DNA of 64,000 nucleotides, from assembly GCF_019059575.1 (NCBI RefSeq), contig NW_024881671.1:496001-560000 (forward strand). The letters run 5' to 3'. The position numbers and the translations under genes are program-made. The notes under the pieces were generated by a model. It was not told the origin of the DNA. It searched no databases and saw nothing but the letters and a program-made list of their open reading frames with translations. This DNA is from Amphibalanus amphitrite. Its lineage: Eukaryota; Arthropoda; Thecostraca; Balanomorpha; Balanidae. Positions 1 to 64,000 of this stretch are shown in pieces (position 1 is the stretch's first letter; each line of letters opens with the position of its first letter).

Positions 1-96
1 CCAAGGGGATTCGCCAGTAAATACAATTAATTTGTTTCTGTAATATCTCAGCCGTTTCTGGGCCGATTTAGCTGAAACTTGGACTGTCGGTGGCAG

Positions 97-931
97 TGTA
101 GGGTAGGGTAGGGTAGGGTATACGGTAGGGTAGGGTAGTGTAGGGTAGGAGTAGGGGTAGGGTAGGAGTAGGGTAGGGTAGGTTAGGGTAGGGTAGGGTA
201 GGGTAGGGTAGGGGTAGGGTAGGGTAGGGTAGGGGTAGGGTAGGGTATGGTAGGTTAGGGTAGTGTAGGGTAGGGTAGGATAGGGTAAGGGTAGGGTAGG
301 GTAGGGTAGGGTAGGGTAGTGTAGGGTAGGGTAGGGTAGGGTAAGGTAGGGTAGGGTAGGGTAGTAGGGTAGGGTAAGGTAGGGTAGGGTAGGGTGGGAA
401 GGGTAGGGTAGGGTAGGGTAGGGTAGTAGGGTAGGGTATGGTAGGGTAGGGTAGCGTAGGGTAGGGTAGAGTTAGGTAGGGTAGAATTAGGTAGGGTAGG
501 GTAGGGTAGGGTAGGGTAGGGTATAGTATGGTAGGTTAGGGTAGTAGGGTAGGGTAGGGTAGGGTAGTAGGGTAGGGTAGTAGGGTAGGGTAGGGTAGTA
601 GGGTAGGGTAGGGTAGGGTAGGGTAGGGGTAGGGTAGGGTAGGGTAGGGTAGGGAAGGGTAGGTAGGGTAGGGTAGGGTAGTGTAGGGTTAGGGTTAGGG
701 TAGGGTAGTGTAGGGTAGGGTAGGGTAGGGTAGGGTAGGGTAGGGTAGTGTAAGGGTATGGTAGGGTAGGGTAGGGTAGGGTAGGGTAGGGGAAGGGTAG
801 GGTAGGGTAGGGTAGGGTAGGTTAGGGGTAGGGTAGGGTAGGGTAGGGGTAGGGTAGGGTAGGGTAGGGTAGTGTAGGGTAGGTTAGTGTAAGGTAGGGT
901 AGGTAGGGTAGGGTAGGGTAGGGGTAGGGTT
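97..931. repeat. (TAGGG)n pentanucleotide satellite
   Basis: About 830 bases of nearly pure TAGGG, broken by 4-mers, 6-mers (TAGGGG, TTAGGG) and single substitutions. The unit differs from the arthropod telomere TTAGG by register and composition. The open frames across it on the minus strand (runs of P, T, L, Y) are a by-product of the repeat and not a gene. Confidence 0.95.
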
Positions 932-2592
932 AAGTTCAAAAAGGGCCTAACATACAAAACACTTGAACACCCCGCACATATCACCAACCCTTACAGTTTA
1001 ATTAAAAACAGCTACCCAAATCTATCCAAATAATACATCTAAAAATACAAGTCAATCACCCAAACTAATGCACCCGTAACATAACATAAATCAAAACATA
1101 CAGTTATCGCGTAAACCTGTACCTCTAGTCATAATAACCACTGAGAGGTCACAAAAAATCGCCGCGACGTTCCGAGTGATGGGTCGCGCGATGGAGCCGG
1201 CCGCGTGGCCTTATCGTGCTCGCAGAGGCAGTAGAGGTCGGTCCTGAGGTGCCGAGGACATGTGTCGCATCCAGTGTCTCCAACAGCCATACGATGAGCG
1301 GCAGGTCTTACAGCATTCACCCGCCTGGGTCACTTTAGTTCAGATCATCAGGTCATTTTAAGCGACCTTATTTCAAAGGACATGGCTAGCAACACCGACT
1401 GAACGATTGCTTTGAAACTTTCACTTACTGATAAGGGTGACAGGATATACATTATATAAGCTCATCTCGTATTTTCGATATCTGTGATCTAACTGGTAAA
1501 AATAAATAGAAGTAGCCTTTATTTGTTCACCTATGCAGTTAAATGTATGATTTAGCCATGTTTGTCCAATGTGCCATCAGCGCAGATCACGATTATGTTT
1601 TCTGATTGATGCAATTTCCATTCAGATGAAAAATAAATAAATAGCAAAAGGTATTGGAATTTGGAGCAGAGGGGTCGATGTTGCCTTTTGCCCTTGGGCG
1701 ACTCGTAAGCTGACGAGCAGAGGACCAGCCGCCTACCCATGTCTTTCATCTGGCTAGAAATAGATCACGTACAGTCCACAGCAGAAGTAATGTGTGGTTT
1801 CAATCATGGGTATGTTCTGCTTCTGAAGCCTAGGAACGATTAGCCAGACTGCAACGAGACTTTAAATGTAGCTTACATGTATCTTCACCCTTGCAGCTAC
1901 AACTTTATCTATTGACGTCTTCTTTTCAATCAGTCCGCATTTAAAAATCGTCGGTCAAAACCATCCGTTGAGATTGGTAAAACCACACATTACTTTAGCG
2001 GTGGGCTGTACCTACAGTGCCGTATCTGCTGATGTTTTCCCTGCCGGTGGATGCGAATAGATCAATCCTAGGGGACTTAGGCCGTTATCAATCAGTTGAT
2101 TGGCACGGGCGGCACTGCCGTTAGTGCGTTGGTGTTGTTTGAGCTGCTCGCTGCTGTGTGTACCTACAGGTCGGGCTGCGGGCCGTACCTACCGCCGGCA
2201 GGTGGACGGCCGGCCGGGCCCGCCTGCCGGCTCATCCGGCTAAGGTCGTGTTTGACATTATACCAACAGCGCCGCCAGATGATCCTCCGTGGCAAACCGG
2301 CCACAACATTATCGCTGATTGCTTGAAGCTTGACATTCGTACGATATCTTTAGTAATTGTATTGGACTGCTACGCAAAAGCATTGCTCTTGAACCGGAAT
2401 GCCAAAGCAGTTGCCTAACTAATAAAATGCGCAGTGAAAGAGGTAGCGGCTGATTTCGTCGAACATCCGACGCTGATAGATTGATGATTTCCTTGGTCTA
2501 TTAGAAAGCCATCCGAGTTGCATGTAGCAGCCCACGGGAACAATGAACAGCTTGTGGTTATTTCGGTCGCTCCCCACCCGGCGTGACTGTTG
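932..2592. other. no recognisable gene
   Basis: Mixed AT-rich and GC-rich sequence with only short, unconserved open frames on both strands. A GC-rich patch around 2160-2240 has no recognisable protein in any frame. Upstream exons of the gene ending at 2721 could lie here, but none can be picked with confidence. Confidence 0.5.
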
Positions 2593-2625
2593 CTCTCTCT
2601 CTCTCTCTCTCCGTCCCCCGGGCAG

Positions 2626-2721
2626 GTATATGAGCGCGCGGAGGAGCACGCCGTACAGCAGGCGCTCTCGGACGTCGCCTGGCTCACCGAACACGAGGGC
2701 AAGCTGAGCATCGACCTGTGA
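2626..2721 (+). CDS. putative 3'-terminal coding exon, gene unknown
   Basis: A (CT)n polypyrimidine run (2593-2612) and a CAG acceptor (2623-2625) are followed by an open frame of 31 codons to a TGA at 2719-2721. In phase 0 it reads VYERAEEHAVQQALSD followed by VAWLTEHEGKLSIDL and a stop. The composition (acidic, helical, no low-complexity run) looks protein-like, unlike the shadow frames nearby. A poly(A) signal lies 249 bases after the stop. I do not recognise the protein. Upstream exons must lie earlier in the window or outside it, so phase and full length are unknown. It could be a chance open stretch behind a CT repeat, but acceptor, open frame, stop and poly(A) signal occur in the right order. 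Confidence 0.45.
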   Translation, partial: VYERAEEHAVQQALSDVAWLTEHEGKLSIDL

Positions 2722-2969
2722 GCGGGCGGCGCGCCGCGGCGGCAGAGGTCAGCCCAACATTGGCGGCGGGAAGGTCAGCCAGACACCGGAGAGACAGCGG
2801 TCAACGGTGGGAGGACAGCCCGACATCCGGGGAGGGGCGGGGTCCGACTGTGGAGCCCGGATGGGGCGCCTCCAGATCAGGTCAGCCGCCCGGGTGGTGC
2901 CGCAGATATCCAGCTAAATTAGAGCGTGTTCTTCTCCTGACCCTGGGAAGATTGAAAGGTGATGATGCG

Positions 2970-2975
2970 AATAAA
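2970..2975 (+). terminator. poly(A) signal AATAAA
   Basis: A canonical AATAAA about 250 bases after the stop of the putative last exon at 2626-2721. It supports a transcript ending near 2990-3000. Confidence 0.4.
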
Positions 2976-5422
2976 ACTCTAAGTTGATCCACAGTGAAAT
3001 ATGAGGTCGAATATTTTGACAAAACCTAGAGTGAACGTTAAAATATTGGAGACTATCTTCTCAATTCAGTTACTGGGTGTTCTTGCTTGCGATGGGTATC
3101 AGGCGCTAGGTAAAAAAGAGAGATTAAAACACTCTTTTGCTACAGCGTGATTCATTTTATGCTGGTATGACAAAGTCATACCTATACAGTAAGGGACTAT
3201 GTGCCCTACTTTTGTTCGGACGTTTGTGACTTCTAAATAGTTAGAGATGCGGTGAAACTCTGAACTCCATTGTGAAGCGGCAAAGCGCTGGTTATTGTAA
3301 ATGCACACTGAAATGTAAGTTGTAACTGTCATGTGTCCACAGTACTTGTATATCATCATCAACCCATTATTGAGTGAATAAAACGCGTTTACTTTGCTAT
3401 CATGTCATATCGATTGATTTTTTTTTTTTAATGCTTAGGGCGAGGGCGACCGTAAGGGTTTTATCGGGAATATCACTAACTGCTCCATTGCCGCATCATT
3501 TTTTTTTTTTTTACTGGATTTGATGTAATGAGTAGCTATTGAATTATACAACGTAAAAAGTAGACGTGCTCCACGCTCTCAAAAGGTGCTCGTCGTCTTC
3601 TTAAGTTCCTAAGTTAATAAGCAAGCGTGAGACGTGTCGTTAACGGCATGTGCGATTCAAATCATTCATTGTAATGCCTTTCTTACACGGATGTGTTGAT
3701 AACTGTCAAAGTTGAGTATCTACAGCAGTAACGATCTTGCACCATCTGAGCTGTGAGTTGTGACCACATTAGTTTTTCTTTTTTTCTTTTTGGGTAAAGT
3801 AACGTTTCAGCCTGCGAGTATTTCCTGTCGCGTCCGGCTGAGGAGGGGAGATAAGAAGGGCCCACAACGGCGTGGGTATTGACTGCATCCTGTCTGTGGG
3901 TTTCTGGGTAACAATCTGCTGAAACGCGAGGATACCACTGAGGCCGTCTTCTGCCGCCGGCGGGCCGCGATGCCGCCGGCACACTGCGCGCTGTTCTTGA
4001 GCGTCTTGCTGTGAACTGAGCCGTGCCAATCCATTACCGTGGCCGGGCTTCTGACGGTCTCACCCGCCGGCCGACCCGCCCTCCTCCCCCCCCCCCCCCC
4101 CCCGCTCTGATGGAGAACGCCCGACATTGGCGGCGCCTGAGTGCTGAATTTTTGCCGGGGACCTTTGGTCAGGTGCTACGTATAGGGCTAATTGGTAATG
4201 AGCTGACTTTTAGAAAGGTAAAAAAGAGATTATCTTTTTATCTTTTTTAATGCACCATAGCATGATGCTGAGCTTTTTTATTGTCTTTATTTCATCACGA
4301 GACTTAAAGTCGCGCTATTATTTAGGCTGTCAACACTGCTTTAGTTAAAGCTCGATCAGATCATTGCCTGTTCCGGGAGTTACAGCAGCCGGCGCCAGGC
4401 GTTGTGCGCTGCGGCAAATATTACTATGGCCGACAGGCTGTCCAATTAAAATCGGTGCGTCATTGTGGAATGCGGGTTCCGACATAAATTCAGCCCACTT
4501 AGCGTAGACGTTCCACTAGCAGATTGTTCCCTAGTTGAACCTAAAGCGCCGGCTGTTTTCTGGAAACGTATCAGAGCATGTGTACAACATTCAGCTTTAT
4601 GTATTTAAATGAGATGTCAGGTGCCCCGGCGACTCGGCGAGTGCGTGGTGTATGATGCGCGACTACCAGGCTGCATGGTCGTTGCTGAACGAGACATGAC
4701 ACGCAGCAATTATGCAAATTGCGGAAAAGATAGTTGAATTTACAACTTTAATGTGACGTAAATGTGACAGGGTGTTCGTCTGCTGCTCGTGCACGGAGTT
4801 GTACGCTGAAATTTATTCATAAGTAATGTCTTCCACATTTGATTGAGTGAAATAATCTACAAAATTTATGTAATATGGTGCCTTCCGATCTTTATAATGA
4901 CCAACATCTTCTCTGTACACTGTACAGTGTGTTTCGGTGTGTTATTGAACACATCGACATACCCACCGAACTGTAGATCGCGTCACATACTTCCTAGTGC
5001 TTGGTGACACCGCCGCCGCCGCCGCCTCATTTCCCCACCGGCAGATTCTCGTATCGTCATCACCATCGTCACCGGCGCGCCTCGATCGTCAATCAATACT
5101 ACAGACAATCCTATTGTCGTTCCCGTGATATGTGATCGTGAATACATCGGGCTCGGCCAGCGGTACGCGAAAAGATGTTTGTGCTTGCTGTGAAATATTC
5201 ATATGGCAACCACCAATATCTGTTAGGCACTCCTTTTTGGGTTGTAACTTAGGCCGCCGTAGTGCCCCTAACTTTAGGCACACCGTGATTCGCCAAGGCG
5301 GGGCTGCTTTACTGACTGACTTGGCAGCCGTGGCCTTTCCTGCCGCCCGACAGCCGCGGTCGGGCAGGTCAGCCTTCCCCATCGTCATCTGATCCTCCCT
5401 GAAACTCTGCGTCTGCGCTATC
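2976..5422. other. intergenic, no recognisable gene
   Basis: Only short unconserved open frames. Simple tracts include poly-T near 3419-3430 and 3500-3511, poly-C near 4086-4103 and a short (GCC)n near 5010-5026. No transposon ends or RNA genes recognised. Confidence 0.5.
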
Positions 5423-5618
5423 CTACTGTTAACGCCAGACCCCTTGAGACCCTAATTTTTCGCGATTACTTTTAAATGCGTGAAGGAATTTCAACCAAGC
5501 TCAGGACATGGCCGTTTCAAGACAGGCCGAAACTTTTACAATTTAGATATTTTATCGCCATTTCAATATTTCAGGCATTTGTCATTGACTCGTAATGTTA
5601 ACTGTTTTTCCATCCTGG

Positions 5619-6020
5619 GCCCTGTTTCACCGGTGATAGCAGCAAGCTGCTATCACGTTTCGCGAGCTGACGTCATGTCGTGACGCCATACTGTTGTCGT
5701 AATGGGTAGTTCCGGCGCACGATTGCTGCGACCTTGGCGGCGGCATTAAGTGACGTATGAGCCTAAAAGTAAGAGTTAACGCAGTCATGATAGTATATAT
5801 ATATTTTTGATATATATTTTTTCAATATGATGTATTTAAAAGAAGTTGGGTTTAGGAAAAATTTGGACATTAACTTCGAACATTTAGCTGATGACGTAAA
5901 ACAATATTGCGGCAATCGTGCGCCAGAATTGCCCCTTACGTCAGCAGTATGACGTCATCACATTACGTCAGCTCGCGCAATTTGATAGTAGCTTGCTGCT
6001 ATCACCGGTGAAACAGGGGC
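5619..6020. mobile_element. 402-bp MITE, CTGG-flanked
   Basis: The ends are inverted copies of GCCCTGTTTCACCGGTGAT (one extra C at the right end), each followed by an imperfect TAGCAGCAAGCTGCTATCA-type palindrome and TGACGTCA-like motifs. CTGG flanks both sides (5615-5618, 6021-6024), consistent with a 4-bp target duplication. The interior is AT-rich and non-coding. Confidence 0.75.
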
Positions 6021-6473
6021 CTGGATAGAGGCTTTCTACGTCATATGACATTAGGCTCCGCCCACGACTGCGGCATTGACCCGTGCCCATCAGCGACCTC
6101 TGTACAAACGACACCCCTGCCATCTGTGAAGGACTATGAATTTCGCTGACGCTTCACGTGCTATGAGTCAATTGCAGCAGACGGTCAAGTAAATGTTAGG
6201 CTCTTGTTGACTCTTGTATGTAGGACCAAGAGGACCATCACTCCTCAACCTACTACTCAGTCGTGCTTCGAACAAACGTTAACGATTCCTAACAAATACG
6301 ATTTTCGATGTAGGGTATCTGTTTGAAATACGAGCGAGCCGTATAATGTGAAGCTCAGGCAATTAACTTATTATTGCGTTGTTCGATGGTTGCATAGCGA
6401 TGTACAAATCGGCAGCTACTTGGTGACATCCGACATCCCATTATCGCATTATCTGCAACGCCATAGGCTTTAA

Positions 6474-7659
6474 CCCGCGCCCGGCTGGGGGTCCTGGATT
6501 TCCACGCCCTGCTGGGGGGGGGGTGTTTGAACACCCCCCCTTGTAACTCGGCTCCTGGGCCACGTAGCGATACGCGGAAGGCGGCGTTCGAAAGAGCGTC
6601 AAAAATAATGACGAAATCACTTCGGTCAATTTTTTGGTCAGGTCAAAGGTCAGGTCACCAGAGGTCATTGAAAGCAAAATTTCGCCGATTTCCAGGTCGA
6701 ATGTCGACAATTTCCAAGAAGCCAACGCATAACTCGGGAACCAATAGAGCTACAGCGCCGCGGAAAAGCGCATTCGATAGCCCTATTAACGCCCTTTCTG
6801 AGTAATTCTCTCAGATTTGACCTAACGTCAACGGTTTTGCCTGCAGGGGGCAAAAACTGCAAAAATAGCCGATTTTTTCGGAAACAGTTTTTCTGCAATA
6901 ACTTTTGACCCAAGCCTTGTACGAGCTTACTTTTACCAGCATCGTGTTCCTCTCGTCAAGACGCATCGAATGAACTATAACTTGACCTTGAAAGGTCAAC
7001 TTGAAAATTTGACCTCAGGTCAAGGTCATGACCTAACCGGAAAGGGTCATGTTGCATATCAGTCGATCCGTATCGTCGAGCTGAACACATCTAAGGCGTT
7101 TTCATCGCTCTAGCACGCCTCTATCAAAAGTTATTCGCGAAAAACTGTTAGATATCATTCGTGACCTAAGATGACCTCAGGGCATAAGCAAGGGTCACGG
7201 ACACCATTTTCATGTTCAGTGTGTCTAAACCACTTGTACTTCGGTGTTTGGGAGTGTTTATAATGTCTTTCGTCCAAAAGAGGCGCATTTCAATTTTCTC
7301 CCATTGACTGATAATGGGGAGGTCGCAAAATTGACCTGACCTTAGGTCATCGATATCAAAATTCTGAGATATACATTTTGTACATACTATTGCTCTTAGC
7401 AATCGCTGAAAGTTTCAAAGCGATCGGTCACTCGGTGTAGCTATGACAGACATTGAAACTTTTTATGAGGTGAGGTCACTTCAAGTGACCTGGTGACCTG
7501 ACCTTGAATGACCTTGGTCTGAAATTTTCACAACATGTGTAGAATTGATGTATGATAAGGTGTACCAAAAACGGCGGCGCTCCGCGCCGCCGTTTTTGAG
7601 ATATTCGCGAAAAACCACAAGGGGGGGTGTTCAAACACCCCCCCCCAGCAGGGCGCGGG
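6474..7659 (+). mobile_element. TTAA element, CCCGCGCC family (copy 1)
   Basis: TTAA flanks both ends (6470-6473, 7660-7663). The termini are CCCGCGCCCGGCTGGGGG and its near inverse, and a perfect G-run/TGTTTGAACA/C-run palindrome sits inside each end. The interior is full of AGGTCA half-sites, including a DR1 (6640-6652) and an IR0 palindrome (7023-7034). TTAA duplication with CCC...GGG ends fits the piggyBac superfamily, but no transposase is present, so the element is non-autonomous. Copies at 9246-10587 and 33139-34328 (inverted) are closely similar. Confidence 0.85.
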
Positions 7660-8214
7660 TTAAATACAGGTGAATATTTCCTAACCTTATGTCAGTTATA
7701 TGCCATCTGCTCGTCATATGCAGCTTATAAAAAAAAAATATCAGCGAACATATCAGCATTGTAGAAGCAATGCGCATTGAGCATTTATGACTCCTTAGTC
7801 ATCATGTCGCTCTCTGGGCACTGTCAGCCAAGACGCTACGCACAACTCCGCCGGCTTTCGGCACCGCTCGACCGTCGCCCGTCCCCGCTCCCCGCCACAG
7901 CGAGAGTGACCGCGCGCCGGCCCGAAACCGCCGCAGGCCAAGACCACAGAGGCGGGGCTTAGCTGTGACGTCATAACCTATCACAGACTGACTGGTGATA
8001 GCCTCGACACACCGGATGAAAATCTTGCTCGAAATTTAACATTACGAGTCAATGACAAGTGCCTGAAATATTGAAATGGCGATAAAATATCTAAATTGTA
8101 AAAGTTTCGGCCTGTCTTGAAACGGCCATGTCCTGAGCTTGGTTGAAATTCCTTCACGCATTTAAAAGTAATCGCGAAAAATTAGGGTCTCAAGGGGTCT
8201 GGCGTTAACAGTAG

Positions 8215-8737
8215 ACACTGCACTAGAACAATGAAAAAACACCGCGGGATTAAATTATCCACTCGGGTCGTTAGGCGCTCCGCAGCTGGTGCCGGACATT
8301 CCGCGCTGTTGGTGCAAATGACACTCGAAGTTTTTACTGATCAGCAAAACATGGTGATTTGATCTTCGGTCCCAACCATGGCCAGTGCAGCGTAATTCGT
8401 GTTTGTTGTCCGGTGCAAGATTCCTATAGATAGTCCGATGACGCTCACGGCGCTGCCGATGTCGCCTCCCAGCGCCTGTCAAGTCGTCCGTTGTACCTTC
8501 GTCCGCTCTGACTCTGCTGCCGTGTCTTTGATGTCGGACAGTGCCTTTCCGCAGCGCGTTACTGTCGGTCCGCCAGAGCCCAAAGGCTTTGCGTTCGATG
8601 GCACACAAGGGCCGCTACTCCAATGAGCGGCCGTCCGGCGCAAACGCGCCGACCGGACCGACCCCGGCACGGACGGAAACTGGGGCTGCTTCTGAGAGGA
8701 TCGACCCGCTCCTTCCGCACCCTCTATCCTCCTCCGT

Positions 8738-8836
<99 letters not shown>

Positions 8837-9241
8837 GCTCTCTCTTCCCCTCTCCTCTTTCATTCTCACTTTCTATCTCTCGGCGCTCTCTCGACTTTTA
8901 ATTTCCAGGCAGGGCCTCACGACCTGTTTTTACTTTCCGCTGGTGTTTGTCGCTGCAATTGAAGACAAAGCACTCAGGCTCGCCGAGACTTCCGCCTCTC
9001 TGTTTTTAATAAACTCCTTTGGTCTCGCCTTGCCCGGCCTTTATCTATTGTCACCTTTTATAAATGCTCTTAAGAAATAGTGTCACGTAGTTGATGAAGA
9101 CTTAGCAGCCCTACAGAGTCTGGAGCAGCCGACGGGCGGTCTTTGAATAGCCAAACTCAATGGAACAACTAAGTACCTGAATGCTCATCCTGCTTAGGGG
9201 GGCCGAGCCGACATCATAAGCGGGCCAGACAAGTGCATGCA
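8215..9241. other. intergenic, no gene recognised
   Basis: Unique sequence apart from the CT microsatellite at 8747-8846. The long open frames here run through that microsatellite (runs of S and L, or R and E) and are not believed. Confidence 0.5.
8747..8846. repeat. (CT)n microsatellite
   Basis: About 100 bases of CT with three or four CG interruptions, flanked by degenerate C/T-rich sequence on both sides. Confidence 0.95.
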
Positions 9242-9245
9242 TTAA

Positions 9246-10147
9246 CCCGCACCCGGCTGGGGGTCCTGGATTTCCACGCCCTGCTGGGGGGCGGGGTGTT
9301 TGAACACACCCCCCCCCCCCCTCTTCTAACTCGGCTCCTGGGCCACGTAGCGATACGCGGAAGGCGGCATTCGAAAGAGCGTCAAAAATAATGACGAAAT
9401 CACTTTGGTCAATTTTTTGGTCAGGTCAAAGGTCAGGTCACCGAGGTCATTGAAGGCAAAATTTTGCCGATTTCCAGGTCGAATGTCGACAATTTCTAAG
9501 AAGCCAACGCATAACTCGGGAAGCAATAGAGCTACAGCGCCGCGGAAAAGCGCATTCGATAGCCCTATTAACGCCCTTTCTGAGTAACTCTCTCAGATTT
9601 GACCTATCGTCAACGGTTTTGCCTGCAGGGGGCAAAAACTGCAAAAATAGCCGATTTTTTTCGGAAACAGTATCTCTGCAATAACTTTTGACCCAAGCCT
9701 TGTACGAGCTTACTTTTACCGGCATCGTGTTCCTCTCGTCAAGACGCATCGAATGAACTATAACTTGACCTTGAAAGGTCAACTTGAAAATTTGACCTCA
9801 GGTGAAGGTCATGACCTGACCGGAAAGGGTCATGTTGCATATCAGTTGATCCGTATCGTCGAGCTGAACACATCTAGAGCGTTTTCATCGCTGTAGCATG
9901 CCTCTATCAAAAGTTATTTGCGAAAAACTGTTAGATGCCATTCATGACCTAAGATGACCTCAGGGTCATAAACAGGGGTCACGGACACCATTTTCATGTT
10001 CAGTGTGTCTAAACCACTTGTAATTCAGTGTTTGGGAGTGTTTATAATATCTTTCGTCCAAAAGAGGCGCATTTCAATTTTCTCCCATTGACTTATAATG
10101 GGGAGGTCGCAAAATTGACCTGACCTTAGGTCATGGATATCAAAATT

Positions 10148-10237
<90 letters not shown>

Positions 10238-10587
10238 ACATGCTATTGCTCTTAGCAATCGCTGAAAGTTTCAAAGCGATCGGTCACTCGGTGTAGCTAT
10301 GGCAGACATTAATACTTTTTATGAGGTGAGGTCACTCCAAGTGACCTGGTGACCTGACCTTGAATGACCTTGGTCTGAAATTTTCACAACATGTGTAGAA
10401 TTGATGCATGATAAGGTGTACCAAAAACGGGTGTACCAAAAACGGTACCAATACGGTACCAATAATAAGGTGTACCAAAAACGGTACCAATTTCAAAAAC
10501 CCCCGCCTTTTGTTTTTGAAATATCCGCGAAAAACCACAAGGGGGGTGTTCAAACCCCCCCCCCCCCCTCCCCCAGTAGGGCGCGGG
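9246..10587 (+). mobile_element. TTAA element, CCCGCGCC family (copy 2)
   Basis: TTAA at 9242-9245 and 10588-10591. Same orientation and structure as the copy at 6474-7659, with a DR1 at 9423-9435 and an IR0 at 9806-9817. It is longer because a (TA)n tract has grown at 10151-10235 and because a short stretch rich in GGTACC and GGTGTACC has been reiterated near 10415-10490. No transposase. Confidence 0.85.
10151..10235. repeat. (TA)n microsatellite
   Basis: About 42 uninterrupted AT dinucleotides. In the sister element the same site holds only a few bases (ATATACAT near 7370), so the tract arose within this copy. Confidence 0.95.
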
Positions 10588-10591
10588 TTAA

Positions 10592-11742
10592 AGGGCATGC
10601 TTATGCATACAGGCTCCGGATATTTGATAAAATATCTTACTGGATGCTGTACCAAGACAAGAATATGGTCTATATGCAGCCCATAAACAGCATTTTATAC
10701 CATTATAAGATCCCAAAAGACGACAATGCCACGGAACGTTAAAGGTCCGCAAATCTGATTCTGGCTTGCCGTTACTTAGAAGCCGTGAGCAACATAGCAT
10801 GAAATGGATCCATAATCATATATCTTCGATGTATCACTGGCGAGCTACAGGCTTATGAGGGCTGCTCAATTTTATTGCAAGTTTTTATTTGCAATTGCTG
10901 TTTGGTGAATAGTACCTAGGTGATGCAAAATGTGTGTGCATAGGCGAAGCTGCTGAGGTATGCTCAATGCGAATGTACCCTCCGTTTATAGCTGCTCTCG
11001 CTAAAATAATCCGCACTCGCGCATCGTTCCATAAATAGAAATGTTTCCACTGCTTCTCAAAGTCATATGAATGAATTTGCTATCTATGTGCTCTGTCATC
11101 AGTTGTTCATACTCAGAGCCTCAATCCTTAGCTTCTCTTCGACATGTGGAAAATATTCAGTGATTTCACCCGGATTGCTCGATGTTGCTAAGATCATGTT
11201 CAGTGTCCGGTAAATAGGACACGGGGTGTTTGACACAGCGTGACCGCCGTGGGTGACTAACTGTAGCCAAGGTACTTTTCATTTATTTCTTCAAGGGAGC
11301 TTGAAAGCTGATAATGGACTAATTTAATTGTTGGTGTTATTTATTTGAGTAAATATGAGGTTTTATTGCCTCCGTTTAGTAGCATTAATGATCCTTTATC
11401 TGCCCCCGTAGCTGTTCTCCCTCAGTGACCCAGCCAACAACAGTCGTTGAACTGCACTTTGCACTACTTCGTGATTGGTTGGTACGATCACACTTTCAGA
11501 AAATGTCTTGAAAATTCCTCCTTCGCCTCTTCGAAATGATAACCTCGCTTGACTTGCTATACATTTCCGTCACACGAGTCTCCACTTGAATGGAGAATCG
11601 GCAGCCTTGCACCTCCACGCCGACTCCTACATCATCAGCGACCTCCAGGCTGGGTTTTCCGTCTCTCGTGACCGTGCCTTATGGCGTTAGCGGCTCTTTC
11701 TCGTTGGGTCCAGGGTGGGGTCGCAGCAGACGGGAGCGTATG
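10592..11742. other. intergenic, no gene recognised
   Basis: AT-rich unique sequence up to the left end of transposon X. No credible coding or repeat structure seen. Confidence 0.5.
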
Positions 11743-11882
11743 TACAGTAGGTCTACTAAAAAAGTCCCCCGCTCCAGAGGCGGGCGGCCGGCCGAACCCC
11801 CGGATTCCAGCCCCGACTCTATTGCGCAGGCCGCGGCAGCGACACGGGTCAGGTCGCGGCGCCCGGCGAGTGGGTCAGTTGG

Positions 11883-14800
11883 CACGGTTCGTCGGAAGGT
11901 CATCTCAGGCTCAAAAGAAACGGTATATACCATTCGAAAGCTGACGGAGAGCTGAATCCAAAAATGTAATTTTTATCAAAATCGATCGATGGCCTTTTTT
12001 GAAAATTAACTTAATAACCTTTTATTTAACGGGCTGTCCCGGACATTCTTGAAAACATAAACATGTATTATTGAGTTCCAGTGAAAGCTGAACGCCAAAA
12101 GAACAATATTTAGCGAAGCAATATTTCCTAACATTAATATGCGTCTCCCACAGCCGAAAATAAGGCGCAATCACACATCTCAGTGTCACGATGGACCAAA
12201 GTCAGCCACACAGAAGCGTGAAATGACCCTTATCGACTCGCAGACCCGGCGCTCTCGGCCCGCCTGACCGGCCACGGAAAGAACGTTCGGCTCTCGTTCT
12301 ACTAAACAAATGTCAAATTTGTCACTTTAATGGCCCTTTCACACGTAGCAACTTTTCAGTCGCCGGCGACAGCAGCAGTCGCCGGCGACCGCCAGCGACC
12401 GCCAGCCAACGATCGTGTGTGACGTAGGTATGACGTAAGCAAGTCGGTGGCGATCGCCGGGCCACGGCCGGGCAATCGCCAGCAACTGGTGACGTCAGAT
12501 CCGCGTCACAGGCCAGTCGCCGGCGACTCTTCTCGAGCAGCGGACGCCGCCATGACAGTTTTGTCCTTGGTGAGTGGTTTAGGTGATTTGTGATGCATTT
12601 TTGGTTGGTGTGGCTACCTTAAATTTTTTGCTCAGTAGCATAGGGATTATTATCTTGTAGTTTGCCTCTCGTGAAGCTGTTGTGACTTGAATTTAAGCTT
12701 GATTCGACAATATTGGAGGGTTTATGTCATTTGTGGCGCACTTGCCCATGATCACCCATGATTTTTATTTGTGATAAATATGCGTTTTTTCATCAAAATT
12801 GAATATTTTAATGACATTGAAATTGACACTAGTTTCATAAGGTAATGAAAACTTGCTTGTTGTGTCACAAGAACATTGTTTACATTCAGTATTAGTGCCC
12901 TTGAGGACAAAGTGCCTACCTATCAGTCAGCTATTTGCCTACCTATTCGTGCGACACAAGGAAATATTTGATAGCAACAAAATATTATATTGCTGCTCAT
13001 TAATTAGCATGATCAAAATCAAACAGGTAGCTTTGCAATTTTGTTATTGTTTCTGCTGGAGTTTTCCTTGGTACCATGGATAAACAACCCAGGCCAAACT
13101 TAATCCGCATTGGGTTCGCATGTGTGTGCGTGCTCACATGGCAAATGATAATCCATGGCTTATTAGTACATAAATAATTGCATTATGCACAGTAGGTGGT
13201 AGGTATGTCATGTATTTTGGCAAGGTATTAGGTGGTATGTATTTTGGCCCTGGAGCTGTTTCCTATTCATTGCAGCAATGCTGCCGGCATGGCTTATGTG
13301 TACCATGCGCACACAAGCTCCACCAATGTAAAAATGTCATTTTCACACAAAACTCATAATTGGAGGAAGGTAGAGCAGACCAAGAATAAGCGGGCATTTG
13401 CTGCAGTGTGGAAAAAGTCACTAGAGGCTTGATACTTTTTTACATGCAGCAGCCTGGAGATGTCCACAGAGGCATGCCTGAGGATGTCCACAGAGGTGGA
13501 TCCAGGCAATAGTTTTTACAATCTTCTCCCCTTGTGCCCGCTGTGTGTTGTGCTGACTGCTTGTCCCCCTTCTCGTGGTGCCTAGACTTGCCTCTGCATA
13601 TCTCCCTGCAGGCTGCTGCATAATGTCTAAAAAAAAAACCCTCAAGCCTCTAGTGACTTTAATCACTCCAGTCTCTACAGCATATGCCCACTCATGCTAC
13701 AGCTGCCTTAATAATACCAAAATTAGTAACAATGGTCTCATAACCATATTCAGTAGGAAATGAATTAACTAGAAAATTATATTAAAAAATACAATTGCTT
13801 TCAAAAAGAATGAGCACTGCTAAAATGCTATTATTTCAAATAATGCTAGGTTTCTGAACCACAAATTCCAATTCTGTGTCACTGAATACTGATTGCCAAT
13901 TGTACAAGACAAAAAGCGTCAACAATGCTACATCAAGGATAATGATGCTAAGATAGTTCTAATTTTAGCCTGAAGTGTAAAAACCAAACCTAACCTGATT
14001 TGGGTATTTGGGTAAACCAAGCCTAACCTGATTTGGGTATTTGGGTAGTTTTTATGATGCTAAGCAATAGCCTATTCCAGGCTTCCTAATTTGCAGAGCT
14101 TTTGGTTAAAAATGATTTTTTAAAATGTATTTGAAGTATGTTCTGACATGTCCGCCCTCTGTGCCTGGCAGACAAGTCACAGCGTTACCTGATGAGTCAA
14201 GAGGTTCTGTACCTGATGTACCTGATCAAGAGTACCTGATGATTCTGCAACACCACCTGATGGCCAACTCGACGGCATTGCTGACCCGAAAAGGAGTCTA
14301 GCAGCTGAATGTTCAACTTCTGCCACTGCACTGTTGACTCTGCCTAGAGACAGCATCTGCACCACGGCCCACTGACGATCTTCCGTGGGACGGTGTGCTG
14401 CGCACCAGTCACCACACTGACGGCGTTCACCTGTGTGCTGCACAACTTTCTGTGAGGTCAGGAGATCGACACTGACGGCCCCGGACGGTGTGCTCTGATT
14501 GCGCCGAGTGTGCTCCCTCGTGTCCGGGCCTTGATGCCAATACCGCACGCGAGGCGGCGCGCGTCCGCCAAGCCCTCACATACTGCGTCCAAGGTGCAGG
14601 TGGTGTTCGGTGACAGTGTGCAGCTTCTGCCGGCCCCGTGGACGGCACCGCGTGTGACCATGGCATGTGCAGTCGATTTTCTGACATAAGTGCAGTGAAT
14701 TCATTTGTCATTTTGCTTCTGAATGCTGTCGCCGCTCGGTAGGGTCGATTCTGCCAGAGTAAAGAGGTCGCCACGATCGGGGGCAAGGAGCAAGGCACTC

Positions 14801-17054
14801 AGCAATCAGCTGCCGGGAGGTGGTGGCGGCGGCGGCGGCTGACGACTCGGGCCTCGAAAATCCTGTCGTGTGCGTTGCTGGCTATTATGCGTTGTTGGTG
14901 TGCGCTGTTTTGCAAGGCCTTTGGAGCGGCATGTCGAGTTTTGAGTTTTGGACGAAGGAGCCTTGGTGTTTTGTTGGTCTATTTTCGATAAAAACGGTCA
15001 TGAAGAGTGAGCTGTGTCCAGGCTGATTTTAAGATTTCTGTCACAGTATTGTCACCTTTGACCTTTGACCTAGGCTTGTGTCTTCTTGGGTATCGGCATA
15101 TTGTGCCACCGTCCTTGCCCCGTGTCCGCGCGTGCTGCATTTTTATGTGATCGCGCGTATGGTGTCATATACTGTCACCTCGCCATGTTTAGTGATATCC
15201 ACTGTGTGGAAAAATGCATTTTGTTATAAGGGGGGGGGGTACACTTGTGTTCCCCAATCCAGCGCTTTAGATAATACAGCATCTGTTTTTGACATAATGA
15301 AAGCCTGTGTTTTATGTGGGTGGTAGGCTTCGCCGTTCCTCAGGTCCGTTTCTGGCATTTGAATTTCTGCTACATTTCTAGAATGCCTTTTTTCTGTTTT
15401 TCACATACAAAGCACGGTTCAAATGTGTGACCACAAATCACTGTGATTGTCCCATGCTTACCACCAACCATTCCTTCAATGCTAATGTCGTTACAGCGAA
15501 GTTATTCATTTATTGAGAACAGGGTTGTAGTTGAATAAACAAGACAGGTGAGCAAAATCTGCAGCACTCGTAATCTTGGCTGATGCGTTAGGAAAAATGG
15601 AGGAACTGCAAGTACACATCACTTTTCAGTTTTATGCTTGAGTGCATTGAATTCCAATGTAGAAGAATCGCAGTTTGATTGTATTTTCATTGGTATTAGG
15701 TATGTATTGTTTCAATAATAGATCTAATAAATATTATTCCAATATTACCTAGACGGTAGTTATCATCCTGCAAAACACGTCCAAATATTTAGTACCTTGA
15801 ATAATGCAGTAAAATAAGCTGCGCCGCTGCATGTATCAGCAGCGCAATATCTGGTGCCAACTCAAGGTCAAGCGGGTCACGTGACAGTTGAGCGGCGGCT
15901 GGCTAGAACAGTCGCCGGCGACTTCAAAATGTTGGAAAAATTGAACTTTCTCGGCAACGCCGACAACTCTTCAATGATTGGCTGACACGACTGCTACGTC
16001 ACACCCCGGCGACTGGTCAGCTGATATCGACAACTGCGGAGTTGCCGGCGACTGACCCCGGTCGCTGGCGATCGCCGGCGACTGACCCCGGTCGCTGGCG
16101 ATCGCCGGCGACAGTTGCCGTCGTCGGCGACCGGAAAAGTTGCTACGTGTGAAAGGGCCATAACTGTCCACATCGCTATTTAAGTTATTCAGGATACCTG
16201 GGAAGAAAATTCATTGTTCTGCTTGATTTACAACATGCTTTAATTTACATTTTTCTTATACATGTTTTGTTCCATCCAGCTGCGATCAGTGCCCGCGCAG
16301 GGGAAGTGAGCGGGGTTTCACTGTCAGAGGCTGTACTGGTGACAGCTGCTCGGCCGTGCGACCGGTCAAAGGTTACCCTGCCCCGCCGGGCGCTACCCCC
16401 ACTCCACCCGAGCTGAGGCCGGTGCAACCTCTGACATTTCAGTGCGGCCAATTTTCCTTATATGGGCATGATACCAAGCTCAATTGAGCAAAGTAGGCAT
16501 GAACAAATGCAAATTAATGCATGATGTGAAGATGACAGAACAATGAATTTTCTTCACAGGTATCCTGAATAACTTTAACAGCGATGTGGACAGTTAAACT
16601 GACAAATTTGACATTTGTTTAGTAGAACGAGAGCCGAACGTTCTTTCCGTGGCCGGTCAGGCGGGCCGAGAGCGCCGGGTCTGCGAGTCGATAAGGGTCA
16701 TTTCACGCTTCTGTGTCGCTGACTTTGGTCCATCGTGACACTGAGCTGTGTGATTGCGCCTTATTGTCGGCTGTGGGAGACGCATATTAATGTTTGGAAA
16801 TATTGCTTCGCTAAATATTGTTCTTTTGGAGTTCAGCTTTCACTGGAACTCAAAAATACATGTTTATGTTTTCAAGAATGTCCGGGACAGCCCGTTGAAT
16901 AAAAGATTATTAAGTTTTTACAAAAACGCAATTTTCAAAAAAGGCCATCGATCGATTTTGATAAAAATTACTTTTTTGGATACAGCTCACCGTCAGCTTT
17001 CGAATGGTATATATCGTTTCTTTTGAGCCTGAGATGACCTTCCGACGAACCGTG
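11883..17054. mobile_element. foldback element FB with ~0.5-kb inverted arms
   Basis: Ends are CACGGTTCGTCGGAAGG and its inverse, flanked by TTGG (11879-11882, 17055-17058). Copy 2 of X keeps the uninterrupted site (near 44942-44948) with a single TTGG, proving a 4-bp duplication. The left arm (11883-12330, resuming at 16161) pairs with the right arm (about 16500-17054). A 3.8-kb Harbinger-like element sits inside the left arm. Without it FB is about 1.3 kb and non-coding. A 4-bp duplication with CAC ends would fit Chapaev- or Sola-type elements, but no transposase is present to decide. Confidence 0.85.
12331..16160 (+). mobile_element. PIF/Harbinger-like element H inside FB
   Basis: Ends TGGCCCTTTCACACGTAGC and its inverse, flanked by TAA (12328-12330, 16161-16163). 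The opposite arm of FB shows the uninterrupted sequence, so the 3-bp duplication is real. A TAA target and GGCCCTTTCAC ends fit PIF/Harbinger. Both ends carry clusters of the palindrome GTCGCCGGCGAC. The 3.8-kb interior has no intact transposase. One stretch at 14420-14455 reads TAFTCVLHNFL and then a stop, resembling the C-x-LHNFL segment near the end of Harbinger DDE nucleases, but it is too short to rely on. GC-rich segments (14300-14850) may be decayed exons. Confidence 0.75.
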
Positions 17055-19345
17055 TTGGCGGCGGCCGGCCGTGGAGTGAGGACCTCGTGTGTGGGGCGCA
17101 GAGATGCCGCAGTGCAGAGGAGGGGAAAATGGTGACTCTGCACGATGCCGAAAATGATGCCTATGTGATATAAATTAAGCACCTGCACTGCAGTGCATAT
17201 CCCCCCTTGCCCCATTCCTATTTTATCATAATCCTTCAATAATCCGTAATGACCATTCAACGCAAGAAAGCAAACAAAACAACCCGTTTAGCGGCGACAT
17301 CATCTCGGATAAAAAAGCGACAGTGATGATTAGAATGGACTTAGCGCGAGGGCAAAGCGAAGGGTATATATGTATCATATGCCGAGTATTTTATCCCATC
17401 TAGCAAATTAAGATTGGGGATCTTGTCCAACAAGTCAGCGGCCGTTCTAGACACAGATAAATGCTTTGTTTTCGGTCGCATCATTATCTGCAATAATTCG
17501 AAGCGAGGTTTTACCCTCGCCGGCCGAGAAGAAGGGGTGGATGCCGCCACCATGTATTTTTTGCCGGGTAGCTCAAAGCACACTGATGATAGAAGGCTGA
17601 CATTTCATATGCCTTACATTTGATTCAAGCCGGATCATTTGAAATCAACCACGTTTTCAGGTCAGGTCACTTAACTATGACGTCTTAAGTAAACCTCTGC
17701 AGACTGCACGGTTGTCGGTTATAAAATTATGCAAATCCGCAATGCACTTAGTGTCATATAAGCATAATGGGGAACTATGGAAACTGTTAATTTGGCGTCG
17801 GAAATGACCTAAAACTATACCTCAAGCACATGAAATCGTGACTTCATATATTCTTGGCAAGGTTTAATGCTTCACTTTTGCATTGTTCACCTTGCGTGAC
17901 GTCCTTTATGACGTCACTAGGGTCATAGGAGTGCTTCGTCAATAACTCCCGATCAAAATGAGCTAGCCAGTCGGGACAGCCATTAATGGACTTTGCAAGA
18001 CTTGCCGAATCAAATGTTATGCAACATGACCTTTCAACAGCTTCGTGACCTGTGTTGCCCTAACATGACATTGACCTTAACATCCTAAATTGCTTCAACT
18101 AAGCAAAAAAGCATATACATCGACGCGTCTGAGAACAGAAAACACGATTGTATCGAAATGACGATAATGCGACCATTTTTTTTTTTGCGAAGTTATTCAC
18201 CAAAAACCGATCCAATGCCTTGGGGCCCTTGACCTGCCCTAAGAGGTCGCTGATATTTTAAAATGGGGTAACAGTCGCTGCGTCACGTAACGACGCAAGC
18301 GCTAGTTTTTTTTCCGCGAGGCTCTAGCAGTTAGCTCAATTAAAGGAGCTAAACATGGGGTTGGGGAATCGCTCCCTTCTCACTAACTATTTGGCCGGGA
18401 TAGTGTTTGCAATTATTATTAAAATCTAACATTTTAAGACTTCAAATGACCCATTTTTTCCCGCCCAAGTCTTTCAATTCAAGGTCATAACACCAGGTCA
18501 CGTCGAGTAACCTTACCTCAAGGAAAGTTCCTGTGCTCATCTATCTAAATACATCGACTAACCGATCGCTTTAGAACCTTCAACGATTTCAATGGGCAAC
18601 AAAATATGTATTTGAAACGTTTACTTTGCAAGTTTGACAGTGCTGACAGAAAGGCCGGGTCAATTTTGAGATCGCTAAAGTCGATGGGAGAAAGTTGAAT
18701 TGCGCTTTTTTAACGAACGCATAATAAACACTCTGAAAACATGTGGTGCCTGATGAGATACAATACTGAATGAGAAAATTGTTTGTTTTGTTGGGAGCCA
18801 TCTTTTTCGGTCTGAGAAAGCCCTTGCAGAGCTATGACATAACTATGCTCTGGTGTAGTAATTTGGTTGTGCGAGCCAGCGACAGTGATCTGCGGAAGCG
18901 TGACTGTTCCCGTGGGACGATTGCCCTGTCGGGACGGCCCAGCCGTCTCCCAAACGGTCACCCGAAGAGGATTATGTGTCCTGGAATGGAACCGACATCA
19001 ACTACAGGTTGGCTGGTGGGGTGACCTCTAGTCCAGAGAGGGAAGCATGAAGACTAGGTGCGATGCGGATTGGTTTTTCCTGAGGATAGCGAGGACGGAA
19101 GGAGTATAGCACCCTTGACCCTTCCTTATACTGAATGTATGGCTGTTAAATCTCCTAAGCGTTTTTTTTTTCTCGACATCGTCAAGGTGTCATTAATAAA
19201 AATATGAAATCCGGGAGGATAAATTAAATATAGAAATTGTGGCCAACAGAACATTATCAGTTGCGTTCAACATACTCGTAAGCATGATCACACACCCAGC
19301 TTACACATGAGCCATGTAATAAATATTTTTGATAGACATGCTTAA

Positions 19346-20267
19346 CCCTCGCCATGTAGGGGGGGGGGTGCACCCCCCCCCCCCCCCCCCGAGGTTTTTC
19401 TTAGCTACACGCCGAACTGTTTCAGATAGCCTGCTCAAATTTTCAGTGCCCTCTGGGGCATCCTTTGCGCAACTTTTGTTTTTTTGTCAAGATCATGTCA
19501 GGTCACGGAGTTATGACGTCATAAAGGGAACAACCTCCGGCCAGATTTACGCTAAATTGGAGATTGCTTCACATTGGTATAAATGCCGACTGACCTGACA
19601 CACTGATGGATTGTTTTAGAATCACAACTGGCTGATTTGACATTAGCACAATGTCCGTTGACATTTTGAAGGTTACTTAAGGTCAAGGTAAGGTCAGTGA
19701 CCTCCGTTGACCTGTAATGACTTCTTACACTTGTATGCCTTTTCGGGGTATTTTGATGCCCTGAATTCGAATTTGCTATCCATTTCAGGCATCGTCGGTT
19801 GTTTCTTGTAGTTCAATTTGGGTCAGGGTCAGGTCAGTGACGTCACACGCTTGACGTGACCCAATGCACAAATGACCTTGCAGACTTCCGATGCTCCCAA
19901 CGCATTATTTTTAGAGTTTTGACATCGAAATACACACCAAACGATAGAGAATTGACCAGGGATCACGATAGTGAAGGTTTCAAGTCGATATCTCTTACCG
20001 TTTTGCCGCAATCGGCGCGGAAATCTGAAAAAAGCTAGATTTTTCCGAAAATTTGACCTTTGACCGGTCATAAGTAGGTCAAATGTTGACCTAGGACCAA
20101 AAATATACCACCAATCGCGAGATCTCGTTGAGAGCAATCCGTTGGTCTCTTCCACTAAGCTCTACGACGCTCCGTTTTCAAACGCCAGGGGGGGTCGCAC
20201 CAACCCCACCTTTGCCACCTTCGCCCTGCATGGGCGAAGGTGGCAAAACACCGTTTACGGGCGAGGG
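19346..20267. mobile_element. TTAA element, CCCTCGCC family, in X copy 1
   Basis: TTAA at 19342-19345 and 20268-20271. Ends are CCCTCGCC and GGCGAGGG, with a subterminal GGGGTGCACCCC-type palindrome. X copy 2 (near 40560-40575) has a single TCAA at the same point, so this is an insertion younger than X. AGGTCA-rich interior, no transposase. Confidence 0.85.
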
Positions 20268-21428
20268 TTAAGTTATGAAATCATCTAAAGTGTTTGTAAA
20301 GTTCCACGATACGGATCTAATATCCTGCTATGCATCATGGCCATTTCTGGTCAGGTCATGTCTTTGAACATAGGCCAATTTCTTCAAATGACCTTTAAAG
20401 ATCAACTTTCGATTCATTCGAAGCGTTTTGATAAGAGGAACACGAGGCTGGTAAAATTGATTTCATGCAAGTTTAGCTTAAAACTTTTAGTGTTTGTGGA
20501 AAAGCAATTGGTTTTCTCTAAATACCGATGGTGGCAGTTGCTGTTATTTACGTGCTAAGCCGTTGACCCTAATTAAATCTGACAATATTATTCAGACATA
20601 GCGGTAAACGAGCTAACTGTTGTCATTGTGTTAGGTTATGCTCTTTCGGTCGATTTCAGAGTGGGAAGGATGACAGGAATTAGGGGGAGACAGGGGGCCT
20701 GGACCTCATGCTCCGCTGGGGCCGAGCCCATCACGTGGGTTGGATTGCCCTGACACATGGATAGCCCTGGGCGGTGTTTCACGGCCCCGCGCCGCTGCCC
20801 TGCGCTGCCATGCATTGTTGCGGCGGTTGATATGAATTCGGCTCCACGCTAGCGTTACGAGCTTCCGAGTCTGTTGATGTTTCCATGGAAATTGGAAACC
20901 CAATGCACCGGTGCGCGCAACGCACCCTGTCCAAGCAAAATTTTACCATCGATGACCTCTGGTGACACGATCTTTTGCTCTGACCCGATCTAAAATTGGC
21001 TGAAGTATTTTTCTTCTTTTTGCTACTTTTGACGCTACTTCGAATATCACTTAAATGCCCAAAGCTGAGTTATAAGAATGATGCTCAATCCCCACTTTCC
21101 CTCCAACAGGGCGTGAGAGTCGAGGCATTCCTGTGGGGCACGGGCTAACAATGACTATCTCATAATCATTGTGGCCATGAACATCTACTGCCATTCTTTA
21201 ACACCGGTTTCGCTGCGCTGAGCGGTGGCCGTCCCGTTTGTTGGATTCTACAGCTGGCTGGCGGAAAGCGTTACCGGCCGCCCGTCCACCGCCCGCGGGC
21301 CGGACCGAGCGGTCCCGCTGACCCTACCTGACCTGAGCCCGGCGCGATATGGGACAGGCAGACGGGGGTTCGGCTCAGCGAAGGCAGCGCCCACTGGTGC
21401 TGGGGACTTTTTTAATAGACCTACTGTA

Positions 21429-22327
21429 CCTACGGCGGTGGTAGGCCGACATACGGTGGTCAATTCGAGGCGGTACGGCGGTCAGTTCCAGGCGCTGGCG
21501 GCGCCGCGGCCGTGTCGGTGTGGGCCTATCCCATCCACCCGCGTCAGCGCCGCACAGTCTCCTGGGCGGGGCGGAACGGTGGCGCAGACAGCTCCTCCCC
21601 CTCCCCCTGGCGTGCGGTGATGAGCTCCGGGCCCCCTTCCCCCTCGGTGACCGGAACGGTCGGCCGGCGCGGTCTGGAGGCCGAGAGGAGCAGCCCGCAG
21701 GGCGGGAGGAAACGAGCGGCTCAGAGCGGGAAGAGCGACGCGGCCCGGCCTTGACCGCCGCCCAGCCTGCCCCACTACGGCGTTGTCAGCTGCGCCTGGG
21801 GTGTCGTCCTGTCCGCTCAGCGGATTTTTACCCGTGCTATGCCCAAGCAATTTAGTTAACTAGTGATAAAGACACTGAAGAAAAGCGTAACGGCAAAGTT
21901 ATAGTCGTCGCTTGAAATTACTTTAACCAAACTGCGTTGTAATCTGGGAGACGGTCGTCCCAGTTTACAGTCATCCGATCGTGGTGATCGGGAAACGTGT
22001 TCCTTTCCGAGCACTCGGTCAGCCACCAGGGCTCTTCATGTCGCCCTCGCTTCCTCGTCTTCCGTCTTCCTTCAAAGCCTTGTTTTGATGAGTAGAAGAG
22101 TGTGTATTTACAAAATTTCATATTTCACTATTTTACATAAAACACGGACGTTAGACAAAACGTTGAACTGCGCGCATGCGCCTAACGCTTCTGGCCAGAC
22201 GGTCTAGCCAGCACCGTGCTACATGCGCATTGCGCAGTGTGTTTGCGCGGATATGCACACAAGCGGTGGCACACCGACACGGCGACACCTGCGCAGCAGG
22301 TGTGCGCGAGTGTATGGAACTCCTACA
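21429..22327. other. GC-rich intergenic block, no gene recognised
   Basis: 21440-21780 is strongly GC-rich, with overlapping open frames on both strands that look like composition shadows (P, R, G, A-rich). There is no domain and no splice structure I can defend. From 21900 the sequence is ordinary. Confidence 0.4.
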
Positions 22328-22677
22328 GCGTGGTAGGTATTCTTTTCTCGACAAAACCGAGAATAACGCGAATACTATGCTATCGGTCTCTCAGAAATCG
22401 ATCAGCAAGACGCGCCAGACTCCGCGCCTTAGATTGGCATTTTCATCGTTCAATTTTCCATCCAGTTTGGCAAATAAACCCAAAAGTTTATATTTGCCCC
22501 ACAAACAAACTTTTGCATTTTTTTGCCACACATGGAGTATATACTTTGTTCAGTGATAGACCCAATCGAAGGAGTGGAGCATGGCGCATCTATTTGCAGT
22601 GAGTTTCGACCGTCTGATAACATAGCCTTTGAGCTATTATCGGTTTTGTCGAAAAAAGTAATAGGTACCTACCACGC
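22328..22677. mobile_element. small inverted-repeat MITE
   Basis: About 32-40 bases at 22328-22361 return inverted at 22642-22677 (ends GCGTGGTAGGTA, then a TTTTCTCGACAAAACCGA-like run). The interior is about 280 bases and non-coding. No clear target duplication. Confidence 0.55.
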
Positions 22678-22781
22678 AGTCTGCTGAGGGTTGTTACATA
22701 CTACATATGACTTGTAACCTGAAATGTCCTTCCATTGTGCATTGTGGATCGATACAAATTGTATAGTTTATTAGCCCAGTA

Positions 22782-22830
22782 GGGGAGAGTGGGGATAACT
22801 GGGACGCGGGAGAAGTGGGACACCTTTAAT
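22782..22830 (+). mobile_element. solo end of a GGGGAGA keyword MITE
   Basis: TA followed by GGGGAGAGTGGGG and then ATAACTGGGACGCGGGAG and AAGTGGGACACC. This is the outer end shared by the four complete GGGGAGA elements in this window, with a different inner phrase. No matching right end was found nearby, so it is probably truncated. It lies about 300 bases upstream of the opsin start codon. Confidence 0.6.
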
Positions 22831-23009
22831 ATCTGGGTGACCGATTGGACAAACAATTTTTTTTTGTGCATATTTTCTCATGAACTTAGTCGGGGCACGT
22901 CACAACCAAGCGGTTTCCTTTCCTCCCCTCTCTCGCCCTCCTCCTCCCTCGTTCTCTCCCAGTCGGTGGCCTGCGCTGTCTCGCGCTGAAGGTGCGTCGA
23001 AGTCGGGCG

Positions 23010-23016
23010 ATATATT
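23010..23016 (+). promoter_or_regulatory. possible TATA-like box
   Basis: GATATAT sits in otherwise GC-rich sequence 116 bases before the opsin ATG. The distance would allow a short 5' leader. Position and sequence are the only evidence. Confidence 0.2.
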
Positions 23017-23131
23017 CGGCGTCGGTCGGCGCCGGCCGCCACTGTCGGGCCGTGCTCGGCTCCGTGGTGTCTCCGCCTCTGCCGCTGACACCGCTGACAC
23101 CGCTGACACTGACACCGCCGCCTGGGGGGTC

Positions 23132-23184
23132 ATGGAGAACGACACGGCTGCTCCCGGCGCCGAGCCGCCGCTGTGGAACTCCAG
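23132..23184 (+). CDS. opsin exon 1 (start)
   Basis: ATG in a GTCATGG context, coding MENDTAAPGAEPPLWNS plus two bases, ending CCAG before donor GTAGGT. Residue 3 starts an N-D-T glycosylation site, usual for an extracellular opsin N-terminus. The frame is open further upstream to 22880, but that stretch is repetitive (AADTADTADTDTAA) and unlikely to be translated. Confidence 0.8.
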
Positions 23185-26100
23185 GTAGGTTATAGCGCCG
23201 CAGCGCGGTCCGGGCAGTGTCACCGAGTGTCGGCACCGAGCGCAGTGGCTGTCAGCGGTAATACCGAGTCGGAGCTGTCAGTTGGTGGCGTGCCGTCTCC
23301 GATAATGCTGACAAAGTGAGCTGAGATGTATTGACGGCAGTAGTGCGGAGCGTCGATGCCATTTGTCACATGTCGACATGAGTGAACCGAAATGCGGTAT
23401 CATGTGGAGTTTTGCTAATCAGCAGAGATTAATTTTTGCTCTGGCAAGTGCGAAGCGAAAAATTACCTATTCTCTGTTCTTCGGAGGGGTCTGATTCTGT
23501 CTTTTTTTGGGCCGTGCAGCGCCGCGAAACTTAGTGATAGTCTATCATGCATCAATTTAACATCGTATGTAAAATTTTCGACCCCAAGGCTAGGTCAAGT
23601 CACCAGGTCAACCCTCGCCAGGCCAGGGCCTGTTTTTATAACGCGTACCTCCACGAAGAAAGTTTGTACGACCCCCCCCCCCCCCCCGCCTTTTGTACCA
23701 ATTTCCAGTTCCTAATGTAGCAGGATATTGACTTTTTTGGTGCATCTGATAAAAAAACGAAAAGATATAGGTGCATATGTAAAGCTTGGACACCCTCACA
23801 TTCCATTTGTAGGTATGTGCGCATGGCGCCGTGTTCGGAAATAATGAAAATGTTTCCGCTCCGAGCCGGAATCTGGCTCATATTGATATGCTTGCTCATA
23901 CAGCGGCCACTCTTCATAAGCTAATCATAGCATACGTGCAGGTTTCACCAGAAAACTGTCCATTCAGTACCATTCAGTTCAGTTCAGTATAATGTATGAA
24001 TCGAAGTCGTGCCACATTGCACTTGCCTCTATACCTATTACCTAGTTGCATGCCCACTGACACACGACAGAGAAGCATCAGGTGCCTACCTAGCCACCTG
24101 CCTAAACAGTTAGTACCCGCGTCCTCCAATAACGATATCAGTGATCAAGGCTACATCACACCTCCCTTCGACAGACCTTTGCTGTCGATGGCTGGTCAAC
24201 AAACACACCAGCTCTTGGTACTATGCTTCCTAGCGCTTGATATACAGAACCCGTCTATGATTATTATGTCGTGATTTACTTTGCAGTTTACTGGTGCCGT
24301 TTTCTTCGCATGAAAAGAAGATTGAGTTTGTTTAAAAAAAGTCATGGAATTTCGAGCATTGTCAAGTCTACATTCTGTCGTAACTTCGCAAGATTGCCCA
24401 ATGGTTTATTTTAGAGCTTAACAACGTGATCACAGAAATCGTGGGAACGCTTTGCGTAAACGGCCGTAGACACAGTTGCAAGTATCATCGTTGCCGATTG
24501 CCATTTCTTTCATATGTCGCCTCCCGAAGCTGAGCAGACCATCCGACCGCTTCATGAGCGCCGCGCCGTTCGGACTGCGTCGCTAAGTCGGTGACATTTA
24601 TTTAGTTTTCGTCGGCCAATTCGTTTAAGCATGTTCGATAATCACATCGAACCTGGGCGGAGCGCTGCCGGACACCGGTACCGTCATGGCCTCGTTGTCA
24701 CTGCGGCCAATGGGCTGACGCGGCCCGACTCTGGCCGACAGTCCGGCCTCTGGCATTTGTCAGCCTGTGTTGGATTCGTTTGGTACGCTAGGCTCGCTCA
24801 CTCCAGTTAGGCTGTTAGGGTTGCTACCCACTTCATCCTGTCGGATTCAGTTTATTGCCCTAGTTGCTCTATTTCATTATTATTCTTTTGGTCTGGTTAG
24901 GTCCGATCGATGAGGTTCTGTCGGATTCTGCTTATTTTTAGGTACTGCTCTGAGTCCAGTTTCCCCACTTGATTTGTGTGCTCCGATCGGTGCTTTAAGC
25001 GTAATTATTTTGATATTTTCCGCGCTGAGTTCCAAGCTCCCGCAACTGATCTTCCTGCTCTGGGTCAGACGCCAGTGAGTGAGTTTCCCGCTCCGAGCCC
25101 GCCGTCACTGAGTTCCCCGCCCCGCCGTCACCGAGTTCCCGCTCCCTGCCAGTGAGTGCCCGCCGTCACTGAGTTCCCCGCCCCGCCGTCACCGAGTTCC
25201 CGCTCCCCGCCAGTGAGTGCCCGCCGTCACTGAGTTCCCCGCCCCGCCGTCACCGAGTTCCCGCTCCCCGCCAGTGAGTGCCCGCCGTCACTGAGTTCCC
25301 CGCCCCGCCGTCACCGAGTTCCCGCTCCCCGCCAGTGAGTGCCCGCCGTCACTGAGTTCCCCGCCCCGCCGTCACCGAGTTCCCGCTCCCCGCCAGTGAG
25401 TGCCCGCCGTCACTGAGTTCCCCGCCCCGCCGTCACCGAGTTCCCGCTCCCCGCCAGTGAGTGCCCGCCGTCACTGAGTTCCCCGCCCCGCCGTCACCGA
25501 GTTCCCGCTCCCCGCCAGTGAGTGCCCGCCGCCACTGAGTTCCCCGCCCCGCCGTCACCGAGTTCCCGCTCCCCGCCAGTGAGTGCCCGCCGTCACTGAG
25601 TTCCCCGCCCCGCCGTCACCGAGTTCCCGCTCCCCGCCAGTGAGTGCCCGCCGCCACTGAGTTCGCGTCCCCGTCGCTGCAGTGAGTTCCCCAGCTGGCT
25701 GTACCGGCGCGACGTTTCGCTGCTGGAGACGGTGCCGCAGCCGCTGCTGCAGATCGTGCCCGACCACTGGCGCCAGTTCCCAGCGCCGCTGCCCATCTGG
25801 CACACCGTCACTGGATCAGTCTACCTCGTCATCGGTGAGTCGGACGAGCTGTTATTTGTGTCGTGCTTTGTTATGGGTTAGGTGGGCGCCATGTATGCTT
25901 TCGTTTTTTGCATTACATATGTCGTGTCGTGAAACCTTGCTGCTCCAAACCAAAGGCTTTTCTTTTCTTTTTTGTATATCGTTTTGTTGGTGTTTGTGTG
26001 TAGGGGAGGGGAGGGCGTTTTCAGTGTTTTTTTTTATAATGAAATAGAATAACCGTATAGGTACTATCAAAAACGTTAGAATCAAAATGCAAAATGTTGA

Positions 26101-29100
26101 GAAGATAGCTGCATACTTTCACGTACATTTTGCATTCTTTTAATTCAATTATTAGACCATAGTTTTTTTCAAACTTATACCTTTTCTAATGGTGTCTCCC
26201 AAAACAGGGCTAACAATTAGTCATCTTTTCAAGTTTTATTCACTTAATTCTTATGTTTTTATATTCTCACTTATTATATTCTCTTACATTATTGGCAGCG
26301 GATATGGATTTCTATTGAGGATAATTATCAACGAGAGCTCAGAATGCGAAGAGAGAGGCAGAGAGGGGAGAGTGGGCTCGTTTCCGTCGGCTGGCTGGCT
26401 GATCGGGCACGGCCGAATTTTGTCTGTCGGCCCAATTTCGCGTCATCGTGTCGGCGTGTCGGCGCGGCGGCGTGCTACGGTCGACAGGAGCGCCACGCTG
26501 ACGGTCAGAGTGCCAGCCGGGCGATAATCCGTAACGATCTTGGCTGGAGACGGACTCGTTAATCGTCGCGCGTCGGCCCCGCCGCAGCGCGCACGCGGCA
26601 CGAGGGGCGACTGAACGATGCTTGGCGCCGATCAGACGGAAAATGGGGAAAACATGCGGCGCATAATGGACGGCATTGGTTTTCGCGCTCCGAAAAACAA
26701 ATGATCGTGATGCCCACCGTCGTCGCTGGATTGGGTGCGGTGAAGCGAGTGTCGCTGAATAACTGGCGTGGCGAGATTTGCGTTTTTACTCTCTATCACT
26801 ATAACGAAGCTTTACTTCGAGAATACGCAATCTCTTGCGCATTTTGCAGGCAGTGTTGATGTGTGAAACCTTCCGCGCAGTTTTTCCATACTCGTATGAT
26901 GATAAATTGTTCAACGTTTTATTACTATTGTCCACATTGTCTGTCACTCTGAAACTAATTTGTTACTTGAGGTAAAATTTCGCTCACAGTTTACCGCAAA
27001 ATGAAAAACTTCAAAAACGCTTCGAGAAGATTGGTCTTAATCCTATTTTTTTTTTAGGGCTGCTTTGGCAGAACTATCTAAAACTATATTCATGAAATTG
27101 ATCTGTTCAAAGATGGTAAATGAGCTTTCTCCAATTGAATTGAAATTCTCCAAGCTGAGCCGTTAATTCTCGATCAAAATTTTCAATGTAGGTATTTCAC
27201 CAGGGACACTTTTGCTCGTCCGTCTCATTCAGCCTGGAGAGCGTTGGATCCTCGGACCGATCGGGACTGGAATCGATTCGGAACTCTCTGTTCGCCGCTG
27301 ATGGGAATAGTGTGCGGCCGATACCAGTGGTCACGTTCCGACCCGAATGGATTCGATGCGTCGGATGGACGGTTTTTGGCAATGTTCGAACGTTAAACCT
27401 TTCACTCAATTTCTGAAATAGCACGGAATTTCGCGATCGTGCAGTAGAGCTCACAGACCGAGCCCATATATGTAGGGGAGACCCGGGAGGTATGGGCCGG
27501 TTTTGTGAAAAAGCAATTTTCTTCCAGTGGGCAGTGGCTAGACCCGGTTTTTCACTCTGTGTACGTGAAATTGACTTTCGCCTGCAACCTATGCCTGATA
27601 TTAGGCATCTGGGAGCAACTATTTTGTCTCGAGATAACTTTCAATAAATCATGTGCTTTTTCGATCCATCAAAATACACCGGGAGGTATGGGCCATGGCC
27701 CGGGAGGTATGGGCCGGTGCCATGTTTCATATTCTTTTCTCGACATTGAGAACAATACTCGAAGCTGGTTTCTACCTTGATCTCTCTTTGAGCCCAGGAA
27801 CCGCATAAGCGGCCAACAGCTTACTTCATGGAGGTCTTTTGGGCCCATATGTATTTTGGTAAACTCAATCATGCACCATGAAATAAAATCAATAATATTT
27901 TTCTGTTCGAATGAAATTTGAAGTTAAATTTTCGACATGCGCGACAAAAATAAAACTTATTGACGGGGACATTCAATGAAAGCATCTTTTAATTTATTTA
28001 GGATCAACAGGGTGGGTGGCCCGAACCTCCCGGTTAGGACGCCAGAATGTGCGTAGCATCTCAGCTCATAATCTTGCAAGAAAACCTCAAATTGTATATC
28101 CAGTCTTAACAGGCATGCTTTAAACTTTATGTAAGCAATGGTCTGGCATCATAAAACGAGCCTGGTTCAAATTTATCACGACTTTTCTGTATGTACCGTA
28201 TTTTGCTCGAAGAGGGCAAAAACGCTTTATCACCGCCCATTGCCAAAGAAGACTGAGGAAGATTTTGAAAATAACGTAGGTTGTATAATGGAATGGCTGC
28301 TACCAGTTAACGCCGTCAAATGTGTAAAAATACGCAACACTTCTTCAAAACTGCGATGGCCCATATCTCCAGCGGGCCCATACCTCCCGGGTCTCCCCTA
28401 TCTCGCTCGCCGAAAAGAAAGGTTTTCAATGCGTCCTTTGGTAAAAGCCACAGATCATCTACATGTATGCATAAGGCCCAATGTATAAGGATGTATAAGG
28501 CCCGATGGTGATATCTGTAGTGCTCAATTCAAATATGAAGCATGTAAAATATTTTCCTTGTCATCCTTGAGCAATAGGCCATTGATAGATATACCAATAA
28601 TTAATCAATATAGGTCAAACTTCCTTGTTGTAGCACTTGCTGTATGTAAGGCATAGGTTAAGTTCTATGAAAAAAAAAACACTTTTAAATGGCCTCCTTA
28701 GAATGAAATACCAAATGATGACATAATGAAATAATTATTGATGATCTCGACCACAGGTTATTATCAAAATAAGCCAGACAGACTTTACCATCAATAATTG
28801 TTTCATGAGGTATGTCATCATTTGGTATTTCATTGTAAGGAGGCCATTTCAAAGTTTTTTTTTCCTATAGGTCAAACTTCGGTATCACAAAATGTTATGC
28901 ATTTTTGATGAATATTTTAGAAACGATACGACTTGGAAGGTTCGGGACGTTTTTAATGGGTCACCCGGTAAAAGTATAATTTTTGCATCGTGAATTCAGT
29001 TCAGTAGGTTTGAGTACCAGTCAAAGCATTTTGGATTCATTTCGCTGAAACGGAAAGTATGTACACCTTGTGTATAGCAGATTGCATGATCCTGCAGTTC

Positions 29101-32100
29101 AATACTTAAGATGGCACTATGGTTATTTTTATTGCGCGGAAAGTTCCTGAATTTAAAAGGGGGATTGAAAATTGTTGTGTTTCTGTTATATAAAAACAGT
29201 GCCGTGGAATCCACGCTTTTACGTCGAGGTGCAGACTGCCGGCTGTGCGGCCAGAAGACAGCAGTGTGGAGACGGCTGCCTGGAGACCGACAGAGCGTCC
29301 TTGACCGTGTGAACTGCCCGGAGTCGGGCGGAGCGCCGTGCGGAGACGACCTCTCGTAGTCCGGCGCAGCGTCCGTGCGGAGACGGCCTCTCGCAGCCCG
29401 ACGGTGCGGAGACGACCTCTCGCAGTCCGGCGGTGCGTCCGTGCGGCTGGGGCCGCGCGGTGTGCTGATGCGGCGCTGACCAGTACTCGAGACATGCATG
29501 TCACGCTGCTGCCGAGCCATCCTCTCGGACGAGTGCAGATCAGTCGCTGACGTGGTCGGAACGCCGCGCGGACGGCCGATATACAACTACAGGCGACTAT
29601 TGTCAATTGGTTGTTGAATCACTAGCGGTAATTCGTGGTATGTGGTTACTGGTTGGTATAGATAATTCGATTGTTTTGTTTCCTGTTATGCTGGCATGAT
29701 ACCGGTCGGTGTCCCAAAAGCTTATAGATGTACATATTGATTCGTAGACCAATTTTGCTTGCAGGTCCCATTTTTTCGTTATGCCTAGCCCCTAGGTAAC
29801 GAAAAGGTCAATTTTGTGCATACTTTTTCTAATCGGTCAAATTAGCCGCCAAAATCACACATGCTAAAATTATATTTTTAAGTTGTAGACCACATTAAAA
29901 AGAAAACAAAATCAAATTTGCCATAAAACTGAGTCACTTGTATAGTTACACAATAACTAAATCTGGAAACCTCTTTTGAAATTTGAGCTCATTTGACCCG
30001 TTTGTGACAGGTGATGTGACAAGTTACAGTCTGAGACATCAAAGACCTCCCTCCCTCTAATAAGAGGGGATGGCGAGACACTCGGGCCAAGGTTTGCTAG
30101 CGGCGCGGCACGCCCCAGCCGGGGCACGCGCCACGCTGCCCCTCCCCCCCCCCCCCATTTCCGGGATTATCCTCGATGCCAGCGGCGCGGTGTAATTGCC
30201 TTTTGTCGTCTCCCAGTGTCGGATATTACAAATGGGGAATGTCAGCTGCATTAGAATTATCTGCGAAAACGCCGAATTACGTCCGCCCACACGCCCACGT
30301 GATCAATTGATATTTGATATCAGTAGGAAGTCTGTGAATGAGAGGAAAACTCATTTTGTCTTCGCAAGATAAGGTCAGTAACGCAGTGCTGAGACGTGAT
30401 TCTGTGCGGTGTCTTGGTCTATATGCTGTTATAGGGGCTATAAAAACAACTATGTGGGTGGAAATGTCACTATGCGAGAAAAAGATGAAGGGAGCGAAGG
30501 AAAGAGGGAGAGAGCGAGAAAGAAAGAGCGGGCTGAATTTAGCTCAGCACTGGGCAGTCCGGCTCACGGCGCTCTAGGATATTAGCTCGATCAATAACCG
30601 TACCGGAAAGTACTGGTACGTGTAAAAGTAGGTAAAATTTTCAAATATTTTGTTTTTACAAGGATGATTTTTGTGTGCCGTCCAGGCCTGCTGGCTACGT
30701 TGGCCAACGCCGGCTCGCTGGTGCTGTTCGTCACGACGGCCTCGCTGCGCACGCGCGCCAACCACCTCATCACCAGTCTGACCGTTAGCGACCTGGGCAT
30801 GGCGGCCACGCAGATCCCGCTGCTGGTGGTGAACAGCTTCAGCCGCCGCTGGGCGGCCCCCGTCTGGATGTGTCAGGTGGGGTTGAGCGCGCCGTCGCCG
30901 GGCACTCTCGCGGGGCAGGAGGGCATGAGTGGTTGGCCAGATTTTCCCACGGGGGTGTACGAAGTACAGATGTGTTAAGATTTGTGCTCTATTGCTACTC
31001 CATCTGCTGACCGATAGTATTTTACTCCGTGTTACTGACTGGCTTGAATGTAACGGAGATATTGTATGGTGTGGGACCCCGCTATTGACTTCGACCTGGG
31101 TCGGGATACCGTCGCCATTTTTAGTTAACCAATCCATTAAACCTTGTCAAAGTTTGTTTGGCTCATGTGCATTACCGCGCGGAAAAATGACGGGGATCCC
31201 GTTCGGCAGGTGTACGGCTTTTGCGGCGGGGTGTTCGGCACGGCCTCCATCATGAGTCTGGCCATGATTGCCGCAGAGAGAAGAGCTGTCCTCTACCGTA
31301 CCCCCAGTAAGTAGCCGCGTCTGATGGTCAGAGGTGGAAGGCGGCATGCCGTGATTTTGCTCAATCAAGCTGCAATAAAAAAGTTGTTTGTTATTCTATG
31401 ACTCACTTATTAATTCCTACACAGACTGTGTAGTCAGTGTTAAAGTTTGTGTATATATGAAAGTCATGTCTATATATTAGTATACTAGGATGTTGCAAAA
31501 TCGAACGCATTATAGTCATTCCAGCCAACGTTTTTTGAAATGTGTGATGATTGATGATGAAAGTAAAGCAAAAAAAAAATCAAGAATGAGTACGTAAAAG
31601 AAGTCATATAATTTGAGCCGTAATCGACATTAGTAAAAGCTAACATATTTCACCCATAAAAGAAAGGTAGTCGCTAAGTGAGCTACGGCATAAGTGAGTA
31701 GGGGAGAGAGGTCATATTGCGCCATGTTCTTAAATGCGCCACACCTTCCTCCTGTCCAAAATTCGATTCGAATGAATGCTCGAATGTGTGCATTTACTTC
31801 ACCACCAATAACTCGCTCTTATTCCGGTCCACGGGGGCAGGTGAGGTATCTCAGCTTTCTCGCAGACCATTTTTTGTGATTTCCTCTATTTTCTTACGCG
31901 AAACAGTCTATTTCGACCTTTGCTAGTGTCATGGTTTATCTTAGAGATAGTGATTCAACTAATAATCATTGTTAATTGCTCGTTTTATGGTAGTTTTGAA
32001 AGTTTCTCACCACCGTGGCTTCGCTGTCCTCGCCATATTTGAAGCTCATGAAAAATGTGTTCCATTCGTAATTGCGCCCACCCTATTTGCGCCCTATTCT

Positions 32101-35100
32101 TCAACTCAGAGAAACAGTATCTGGTGGTTGGGACACATTTCATTGAACACTTTGATTATTAGAGCACTCACCTTACCATTACCTTAGCCTTCACAGCATA
32201 AATGGTTAATGGGCTGACACGTTCAAATAGGCAACTTAGTTAGGTGGCAAACCGTTGTTTTTAATAGGGCGCTTTTACATGAGAGGCATGGGCGCTTTTT
32301 GATGGGGTAGTCCGTAAATGCGCCCTTTGCAGGTGTGTCGGAAAACTTTTCTCTTGTTAGTTTTTATGGGTGTGATACAAATTAGGAGTTGTAATTTGAT
32401 GCCAAAATAACTGAGGTAGAATTTGAGATATCATCAAGCATGACAGCTGGTCAACTTTAGCCGCAATAGGCCGATATCCTTAAGGTGGCGCAATATGACC
32501 TCTCTCCCCTAATATGTATGCTACTAATGAGGCATCGTAGTCTTTATTTACAACTACGACCTCCATGCTATCATGCTTGGAATGTCATATTATCAAAGCC
32601 TTTCTTAAGAACACAGTCAAGCTCGTCGTTTTAACTAGAAACCACTCACCGTGAGATAAGATGGCGAAGAAACGCGTCTCGTTTAATCTTTTCCGTCCTC
32701 AATGTGCTGGTCGGGTGGTGCCCCTGTTTGTCTCGTTAGGAGACGGCACCCTCCGACATTTCTCCGGGACGAAACGAGCTAATTTCGAGCTTAGCGTCCG
32801 GGCAGAAGTAATTCGGAAGTCATCCCTTTCGAGCATCGCCCGGACGGTGGTAAGGAGTAGCCGCTGGAGGTGGGAGACGTTTGCCCAACTTCGATTAGCT
32901 TCTCGAGTGGCGCATCACTACAATTGTTGGCGAAACCGATATAAAGTCCAAATTCTTTAAGAAACTGTGTATTTATTCCTACACAATAAGAGTAATTGAA
33001 TTATATTTATTAGAGTTTAATAACTCGTCCGAAGATTGTTTACCTTTAGTAGGTACACACCTTTGTTATCCTTGGCGATTGATAGACAAGAAAAAACAAT
33101 CGACCGATAGTTTTCTGAATTGTTATGCCTGATATTAACCCGCGCCCTGCTGGGGGGGGGGGTGTTTGAACACCCCCCCTTGTGGTTTTTCGCGAATATC
33201 TCAAAAACGGCGGCGCGGAGCGCCGCCGTTTTTGGTACACCTTATCATACATCAATTCTACACATGTTGTGAAAATTTCAGACCAAGGTCATTCAAGGTC
33301 AGGTCACCAGGTCACTTGAAGTTACCTCACTTCATAAAAAGTTTCAATGTCTGTCATAGCTACACCGAGTGACCGATCGCTTTGAAACTTTCAGCGATTG
33401 CTAAGAGCAATAGCATGTACAAAATGTATATCTCAGAATTTTGATATCGATGACCTAAGGTCAGGTCAATTTTGCGACCTCCCCATTATAAGTCAATGGG
33501 AGAAAATTGAAATGCGCCTCCTTTGGTCGAAAGACATTATAAACACTCCCAAACACTGAATTACAAGTGGTTTAGACACACTGAACATGAAAATGGTGTC
33601 CGTGACCCCTGTTTATGCCCTGAGGTCATCTTAGGTCACGAATGGTATCTAACAGTTTTTCGCAAATAACTTTTGATAGAGGCATGCTAGAGCGATGAAA
33701 ACGCCTTAGATGTGTTCAGCTCGATGATACGGATCGACTGATATGCAACATGACCCTTTCCGGTCAGGTCATGACCTTGACCTGAGGTCAAATTTTTAAG
33801 TTGACCTTTCAAGGTCAAGTTATAGTTCATTCGATGCGTCTTGACGAGAGGAACACGATGCCGGTAAAAGTAAGCTCGTACAAGGCTTGGGTCAAAAGTT
33901 ATTGCAGAAAAACTGTCTCCGAAAAAATCGGCTATTTTTGCAGTTTTTGCCCCCTGCAGGCAAAACCGTTGACGTTAGGTCAAATCTGAGAGAATTACTC
34001 AGAAAGGGCGTTAATAGGGCTATCGAATGCGCTTTTCCGCGGCGCTGTAGCTCTATTGGTTCCCGAGTTATGCGTTGGCTTCTTGGAAATTGTCGACATT
34101 CGACCTGGAAATCGGCGAAATTTTGCCTTCAATGACCTCTGGTGACCTGACCTTTGACCTGACCAAAAAATTGACCGAAGTGATTTCCTCATTATTTTTG
34201 ACGCTCTTTCGAACGCCGCCTTCCGCGTATCGCTACGTGGCCCAGGAGCCGAGTTAGAAGGGGGGGTGTTCAAACACCCCCCCCCCCCAGCAGGGCGTGG
34301 AAATCCAGGACCCCCAGCCGGGCGCGGGTTAACATAAAAACAAAATAAGTTTTTGTATTTCTTGGCTTTGTGTATTAGGGAGCTATCATACCTATAAACT
34401 CCTCGTCATTCTATTCATGTGCCCAAGCATTTGCCAATGTCCGGCTGATTGGAAACAGCCAAAATAAAATAAAACTTAACCCTCGCCCTGGCAGGGGGCG
34501 GTCGATGCGACCCCACCCCCTAAGGTTTTTCGAAGATAGCGTAAAAACGGCGGCGCGCAGCGTCGCCAAATTTGGCACAGCTTATGGGGCAACGTTTTTA
34601 AATATGACCTGAAAATTTCAGGTCCGGGTGACCTTGGGTCAGGTCACCAGGTCAGAAAAAACGGTACAAGGTCATGGTCAAATTTCAATTTTCTTTTTAC
34701 ACCTGTCCAACTCACAGTTTTGGACTGATTTCCTTCAAACTCTCAGGATGTGCTAAGTTCACCGAGTTGTATAACATATAGTTCGGTTTTTGAGGTCATT
34801 GACCTGAGGTCAGTTAGTCATTAGTGACCTTTGTTTGGTCAGTTAGTGACCTTTGCAATGGTTATTGTTCAGGGGCTGTTAACATTGAAGGAAACAGTCC
34901 ACCTTTGAAATGAGGTTTTAAACTGAAATAGGAGTTTAATGAGGTCATTACGTCGTAATGTTAAGCCTATGGGAAAATACTAAATTCGGAAAATACTGGA
35001 GACATCCGCTTTGTTCCATCACTTTTGTGCTTTGAAACCACAGTACGTAACAGCAGGTCACTTGGTGCTTCTTTGTTTGGTGTACTTATCCATGGGTCAG

Positions 35101-38100
35101 GTCAAATGAGGTCAACTGAGGTCAAATGACGTTTTTGCCAATAACTTGGGACATAGGGGAGAGCGGGGCCAGTTGAAACACGGGGTCAGATGAAACATGG
35201 CTTTATTTTCAACAATATGCAACATATGGCGACGGCGTTGCCGACACCACTGCGCATCCGCGCTCGACCACTTCCTTTGTCAACGGCGTTTGGGCGGCAA
35301 ACGGGCGGTAATTTTGATTTGACACTTTTTTTTGTGTTTTTGAGGGGCGTTTGGGAGAAATCGTTTTTGTGAATATTTTGTGATATCTCATATACCTTTG
35401 TTTGCTGAAAGAAGAACTCCTGGCTCCGGAATAACACCTTATTTGGCCCTTCATAGTTCATTCAGCATGATGCCGTCCCTCCAGCTCGTTTGACATGTGC
35501 TTTACGGCGCGTGCAAGATGGTGGGAGCGGATGGGGTCAATTGAAACGCTTCTCTGAGGGTCAGTTGAAACAGGGCCACAGGCCGTTTCAATGGACTCCG
35601 GTGACCTTTGCAATGGTTATTGTTCAGGGGCTGTTAACATTGAAGGAAACAGTCCACCTTTGAAATGAGGTTTTAAACTGAAATAGAAGTTTAATAGAGC
35701 TCAATTTTTGACCCCTTTTTCTCCAGCCTTTTGCTTGAAAGCACACTATAGCCTGAGATATTTCTCATTTTTCTCGTTCGCCCATTTTACCATAGTCTAT
35801 GTACTTCATGCCACCTATTATGAGGAACTTTGCACTTTAAGCTTTCCAACGATCTATTGAATGTAACATTTGGAAAAGTAAACCGGACAAAATATCTCCT
35901 TAAGAAAGTGGCCTTAAAGAGGAAAACATCCCATTGTTAAGGATAGGTGCAATTGACCCCATGGGCTGGTTCAATTGACTCTCGCATCGGGGTCATTTGA
36001 AACGGGCGTAGAGCTGTTTTATAAGAATGCGTTTGGCAGCAAAATATGTTTGAAACATAATTTTACATATCTTAAAATAAAGCCAAAAGAGCATATTTTT
36101 TCATGGCATTGTGCATTTTTCGATATGACAACTAGATCTCGCTGTGCATGTCAATATATAAAAAGTGGTTCAACTGGCCCCGCTCTCCCCTAATGACGCT
36201 AGAGCTAAAAAAAAAATGGTGTCATTGTGTTCCGTGTGATCAGCCGAATCGAATGATATGCAATATTATGCAATTTGGTTGACTTGAACTTGATTAGTTA
36301 ATTAAAGTTTACTTAATAATTAAGAAAAACTTTAAGTACACTTAAGCAAGCTAAAAATTATATCATTCGACGCGCCTTGACGTGCTGAGTTCACTGGTGA
36401 TTTTCTTTTTGCTCTAGCTTAATTAGATCAAAAGTTATAAGCGATAAACTTTTGACCTGTTTTAGCGAGATTTTTACATTTGTACAGTAGGTCTATTAAA
36501 AAAGTCCCCAGCACCAGTGGGCGCTGCCTTCGCTGAGCCGAACCCCCGTCTGCCTGTCCCATATCGCGCCGGGCTCAGGTCAGGTAGGGTCAGCGGGACC
36601 GCTCGGTCCGGCCCGCGGGCGGTGGACGGGCGGCCGGTAACGCTTTCCGCCAGCCAGCTGTAGAATCCAACAAACGGGACGGCCACCGCTCAGCGCAGCG
36701 AAACCGGTGTTAAAGAATGGCAGTAGATGTTCATGGCCACAATGATTATGAGATAGTCATTATTAGCCCGTGCCCCACAGGAATGCCTAGACTCTCACGC
36801 CCTGTTGGAGGGGAAGTGGGGATTGAGCATCATTCTTATAACTCAGCTTTGGGCATTTATGTGGTATTCGAAGTAGCGTCAAAAGTAGCAAAAAGAAGAA
36901 AAAAATACTTCAGCCAATTTTGGATCGGGTCATAGCCAGAGGTCATGTCACTAAAGGTCATCGATGGTAAAATTTTGCTTAGACAGGGTGCGTTGCGCGC
37001 ACCGGTGCATTGGGTTTCCAATTTGCATGGAAACATCAACAGACTCGGAACAGTGGCGTAGCCAGAGATTAGCGAAAGGGGGGGGGGGGCCATGGTGCTC
37101 GAGGGGGCGACTTTTTCCCTTAAGAGGGGCGCCATTGTCAGCTAGTGACAGGGGCGTCAGTCTAAAATGTAACGTCATGTTCATGCATGATTTACTAGGT
37201 GTTGCAAAATGCTCGTACATAAGAACCAGCTTTCGCTGATTTTCATAAAATCCAATTAATGCAATTTGCAGCCTGGTGTTTTTTTTTATAAAAAAAAACC
37301 TTGATCTAGATGAATTTTTAGCATGATATAGGAAACGAGCTCAGGCTACGGACATTTTATTCTCAAACGCATCCATGCGAATTCGAAACGATAAAATAAC
37401 TATACGTTGATCGATAGGCACAATCTTTATTCTTTGCAAAAAAAGAAAAATATACGGGCTCACTCACTGATCCGAAGTGACCTGTGGGCTACAGCCTGTG
37501 GTCGACCGGGGTTGCCGTGTTTAGAATCTCAGAGCGCACGTATGTAGGATTCACGCTGCGACTTATTGCCTAAATTGGAATCAAGGAAAGACTTGAACAT
37601 TTAAGACCATGAGATCCACCATGAGATCTCAACTCATTGTCATACCAGCAGCGACTGCAGTCAGAGGCGACCGAACACTGACATACGTTCGGGATTTTTT
37701 CTCCACACAGCACCTTTACAATTCGATGTCTAGTGCGTGCAGCCCCTACTTGTGGACATGCATGACTGCCTCCAGTGACTGACTGCCACTAGCCTCCAGA
37801 GGGCAACAACTCCAAAAATAGCAGTTTTTATTAAAATCGTTTTCTGCAATAACTTTTGACTCAAGACAGTGACGACATTTATTTTGCCAGCATCGTGCTC
37901 CTCTCGTCGAAACGCGTCGAATGTTGACCTTGAAAGGTCATTTTGAAAATTTGACCTCAGGTCAAGGTCATGACCTTGACGGAAAGGGTCATGCTGCATA
38001 TCACTCGATCCGTGCCGTCGAGCTGAACACATCTGACGTGTTTTCACCGCTTTAGCACGTCTCTATCAAAAGGTATAGCGAAAGAAATGCTGGTGACCGT

Positions 38101-41100
38101 TCATGACCTGAGATGACCTCAGGGGCACACAGAAGGGTCACAGGTGCATTTTGTCGATTCAGTGTGTTATGTTTACCTATGAACTGATGTTTGAGAGGGT
38201 TTTGAACCACATTCGTCCAAAAGAGGCGCATTTCAATTTTCTCCAATAGAAGTCGCAAAATTGACCTGACCTTAGGTCATGGATATCAAAAGGCCGAGAT
38301 AAACATTTTATACATATTGTTAGTCTTATCAATCTCTGAAAGTTTCAAAAGTGATCGTTCCGTCGGTGTAGCGTATGTACGCTGGGGCGGCACCGCACTG
38401 CTAGGCGGGGGCGGCATCGCAATAATAGGCGGCAATGCGCTGGGGGGCACCACTTGCATTGAGGGGTGGCATTGTACGGTGAAGGGGCGGCGTCGCATTG
38501 AGGGGCGGTATCGCAACGAGGGGTGGCACTAACGAAGCTGCCTTATAAGAAACGCTTGGCACATCCTAGCCCAGCTCGGCGCCGCCTGGCTGCTGCATCT
38601 TGAAAAGGGTCCTTGGTGTCGATGAGACATTGTCAAATAATTACCTACCTAGCGTCAGTGGTTTCGGGGGGGGGGGGGGGCGCTATCGATCTTGAATGGG
38701 GCGGGGCGACTGAAGTCTCCATTCAGATGGGCGTCAGTGACTACTGGAGGGCGCCAACGAACTCGGATAGGGCGAATGTGATCTTCAGAAGGGCACCGGG
38801 TGATCTAGAGGGGTGTAATGCTTACATAGGTGGGGTCACTGCTGCCTTCAGTAGGGCGTCGGACGCTCTGAAGGAGCGCCATTGATCTCGGATGATTCGA
38901 CTGTTTTTTTTTCATAGGGGCACCAGTGGTTTCAGAGGGGCGCCATTGATTTAGGATGGGGAGACTAAAGTCCCGGTTCAGGTGGGCGCCAGTGGCTCTT
39001 GAGGGGCGCCAGCGACCTTGGATTGATGACGACTGTGATCTTTAGAAGGGTGTTGAGGGGCGCCATTGGGCATGGATGGGGCCGCTGTTGCCTTCAGCAG
39101 GACGCCGGACGCTCTAGAGGGGCGCCTTGAGCTTGGATGGGGGACTGTAGTCTCAAGGGGCGTTGTCTCGGATGGGGCGAATATGATTTTCAGAGGGGCG
39201 CCGGGTACTCTAGTTAGAAGGGCGCCATTGGTTTCAGAGGGTTGCCATCGATCTTAAGATGGGGCAGCTGTGATCTCCGTTTAGGTGGGCGCCAGTGACT
39301 TTTGAGGGGCGCCAGCGACCTCGGGTGAGGACGACTGTGATCTTCAGAAGCGCACCGGACGCTCTGGAGGGACGTCATTGGGCTTGAATGGGACGGCTTT
39401 AGTCTCAAGCGAGACGACTTCAGTCTCAAGGGGGGCGCTAGTGGCTCTCTTGAGGGCGGTATTGATCTCGGATAGGGCGATTGTGATCTTGAGAAGAATG
39501 CGGGTGCTTTAGAGGGGCGCCAGTGGTTTCAGGGGGCGCCATCGATCTTGGATGGGGCCGAATGGGGCAGCTGTGAACTTTCAGAGGGGCGCAATTAACC
39601 TTTAATGGGGCGACTGTTCCGTTCAGGTGGGTGCCAGCGGCTTTCAGGGGCGTCATCGACCCTGGGGGTTCGGAACATTCTGGTTTCCGGAGGGGCGCCC
39701 TTAAACATTGGGGGGCTCAGGTCCTATTTGGGGGTGCCCTGGAGAACATTGTGGTGTCCAGGCACCCCCAAAGAGATATTGAGTTCGATCCCTGCCTGCA
39801 CATCACTTTTTAATTCATGTTCCCTCTGTAAAACGGCATCAGCCTAGTCGGCGCTAATTGGGGCGCCATCTGGGCGGCTGGGCGGAAAGGGGGGGGCCAT
39901 GGCCCCCATGGCCCCCCCCCCCCCTGTCTACGCCACTGACTCGGAAGCTCGCAACGCTAGCGTGGAGCCGTATTCATATCAACCGCCGCCGCAACAATGC
40001 AGCAGCGCAGCGCACGCGGGGCCGTGAAACACCGCCCAGGGCTATCCATGTGTCAGGGCAATCCAAACCACGTGATGGGCTCGGCCCCAGCGGAGCATGA
40101 GGTCCAGGACTCCCGCCCAGGCCCCCTGTTTCCCCCTAATTCCTATCATCCTTCCCACTCTGAAATCGACCGAAAGAGCCTAACCTAACACAACAATCAG
40201 CTCTTTTACCGCTATGTCTGAATAATATTGTCAGATTTAATTAAGGTCAACGGCTTAGCATGTAAATAACAACAACTGCCACCATCGGTATTAAGAGAAA
40301 ACCAATTGCTTTTTCCACAAACACTTAAAAGTTTTTAGCTTAAATGTTTTTAGCTTAGTTGCATGAAATTAATTTTACCAGTCTCGTGTTCCTCTTATCA
40401 AAACGCTTCGAATGAATCAAAAGTTGATCTTGAAGGTCATTTGAAAAATTTGGCCTATGTTCAAAGACATGACCTGACCAGAAATGGTCATGATGCATAG
40501 CAGGATATTAGATCCGTATCATGGAACTTTACAAATACTTTAGATGATTTCATAACTTGAGCATGTCTATCAAAAATAATTATTACATGGCTCATATGTA
40601 AGCTGGGTGTGTGAACATGCTTAAGAATATGTTGAACGCAACTGATAATGTTCTGTTGGTTGGCCACAATTTCTATATTTAATTTATCCTCCTGGATTTC
40701 ATATTTTTGTTAATGACACATTGAAGATGTCGAGAAAAAAAACGCTTAGGAGATTTAACCCTGCAGTTGCTGGGGTATTTCGCCACCCGCCGTTTGCTGG
40801 AGGGGGGGGCGTTAAACGCCCCCAGCCAATAACTCGACAACCAATGGGCGCAGCGAAACGCACTAGGCGGCAAACGAAAAAACGCGACGAGACGCTTCAG
40901 ATGAGTACTTTAAGTTGAATTTTGAGGTCACAGGTCGGGTCAAGGTCAGGTCAAACACCTGAAATCGGGCTTTCAGCAGGATGGACTTCAGAACCTCGTA
41001 ATGGGCGCCTCTCGTCATAAACTCTGTCAAAACAGTGCACAATCCTTCATATAAGGCCTACAAGAGTGTCAGATACATGTAGGGGTCAGTCAAACATAGG

Positions 41101-44100
41101 TCAGGGTCAAGGTCAGGTCAATCAGGTAAGCACATATCCCCAAATAGCAAAACTGGTATTCGCTGTCTATGACACATGTTTTATGGGTAGGGGAGAGTGG
41201 GGTAAGATGCCCAGGGTGGGAAAGACGCCCCACCCCCTCTAGCGGCGAAACAAAGAATCGAACCTGGAAATTAATGTTCTTAGCGTAAAGCGGAAGCCTG
41301 CCTTGTTAACTGCACAAAAATTTGCGAAGCTCAGTTGGGCAACGGCTGGCTGGTGATTGCATGTTTTTTATTTGCTGCTTTCAAAAAATAGTTTGGTGTC
41401 AAAACATTGTAAATATCAAAGAAGGTAGATAATTTTGCGTCCCTTGCTATAGTCGTGATGCATTAACATGCTTGTACTGTGTCCCAAACAGTTTGTTTCA
41501 GGGTGTAGTTTTATGGCTGACAAATTGTACTGATTTAATGTTACTTCGGTACCTTGGGGTAAGATGCCCCCTGTCCTGATGGGGAAAGACGCCCCCCCCC
41601 TAAATCCGTAGGCTTTCCTTCAAGCAGCCCGTCAAATCATTTATTACATACTTGTGATGAGAGACAAAAGCCGATCTGGGACTATTGGGAGTCCAGTACG
41701 GTCGGGTGCTCCCCATGCCAGTCTCTCGGCCCACACAGCGACTTTTTGGGCGGCATCTGACTCTGAGAGCCCTCACGACGGCCTCTGTGGGCCCCATTAT
41801 TGGCTCCAAGGCCCCTCACGACATCCTTTGAGGGCTCCCACGTTGGCTCCACGGGCCGCGCTGGCATCTGAGGTCCCCACGATGGGCTCGAGGGCCCTCA
41901 AGCATCATGAAGACCTATACCTAAGGGCCCCACAGCGGTCTCCGAACGCCACCACGGAGGCTTGTTTGGCCGCGCTGAACTAAGCTGGCCCTAACGATGA
42001 CCTCTGAAGCCCCTTACGACTACTTTTGAGGGCCCTTACGATGACGTTTGGTGTCTACTGCAGGCTCGAAGGGACTACTGATTCGTTCAGGCGATTCACG
42101 TGCCCATTTATGTCACTTATAGTGCAGGGGGCATCTTACCCAACGCCAGGGGGCGTCTTTCCCACCCTGTGGGGTAAGATGCCCCCTTTCACTTCTTCAG
42201 GAAAATGCTTAATGGCAAAAAAAGTTATCATAGTTCAGGCACGAAATTGTGATATTTTTGGAGAAAAATGATGTCGGCTTCTGTTGAAACTCCAAGTTTT
42301 TGCCTTCCGATCGTCATTTTCGAATAATATATGACAAAGTAAAACCCTGGGCATCTTTCCCCACTCTCCCCTAATTTTGGGCGTAGAACACGATGGTGGC
42401 ATTCATTGTATCATATGTGCACGTGTTTGGTTCAAAAAGTTCAATTTAAGAAATGCATGTATCATGGTGGTGAAGTAGTCACGAAAAATTGCCAAGATTC
42501 AGTTCAAGATTGTGGAAAGTGTGGAACGATAATCAAAAATCAAAGATAGCCATTGGATTGTTCATGGTATTGGCAGTCTAATGACGTTTACGGCATGTCT
42601 GTATGTCTATTTTGTGATTTATATGGTTTTTTGAACATATGCCGTTTTTGGTCGAAAACTCAGAAATCATGACGTCACTAAAACCTCGATAGCTCAAAAA
42701 TTTTCCGACCGATTTTTTTAACTTTGCCACAATAAACTTCGATCAATTCCCTACAGGTACTTAAAATTTGGCGCGCTTGCGGCGCGCCGTTTTTATGCTA
42801 TAGCGCGGCGAAAAAAGTGGGGGCGTTTAACGCCGCCCCCCCCCCCCCCAGCAACTCGCGGGTTAACAGCCTGAGATACATTCAGTATGAGGAAGGTTCA
42901 AGGGTGCTAGATTCCTTCCGTCCTCGCTAGCCTCAGGAAAAACCAATCCGCATCGCCCCTAGTCTTCATGCTTCCCTCTCTGGACTGGAGGTCACCCCAC
43001 CAGCCAACCTGTAGTTGATGTCAGATCCATTCCAGGACACATAATCCTCTTCGGGTGACCGTTTGGGAGACGGCTGGACCGTCCCGACAGGGCAATCGTT
43101 CCACGGGAACAGTCTCGCTTCCGCAGATCACTGACGCTGGCTCGCACAACCCAATTACTACACCAGAGCATAGCTATGTCATAGCTCTGCAAGGGCCTTT
43201 TCAGACAGAAAAAGATGGCCCCCAACAAAACAAACAATTTTCTCATTCAGTATTGTATCTCATCAAGCACCACATGTTCTCAGAGTGTTTATTATGCGTT
43301 CCGTCCAAAAAAGCGCAGTTCGATTTTCTCCCATTGACTTGAGCGATCTCAAAATTGACCCGGCCTTTCTGTCAACAATGTCAAACTTGCAAAGTAAACG
43401 TTTCAAATACATATACTGTTGCCCATTAAAATCGCTGAAAGTTCTGAAGCGATCGTTAGTCGGTGTATTTAGATATGATGAGCACAGGAACTTTCCTTCA
43501 GGTAAGGTCACTTGACGTGACCTGTTGTTACGACCTTGAATTGAAAGACTTGGGCGGGAAAAATGGGTCATTTGAAATATTAAAATGCTAGCTTTTAACG
43601 ATAATTGCAAAAACTATCCCGGCAAAATAGTGAGTTAGAAGGGAGCAATTCCCCGACCCCATGTTTAGCTCCTATAATTGAGCTAGCTGTTAGAGCCTCG
43701 CGGAAAACGAGCGCTTGCGTCGTTACGTGACGCAGCGACTGGTACCCCATTTTAAAATATCAGTGACCTCTTAGGGCAGGTCAAGGGCCCCGAGGCATTT
43801 AATCGGTTTTTGGTAAATAACTAAACGCATTATCGTCATTTCGATACAATCGTGTTTTCTGTTCTCAGACGCGTCGATTTATATGCTTTTTTGTTTAGGT
43901 GAAGCAATTTAGGATGTTTACCTCAGGTCAATGTCATGTTAGGGCAACGCAGGTCACGAAGCTGTTGAAAGGAGGACATGTTGCATAACATTTGATTCGG
44001 CAAGTCTTGCAAAGTCCATTGATGGCTGTCTCGACTGGCTAGCTCATTTTGATCGGGAGTTATTGACGAAGCACTCCTATGACCCTAGTGACGTCATAAA

Positions 44101-47100
44101 TGACGTCACGCAAGGTTAACAATGCAAAAGTGAGGCATTAGACCTTGCCAAGAATGTATGAAGCCACGATTTCATGTGCTTGAGGTATAGTATCAGATCA
44201 TTTCCGACGCCAAATTAACAGTTTCCATGAATTCCCCATTATGCGTATATGACACTAAGTGCATTCCGGATTGCATCATTTTATAACCGACAACCGTGCA
44301 GAGGTTTACTTAAGACGTCATAGTTAAGTGAACTGACCTGAAAACGTGGTTGAGGTCAAGTGATCCGGCTTGAATGAAATGTAAGGCATGTGAAATGTCA
44401 GCCTTCTATCATCAGTGTGCTTTGAGCTACCCCAAAAAATACATGGTGGCGGCATCGACCCCTTCTTATCGGCCGGCGAGGGTTAAACCTCGCTTCGAAT
44501 TATTGCAGATAATGATGCGACCGAAAACAAAGCATTTAGGTATATGTGTCTAGAACGGCCGCTGACTTGTTGGACAAGATCCCCAATCTTAATTCGCTAG
44601 ATGGGAATAAAATACTCGGCATGTGATACATATAGTTATACCCCTCGATTTGCCCCTCGCGTTAAGTCTATTCTAATCATCACTGTCGCTTTTTATCCGA
44701 GATGATGTCGCCGCTAAACAGGTTGCTCTGTTTGCTTGCTTGCGTTGAATGGCCATTACGGATTATTGAAGGATTATGATAAAATAGGAATGGGGCAAGG
44801 GAAGATATGCACTGCAGGTGTTTAATTTAGATCACAAAGGCATCATTTCCAGCATCGTGCAGAGTCATTATCTTCCCCTGTTCTGCACTGCGGCATCTCC
44901 GCGCCCCACACAAGGCGTCCTCACTCCACGGCCGGCCGCCGCCAACTGACCCACTCGCCGGGCGCCGCGACCTGACCCGTGTCGCTGCCGCGGCCTGCGC
45001 AATAGAGTCGGGGCTGGAATCCGGGGGTTCGACCGGCCGGCCGCCTCTGGAGCGGGGGACTTTTTTAGTAGACCTACTGTACCCCCCAAACCCCCTCTAA
45101 ATATTGACCTAGAGCAACCAAATTTACACAGGGGCGAGAACTCCAAGGAGCCCACCTACCTACCAAATTGGTGTTTCTAGGTGCCATAGGAGCCAATCGC
45201 GAGGGGGGTTGCATCGACCCCCTGCCAGGCCGTGTTATGAAAAATGCCCTGCCAGGGCGAGGGTTTATACTACAGATATGTATCATCAGCCACTGACTGT
45301 CGCCGGTGTGCTCCGTCAGAGTTGCTTATTTTTAACGTATGACAGCACTCGGAAAGCTATTTTGAGTGCAGTTACGTGATGCTAGCACAGAAAAGAAATG
45401 GAAAGGATATATGAGCACTCTCGTTTGGAGTGTTTTTGTTAACTCATCAGAAGCACGTAATTATTGTGAAACATTTGCATACGAAAACTAACGTTATCTT
45501 CATCATCTGTCAACTCTCGTGGCGGGTATGTAACCCTCTTCTTTATTTCAAGAATAGTTCCACTTGGCAAACTAAGGAAGCAATTTAAATCCAACTTTCT
45601 CGAACTTTTCCTAGAAGTGATGCAGCGTCTTACAAATCTGAATACAGAATTACATCAGCAGTTACAGACTTCAGCTAATTTTCTTGGTAGGTACCTACCT
45701 AAGCAATCTCTAGGCACTGTTCCATTAACATATTCCGAAGTCTTTATGCAAATAGGTACCCAGGAAACAGCTCACGTCAGCTAAGCGCAAAGTTGATGCA
45801 TGAGGTCCAAGTGAGCCGCGCCCGCTCAATATACAATATACATGCAGTAACCAGGAGAAATTCTTCCGATGTCCTTGTCTCAGCATCGGTGGCTTACCCT
45901 ATTGAACGCTGTCGCCGTTTCGGCATCCCTCGTGCAATACAGCCGTGTCTCCGTCGCCAATCGCCATCCTGTTGGGGCCGCCACTTCCCTGCCGTCCTGC
46001 TGTTGGGCTGTCGGTCTCTGCGACTCGGTACGCTATCGCACGTCTTCGTTTCTATGCCGTCACCGTCACCTGCGCGTCCCGGCAGACAGCAGCCTTGGCC
46101 TGGCTGTCACCTGGGCGCGCATCGCCTTCATCTGGGGCTTCTCGGTGGTGTGGATGAGCCTGCCGTTTGTCGGAGTCAGCCGATACGTCCCCGAGGGGTT
46201 CATGACCAGGTAAGTGAGCAATGTGTGTGGAAATAGACGTGAAAATAGATAGACGTGCTACTTTGCAGCATCTGTGTCGAAGTAGGCGGCTGAGATAGTC
46301 TGGAATGTGAGGGCACGGGGGTCGTTTCACAGCTAAAAGTAACCGTCTAGGTTCAGCTGGCTCGCTCACTCTCGTAATACAGCAGGGTATTAGACGTTCC
46401 GCTTTCTTTTAGCCACCCAACATTTTTAGATAATTGTGTTTCTAATGAAAAAATATATCCCTATAGTATGTAGGTAAGTCGCATGAGATGGAAAGTGATG
46501 AATTTCTATTTATTTATAAATGCTTGAGTTCCCAATAGATATTTTTGTTCTGTCCCTTAAATGTTAAGGCTAAATATTTAATATCAGCACAGGCTCTGCA
46601 GTATCCAAGATAGTCAGCCCAAACTCACACATGTAAGTGTAACATCAGCTCAACGGTGTCCGGACAAATTGCCGAAAGGCGATTTACCGAATGTCATTTT
46701 GCCGAATGCATTTCGCCGAATGTCATTTTGCCGATGTGCTTTTTGCCGACGTGTCAAAAAGTCGAAATGCTAAAAGTCGAAATGCCATTTGCCGACATGC
46801 CTTTTTGCCGAAATGCCAATTTGCCGAAATGCTTATTAGTCGAAATGTAACTTTGCCGAAATGCGATTTGCCGAAATGTCGATTAGTCGAAATGTAAATT
46901 TGCCGAAATGTCAATTTGCCGAAACGTCAATTTGCCGAAATGTCAATTTGCCGAAATGTCAATTTGCCGAAATGTCAATTTGCCGAAATGTCAATTTGCC
47001 GAAATGTAAATTTGCCGAAATGTCAATCTGCCGAATTGGCAGTTTGCCGAAGTGTCAATTAGTTGAAATATAACTTTGCCGAAATGTCAATCTGCAAACC

Positions 47101-50100
47101 TAGGTTAGGTGGTGTTTATTTACTTAGGACCGATCACCAATTTACTTTTGGTGCAATCCCCAACTAAAAAGCAAATCACATGATAGGTATCCTTTGACCT
47201 CCTGATTTCATAACTAATAATTATTAATGGCACAAGCAAGTTTAAAAACACCAATACCATGTGGAAATAAACATCAAATTGCTCGTGGCGAAGCAGTGCA
47301 GTGCCGAAGGCAATGCCTTAGGAGAGATTACAGGCAAAGGTAAGTCAAGTATTTTTAGGCTAACCCTCGCCGGCCGAGGGGGGTTGCGGGTGCCGCAACC
47401 CCTAGGGTTTTTTTCGCGATAGCTCCGAACACGCTGGCGATAGAGAGCTGAAACTTTACATAGCTGACCTTTGATTCAAGCCGGATCTTTTTACACCAAC
47501 CGCATTTTCGGGTAAGGTCAGGTCACCGACCAATGACGTCATAAGTGAACCTCTGCACGGTCTTCAGATGTCGCAACTTCGCAACACCCTCACGGCCAGA
47601 GGAGCTTTCACAGGGAAATGAAACATGCAGGACCTAATATCCATTACAAGTCTCACAGCTTGTATATCTCAGATTTTCCGAAAGGTTATTTGAGGTCAGG
47701 TCATTTCCGTGACCTCACCATTATAAGTCAAGAAGAAAAATGAAAACTGATATTCTGGCGCCGGGAACGAGCTCTGACTATCTCAAGCACGCAGAATCGT
47801 GATTTGACGCCTTCCTTGCAAGGTTAGATGCGTAACTTTTGCAATGTTGACCTTGCGTGACGTCATTTATGACGTCATCAAGGTCATATTAGTTTTTCTT
47901 CAATAGCTCCCGATCAAATTGAGCTAGCGAGTCGGAAAAGCCACCAATGGGCTCAGGAAGACCTGCCGAATCGAATGATATGCAACATGACCTCTTTCCA
48001 CCAACTTCATGACCTGGGGGTGCTGACCTGACCCTGACCTGAGGTCAACACCCTAAGTTGACCTGACCCAAACAAAAATTATATCATTTGACGCCCCTAA
48101 GCAAGGCAAACACGATGCTGCCAAAATCGCGGCCCTGCGGCCCTTTGTAGCGAAGTTATTCGCCAAAAACTGAACCGTACCTTGGGGCACTTGACCTGAC
48201 CTCAGAGGTCACCGGTTGACGTAGGACCTTAAAATCGGGTATCAATCTCTGCGTCTCGTAACGGCGCACACGCTCGTTATTTCCGCGACGCGCCAGCTCC
48301 ACCAGGGGCGAAGCGACTAATAAGCATTTCGGCAAATAGGCATTTCGGCAAAAAGGCATGTCGGCAAATGGCATTTCGACTTTTTGACACGTCGGCAAAA
48401 AGCACATCGGCAAAATGACATTCGGCAAATCGCCTTTCAGCAATTACCACCTCGGCCGGCGCGTATGTAGAAAACCAATAGGTCCGGTGAGGGTTAAATT
48501 GTTGTGTATCTGGCTTCAGGCCTTCGGCCTGAAGCCTGATGCACAACCACTTAACCTAAAAATAATTGACTTATCATTGTCTGCAATCTATTCATGTGAG
48601 TATCTTCTTCCTTATCCACGGGTAGGCAAAAATCAGTAGGTCGGGTTAGGTAAGGTTTGGTTATGTTTTCTTTTACTTTGGTGACATGTAAGTGGGTTTC
48701 TTTGCCTTTGAAAAGCGAGTCGGTCCTAAAGTTAATACTTACGGGTCAGGTTAGGTTAGGTTAGGTTAGGATAGGTTAGGTTAGGTTAATTTCGGCTAAT
48801 TGGCATTTCGGCAAATTGACATTTCGACTAATTGACTTTTCGGTAAATTGACATTTCGACTAATTGACACTTCGGCAAATTTACGTTTCGACTAATTAGC
48901 ATTTCGGCAAATTAGCATTTCGGCGAATTGACATTTCGACTAATTGACTTTTCGGCAAATTGACATTTCGGCAAATTGACATTTCGACTAATTAGCATTT
49001 CGGCAAATTAGCATTTCGGCGAATTGACATTTCGACTAATTGACTTTTCGGCAAATTGACATTTCGGCAAATTGACATTTTCGACTTATTGCACGTCGGC
49101 AAAAAGGCATGTCGGCAAATTGCATTTCGACTTTTAGCACTTCGCTCTTTTGACACGTCGGCAAAAAGACACGTCGGCAAAATGCATTCGACATATTGAC
49201 ATTCGGCGAATAAGCATTCGGCAACAAGCAGTTCGGCAAATTGTCCTGTAACCCAGCTCAACACCAGGCCAGGGTGAGATGGGGCCGGGAATCTCAAATG
49301 TGTCGCAGCCGGCAGCCTGCAGCCCTGAATGGCTTGGTGTTCAGCACCGAATATGCCGCTATAAAAAACACTCGGATCAGACCATTCTGGTTCGACAGAG
49401 GGCGATCACTTTCTAGGCCAGAGCCGAGCCCAATCCCCGAAAATGTCTGTGCTCAGAACGAATACGCGTCTGGAACTACATTGGATCTTTCATCCTTTTC
49501 ATATTGGGCGAGATAAATCAGAGCCTGGCGAATAAAACGTGCCTTTGAATCACACTCGTCGACGTTGAAGAAAAGCATGTCGCTGAATGACGTATCTCTT
49601 CGAAAAAAATGATGACAGGTCAGTTCTTAAGGTAACACCTAGCGTTTATTCGTGCTTATGTCAGTTTCACTAATCAAAGGACGAAAAAAAAAAACTTATA
49701 GGTATGTTTTGTAATGATCGCACTCAACTATGTTGCTGAAATTATTGTCAATGGCATTATTTTCACCCGCTGCGTGAACCCCAGCAGTTGCATCGAAGTG
49801 CAGAAGCAAATAGAATTACGAACATAACCAATAACCATGTTGTTGCCATCCTCGTTACCTATGCTACTCGACAGATTCTTATAACGTGGGTAAAAGCTAC
49901 ACCATCCTCACCTGGCGGAATATTTACCTTTTTTCAGCTGCACGTTCGACTACGTGTCGGGTGACGCGGTGTCGCGCGCCTACATCGGCCTGTCGGTGGT
50001 GCTGTGCTACGTGGCGCCCCTAGTGGTGATCGCCGTCTGCTACTGCACCATCTACCGGCTGCTCGGCAGGATGCCCGACATCGCCGTGCACACCAAATAC

Positions 50101-53100
50101 GGACAGGCCATACAGGTACGAGCCTTACACTAAATGCTGACAGGCCACACAGGTATGAGTCACACTGACACACCGAATACCAACAGGCCATACAGGTACG
50201 AGACACGCACCAAATACCGACAGGCCAGGCCATACAGGTACGAATCACGTCACATGTCAAATACCGACAGGTCGTACTGTTATGGACACACGGGGCCGAT
50301 GCCATTAATACAGACCGTCCAGGCGCCGGACAGTTGTAGTTTCTGATATCGCCAATCCGCCACTGTGGGTGAGTCGGATTGTCGGTGACCGATGCCGGTG
50401 GTCCGTTACAGACGGTGCGGGAGAGCCTGGTGAAGCGGAGGGAGACCCAGCTGAGCCGCACCATCGTGCTGCTGGTGACCGCCTGGTGCCTCTCCTGGAC
50501 GCCCTACACCGGTCAGTGTCCGGCGCCCGACCGCGACCAGCGGTCTGCTCGGGTTGTCACGCGATCCGTGCTGTCATTTCAGTGGTAGTGACTGTCAGCC
50601 TATAACGTGACCTGCACGGTGTAGTCAGTGGCGGTGATTGCCACGTGACCCGTGCTGTGATTTCAGTGGCGGTGATCCTCGGGATGACCGGCAGTCCCCG
50701 GCTGACTCCATTTGTGTCTCTGGCGTCCGCCGTTTTCGCCAAGGCGTCGGCCGTCTACAACCCCATCATCTACGTGTTCGCGCACAACAAGTTCCGCAAG
50801 GTGAGAGCCAGCCGGGGGTGTCACCCAGCCGCGGCGTCACCCAGTAGGGCCATCAGCCGTCGTTCCAGGCCCTTTGCACGTGACTTGAGAGTACGAGATC
50901 AGTTTGTTGTCCATGTTTTTGCGGATTATCAGCGTTGACTCCTCTATTAAAAAAGGGATAAGAAATTTAAGGAACTCTGTCGCGAATATGGTTGAGTTTT
51001 CATGCTATCAATTGATGAAATGTGTGCGGGGGGGGGAGAATATGACGATGCATCCAAAAACGAGCTCGCTGACTAGATAATACGGGGACTGGGTATCGAA
51101 CTCAAACCATCGGAACAAACCCGTCGCCGCTCAGCATACAAAAAAAGCGCAGATCTAAACATAATCAGCGCCATGCCTGGACAATTCTAGCGTGGGATTT
51201 ATTATCGATGGCCATTGCTTTGGTGATTGCTTTTGTGTTGTTAAGTTACGTTAATTGTGGTTTTACCGTGCGTTCAGTGTTCGAGACTCTCCCTTGGCTG
51301 GATTGTGTAAACATAAGGTCAACAATGCAAAAGTAAACTATCGAACCTTGCAAGAAATGCATGAAATCACGATTCCGTGTGCTTGAGATAGTTTGAGATC
51401 GTTGCCGGCGCCGAAATAGCAGTTTCATTTTTCCCGATTGACTTATAATAGTGAGGTCACGTGACCGACCTGACCTAATGTGACCTTTAGGAAAATTCCG
51501 AGATATACAAGTTATACAAGTTGGGAGACCTCTGGAGGATACTAGGTCATGTAAGTTTCATCTCCCTCGGAAAGTTCCTCTGACACTGGGGGCGTTGTGA
51601 AGTTGTGACATTTGAGGGCCGTGCAGTGGCTCACGTATGACGTCATAGGTCAGTGACCTGACCTGAGGCCAGTTTTACCAACAGTTTTATCAGTTTTACC
51701 AATAGCCGCCTGCCGGAATTTTTTTGCCAAAGACCTTTTCACATACGCGATGGGCGCGTAAACGCGATGGGCACGTAAGCGGATAGGGCTTAACCGTTTA
51801 CGTTCCGTATGTGAAGCGGTCATAAGGCAAACAAGAAAAAAAACGGCAGACGGCCACTTTTCTGTTGATAACACTGGCCTCTGATATGAAAATGCGGTTG
51901 GTGTCACAAGATCCTGCTTGAAACAAAGGTCAGGTATGCCTAGTTTCAGCTCCATCGCCGGCGTGTTCAGAGCTATCGTGAAAAAATCCCTATGCGGAGG
52001 GGCGACCCCCCCCCCCCCTCCTGGGCGGCCGCCGAGGGTTGATCCGAAGTACCTAGTGTCTGAAAGAGACACAATCCTATGTTGCTTATATTCACACCCA
52101 TGCATTGATTCAATATGACGTCTGTATGATTACTGCTGCCTACCAAAATAACGGCACAACCCGCGCCCCGTTGGGGTCTGCCGAGCAACGCGCCCCGTTG
52201 GGGGGGGGGCATTTTGCCCCCCCCCCCTCCTTGAAATCTCGAGAACCACGCAACATAGCGACAAGCAGTGAACGGTATTGGATATCCCCAACAGGGGATA
52301 TCCAAACCTTGTTATTTGTTACCAAATTTCATTGACCTCGGTTAATCCGATGACGTCACAGGTCAGGTCAAATGTCGAATTTTCACCATTTGCAGGCAGT
52401 TCAAGAAATGTCGAGTAAAAAGGCATATTATTGAAAATAATCGATTTGGCAAACACATATTTTGCTATTTGAGGCCACTAATATCAGGTCAGGTCACAAG
52501 GTCAGCTCAATGAGGGTCACAATACGCAGGTGTCGTGTGATACAGGTTTTATGGTCCATTTTACATGACAAATGCGATTATGAGGGTCAGAAAACCTTAT
52601 GGGCCAGTTAAGGTTATGTTCTGGTGAAGGTCAAGTCAAGGTCAGGTCAAATTAGGTCAAAGTTCAAAGTCGTTATTCTTGCATTGAATGGGTATCGATT
52701 CGATGCAGCTCGTCACGGGGAGTTCAGTGGTTGTCTTTGTTTTTCGCTGCGTGGTCTAGAATTGCTAGAAATTGAGCTTGAAAATTTGACGTCATCAATT
52801 TTGAAGTCTTTCGCTATAACTTGGCCAAAAAAGGAGATATCGATCTAAAATTTGGTATGTAAATAGAAGAGGGCAGGGACTATCAGATATATTCCGTTTT
52901 TCCGAAATTCGAAAAACTTTTGGCATTTTTGCTGTTATATAAAAACATACTTTTTATTCTGAGGGTCAAAATCACAAAATTTTGAAAACCCGAGATAGCA
53001 GTTTTGTAGCGCCGTCTTTTCTCTGCACCACCAAATAAAGAACTTTGAAATTGCTCGTTGACTGTAGCTTTTGTGAGCGTTTCAAGATTTCATGATTTTA

Positions 53101-54206
53101 GCTCATTTTTGCTCGAACATGATCTCAGTTTGATCTCATTAACTCCGGGCGCAAGGTGACCTAAGACTTGAAATTTGTGCGAAGGAGTCAAATTGATGCC
53201 CGGGAGGGTGCTGAGAATTGGCCGCCGTTTTCTTGTGTTCAGGAAAAAACACAGGGGGAGGGGCATGTTGCCCCCCCCCCCCAACGGGCGAACGTTAATG
53301 GCTCCTAATGCTGTACAGGATTGTTCTGTTTCCGACATAACTTACGTACGGCACAAATTTGACTCGCCAGCTGTCTATAATACTTAAAATTTATTATATA
53401 AAAGTTCTTGGGCACGCCGCCAAACCCAATCATAATCATCATAAAAGTTATTGTTGTTTGACTGTTTGTAATTGACCTGTTATCTAGTATTATAAGCCGA
53501 TGGTCTTGTGCCTTTGATGCCAGTTTTTCTTCCTGTGGCCAGGTACTGAAGAAGAAGTACAAGCAGTGGTCTCGCGGCTGGAGCCCCGCCTGTGCCTCGC
53601 AGTCCGAGTGCAGCCGGTGAGACTAGTAACCATGGGTGAGGCCGTGTGCCGCGAATGGAGCGCACGACAGTCCGTTCAGCGGGCCATCCACTGACACCAC
53701 AGACCAGCGAGATCAATCGCGAGCATTATATGTTTTCATGAATATCGGCCGCCAAAATGGGCTGAGCGCCTGCCCATGACACCAAGTAAACTAATTACGA
53801 GAGTGTGTCAATACAGAGGCCCAATATAGACAGCGTATGCTGCCACAGTGGACCAATATCGCCTGTTTTTCCTCACGTTGAATCAACAGTGTATCAGATG
53901 TCGCCTACTCGGCTTTCTTCGTGCTGTAACCAAAGAGCGTGTAAAAAACGCGTCTGTCCCCACAGCTGACTTATGACTGTGACCACAGCTGATTTTCTGT
54001 CACCACAGCAGAACTGTATCACCGCAGTTGACCTGTGACTGTGTCGCTGCAGGGACTCGGGCTCTGGTCTGGAGCTGCGCGTGATGCGCCGCTCGTCAGT
54101 GACAATTCGGCGCGGCCGCCTGTGCCAGTCCACGTCCTGCGGCCCGTCCAACGCGTCCCACCCGACCACACCGCGGCGCATCGTCAACGCCGAGATCTTC
54201 TTCTGA
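23132..54206 (+). CDS. r-opsin-class opsin, 10 exons, 418 aa
   Basis: A light-sensing seven-helix receptor, expected in a photoreceptive plasma membrane and in this class usually coupled to Gq. Exons: 23132-23184, 25683-25834, 30686-30876, 31210-31306, 46086-46209, 49938-50115, 50412-50511, 50667-50800, 53543-53616, 54053-54206. All introns are GT-AG with phases 2,1,0,1,2,0,1,0,2. The joined frame has no stop before TGA. Visible marks: N76 (helix 1), D104 (helix 2), C131-C207 disulfide pair, Y134 where c-opsins have the helix-3 counterion (bovine 113), E201 at the bovine 181 position, WTPY in helix 6 (W294), retinal Schiff-base lysine K324, NPIIY (330-334). The phrases HWRQFP near the N-terminus and PEGFMTSCTFDY in loop 2 are typical of r-opsins. 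Odd points: ERR at 155-157 instead of D/ERY, and HNK at 338-340 instead of HPK. The start codon was chosen because the leader is short with an N-D-T glycosylation site at residue 3 and a GTCATGG context. It is not a typical arthropod visual opsin by eye; melanopsin-like or arthropsin-like is more likely. Subclass is inference. Confidence 0.92.
25090..25675. repeat. 61-bp minisatellite abutting opsin exon 2
   Basis: Nine to ten tandem copies of a GC-rich 61-bp unit, almost identical to each other. Each unit contains CACTGAGTTCCCCG, CACCGAGTTCCCG and CCAGTGAGTGCCCG. The array stops a few bases before the exon 2 acceptor (25681-25682), and exon 2 itself begins TGAGTTCCCC, i.e. with repeat-like sequence. 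Confidence 0.95.
25683..25834 (+). CDS. opsin exon 2 (N-terminus, start of helix 1)
   Basis: Acceptor GCTGCAG, donor GTGAGT. Encodes residues 18-69, with DHWRQFPAPLPIWH at about 48-61, the hydrophilic entry typical of r-opsins, then TGSVYLVIG entering helix 1. Confidence 0.9.
27475..28398. mobile_element. GGGGAGA keyword MITE, GGGAGGTATGGGCC type
   Basis: TA flanks both sides (27473-27474, 28399-28400). Ends are GGGGAGACCCGGGAGG followed by TATGGGCC, and the inverse. The phrase CGGGAGGTATGGGCC recurs inside (near 27678 and 27701 forward, near 28016-28035 and 28370-28390 inverted). AT-rich, non-coding interior. Lies in opsin intron 2. Confidence 0.85.
28672..28865. repeat. imperfect hairpin, possible MITE
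   Basis: About 60 bases (28680-28740) return inverted at 28790-28860, around AAATGGCCTCCTTA and GAAATACCAAATGATGACAT. Outer poly-A and poly-T runs and a CTATAGG-like flank on the right bound it. Could fold into a long hairpin RNA in the intron 2 transcript. Confidence 0.6.
29334..29450. repeat. degenerate GC-rich tandem repeat
   Basis: Three to four imperfect copies of a 30-40 base unit containing GTGCGGAGACGACCTCTCGC and AGTCCGGCG. Open frames on both strands here are repeat shadows. Confidence 0.6.
30686..30876 (+). CDS. opsin exon 3 (helices 1-2 to helix 3 Cys)
   Basis: Acceptor GTCCAG, donor GTGGGG. Residues 69-132 cover the end of helix 1 with N76, loop RTRANHL, helix 2 with SLTVSDLGM (D104) and the first extracellular loop ending WMCQ, where C131 is the disulfide cysteine. 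Confidence 0.93.
31210..31306 (+). CDS. opsin exon 4 (helix 3)
   Basis: Acceptor CGGCAG, donor GTAAGT. Encodes VYGFCGGVFGTASIMSLAM then IAAERRAVLYRTP. Y134 occupies the bovine 113 position; the G-protein motif reads E155-R156-R157. Confidence 0.92.
31701..32509. mobile_element. GGGGAGA keyword MITE, TTGCGCC type
   Basis: TA at 31699-31700 and 32510-32511. Ends are GGGGAGAGAGGTCATATTGC then GCC, and the inverse. TGCGCC phrases recur inside (near 31732, 32073, 32089 and inverted near 32270, 32290, 32325). Non-coding. In opsin intron 4. Confidence 0.85.
32512..33134. other. intron 4 sequence, nothing recognised
   Basis: A 99-codon open frame at 32661-32960 has no recognisable domain and no splice support. 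It may be a decayed element fragment. Confidence 0.4.
33139..34328 (-). mobile_element. TTAA element, CCCGCGCC family (copy 3, inverted)
   Basis: TTAA at 33135-33138 and 34329-34332. Nearly identical to the copy at 6474-7659 but in reverse, including both terminal palindromes and the IR0 AGGTCATGACCT at 33766-33777. Close similarity implies recent spread. In opsin intron 4. Confidence 0.88.
35156..36190. mobile_element. GGGGAGA keyword MITE, GGGGTCAGTTGAAAC type
   Basis: TA at 35154-35155 and 36191-36192. Ends GGGGAGAGCGGGGCCAGTTG and the inverse. The phrase GGGTCA-n-TTGAAAC recurs near 35535, 35560 and 35985, and inverted near 35950 and 35967. It contains a 95-bp segment (35601-35695) that also occurs in the host element at 34846-34940 with one visible difference. 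Confidence 0.85.
37051..39938. mobile_element. hAT-like element with G-rich interior
   Basis: Ends CAGTGGCGTAGCC and GTCTACGCCACTG, flanked by ACTCGGAA on both sides (37043-37050, 39939-39946). X copy 1 has a single copy of that 8-mer (inverted, near 20857-20864). An 8-bp duplication and CAGTG ends are the hAT signature. Inside are a truncated AGGTCA-rich TTAA-element fragment (about 37780-38350) and a degenerate G-rich array. No transposase: non-autonomous. Confidence 0.88.
38380..39720. repeat. degenerate GGGGCGCC-rich array
   Basis: Dozens of imperfect units built on GAGGGGCGCCA, GATCTYGGATGGGGC and GACTGTGATCTTCAGA, spaced tens of bases apart. Many units hold the palindrome GGCGCC. Open frames across it are shadows. 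Confidence 0.8.
41190..42371. mobile_element. GGGGAGA keyword MITE, GGGGTAAGATGCCCC type
   Basis: TA at 41188-41189 and 42372-42373. Ends GGGGAGAGTGGGGTAAGATG then CCC, and a near inverse. The paired phrases GGGGTAAGATGCCC and GGGAAAGACGCCCC recur near 41210-41232, 41555-41597 and 42125-42190 in both orientations. A degenerate minisatellite fills 41740-42050. Confidence 0.88.
41740..42050. repeat. degenerate GGGCCC minisatellite in MITE
   Basis: Imperfect units of the type GAGGGCCCTYACGACGGC spaced about 25-45 bases apart. Frames through it are composition shadows. Confidence 0.6.
45268..46085. other. 3' end of intron 4, nothing recognised
   Basis: Unique sequence leading to the exon 5 acceptor. 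Of the three AGs close together at 46084-46092, only the first keeps the opsin frame. Confidence 0.5.
46086..46209 (+). CDS. opsin exon 5 (helix 4, loop 2)
   Basis: Acceptor CGGCAG, donor GTAAGT. Residues 165-206: short loop NSSLG, helix 4 with W181 (bovine 161 equivalent), P190, then SRYVPEGFMT, where E201 matches the bovine E181 counterion position. Confidence 0.9.
47364..48493. mobile_element. TTAA-type element P6 inside the modular element
   Basis: CTAA (47360-47363) left and TTAA (48494-48497) right, ends CCCTCGCCGGCCGAGGGG and GGTGAGGG, left palindrome GGTTGCGGGTGCCGCAACC. The interior matches the old element inside X (for example TTCAAGCCGGATC and TGACGTCATAAGT). Near its right end (about 48318-48450) it holds a third, solo TTTGCCGAAATG array. 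Confidence 0.75.
48747..48788. repeat. interstitial (TTAGG)n block
   Basis: About eight TTAGG units with one ATAGG variant. This is the canonical arthropod telomere pentamer, here inside an intron and directly before the right modular array of the Mutator-like element. Confidence 0.85.
49263..49937. other. 3' part of intron 5, nothing recognised
   Basis: Unique sequence ending in a good polypyrimidine tract and TTTTTTCAG acceptor. A 91-codon frame at 49241-49516 has no recognisable features. Confidence 0.5.
49938..50115 (+). CDS. opsin exon 6 (loop 2, helix 5)
   Basis: Acceptor TTTTTTCAG, donor GTACGA. Residues 206-265: SCTFDY with the disulfide C207, helix 5 (YIGLSVVLCYVAPLVVIAVC then YCTIYRLL) and the start of loop 3 ending KYGQAIQ. 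Confidence 0.93.
50094..50275 (+). repeat. tandem copies of the exon 6 donor region
   Basis: The exon end AATACGGACAGGCCATACAG plus donor GTACGAG is repeated imperfectly three more times in the intron, giving donor-like GT at 50153, 50196 and 50238, followed by a partial fourth copy. Only the first donor keeps the opsin frame; reading past it meets a stop after five codons. Confidence 0.85.
50412..50511 (+). CDS. opsin exon 7 (loop 3, helix 6)
   Basis: Acceptor TTACAG, donor GTCAGT. Residues 266-298: basic loop TVRESLVKRRETQLSR, then helix 6 with W294-T-P296-Y297, the chromophore-pocket motif. Confidence 0.93.
50555..50690 (+). repeat. duplicated acceptor region before exon 8
   Basis: GATCCGTGCTGTCATTTCAG then TGGTAGTGACTG (near 50563-50594) is an imperfect copy of ACCCGTGCTGTGATTTCAG then TGGCGGTGATC (50648-50677) at the real acceptor. 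A shorter CAGTGGCGGTGATT copy lies between. The decoy acceptor is 84 bases upstream, in frame, but runs into TAA after seven codons. Confidence 0.75.
50667..50800 (+). CDS. opsin exon 8 (helix 7, retinal lysine)
   Basis: Acceptor ATTTCAG, donor GTGAGA. Residues 299-343: VFAKASAVYNPIIYVFAHNK with the Schiff-base K324 and NPIIY, then FRK entering helix 8. HNK stands at the tripeptide that is usually HPK in r-opsins and NKQ in vertebrate visual opsins. Confidence 0.95.
51300..52034. mobile_element. truncated TTAA-type element P12
   Basis: AGGTCA-rich interior matching other CCCTCGCC elements (AATGCAAAAGTAAACTATCG, TGACGTCATAGGTCAG). The right end carries a poly-C tract and GGGCGGCCGCCGAGGG. No left terminus or TTAA pair recognised. 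In opsin intron 8. Confidence 0.6.
52156..53294. mobile_element. TTAA-type element P11, CCCGTTGGGG ends
   Basis: Left end CCCGCGCCCCGTTGGGG (partly duplicated) with a GGGGCATTTTGCCCC palindrome. The right end has GGGGCATGTTGCCCC and CCAACGGGCGAACG before TTAA (53295-53298). The left TTAA is not intact. AGGTCA-rich interior, no transposase. In opsin intron 8. Confidence 0.6.
53543..53616 (+). CDS. opsin exon 9 (C-tail)
   Basis: Acceptor GTGGCCAG, donor GTGAGA. Residues 344-367: VLKKKYKQWSRGWSPACASQ then SECS, a basic helix-8 region followed by cysteines that could be lipidated. Confidence 0.85.
53955..54052 (+). repeat. tandem acceptor-like repeats before exon 10
   Basis: Four to five imperfect 20-25 base units of the form CTGTGACCACAGCTGA or CTGTATCACCGCAGTTGACC lead up to the real acceptor CTGTGTCGCTGCAG. 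Each unit holds a pyrimidine stretch and a CAG. Confidence 0.75.
54053..54206 (+). CDS. opsin exon 10 (C-terminus and stop)
   Basis: Residues 368-418 from DSGSGLELRVMRRSSVTIRR to RRIVNAEIFF, then TGA. Rich in Ser, Thr and Arg, as expected for a phosphorylated arrestin-binding tail. Downstream 3' UTR is about 0.5 kb. Confidence 0.85.
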
Positions 54207-54693
54207 GCGGGCTGCGTCCGCGAACCGGCAGCGGGGCAGCTCACCCCTGCCGGCAGCGTATCGCCGAGGAGACTGCTGTCGGCTGCGTGCTCTGAAGGAC
54301 GGTTGTGGTTGGATGGCTCATCCGAGTGACGGGTGACTGCTTGGAACGGCAAAGGTGGATGAAATCGGTGTCAAAAAGCATGAAAAGGTTGCCCCCAGTG
54401 TCAGTCGCTCAAATGAACGGTGTCAGAGAGTCCTCAGGATGGCCGGCGCCGGTGTCAGGCGCTCCAAAAATGATGACCGGTTCAGAATCGCTCGGATGTT
54501 TGAGATGCTGATGTGAACGCTAGTGAAGTGTCAATGACAGATTTTAATTGTATAGTGTGTCTTCCTAGAGAAGGGGGATAGACGATTGTGTGCTGACTGC
54601 TAACAATATTGCATAACTCATAGCTCTGTTGCAAACTGTGTTAAATGTATGTAGGCAAGAATTTTCTTGAGATTCTGAATGGTTTCCAATCTC

Positions 54694-54717
54694 AATAAAT
54701 ACTTCTCGTGGAATAAA
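54694..54717 (+). terminator. opsin poly(A) signals
   Basis: Two AATAAA hexamers (54694-54699, 54712-54717), 488 and 506 bases after the opsin stop. No other AATAAA was noticed between stop and this point. Confidence 0.7.
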
Positions 54718-54934
54718 ACAGCTTTTTTTGGTAAAACGGGGAAATTAAGTAGATAAGAGTAGAAGTATATAGTTCTTTAGGTAACAGAAAGTAGATAGAG
54801 ATAAGTACTAAGTAGAAAGATAATAGAAAGGTAGGTAACTTTTGGACAACCATTATTTCCTAAGGGCATTCGAAGGTCTTTCATAACACTTATGCTTCAT
54901 ATACTTTACTTACGCCGATATACTTTCACTTACG

Positions 54935-55367
54935 CCGTCATAGGTCAGTGACCTGACCTGAACCTTTTGTTTGTTTTGTTGGGTTAGGCCCTTTCGGTCT
55001 GACAAGACCATTGCAGAGCCGGAAGGATGATAGGAATTAGGGGAGACATTGGTCTGGGCAGACACCCTAGAGAGTCGCCGGGGCTGAGCCCGTCCGAAAG
55101 GACAGGCCGACCAGCCCCCCAAGCACTCTCTGTACCCGGCCACGGGGTGCGCTCCCTCGGGAGCAGCGGTGCTGCTCCAAGGGAGCTGCCGATGGAAGCA
55201 CGGAACGGTCAACCTGAACCTAAAATGCGGTTGGTGTCACAAGATCCGGCTTGAATCAAGGGTCAGGAATGCCAAGTTTCAGCTTCTCTATCGCCAGCGT
55301 GCTCGGAGCTACCACGAAAAACCCATGTGGGGGGGGGGGCACCCGCCTCCCCCTTGGCCGGCGAAGG
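54935..55367. mobile_element. TTAA-type element fragment P13
   Basis: Starts in AGGTCAGTGACCTGACC sequence and ends GGCCGGCGAAGG before TTAA (55368-55371), with a poly-G/C palindrome inside the end. 55215-55350 matches the right end of P12. A GC-rich stretch (54970-55205) interrupts it and resembles sequence in X near 20635-20780 (GGAAGGATGA-n-AGGAATTAGGGG). Confidence 0.6.
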
Positions 55368-55674
55368 TTAAAACAAACTTTGAAAAACCGACGCCAGCCT
55401 TCGGTCGGGGAATTCAGGTGGTGAGCTTGCACAATAGACCTAACGAAGAACGGTGTCTGCGCGTATCCACCTGACCTAGCTGGGATATGGCTGACCCTCC
55501 CCCCTCCCCCTGGAAAAGCTGACCCAGTCATTACGTCAAAGGCGACGAATGTGCACCACCTTCCGATCATCAGGCTCGTACCTAAATGGGATAGAGCGGC
55601 CCTTCGCAACAGCCCTGCCATCCTTAGGACGCTCATTTTTATCTCTGATTACGCATGCAAATCGCTGCAGTTGA

Positions 55675-58600
55675 CAAGATATCTTGGCTCGCTACGCGTC
55701 GCGTTGGCCATAAAATGATTAAGGAGAAAATTTGGGACCGATTGGTGTTCGTCCCGTGTTGATTGGACGTCTAGAAGCTTAGATATTCGCGAAAAACTTG
55801 TTAAACTTGCCAGAATACCTGCCAGCTTGCTGTATCACCTGCTACTTGTTAATGTACTGAAAACTTGCTAATGTGCTGAAAACCTGCCAAAGTACTTGGT
55901 ATTTACTTGCCTAAATACCGCAAAGAACTTGTTCTAAAATACTTGGTATTTACTTGCCTAAATACCGCGAAAAACTTGTAACTTTTTGACGTTTAAATCA
56001 TACGACGATCAATAATTTGGTCTCAGAATCCTTTTTTGAATTATCAATGATTTACTTGCAAATTGAACTGATTTACCTACCTATTAGAAGTGCATCCTAG
56101 CTATGTGAAATGCGATTCACCTACCTACCTGTTGTTCCCCACTTGCTCTTCGCGTCCTACCTATCTTGCGGTTATACCTGTAAGTAATCAGTCGGTGGAT
56201 GGTTATAATGCAATACCCTGCACGGTGAACAGCTTGCGAGTTTTACAGCGGTGCGATTGCTGGGGCTTATTGCTGACTGAAAAGGGTAAATACAGTAAAT
56301 ACAGATGGCTGTGTTGGATCCCTTTGCTTTTGCCCAACATTCAGCGTTGGAATTGTGGCTTTACCGTCTCTCTTATTAAAGTTAGCTAACTTTTTGTAGA
56401 TTCGTAAGGTTTGAAGCGACGCGCGTGACGATATCCCTCTGGCGGCCGCACGCGGACCTACCGCGCACGGCGGCTCTGGCCGGACGACTGCACAGGTGGC
56501 AGCACCTGCCCCGACTGGGCATTTACGGCGACCCCGGCCGGCCGCCGGCTGCAGTGCCTGGATCTCCGGAACGGCGGTACCTCGCTCATTTTCGCTCGTG
56601 CATTCAGCGGCGGGCTGTCGATTTTTCGAGTGTCGGCTGCCGATCTCCCGCGAGCCGGCCACCTGTCAGCCGCCGCTCGGCTCTGTGTTAAGCATATAGT
56701 GACGGCGAATTTCTCCGGGATGGAGGGACCGCCATCGAGTTTGTCACGTGAATCGGCCGCATTCCTGTGTCTGAGGCCAATGCTTAAGAGATATGTGGTT
56801 CCGCGGCTATCTCGCAGGCCCTAAGAGAAAAAGCTCGCTGCAAAAACTGAGCGTTTCAAAAAACCCGCAAACCGACGCAAATAGAATAGTTATACAAGAT
56901 ATCTTGCGCTCGCTCCGCGTCGCTTTGGCCATAAAAAGATTCGGGAGAAAATTTGGGATCGAATGGTGTTTTTCCGGTGACGATCGGACGTCTAGAAGCT
57001 TCGATATTGGCGAAAAACTTGCTGAATTTGCAAAAGTACTTGGTACTTGCTTGGTACTTGCCAAAGTACTCGGTACTTGCCAAAGTACTCGGTACTTGCC
57101 AAAGTACTTGGTACTTGCTTGGTATTTGCATAAGTACTCGGTATTTGCCAAAGTACTTGGTACTTGCTTGGTATTTGTATAAGTACTTGGTACTTGCTTG
57201 GTACTTGTAAAAGTACTTGGTACTTGCTTGGTACTTGCGAAAGTACTTGGTACTTGCACTCGCCCCCCCCCCCCGTTCCCCCGATTCTACTCCCACCCTT
57301 ACCCCCTCGGGATAATTCCGGGTTCGTCGGGTAGGAAAACTTGCCACTCTACTCCCCCCCCCCCCCCCCCAGAGCCATTTGGTATCGATCGGTGTTTGTC
57401 CCGTGTCAATCGGTCGTCAATAAGCCGAGATATGCACCGCGAATTATTTCAATCGGCGCCGATCAGAATCTTCAGGACGGAGGTACCCACACTCATTTCT
57501 GACCGTATCTCACTTTCCGAGATCTACGTCAAACTACGTATTTAAAACTACATATTCTACAGCCGAATCTTCCAACTGGGGGTACCTCACTCACAATCGC
57601 ACGTGAATCAGCCGCATTCCTGTGTCTGAAGCCAATGCTTAAGAGATATGTGGTTCCGCGGCTATCTCGCAAGCCCTAAGAGAAAAAGCTCGCTGCAAAA
57701 ACTGACCGCTTCAAAAAACCCGCAATCCTACTCAAATGGATAATTAAACAAGAGATCTTGGCTCGCTCCGCGTCGCTTTGGCCATAAAAAGATTCGGAAG
57801 AAAATTTGGGATCGAATGGTGTTTTTCCGGTGACGATCGGACGTCTAGAAGCTTCGATATTGGCGAAAAACTTGCTGAACTTGCAAAAGTACTTGGTACT
57901 TGCTTGGTATTTGCCAAAGTACTCGGTACTTGCCAAAGTACTTGGTACTTGCTTGGTATTTGCATAAGTACTCGGTATTTGCCAAAGTACTTGGTACTTG
58001 CTTGGTATTTCCATAAGTACTTGGTACTTGCTTGGTACTTGTAAAAGTACTTGGTACTTGCTTGGTACTTGCGAAAGTACTTGGTACTTGCACTCGCCCC
58101 CCCCCCCCGTTCCCCCGACTCTACTCCCACACCTACCCCCTCGGGATAATTCCGGGTTCGTCGGGTAGGAAAACTTGCCACTCTACTTCCCCCCCCCCCC
58201 CACAGAGCCATTTGGTATCGATCGGTGTTTATCCCGTGTCAATCGGTCGTCAATAAGCCGAGATATGCACGGCGAATTATTTCAATCGGCGTCGATCAGA
58301 ATCTTCAGAACGGAGGGACCCACACTCATTTCTGGCCGTATCTCACTTTTCCGAGATGTACGTCAAACTACGTATTTAAAACTACATATTCTACAGCCGA
58401 ATCTTCAAACTGGGGGTACCTCAGACCGTGGGAACGACTCGGCTCAGCACTGCCGCACGCGCATTCAGCGGCGGCTTGTCGATTTTTCGAGTGTCGGCTG
58501 CCGATCTCCCGAGAGCCGGCCACCTGTCAGCCGCCGCTCGGCTCTGTGTTAAGCATATGGGGACGGCGAATTTCTCCCGGAGGGAAGCACCTCGCTCACA

Positions 58601-61600
58601 AAAGCACGTGAATCAGCCGCATTCCTGTGTGGCGCGCAATGCTGAAGAGATATGTGTTTCCGCGGGTATCTCGCAAGCCCTAAGAGAAAAAGCTCGCTGC
58701 AAAAACTGAGCACTTCAAAAAACCCGCAATCCTACTCAAATGGTATATTAAACAAGATATCTTGGCTCGCTCCGCGTCGCTTTGGCAATCAAAGTATGAG
58801 GGAGAAAATTTGGGATCGATTGGTGTTCGTCCCGTGTTAATCGGACGTCTAGAAGCTTAGATATTCACGAAAAACTTGTTGAACTTGCAAAAGTACTTGG
58901 TACTTGCTTGGTACTTGCCAAAGTACTCGGTACTTGCCAAAGTACTTGGTACTCGCTTGGTATTTGCATAAGTACTCGGTATTTGCCAAAGTACTTGGTA
59001 CTTGCTTGGTATTTGCATAAGTACTTGGTACTTGCTTGGTACTTGTAAAAGTACTTGGTACTTGCTTGGTACTTGCGAAAGTACTTGGTACTTGCACTCG
59101 CCCCCCCCGTTCCCCCGACTCTACTCCCACACCTACCCCCTCGGGATAATTCCGGGTTCGTCGGGTAGGAAAACTTGCCACTCTACCCCCTCCCCCCCCC
59201 CACACACACAGAGCCATTTGGTATCGATCGGTGTTTATCCCGTGTCAATCGGTCGTCAATAAGCCGAGATATGCACGGCGAATTATTTCAATCGGCGTCG
59301 ATCAGAATCTTCAGAACGGAGGGACCCACACTCATTTCTGGCCGTATCTCACTTTTCCGAGATGTACGTCAAACTACGTATTTAAAACTACATATTCTAA
59401 GGCCGAATCTTCAAACTGGGGGTACCTCAGACCGTGGGAACGACTCGGCTCAGCACTGCCGCACGCGCATTCAGCGGCGGGTTGTCGATTTTTCGAGTGT
59501 CGGCTGCCGATCTCCCGAGAGCCGGCCACCTGTCAGCCGCCGCTCGGCTCTGTGTTAAGCATATGGGGACGGCGAATTTCTCCCGGAGGGAAGCACCTCG
59601 CTCACAAAAGCACGTGAATCAGCCGCATTCCTGTGTGGCGCGCAATGCTGAAGAGATATGTGTTTCCGCGGGTATCTCGCAGGCCCTAACAGGAAAAGCT
59701 CGCTGCAAAAACTGAGCGTTTCAAATAACGCCAAATCCTAGTCAAATGGATATTTAAACAAGATATCTTGGCTCGCTCCGCGTCGCTTTGGCCATAAAAA
59801 GATTCGGGAGAAAATTTGGGATCGAATGGTGTTTTTCCGGTGACGATCGGACGTCTAGAAGCTTCGATATTGGCGAAAAACTTGCTGAACTTGCAAAAGT
59901 ACTTGGTACTTGCTTGGTACTTGCCAAAGTACTCGGTACTTGCCAAAGTACTTGGTACTTGCTTGGTATTTGCATAAGTACTCGGTATTTGCCAAAGTAC
60001 TTGGTATTTGCTTGGTATTTCCATAAGTACTTGGTACTTGGTACTTGCGAAAGTACTTGGTACTTGCACTCGCCCCCCCCGTTCCCCCGACTCTACTCCC
60101 ACACCTACCCCCTCGGGATAATTCCGGGTTCGTCGGGTAGGAAAACTTGCCACTCTACTCCCCCCCCCCCACAGAGCCATTTGGTATCGATCGGTGTTGA
60201 TCCCGTGTCAATCGGTCGTCAATAAGCCGAGATATGCACGGCGAATTATTTCAATCGGCGTCGATCAGAATCTTCAGAACGGAGGGACCCACACTCATTT
60301 CTGGCCGTATCTCACTTTTCCGAGATGTACGTCAAACTACGTATTTAAAACTACATATTCTACAGCCGAATCTTCAAACTGGGGGTACCTCAGACCGTGG
60401 GAACGACTCGGCTCAGCACTGCCGCACGCGCATTCAGCGGCGGCTTGTCGATTTTTCGAGTGTCGGCTGCCGATCTCCCGAGAGCCGGCCACCTGTCAGC
60501 CGCCGCTCGGCTCTGTGTTAAGCATATGGGGACGGCGAATTTCTCCCGGAGGGAAGCACCTCGCTCACAAAAGCACGTGAATCAGCCGCATTCCTGTGTG
60601 GCGCGCAATGCTGAAGAGATATGTGTTTCCGCGGGTATCTCGCAAGCCCTAAGAGAAAAAGCTCGCTGCAAAAACTCAGCGCTTCAAAAAACCCGCAATC
60701 CTACTCAAATGGATATTTAAACAAGATATCTTGGCTCGCTCCGCGTCGCGTTGGCCATAAAATGATTAAGGAGAAAATTTGGGACCGATTGGTGTTTGTC
60801 CCGTGTTGATCGGGCGTCTAGAAGCTTAGATATTCGCGAAACCGCGTCGCGTTGGCCATAAAATGATTAAGGAGAAAATTTGGGACCGATTGGTGTTTGT
60901 CCCGTGTTGATCGGGCGTCTAGAAGCTTAGATATTCGCGAAAAACTTGTTGAACTTGCCAAAATACCTGCCATGCCAGCTTGCTGTATCACCTGCTACTT
61001 GGTAATGTACTGAAAACTTGCTAATGTACTGAAAACCTGCCAAAGGTATTTACTTGCCTAAATACCGCAAAGAAACTTGTTGCTTTCCGACGTTTAAATC
61101 AGACGTCGTTAAAAACTTTTCAAATTTCCCTTGGTCGCAGTTTGTTTTGATTTGTTTTCAATGAATTGTTTGCAATTTGAGTTTTGTTTAATTCCAATTC
61201 GTATATTAATTCACCTATCTATCTTGTCTCTTATTTGTTGCGTCCTACCTATCAAGCGATTACACTTACGTTGAAAGAGCCGGTGGGTGGTTATAATGCA
61301 ATACCCTGCACGGTGAACAGCTTGCGAGTTTTGCAGCGGTGCGATTGCTGGGGCTTATCGCTGACTGAAAAGGGTAAATACAGTAAATACAGATGGTTGT
61401 GTTGGATCCCTTTGCTTTTGCCCAACATTCAGCGTTGGAATTGTGGCTTTATCGTCTCTCTTATTAAAGTTATTAAACTTTTTGTAGATTCGTCAGGTTT
61501 GAAGCGACGCGCGGGGCGACATGCCTCTGGCGGCCGCACGCGGAACTACCGCGCACGGCGGCTCTGGCCGGACGACTGCACAGGTGGCAGCACCTGCCCA

Positions 61601-61857
61601 CATTGCACACCGCCGCCGGGCCGGCCGGTGGAATTTTCCAGCCGTCGGCCGGCCGGTGGCCGGCGAATTTCTCCCGGAGGGAAGCACCTCGCTCACAAAA
61701 GCACGTGAATCAGCCGCATTCCTGTGTGGCGCGCAATGCTGAAGAGATATGTGTTTCCGCGGGTATCTCGCAGGCCCTAACAGGAAAAGCTCGCTGCAAA
61801 AACTGAGCACTTCAAAAAACCCGAAATCCTACTCAAATGGATATTTAAATAAATAAA
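55675..61857. repeat. array of ~1-kb tandem repeats
   Basis: The landmark GGCTCGCTCCGCGTCGC recurs near 57760, 58765, 59768 and 60733 (with variants near 55685 and 56906), giving units of about 0.85-1.0 kb. Each core unit holds a GTACTTGGTACTTGC minisatellite (57030-57255, 57885-58095, 58885-59098, 59895-60068), a poly-C tract, and a block with CGAGAGCCGGCCACCTGTC. The outer parts (about 55675-56440 and 60720-61510) resemble each other more than the core, so the array is bracketed by a related pair. Open frames on both strands are repeat shadows. Confidence 0.85.
60741..60942. repeat. perfect 101-bp tandem duplication
   Basis: 60741-60841 is repeated without visible difference at 60842-60942, inside the last unit of the 1-kb array. 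The lack of differences points to a very recent event or an assembly artefact. Confidence 0.9.
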
Positions 61858-62424
61858 TAAACAACAAATCTACTAGGTTCCTTCGGCCTTCCAGTTCCTT
61901 CAACACCTATGCGAAAAGCAAACATTTAAATACACTGTGGTTCACACACGTTTTACCAGTCATTTGAATAGTTCCTGTGCTCGTTTCCTCTACATACATA
62001 TTTGAGATCTAGCGAGCTAAATCTAAATCGGAACTGCCATGACGTCATTTGAATAGGTCTAATTTCAAAAGGATTTAGATATACTTTACCAACAACCTTG
62101 ATCCGAGCGCTGCGATCTTTTTGTTTACGCCAGCCCGCGCGGGAAGCGAGAGAGTGTGATTGGGTGCTAGGTCGTGTGCGTCGGGTGGTTCTCTCTTCTG
62201 CTAGACAGAGACATACTCTTATTGGAAATTGAACTGGGTGTTGTGCTGTGTGCCAGTGTCTTTATGGCCAATTGATGCATAGACGCAATGGTGAATGCCA
62301 CGTAATCCGCCTGGCTGCCTGCGTCGTGAAACTTGGCGCAGCGGCAGGATGTCTTCTATCCGGCCCCGGGGATGTGGCGCCTCAGCAGCCTGGCAATTGA
62401 TGTGCCCGACTTGTCTTGATGAAC
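61858..62424. other. intergenic, no gene recognised
   Basis: Unique sequence between the 1-kb array and the 19-bp minisatellite. A frame opening at 62295 runs into the minisatellite and is not believed. Confidence 0.5.
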
Positions 62425-63070
62425 GCCAGAAGACGATGGAGACGCCAGAAGACGATGGAGACGCCAGAAGACGATGGAGACGCCAGAAGACGATGGAGAC
62501 GCCAGAAGACGATGGAGACGCCAGAAGACGATGGAGACGCCAGAAGACGATGGAGACGCCAGAAGACGATGGAGACGCCAGAAGACGATGGAGACGCCAG
62601 AAGACGATGGAGACGCCAGAAGACGATGGAGACGCCAGAAGACGATGGAGACGCCAGAAGACGATGGAGACGCCAGAAGACGATGGAGACGCCAGAAGAC
62701 GATGGAGACGCCAGAAGACGATGGAGACGCCAGAAGACGATGGAGACGCCAGAAGACGATGGAGACGCCAGAAGACGATGGAGACGCCAGAAGACGATGG
62801 AGACGCCAGAAGACGATGGAGACGCCAGAAGACGATGGAGACGCCAGAAGACGATGGAGACGCCAGAAGACGATGGAGACGCCAGAAGACGATGGAGACG
62901 CCAGAAGACGATGGAGACGCCAGAAGACGATGGAGACGCCAGAAGACGATGGAGACGCCAGAAGACGATGGAGACGCCAGAAGACGATGGAGACGCCAGA
63001 AGACGATGGAGACGCCAGAAGACGATGGAGACGCCAGAAGACGATGGAGACGCCAGAAGACGATGGAGAC
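62425..63070. repeat. 34 identical copies of a 19-bp unit
   Basis: GCCAGAAGACGATGGAGAC repeated 34 times (646 bases) with no difference I could see. Because 19 is not a multiple of three, each frame cycles through all three registers and reads a 19-residue repeat. All forward frames stay open, which creates 211-294 codon open frames that need not be coding. Confidence 0.97.
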
Positions 63071-63224
63071 TATCGTCAGTACTCAGTTCCAGTTAGAGCC
63101 TGGAGTTGAAGGTGCCGCGGAGTGTGGACTTGCTAGTCGCTGGGCCATCAATCATGCTCAGCAGCCAGGTCAGTCCTGATCGAGGGTCACCAGAATAGAA
63201 AACGCAATGGTCCGTCGACGCTAG

Positions 63225-63775
63225 CCCTCGCCGACACAGGGGGGAGGGGTGATGCACCCCCCCCCCTAAAGCTTTTCGCGAATAGCTCACGTAAAAAGCG
63301 GCCGATCGCGACGAATCTTTCAGTACCCTTGCGTCGATTAATTTTACACCTACCCTAAAAATTTCATGACCCTGACCCAAATGACCTTTGACCTGTGACC
63401 TCCTTTTCGAGACCATGTTCGGCCGGAATCACGATTCGGCGACGTCGGCTCGCGTAAGCCGCGCGTTTGCAGTCTTTTCGTGGTTTCAATTTCAAACGTT
63501 CAAACATGTTCTTTGATGTTGCTCCAATGCATTAGGGTGGATGTCAAGGTCACATGAAGGTCAGATCAGGTCATTGAACATCATCGGCTTCCTCTCGTCT
63601 TGTGCAACACGCTCGTTTTTTTTTTCCGCGAAGCTCTAGCTCGATCACAATCAGGGGCCAAACGCGAGGGGGGAGGGTCGTACTACCCCCCTCCCCAGGC
63701 AGTAGGTATATTTCTACCTACCCCCCTTGTGCCGTCGAAGGACGCAAAATGCCAAATGGCCTGTGCCGGCGAGGG
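63225..63775. mobile_element. short CCCTCGCC element flanked by CTAG
   Basis: Ends CCCTCGCCGACACAGGGGGG and CTGTGCCGGCGAGGG, flanked by CTAG (63221-63224, 63776-63779) instead of TTAA. Subterminal palindromes GGGGTGATGCACCCC-like (left) and GGGTCGTACTACCCCCC-like (right). AGGTCA half-sites inside. Non-coding. Confidence 0.75.
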
Positions 63776-63779
63776 CTAG

Positions 63780-64000
63780 TGATTCTTTTGTTTTTGCGAC
63801 GAGATCTCATTCCGTTCAAAATTGCGAATCAAATTAATTGGACGACGAGGATCATGAAACTCGCAGCTACTCCGTTACAATGACCTTCATTCAGGTCAAA
63901 GTCAAGGTTAAAGGAGGGGAAAGCGCAAAAGTGCCAGCAGATATTGTCCGATTTTTTAAACGCTAGCGCCAAAATGTAGCCCATGGGAAGTTGTCACCGC
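63780..64000. other. window end, nothing recognised
   Basis: Short stretch with some AGGTCA-like sequence (near 63890-63910) that may belong to another TTAA-type element running off the window. Confidence 0.4.

Follow-up and report, generated by a model that had tools for sequence, protein, structure and literature searches.

In Sleeping Beauty and Bari, Tc1-like elements with IR/DR ends, each arm carries repeated transposase-binding sites, outer and inner, and recognition is split into tip-specific and core-specific parts (PMC7827188, PMC3828361; text available in part). For Sleeping Beauty, the portions of the source at hand state that all four inner and outer repeats are needed, and that one subdomain binds the core at inner and outer repeats and another binds the outer repeats only (PMC7827188). 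The transposases of the hAT elements Hermes, Herves and Tol2 bind short repeated motifs inside the tips; as far as the available text goes, the motif varies by element, and phasing of the outer repeat matters in Hermes (PMC10368747, PMC3143072). About 70% of Hermes activity remained after mutation of two inner putative sites, and inner repeats may therefore be unused as binding sites (PMC10368747, in the part available). The short elements described here also carry repeated sites, for which binding by a transposase is presumed.

Short TA-flanked elements with common tips

The window analysed is a 64,000-nt stretch of Amphibalanus amphitrite contig NW_024881671.1, and positions are counted from its start. 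The tip TAGGGGAGA occurs ten times in it, against 0.21 expected. Eight occurrences are both ends of four complete elements (A to D), one is a solo end (E) at 22782, and the tenth, at 55040, has no such phrase after the tip as is found in A to E.

27475..28398, minus strand: element A, 924 bp, TA-flanked, inverted with respect to B, C and D (left end at 28398)
31701..32509, plus strand: element B, 809 bp, TA-flanked
35156..36190, plus strand: element C, 1035 bp, TA-flanked
41190..42371, plus strand: element D, 1182 bp, TA-flanked
22782..22821, plus strand: solo left end E, with phrase copies at 22792-22805 and 22808-22821

Element A lies opposite to B, C and D, its two-copy end being the right end in window coordinates. 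The inverted ends are exact over 24 bp in A and B, and extend over 26 bp in C and 28 bp in D with one mismatch each. With terminal inverted repeats of 24-28 bp, TA on both sides as target site duplication in 4/4 complete elements and no coding capacity (the longest stop-to-stop frame fully within an element is 123 aa), the elements have the features of MITEs. None of ten ORFs from the elements, two of which cross an element edge, gave a Pfam match up to E 1. No transposase or autonomous copy was seen in the window, where each element occurs once, and the remainder of E was not found. Beyond its left pair, the window contains no match to the E phrase at three or fewer mismatches.

Elements of the hAT superfamily generate 8-bp target duplications and those of PIF/Harbinger 3-bp ones, while piggyBac and Kolobok insert at TTAA. 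The flanks showed no 8-bp match and no 3-bp match in 4/4 elements, and TTAA flanks were found in 0/4. CACTA tips begin with CACTA, or with CACTG in animals; the tips here read GGGGAGA, while the repeated subterminal motif in both orientations is as in CACTA elements. Of the features of Tc1/mariner (ITm group), the TA duplication is present. Outer and inner repeats occur in a number and at distances unlike those of Sleeping Beauty, and may or may not represent the IR/DR arrangement of a subset of that group. Superfamily placement extends only to the TA target. Repeat libraries also seem to contain invertebrate repeats that are flanked by TA and have G-rich motifs near their ends.

The G-run repeats at 52.2-53.3 kb were considered as a fifth element on account of GGGGCAAAATGCCCC and rejected, as their ends are CCCGTTGGGG... 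and not TAGGGGAGA; they probably represent another family. Outside the window, a pattern search with TAGGGGAGAGNGGGGNNANNTG returned 10 matches at 9 loci, one in viral contigs and eight in genome contigs, and in 0/10 was the opposite tip TCTCCCCTA present within up to 1500 bases. An exact second phrase copy lies 150 bases away as a direct repeat at L005, and an exact inverted one 74 bases away, plus one with three mismatches, at L009; three-mismatch copies were found at L003 (overlapping) and L004 and at none of the other five loci. Because all records were named bacterial or viral, these matches were judged to be chance or bacterial repeats. A stricter two-site pattern gave no match in viral contigs. 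When the literature was text-searched with the sequence strings, the titles among the matches listed looked unrelated.

Layout and spelling of the phrase sites

Next to its tips, each element carries copies of its own 14-bp phrase. The sites, numbered from the left end, are the following.

28375-28388 and 28358-28371, minus strand: A sites 1 and 2, phrase copies
28018..28031, minus strand: A site 3, 12/14 matches
27702-27715 and 27681-27694, plus strand: A sites 5 and 6, exact copies
27485..27498, plus strand: A site 8, phrase copy
31710-31723 and 31727-31740, plus strand: B sites 1 and 2
32065..32093, plus strand: B sites 3 and 4, core only
32268..32324: B sites 5 (minus), 6 (minus) and 7 (plus), core only
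32487..32500, minus strand: B site 8
35166..35196, plus strand: C sites 1 and 2
35534..35598: C sites 3 (plus) and 4 (plus), and an extra weak copy at 35585-35598 (minus)
35946..36003: C sites 5 (minus), 6 (minus) and 7 (plus), sites 5 and 6 being weak (10/14)
36167..36180, minus strand: C site 8
41200..41231, plus strand: D sites 1 and 2
41557..41595, plus strand: D sites 3 and 4
42128..42185: D sites 5 (minus), 6 (minus) and 7 (plus), a strong single-strand hairpin
42348..42361, minus strand: D site 8

The six to eight sites of each complete element lie at near-fixed places. Counted from the left end, the positions are 10-11 for site 1, 27-29 for site 2, 365-379 for site 3 (a 14-bp spread for the left inner site) and, in B, C and D, 380-403 for site 4. 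Counted from the right end, they are -241 to -245 for site 5, -219 to -223 for site 6, -199 to -201 for site 7 (again in B, C and D) and -23 to -24 for site 8. Sites 4 and 7 are absent from A, where the best match at those places is 6/14; the extra copy at bp 430 of C is as strong as C sites 5 and 6 and lies outside the layout. When both inner-cluster starts were placed at random, with flips allowed, an equally tight arrangement was obtained in 0/2,000,000 trials. With a stricter site list there were 18 positional coincidences against a mean of 1.86, and 18 was reached in 0/20,000.

The sites of one element also share one spelling. Mean site identity is 0.802 within elements (99 pairs) against 0.480 between elements at the same site (42 pairs), and when element labels were exchanged site by site the observed coherence was reached in 0/5000, likewise without sites 1 and 8. 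Both layout and coherent spelling are far above chance. The phrases of A to E have in common a rough skeleton, GGG..A..TG...C, and column 10 is G in 32/32 sites. Agreement in the seven skeleton columns is 0.80 within elements and 0.67 between them, and in the seven variable columns 0.80 and 0.29.

Counts of interior 14-mers resembling the end phrase at 11/14 or better are 4 for both A and C, 6 for D and 0 for B, where shuffled interiors give 0.03-0.11. In B the phrase is confined to the two ends, the interior sites keep only its core, and within-element identity is 0.633. This element contains eight GCGCC/GGCGC words. Six are interior, where its own composition would give 0.75, and at least six interior words arose in 4/5000 simulations; B is nonetheless the weakest case, since 2.3 such words are expected at the whole-window rate.

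The preliminary description had reported common tips followed by an element-specific phrase that changes as a unit while the tips stay constant, and both points are borne out by the counts above. Its further statement that the phrase recurs inside all four elements holds for A, C and D, and for B as regards the core only. The interchange of phrases that it envisaged is not supported; they resemble diverged forms of one motif with a common skeleton and not cassettes. The near-fixed placement of the copies, a stronger regularity, had been overlooked.

Apart from sites and tips, blastn between the elements gave a best E value of 0.13, and convincing similarity was not found between site-masked arms (12 comparisons, lowest uncorrected p 0.043). 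Comparison of arms and centres with the remaining window gave a sole match.

35601..35703, plus strand: central stretch of C, about 103 bp, 97% identical to 34846-34947
34846..34947, plus strand: possible source of this stretch, 208 bp outside the left end of C

The stretch is possibly filler copied from the flank; it may also be a dispersed repeat present at both places.

Proposed mechanism and alternatives

To account for the ends, the TA flanks, the recurrence of the phrase, its fixed layout and coherent spelling, and the rough common skeleton, we propose that A to E are non-autonomous, internally deleted TA-inserting transposons of one lineage, whose phrase is bound by subfamily-specific, diverged transposases (probability about 0.7). 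The transposase would recognise the constant tip TA-GGGGAGA, for cleavage, through its catalytic part and, by analogy with known systems, would bind the repeated phrase through its DNA-binding domain. As many as four sites on each arm, namely an outer pair and an inner pair near bp 365-403 on the left, and on the right an inner trio (245-199 bp from the end) and a single outer site, would bring both ends together in the transposition complex, presumably by ordered assembly, in a manner resembling the role of outer and inner direct repeats in Sleeping Beauty. Copies lacking sites would not be moved, and selection of this kind would retain a left arm of about 400 bp and a right arm of about 245 bp, whereas the centre would be free to vary in length and may gain filler in gap repair. 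Each element would stand for its own subfamily with a separate transposase, and its sites would share one spelling because the DNA-binding domain of that subfamily has diverged. Protein binding, which had been suggested earlier, is thus retained by analogy as the best explanation; the single transposase postulated with it for A to E appears less likely than related transposases of differing specificity.

Alternatively, the sites within an element could have been made alike by gene conversion or template switching, and their coherent spelling would then owe little or nothing to binding specificity. This is consistent with the 20-bp exact repeats of A (681-700 and 898-917, reversed coordinates) and D (inverted, 23-42 and 961-980), which extend into site-flanking bases and hint at copying between sites, with the way in which D alternates, over sites 1/2, 3/4 and 5/6, between the sub-types GGGTAAGATGCCC and GGGAAAGACGCCC, and with the 103-bp stretch of C, which suggests that copying is possible at such elements. 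However, start-to-start spacing within site pairs is unequal in C (17 and 24 bp) and D (18 and 25 bp), and the pairs are therefore not simply block copies; moreover, random conversion would not predict equal site positions across four elements. We consider concerted evolution of this kind unlikely.

It is more doubtful still that a host protein, an architectural factor or a repressor, binds the phrase in place of the transposase. The interior sites are clustered in both orientations, as regulatory clusters may be, but the copies nearest the tips, some 10 bp from the cut, belong to the terminal inverted repeats, and a single host factor would not explain a phrase that varies among elements of one genome.

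That phrase hairpins repair or generate the element ends, as also suggested in the preliminary description, is very improbable. Folded as a single strand, the right inner cluster of D forms a strong hairpin (z -5.9; 0/200 shuffles as good) and that of B a moderate one (z -2.1; 6/200), and sites 5 and 7 face opposite ways in B, C and D. In C (z -1.5; 20/200) and A (z -1.1; 24/200), however, the fold is weak and little better than that of shuffles, A is without site 7, and self-pairing of the first-site phrase involves 2-3/7 positions in A, B, C and E (4/6 in D). Hairpins were rejected as a general explanation; they fit D and perhaps B.

Least probable of all, unrelated families with convergent G-rich tips and an accidental layout would agree with the lack of convincing similarity outside sites and tips, but not with the simulated placements or with the invariant G of the common skeleton.

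A broader claim, that one fixed multi-site design was recoded in concert into five spellings, giving parallel lineages without cross-mobilisation, is tentative and rather doubtful. Were it true, tip, spacing and about half of each site would stay fixed while a seven-base address changes, and one animal genome would hold a natural set of orthogonal transposase-site pairs. It is not obvious how the specificity of a DNA-binding protein and of its many sites can change jointly, since altering one site by itself should be harmful. If the genome and the transposases of partner elements were at hand, the four elements found here in 15 kb would offer a natural series for co-evolution of DNA-binding domain and site. 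The fixed layout predicts which sites the moving complex needs, and differently spelled elements could yield mutually non-interfering transposon vectors.

Comparison with known systems

Like the elements described here, Sleeping Beauty has a TA target, and one of its arms also has an extra half-site (PMC7827188, PMC3828361, in the parts available). A to D differ from Sleeping Beauty and Bari in the tip GGGGAGA, in inverted ends no longer than 24-28 bp, in having three or four 14-bp sites on each arm and in the position of the inner left sites (365-403 bp). The submariner MITEs of Pandoravirus salinus are likewise short, non-coding and flanked by a TA duplication, and have been ascribed to Tc1/mariner; unlike in A to D, no multi-site layout with changed spelling is described for them in the available portion of the source (PMC4495683). 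In Pack-TIR gap filling in animals, nearby DNA is captured, with a source within 15 kb in 160/281 cases and frequent microhomology (PMC8277862, part of the text); uptake of nearby DNA would fit the 103 bp of C, here a single case.

A parallel to the combination of tips and phrase is found in CACTA elements (En/Spm, Tam1, Tgm1 versus Tgmt*), which, according to the text available, have conserved tips and a repeated subterminal motif in both orientations, as here; subfamilies within a species differ in this motif but share some regions (PMC2613891). Contrary to the earlier statement that no such case had been described, fixed tips with element-specific subterminal motifs are known from these elements, and the principle is therefore not new. 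A soybean CACTA element carries 4 left and 24 right repeats (PMC2613891, same portion), while A to D have six to eight, with their places kept. As a variant of this principle, one multi-site layout that persists through four spellings in the space of 15 kb is unusual.

Ends of the elements and layout of the phrase copies

The window has a G+C of 0.479. The tip sequence TAGGGGAGA, the constant outermost part of the elements, was found in 10 copies in the window against 0.21 expected. These copies are both ends of four complete MITE-like elements (A to D), the solo left end E at 22782, and a copy at 55040 with no phrase, the element-specific 14-bp repeat next to the tip, beside it. TA flanks all four complete elements on each side (4/4), and no longer duplication is common to the flanks. 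The target type is TA, and the superfamily is placed no further than that; the tips or the target do not fit CACTA, hAT, PIF/Harbinger or piggyBac/Kolobok. All results on the elements rest on a single copy of each. In Marinobacter locus L009 (~6400-6523), TAGGGGAGAGTGGGGATAGCTGATCA opens a bacterial inverted repeat whose own phrase recurs exactly, in inverted orientation, 74 bases on; the opposite tip is absent.

Complete elements, inverted ends and phrase sites 1-8, left to right (negative values are counted from the right end; strand in brackets)
A, 27475-28398, 924 bp, inverted ends 24 bp exact: 11, 28, 368, none, -241(-), -220(-), none, -24(-)
B, 31701-32509, 809 bp, inverted ends 24 bp exact: 10, 27, 365, 380, -242(-), -219(-), -199(+), -23(-)
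C, 35156-36190, 1035 bp, inverted ends 26 bp, one mismatch: 11, 28, 379, 403, -245(-), -223(-), -201(+), -24(-)
D, 41190-42371, 1182 bp, inverted ends 28 bp, one mismatch: 11, 29, 368, 393, -244(-), -222(-), -200(+), -24(-)

Both strands of each element were scanned with a 14-bp seed, the phrase adjoining the left tip. The left end was defined by its two tandem copies, and A was turned around accordingly. Counting the tips, D has 8 matches of at least 11/14, A and C have 6 each and B has 2; in shuffled interiors 0.03-0.11 are expected. Interior copies in B keep the core alone, and its sites are all 8 GCGCC words on both strands, none omitted. The interior holds 6 of these words. The composition of B itself predicts 0.75 (a count of 6 arises in 4 of 5000 simulations), but the average rate across the window predicts 2.3. 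Among the four 10/14 matches in C, two were accepted as sites 5 and 6 by position; the remaining two, on the minus strand at 409 and 430, were set aside. Also unused were three matches in A (all 9/14), four in B (three at 9 and one at 10 of 14; the match at 590 is a single base away from site 6), four matches of 9/14 in C and three in D (one at 10/14, two at 9/14).

All 8 sites, in the same orientation, are common to B, C and D, and A has 6 of the 8; at the places expected for sites 4 and 7 of A the best match is 6/14. E is consistent with the layout: its end carries a left pair of sites, at 11 and 27. Within D, two phrase sub-types alternate in order at sites 1/2 (41200-41231), 3/4 (41557-41595) and 5/6 (42128-42163). 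As sites 5 and 6 of C had been chosen after the layout was seen, a strict list without them was also run. With clusters placed and flipped at random, its 18 pairwise coincidences compare with a mean of 1.86 and none of 20,000 placements reaches 18 (largest, 16), at tolerances of 12 and 4 bp that were fixed post hoc, with the data already seen. When the starts of the two inner clusters in the fuller list were placed at random, none of 2,000,000 trials matched the observed tightness at both, any flips being allowed and orientation ignored.

Spelling of the phrase and sequence between the sites

Site identity within elements is 0.802 (99 pairs; A 0.905, B 0.633, C 0.829, D 0.890), and the same site compared in two elements gives 0.480 (42 pairs). 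Seven columns (1, 2, 3, 6, 9, 10, 14) make up a rough common skeleton, GGG..A..TG...C, with a between-element agreement of 0.67; the remaining seven agree at 0.29 between elements versus 0.80 within, a contrast between column sets that is partly built in, since the skeleton columns were picked by eye from the phrases before the scripted comparison. Column 13, outside the skeleton, is C in 25 of 32 sites. When element labels were exchanged site by site, the observed coherence of spelling was reached in 0 of 5000 exchanges; omitting sites 1 and 8 gave the same outcome (0 of 5000).

Once the sites are masked, neither the left arms (bp 43-364) nor the right arms (last 198 to 27 bp) are convincingly similar among the four elements (n = 12 comparisons, lowest p 0.043, uncorrected), and whole elements compared by blastn give a best E of 0.13. 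As the arms lack convincing similarity outside the sites, either spacing and sites have outlasted the remaining sequence or the remainder was replaced. For ten ORFs chosen from stop-to-stop lists, Pfam gave no match at E 1 or better.

Element centres, hairpins and neighbouring sequence

The centre of C contains a stretch of about 103 bp (35601-35703) that is 97% identical to 34846-34947, which ends 208 bp outside the left tip of C; a third long copy was not found in the window. In animals, gap filling often brings neighbouring DNA into TIR elements, and 160 of the 281 cases lie at most 15 kb from the source (cited section of PMC8277862). The stretch in C is possibly gap-repair filler, and may point to breaks in element centres; alternatively, it may be a small dispersed repeat that occurs at each of the two locations.

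Folding covered four stretches, the right inner clusters of A, B, C and D. That of D (42120-42190) forms a long-stemmed hairpin as single-stranded DNA (z -5.9, 0/200 shuffles as stable) and that of B is moderately stable (z -2.1, 6/200), while C (z -1.5, 20/200) and A (z -1.1, 24/200) fold little better than shuffles. The preliminary description had offered hairpin-based end repair as one of two possibilities for the whole set; because C and A fold little better than shuffles, the hairpin is a feature of D and perhaps of B, not of the set.

An opsin-like frame at 30598-30978 matches 7tm_1, the rhodopsin-type receptor family (E 8.4e-7; 29.2 bits, just below the Pfam cut-off of 30.5), and resembles the solved opsin Kumopsin1 in PDB (E 6e-7). 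On the strength of this frame the window is taken to be animal genomic DNA. A lies upstream of the frame, and B, C and D downstream. Kumopsin1 is a jumping-spider protein.

Other features of the window
5423-5601 and 8036-8214: inverted repeat of 179 bp; its two copies are separated by 2.4 kb and are 99% complementary
11883-12300 and 16624-17054: two copies (~420-431 bp) in opposite orientation that are 94% alike and probably belong to a dispersed repeat
~46040-46240: second opsin-like stretch, by eye; no Pfam match for its frame
46665-47095 and 48789-49132: two arrays that face each other across ~1.7 kb, built of a 16-bp unit (consensus CAATTTGCCGAAATGC, and its inverse); together a foldback-like element whose arms are tandem repeats
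52190-53290: G-run-bearing inverted ends (CCCGTTGGGGGGGGGG...CA..TGCCCC) separated by ~1.05 kb; apparently a different family of transposons
56594-60842: several tandem copies of a ~1-kb unit, which are 86-94% alike, together with arrayed repeats that resemble ACTTGGTACTTGC
62423-63070: 19-bp unit in 34 copies, 100% match; several frames open on both strands

Proposed transposase divergence and known systems

We consider it likely, at a probability of about 0.70, that related transposases with diverged DNA-binding domains each read their own phrase; binding, assembly and divergence are all inferred here, no partner element having been found. The tip would be constant because the catalytic domain cuts there, and the phrase would be the address for the DNA-binding domain. 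The elements would be deletion derivatives keeping ~400 bp of left arm and ~245 bp of right arm, the centre being free, and spelling would change as the transposase diverges. The count in B at the window's rate, the hairpin of D and the inner-site result from Hermes weigh slightly on this explanation, and the rival readings by hairpins and by gene conversion between sites were rated marginally higher.

In the cited section on Sleeping Beauty, one subdomain binds the direct-repeat core at both kinds of repeat, inner and outer, and another is active at outer repeats only; none of the four repeats is dispensable, and an inner one is the proposed starting point of assembly (PMC7827188). Bari elements have three transposase-bound repeats per end (cited section of PMC3828361). 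For Hermes, the cited section reports that precise phasing is important for the outer subterminal repeats and that ~70% of activity is left after mutation of two inner putative sites (PMC10368747), which counts against every inner repeat being a site in use. TA-target elements with a multi-site layout kept under changed spelling were not met in the entries consulted of an open-licence library that omits most subscription papers, a negative that hints at novelty for this combination.

Fixed tips with a changing inner motif, put forward as new in the preliminary description, are not new in principle, because CACTA and hAT elements provide precedents. Herves and other hAT elements have binding motifs specific to each element (cited section of PMC3143072). 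In soybean CACTA elements, the tips are constant and the subterminal motifs divergent even between subfamilies of one species, with some similar regions among motifs, and the authors suggest co-evolution of motif and binding protein (cited section of PMC2613891).
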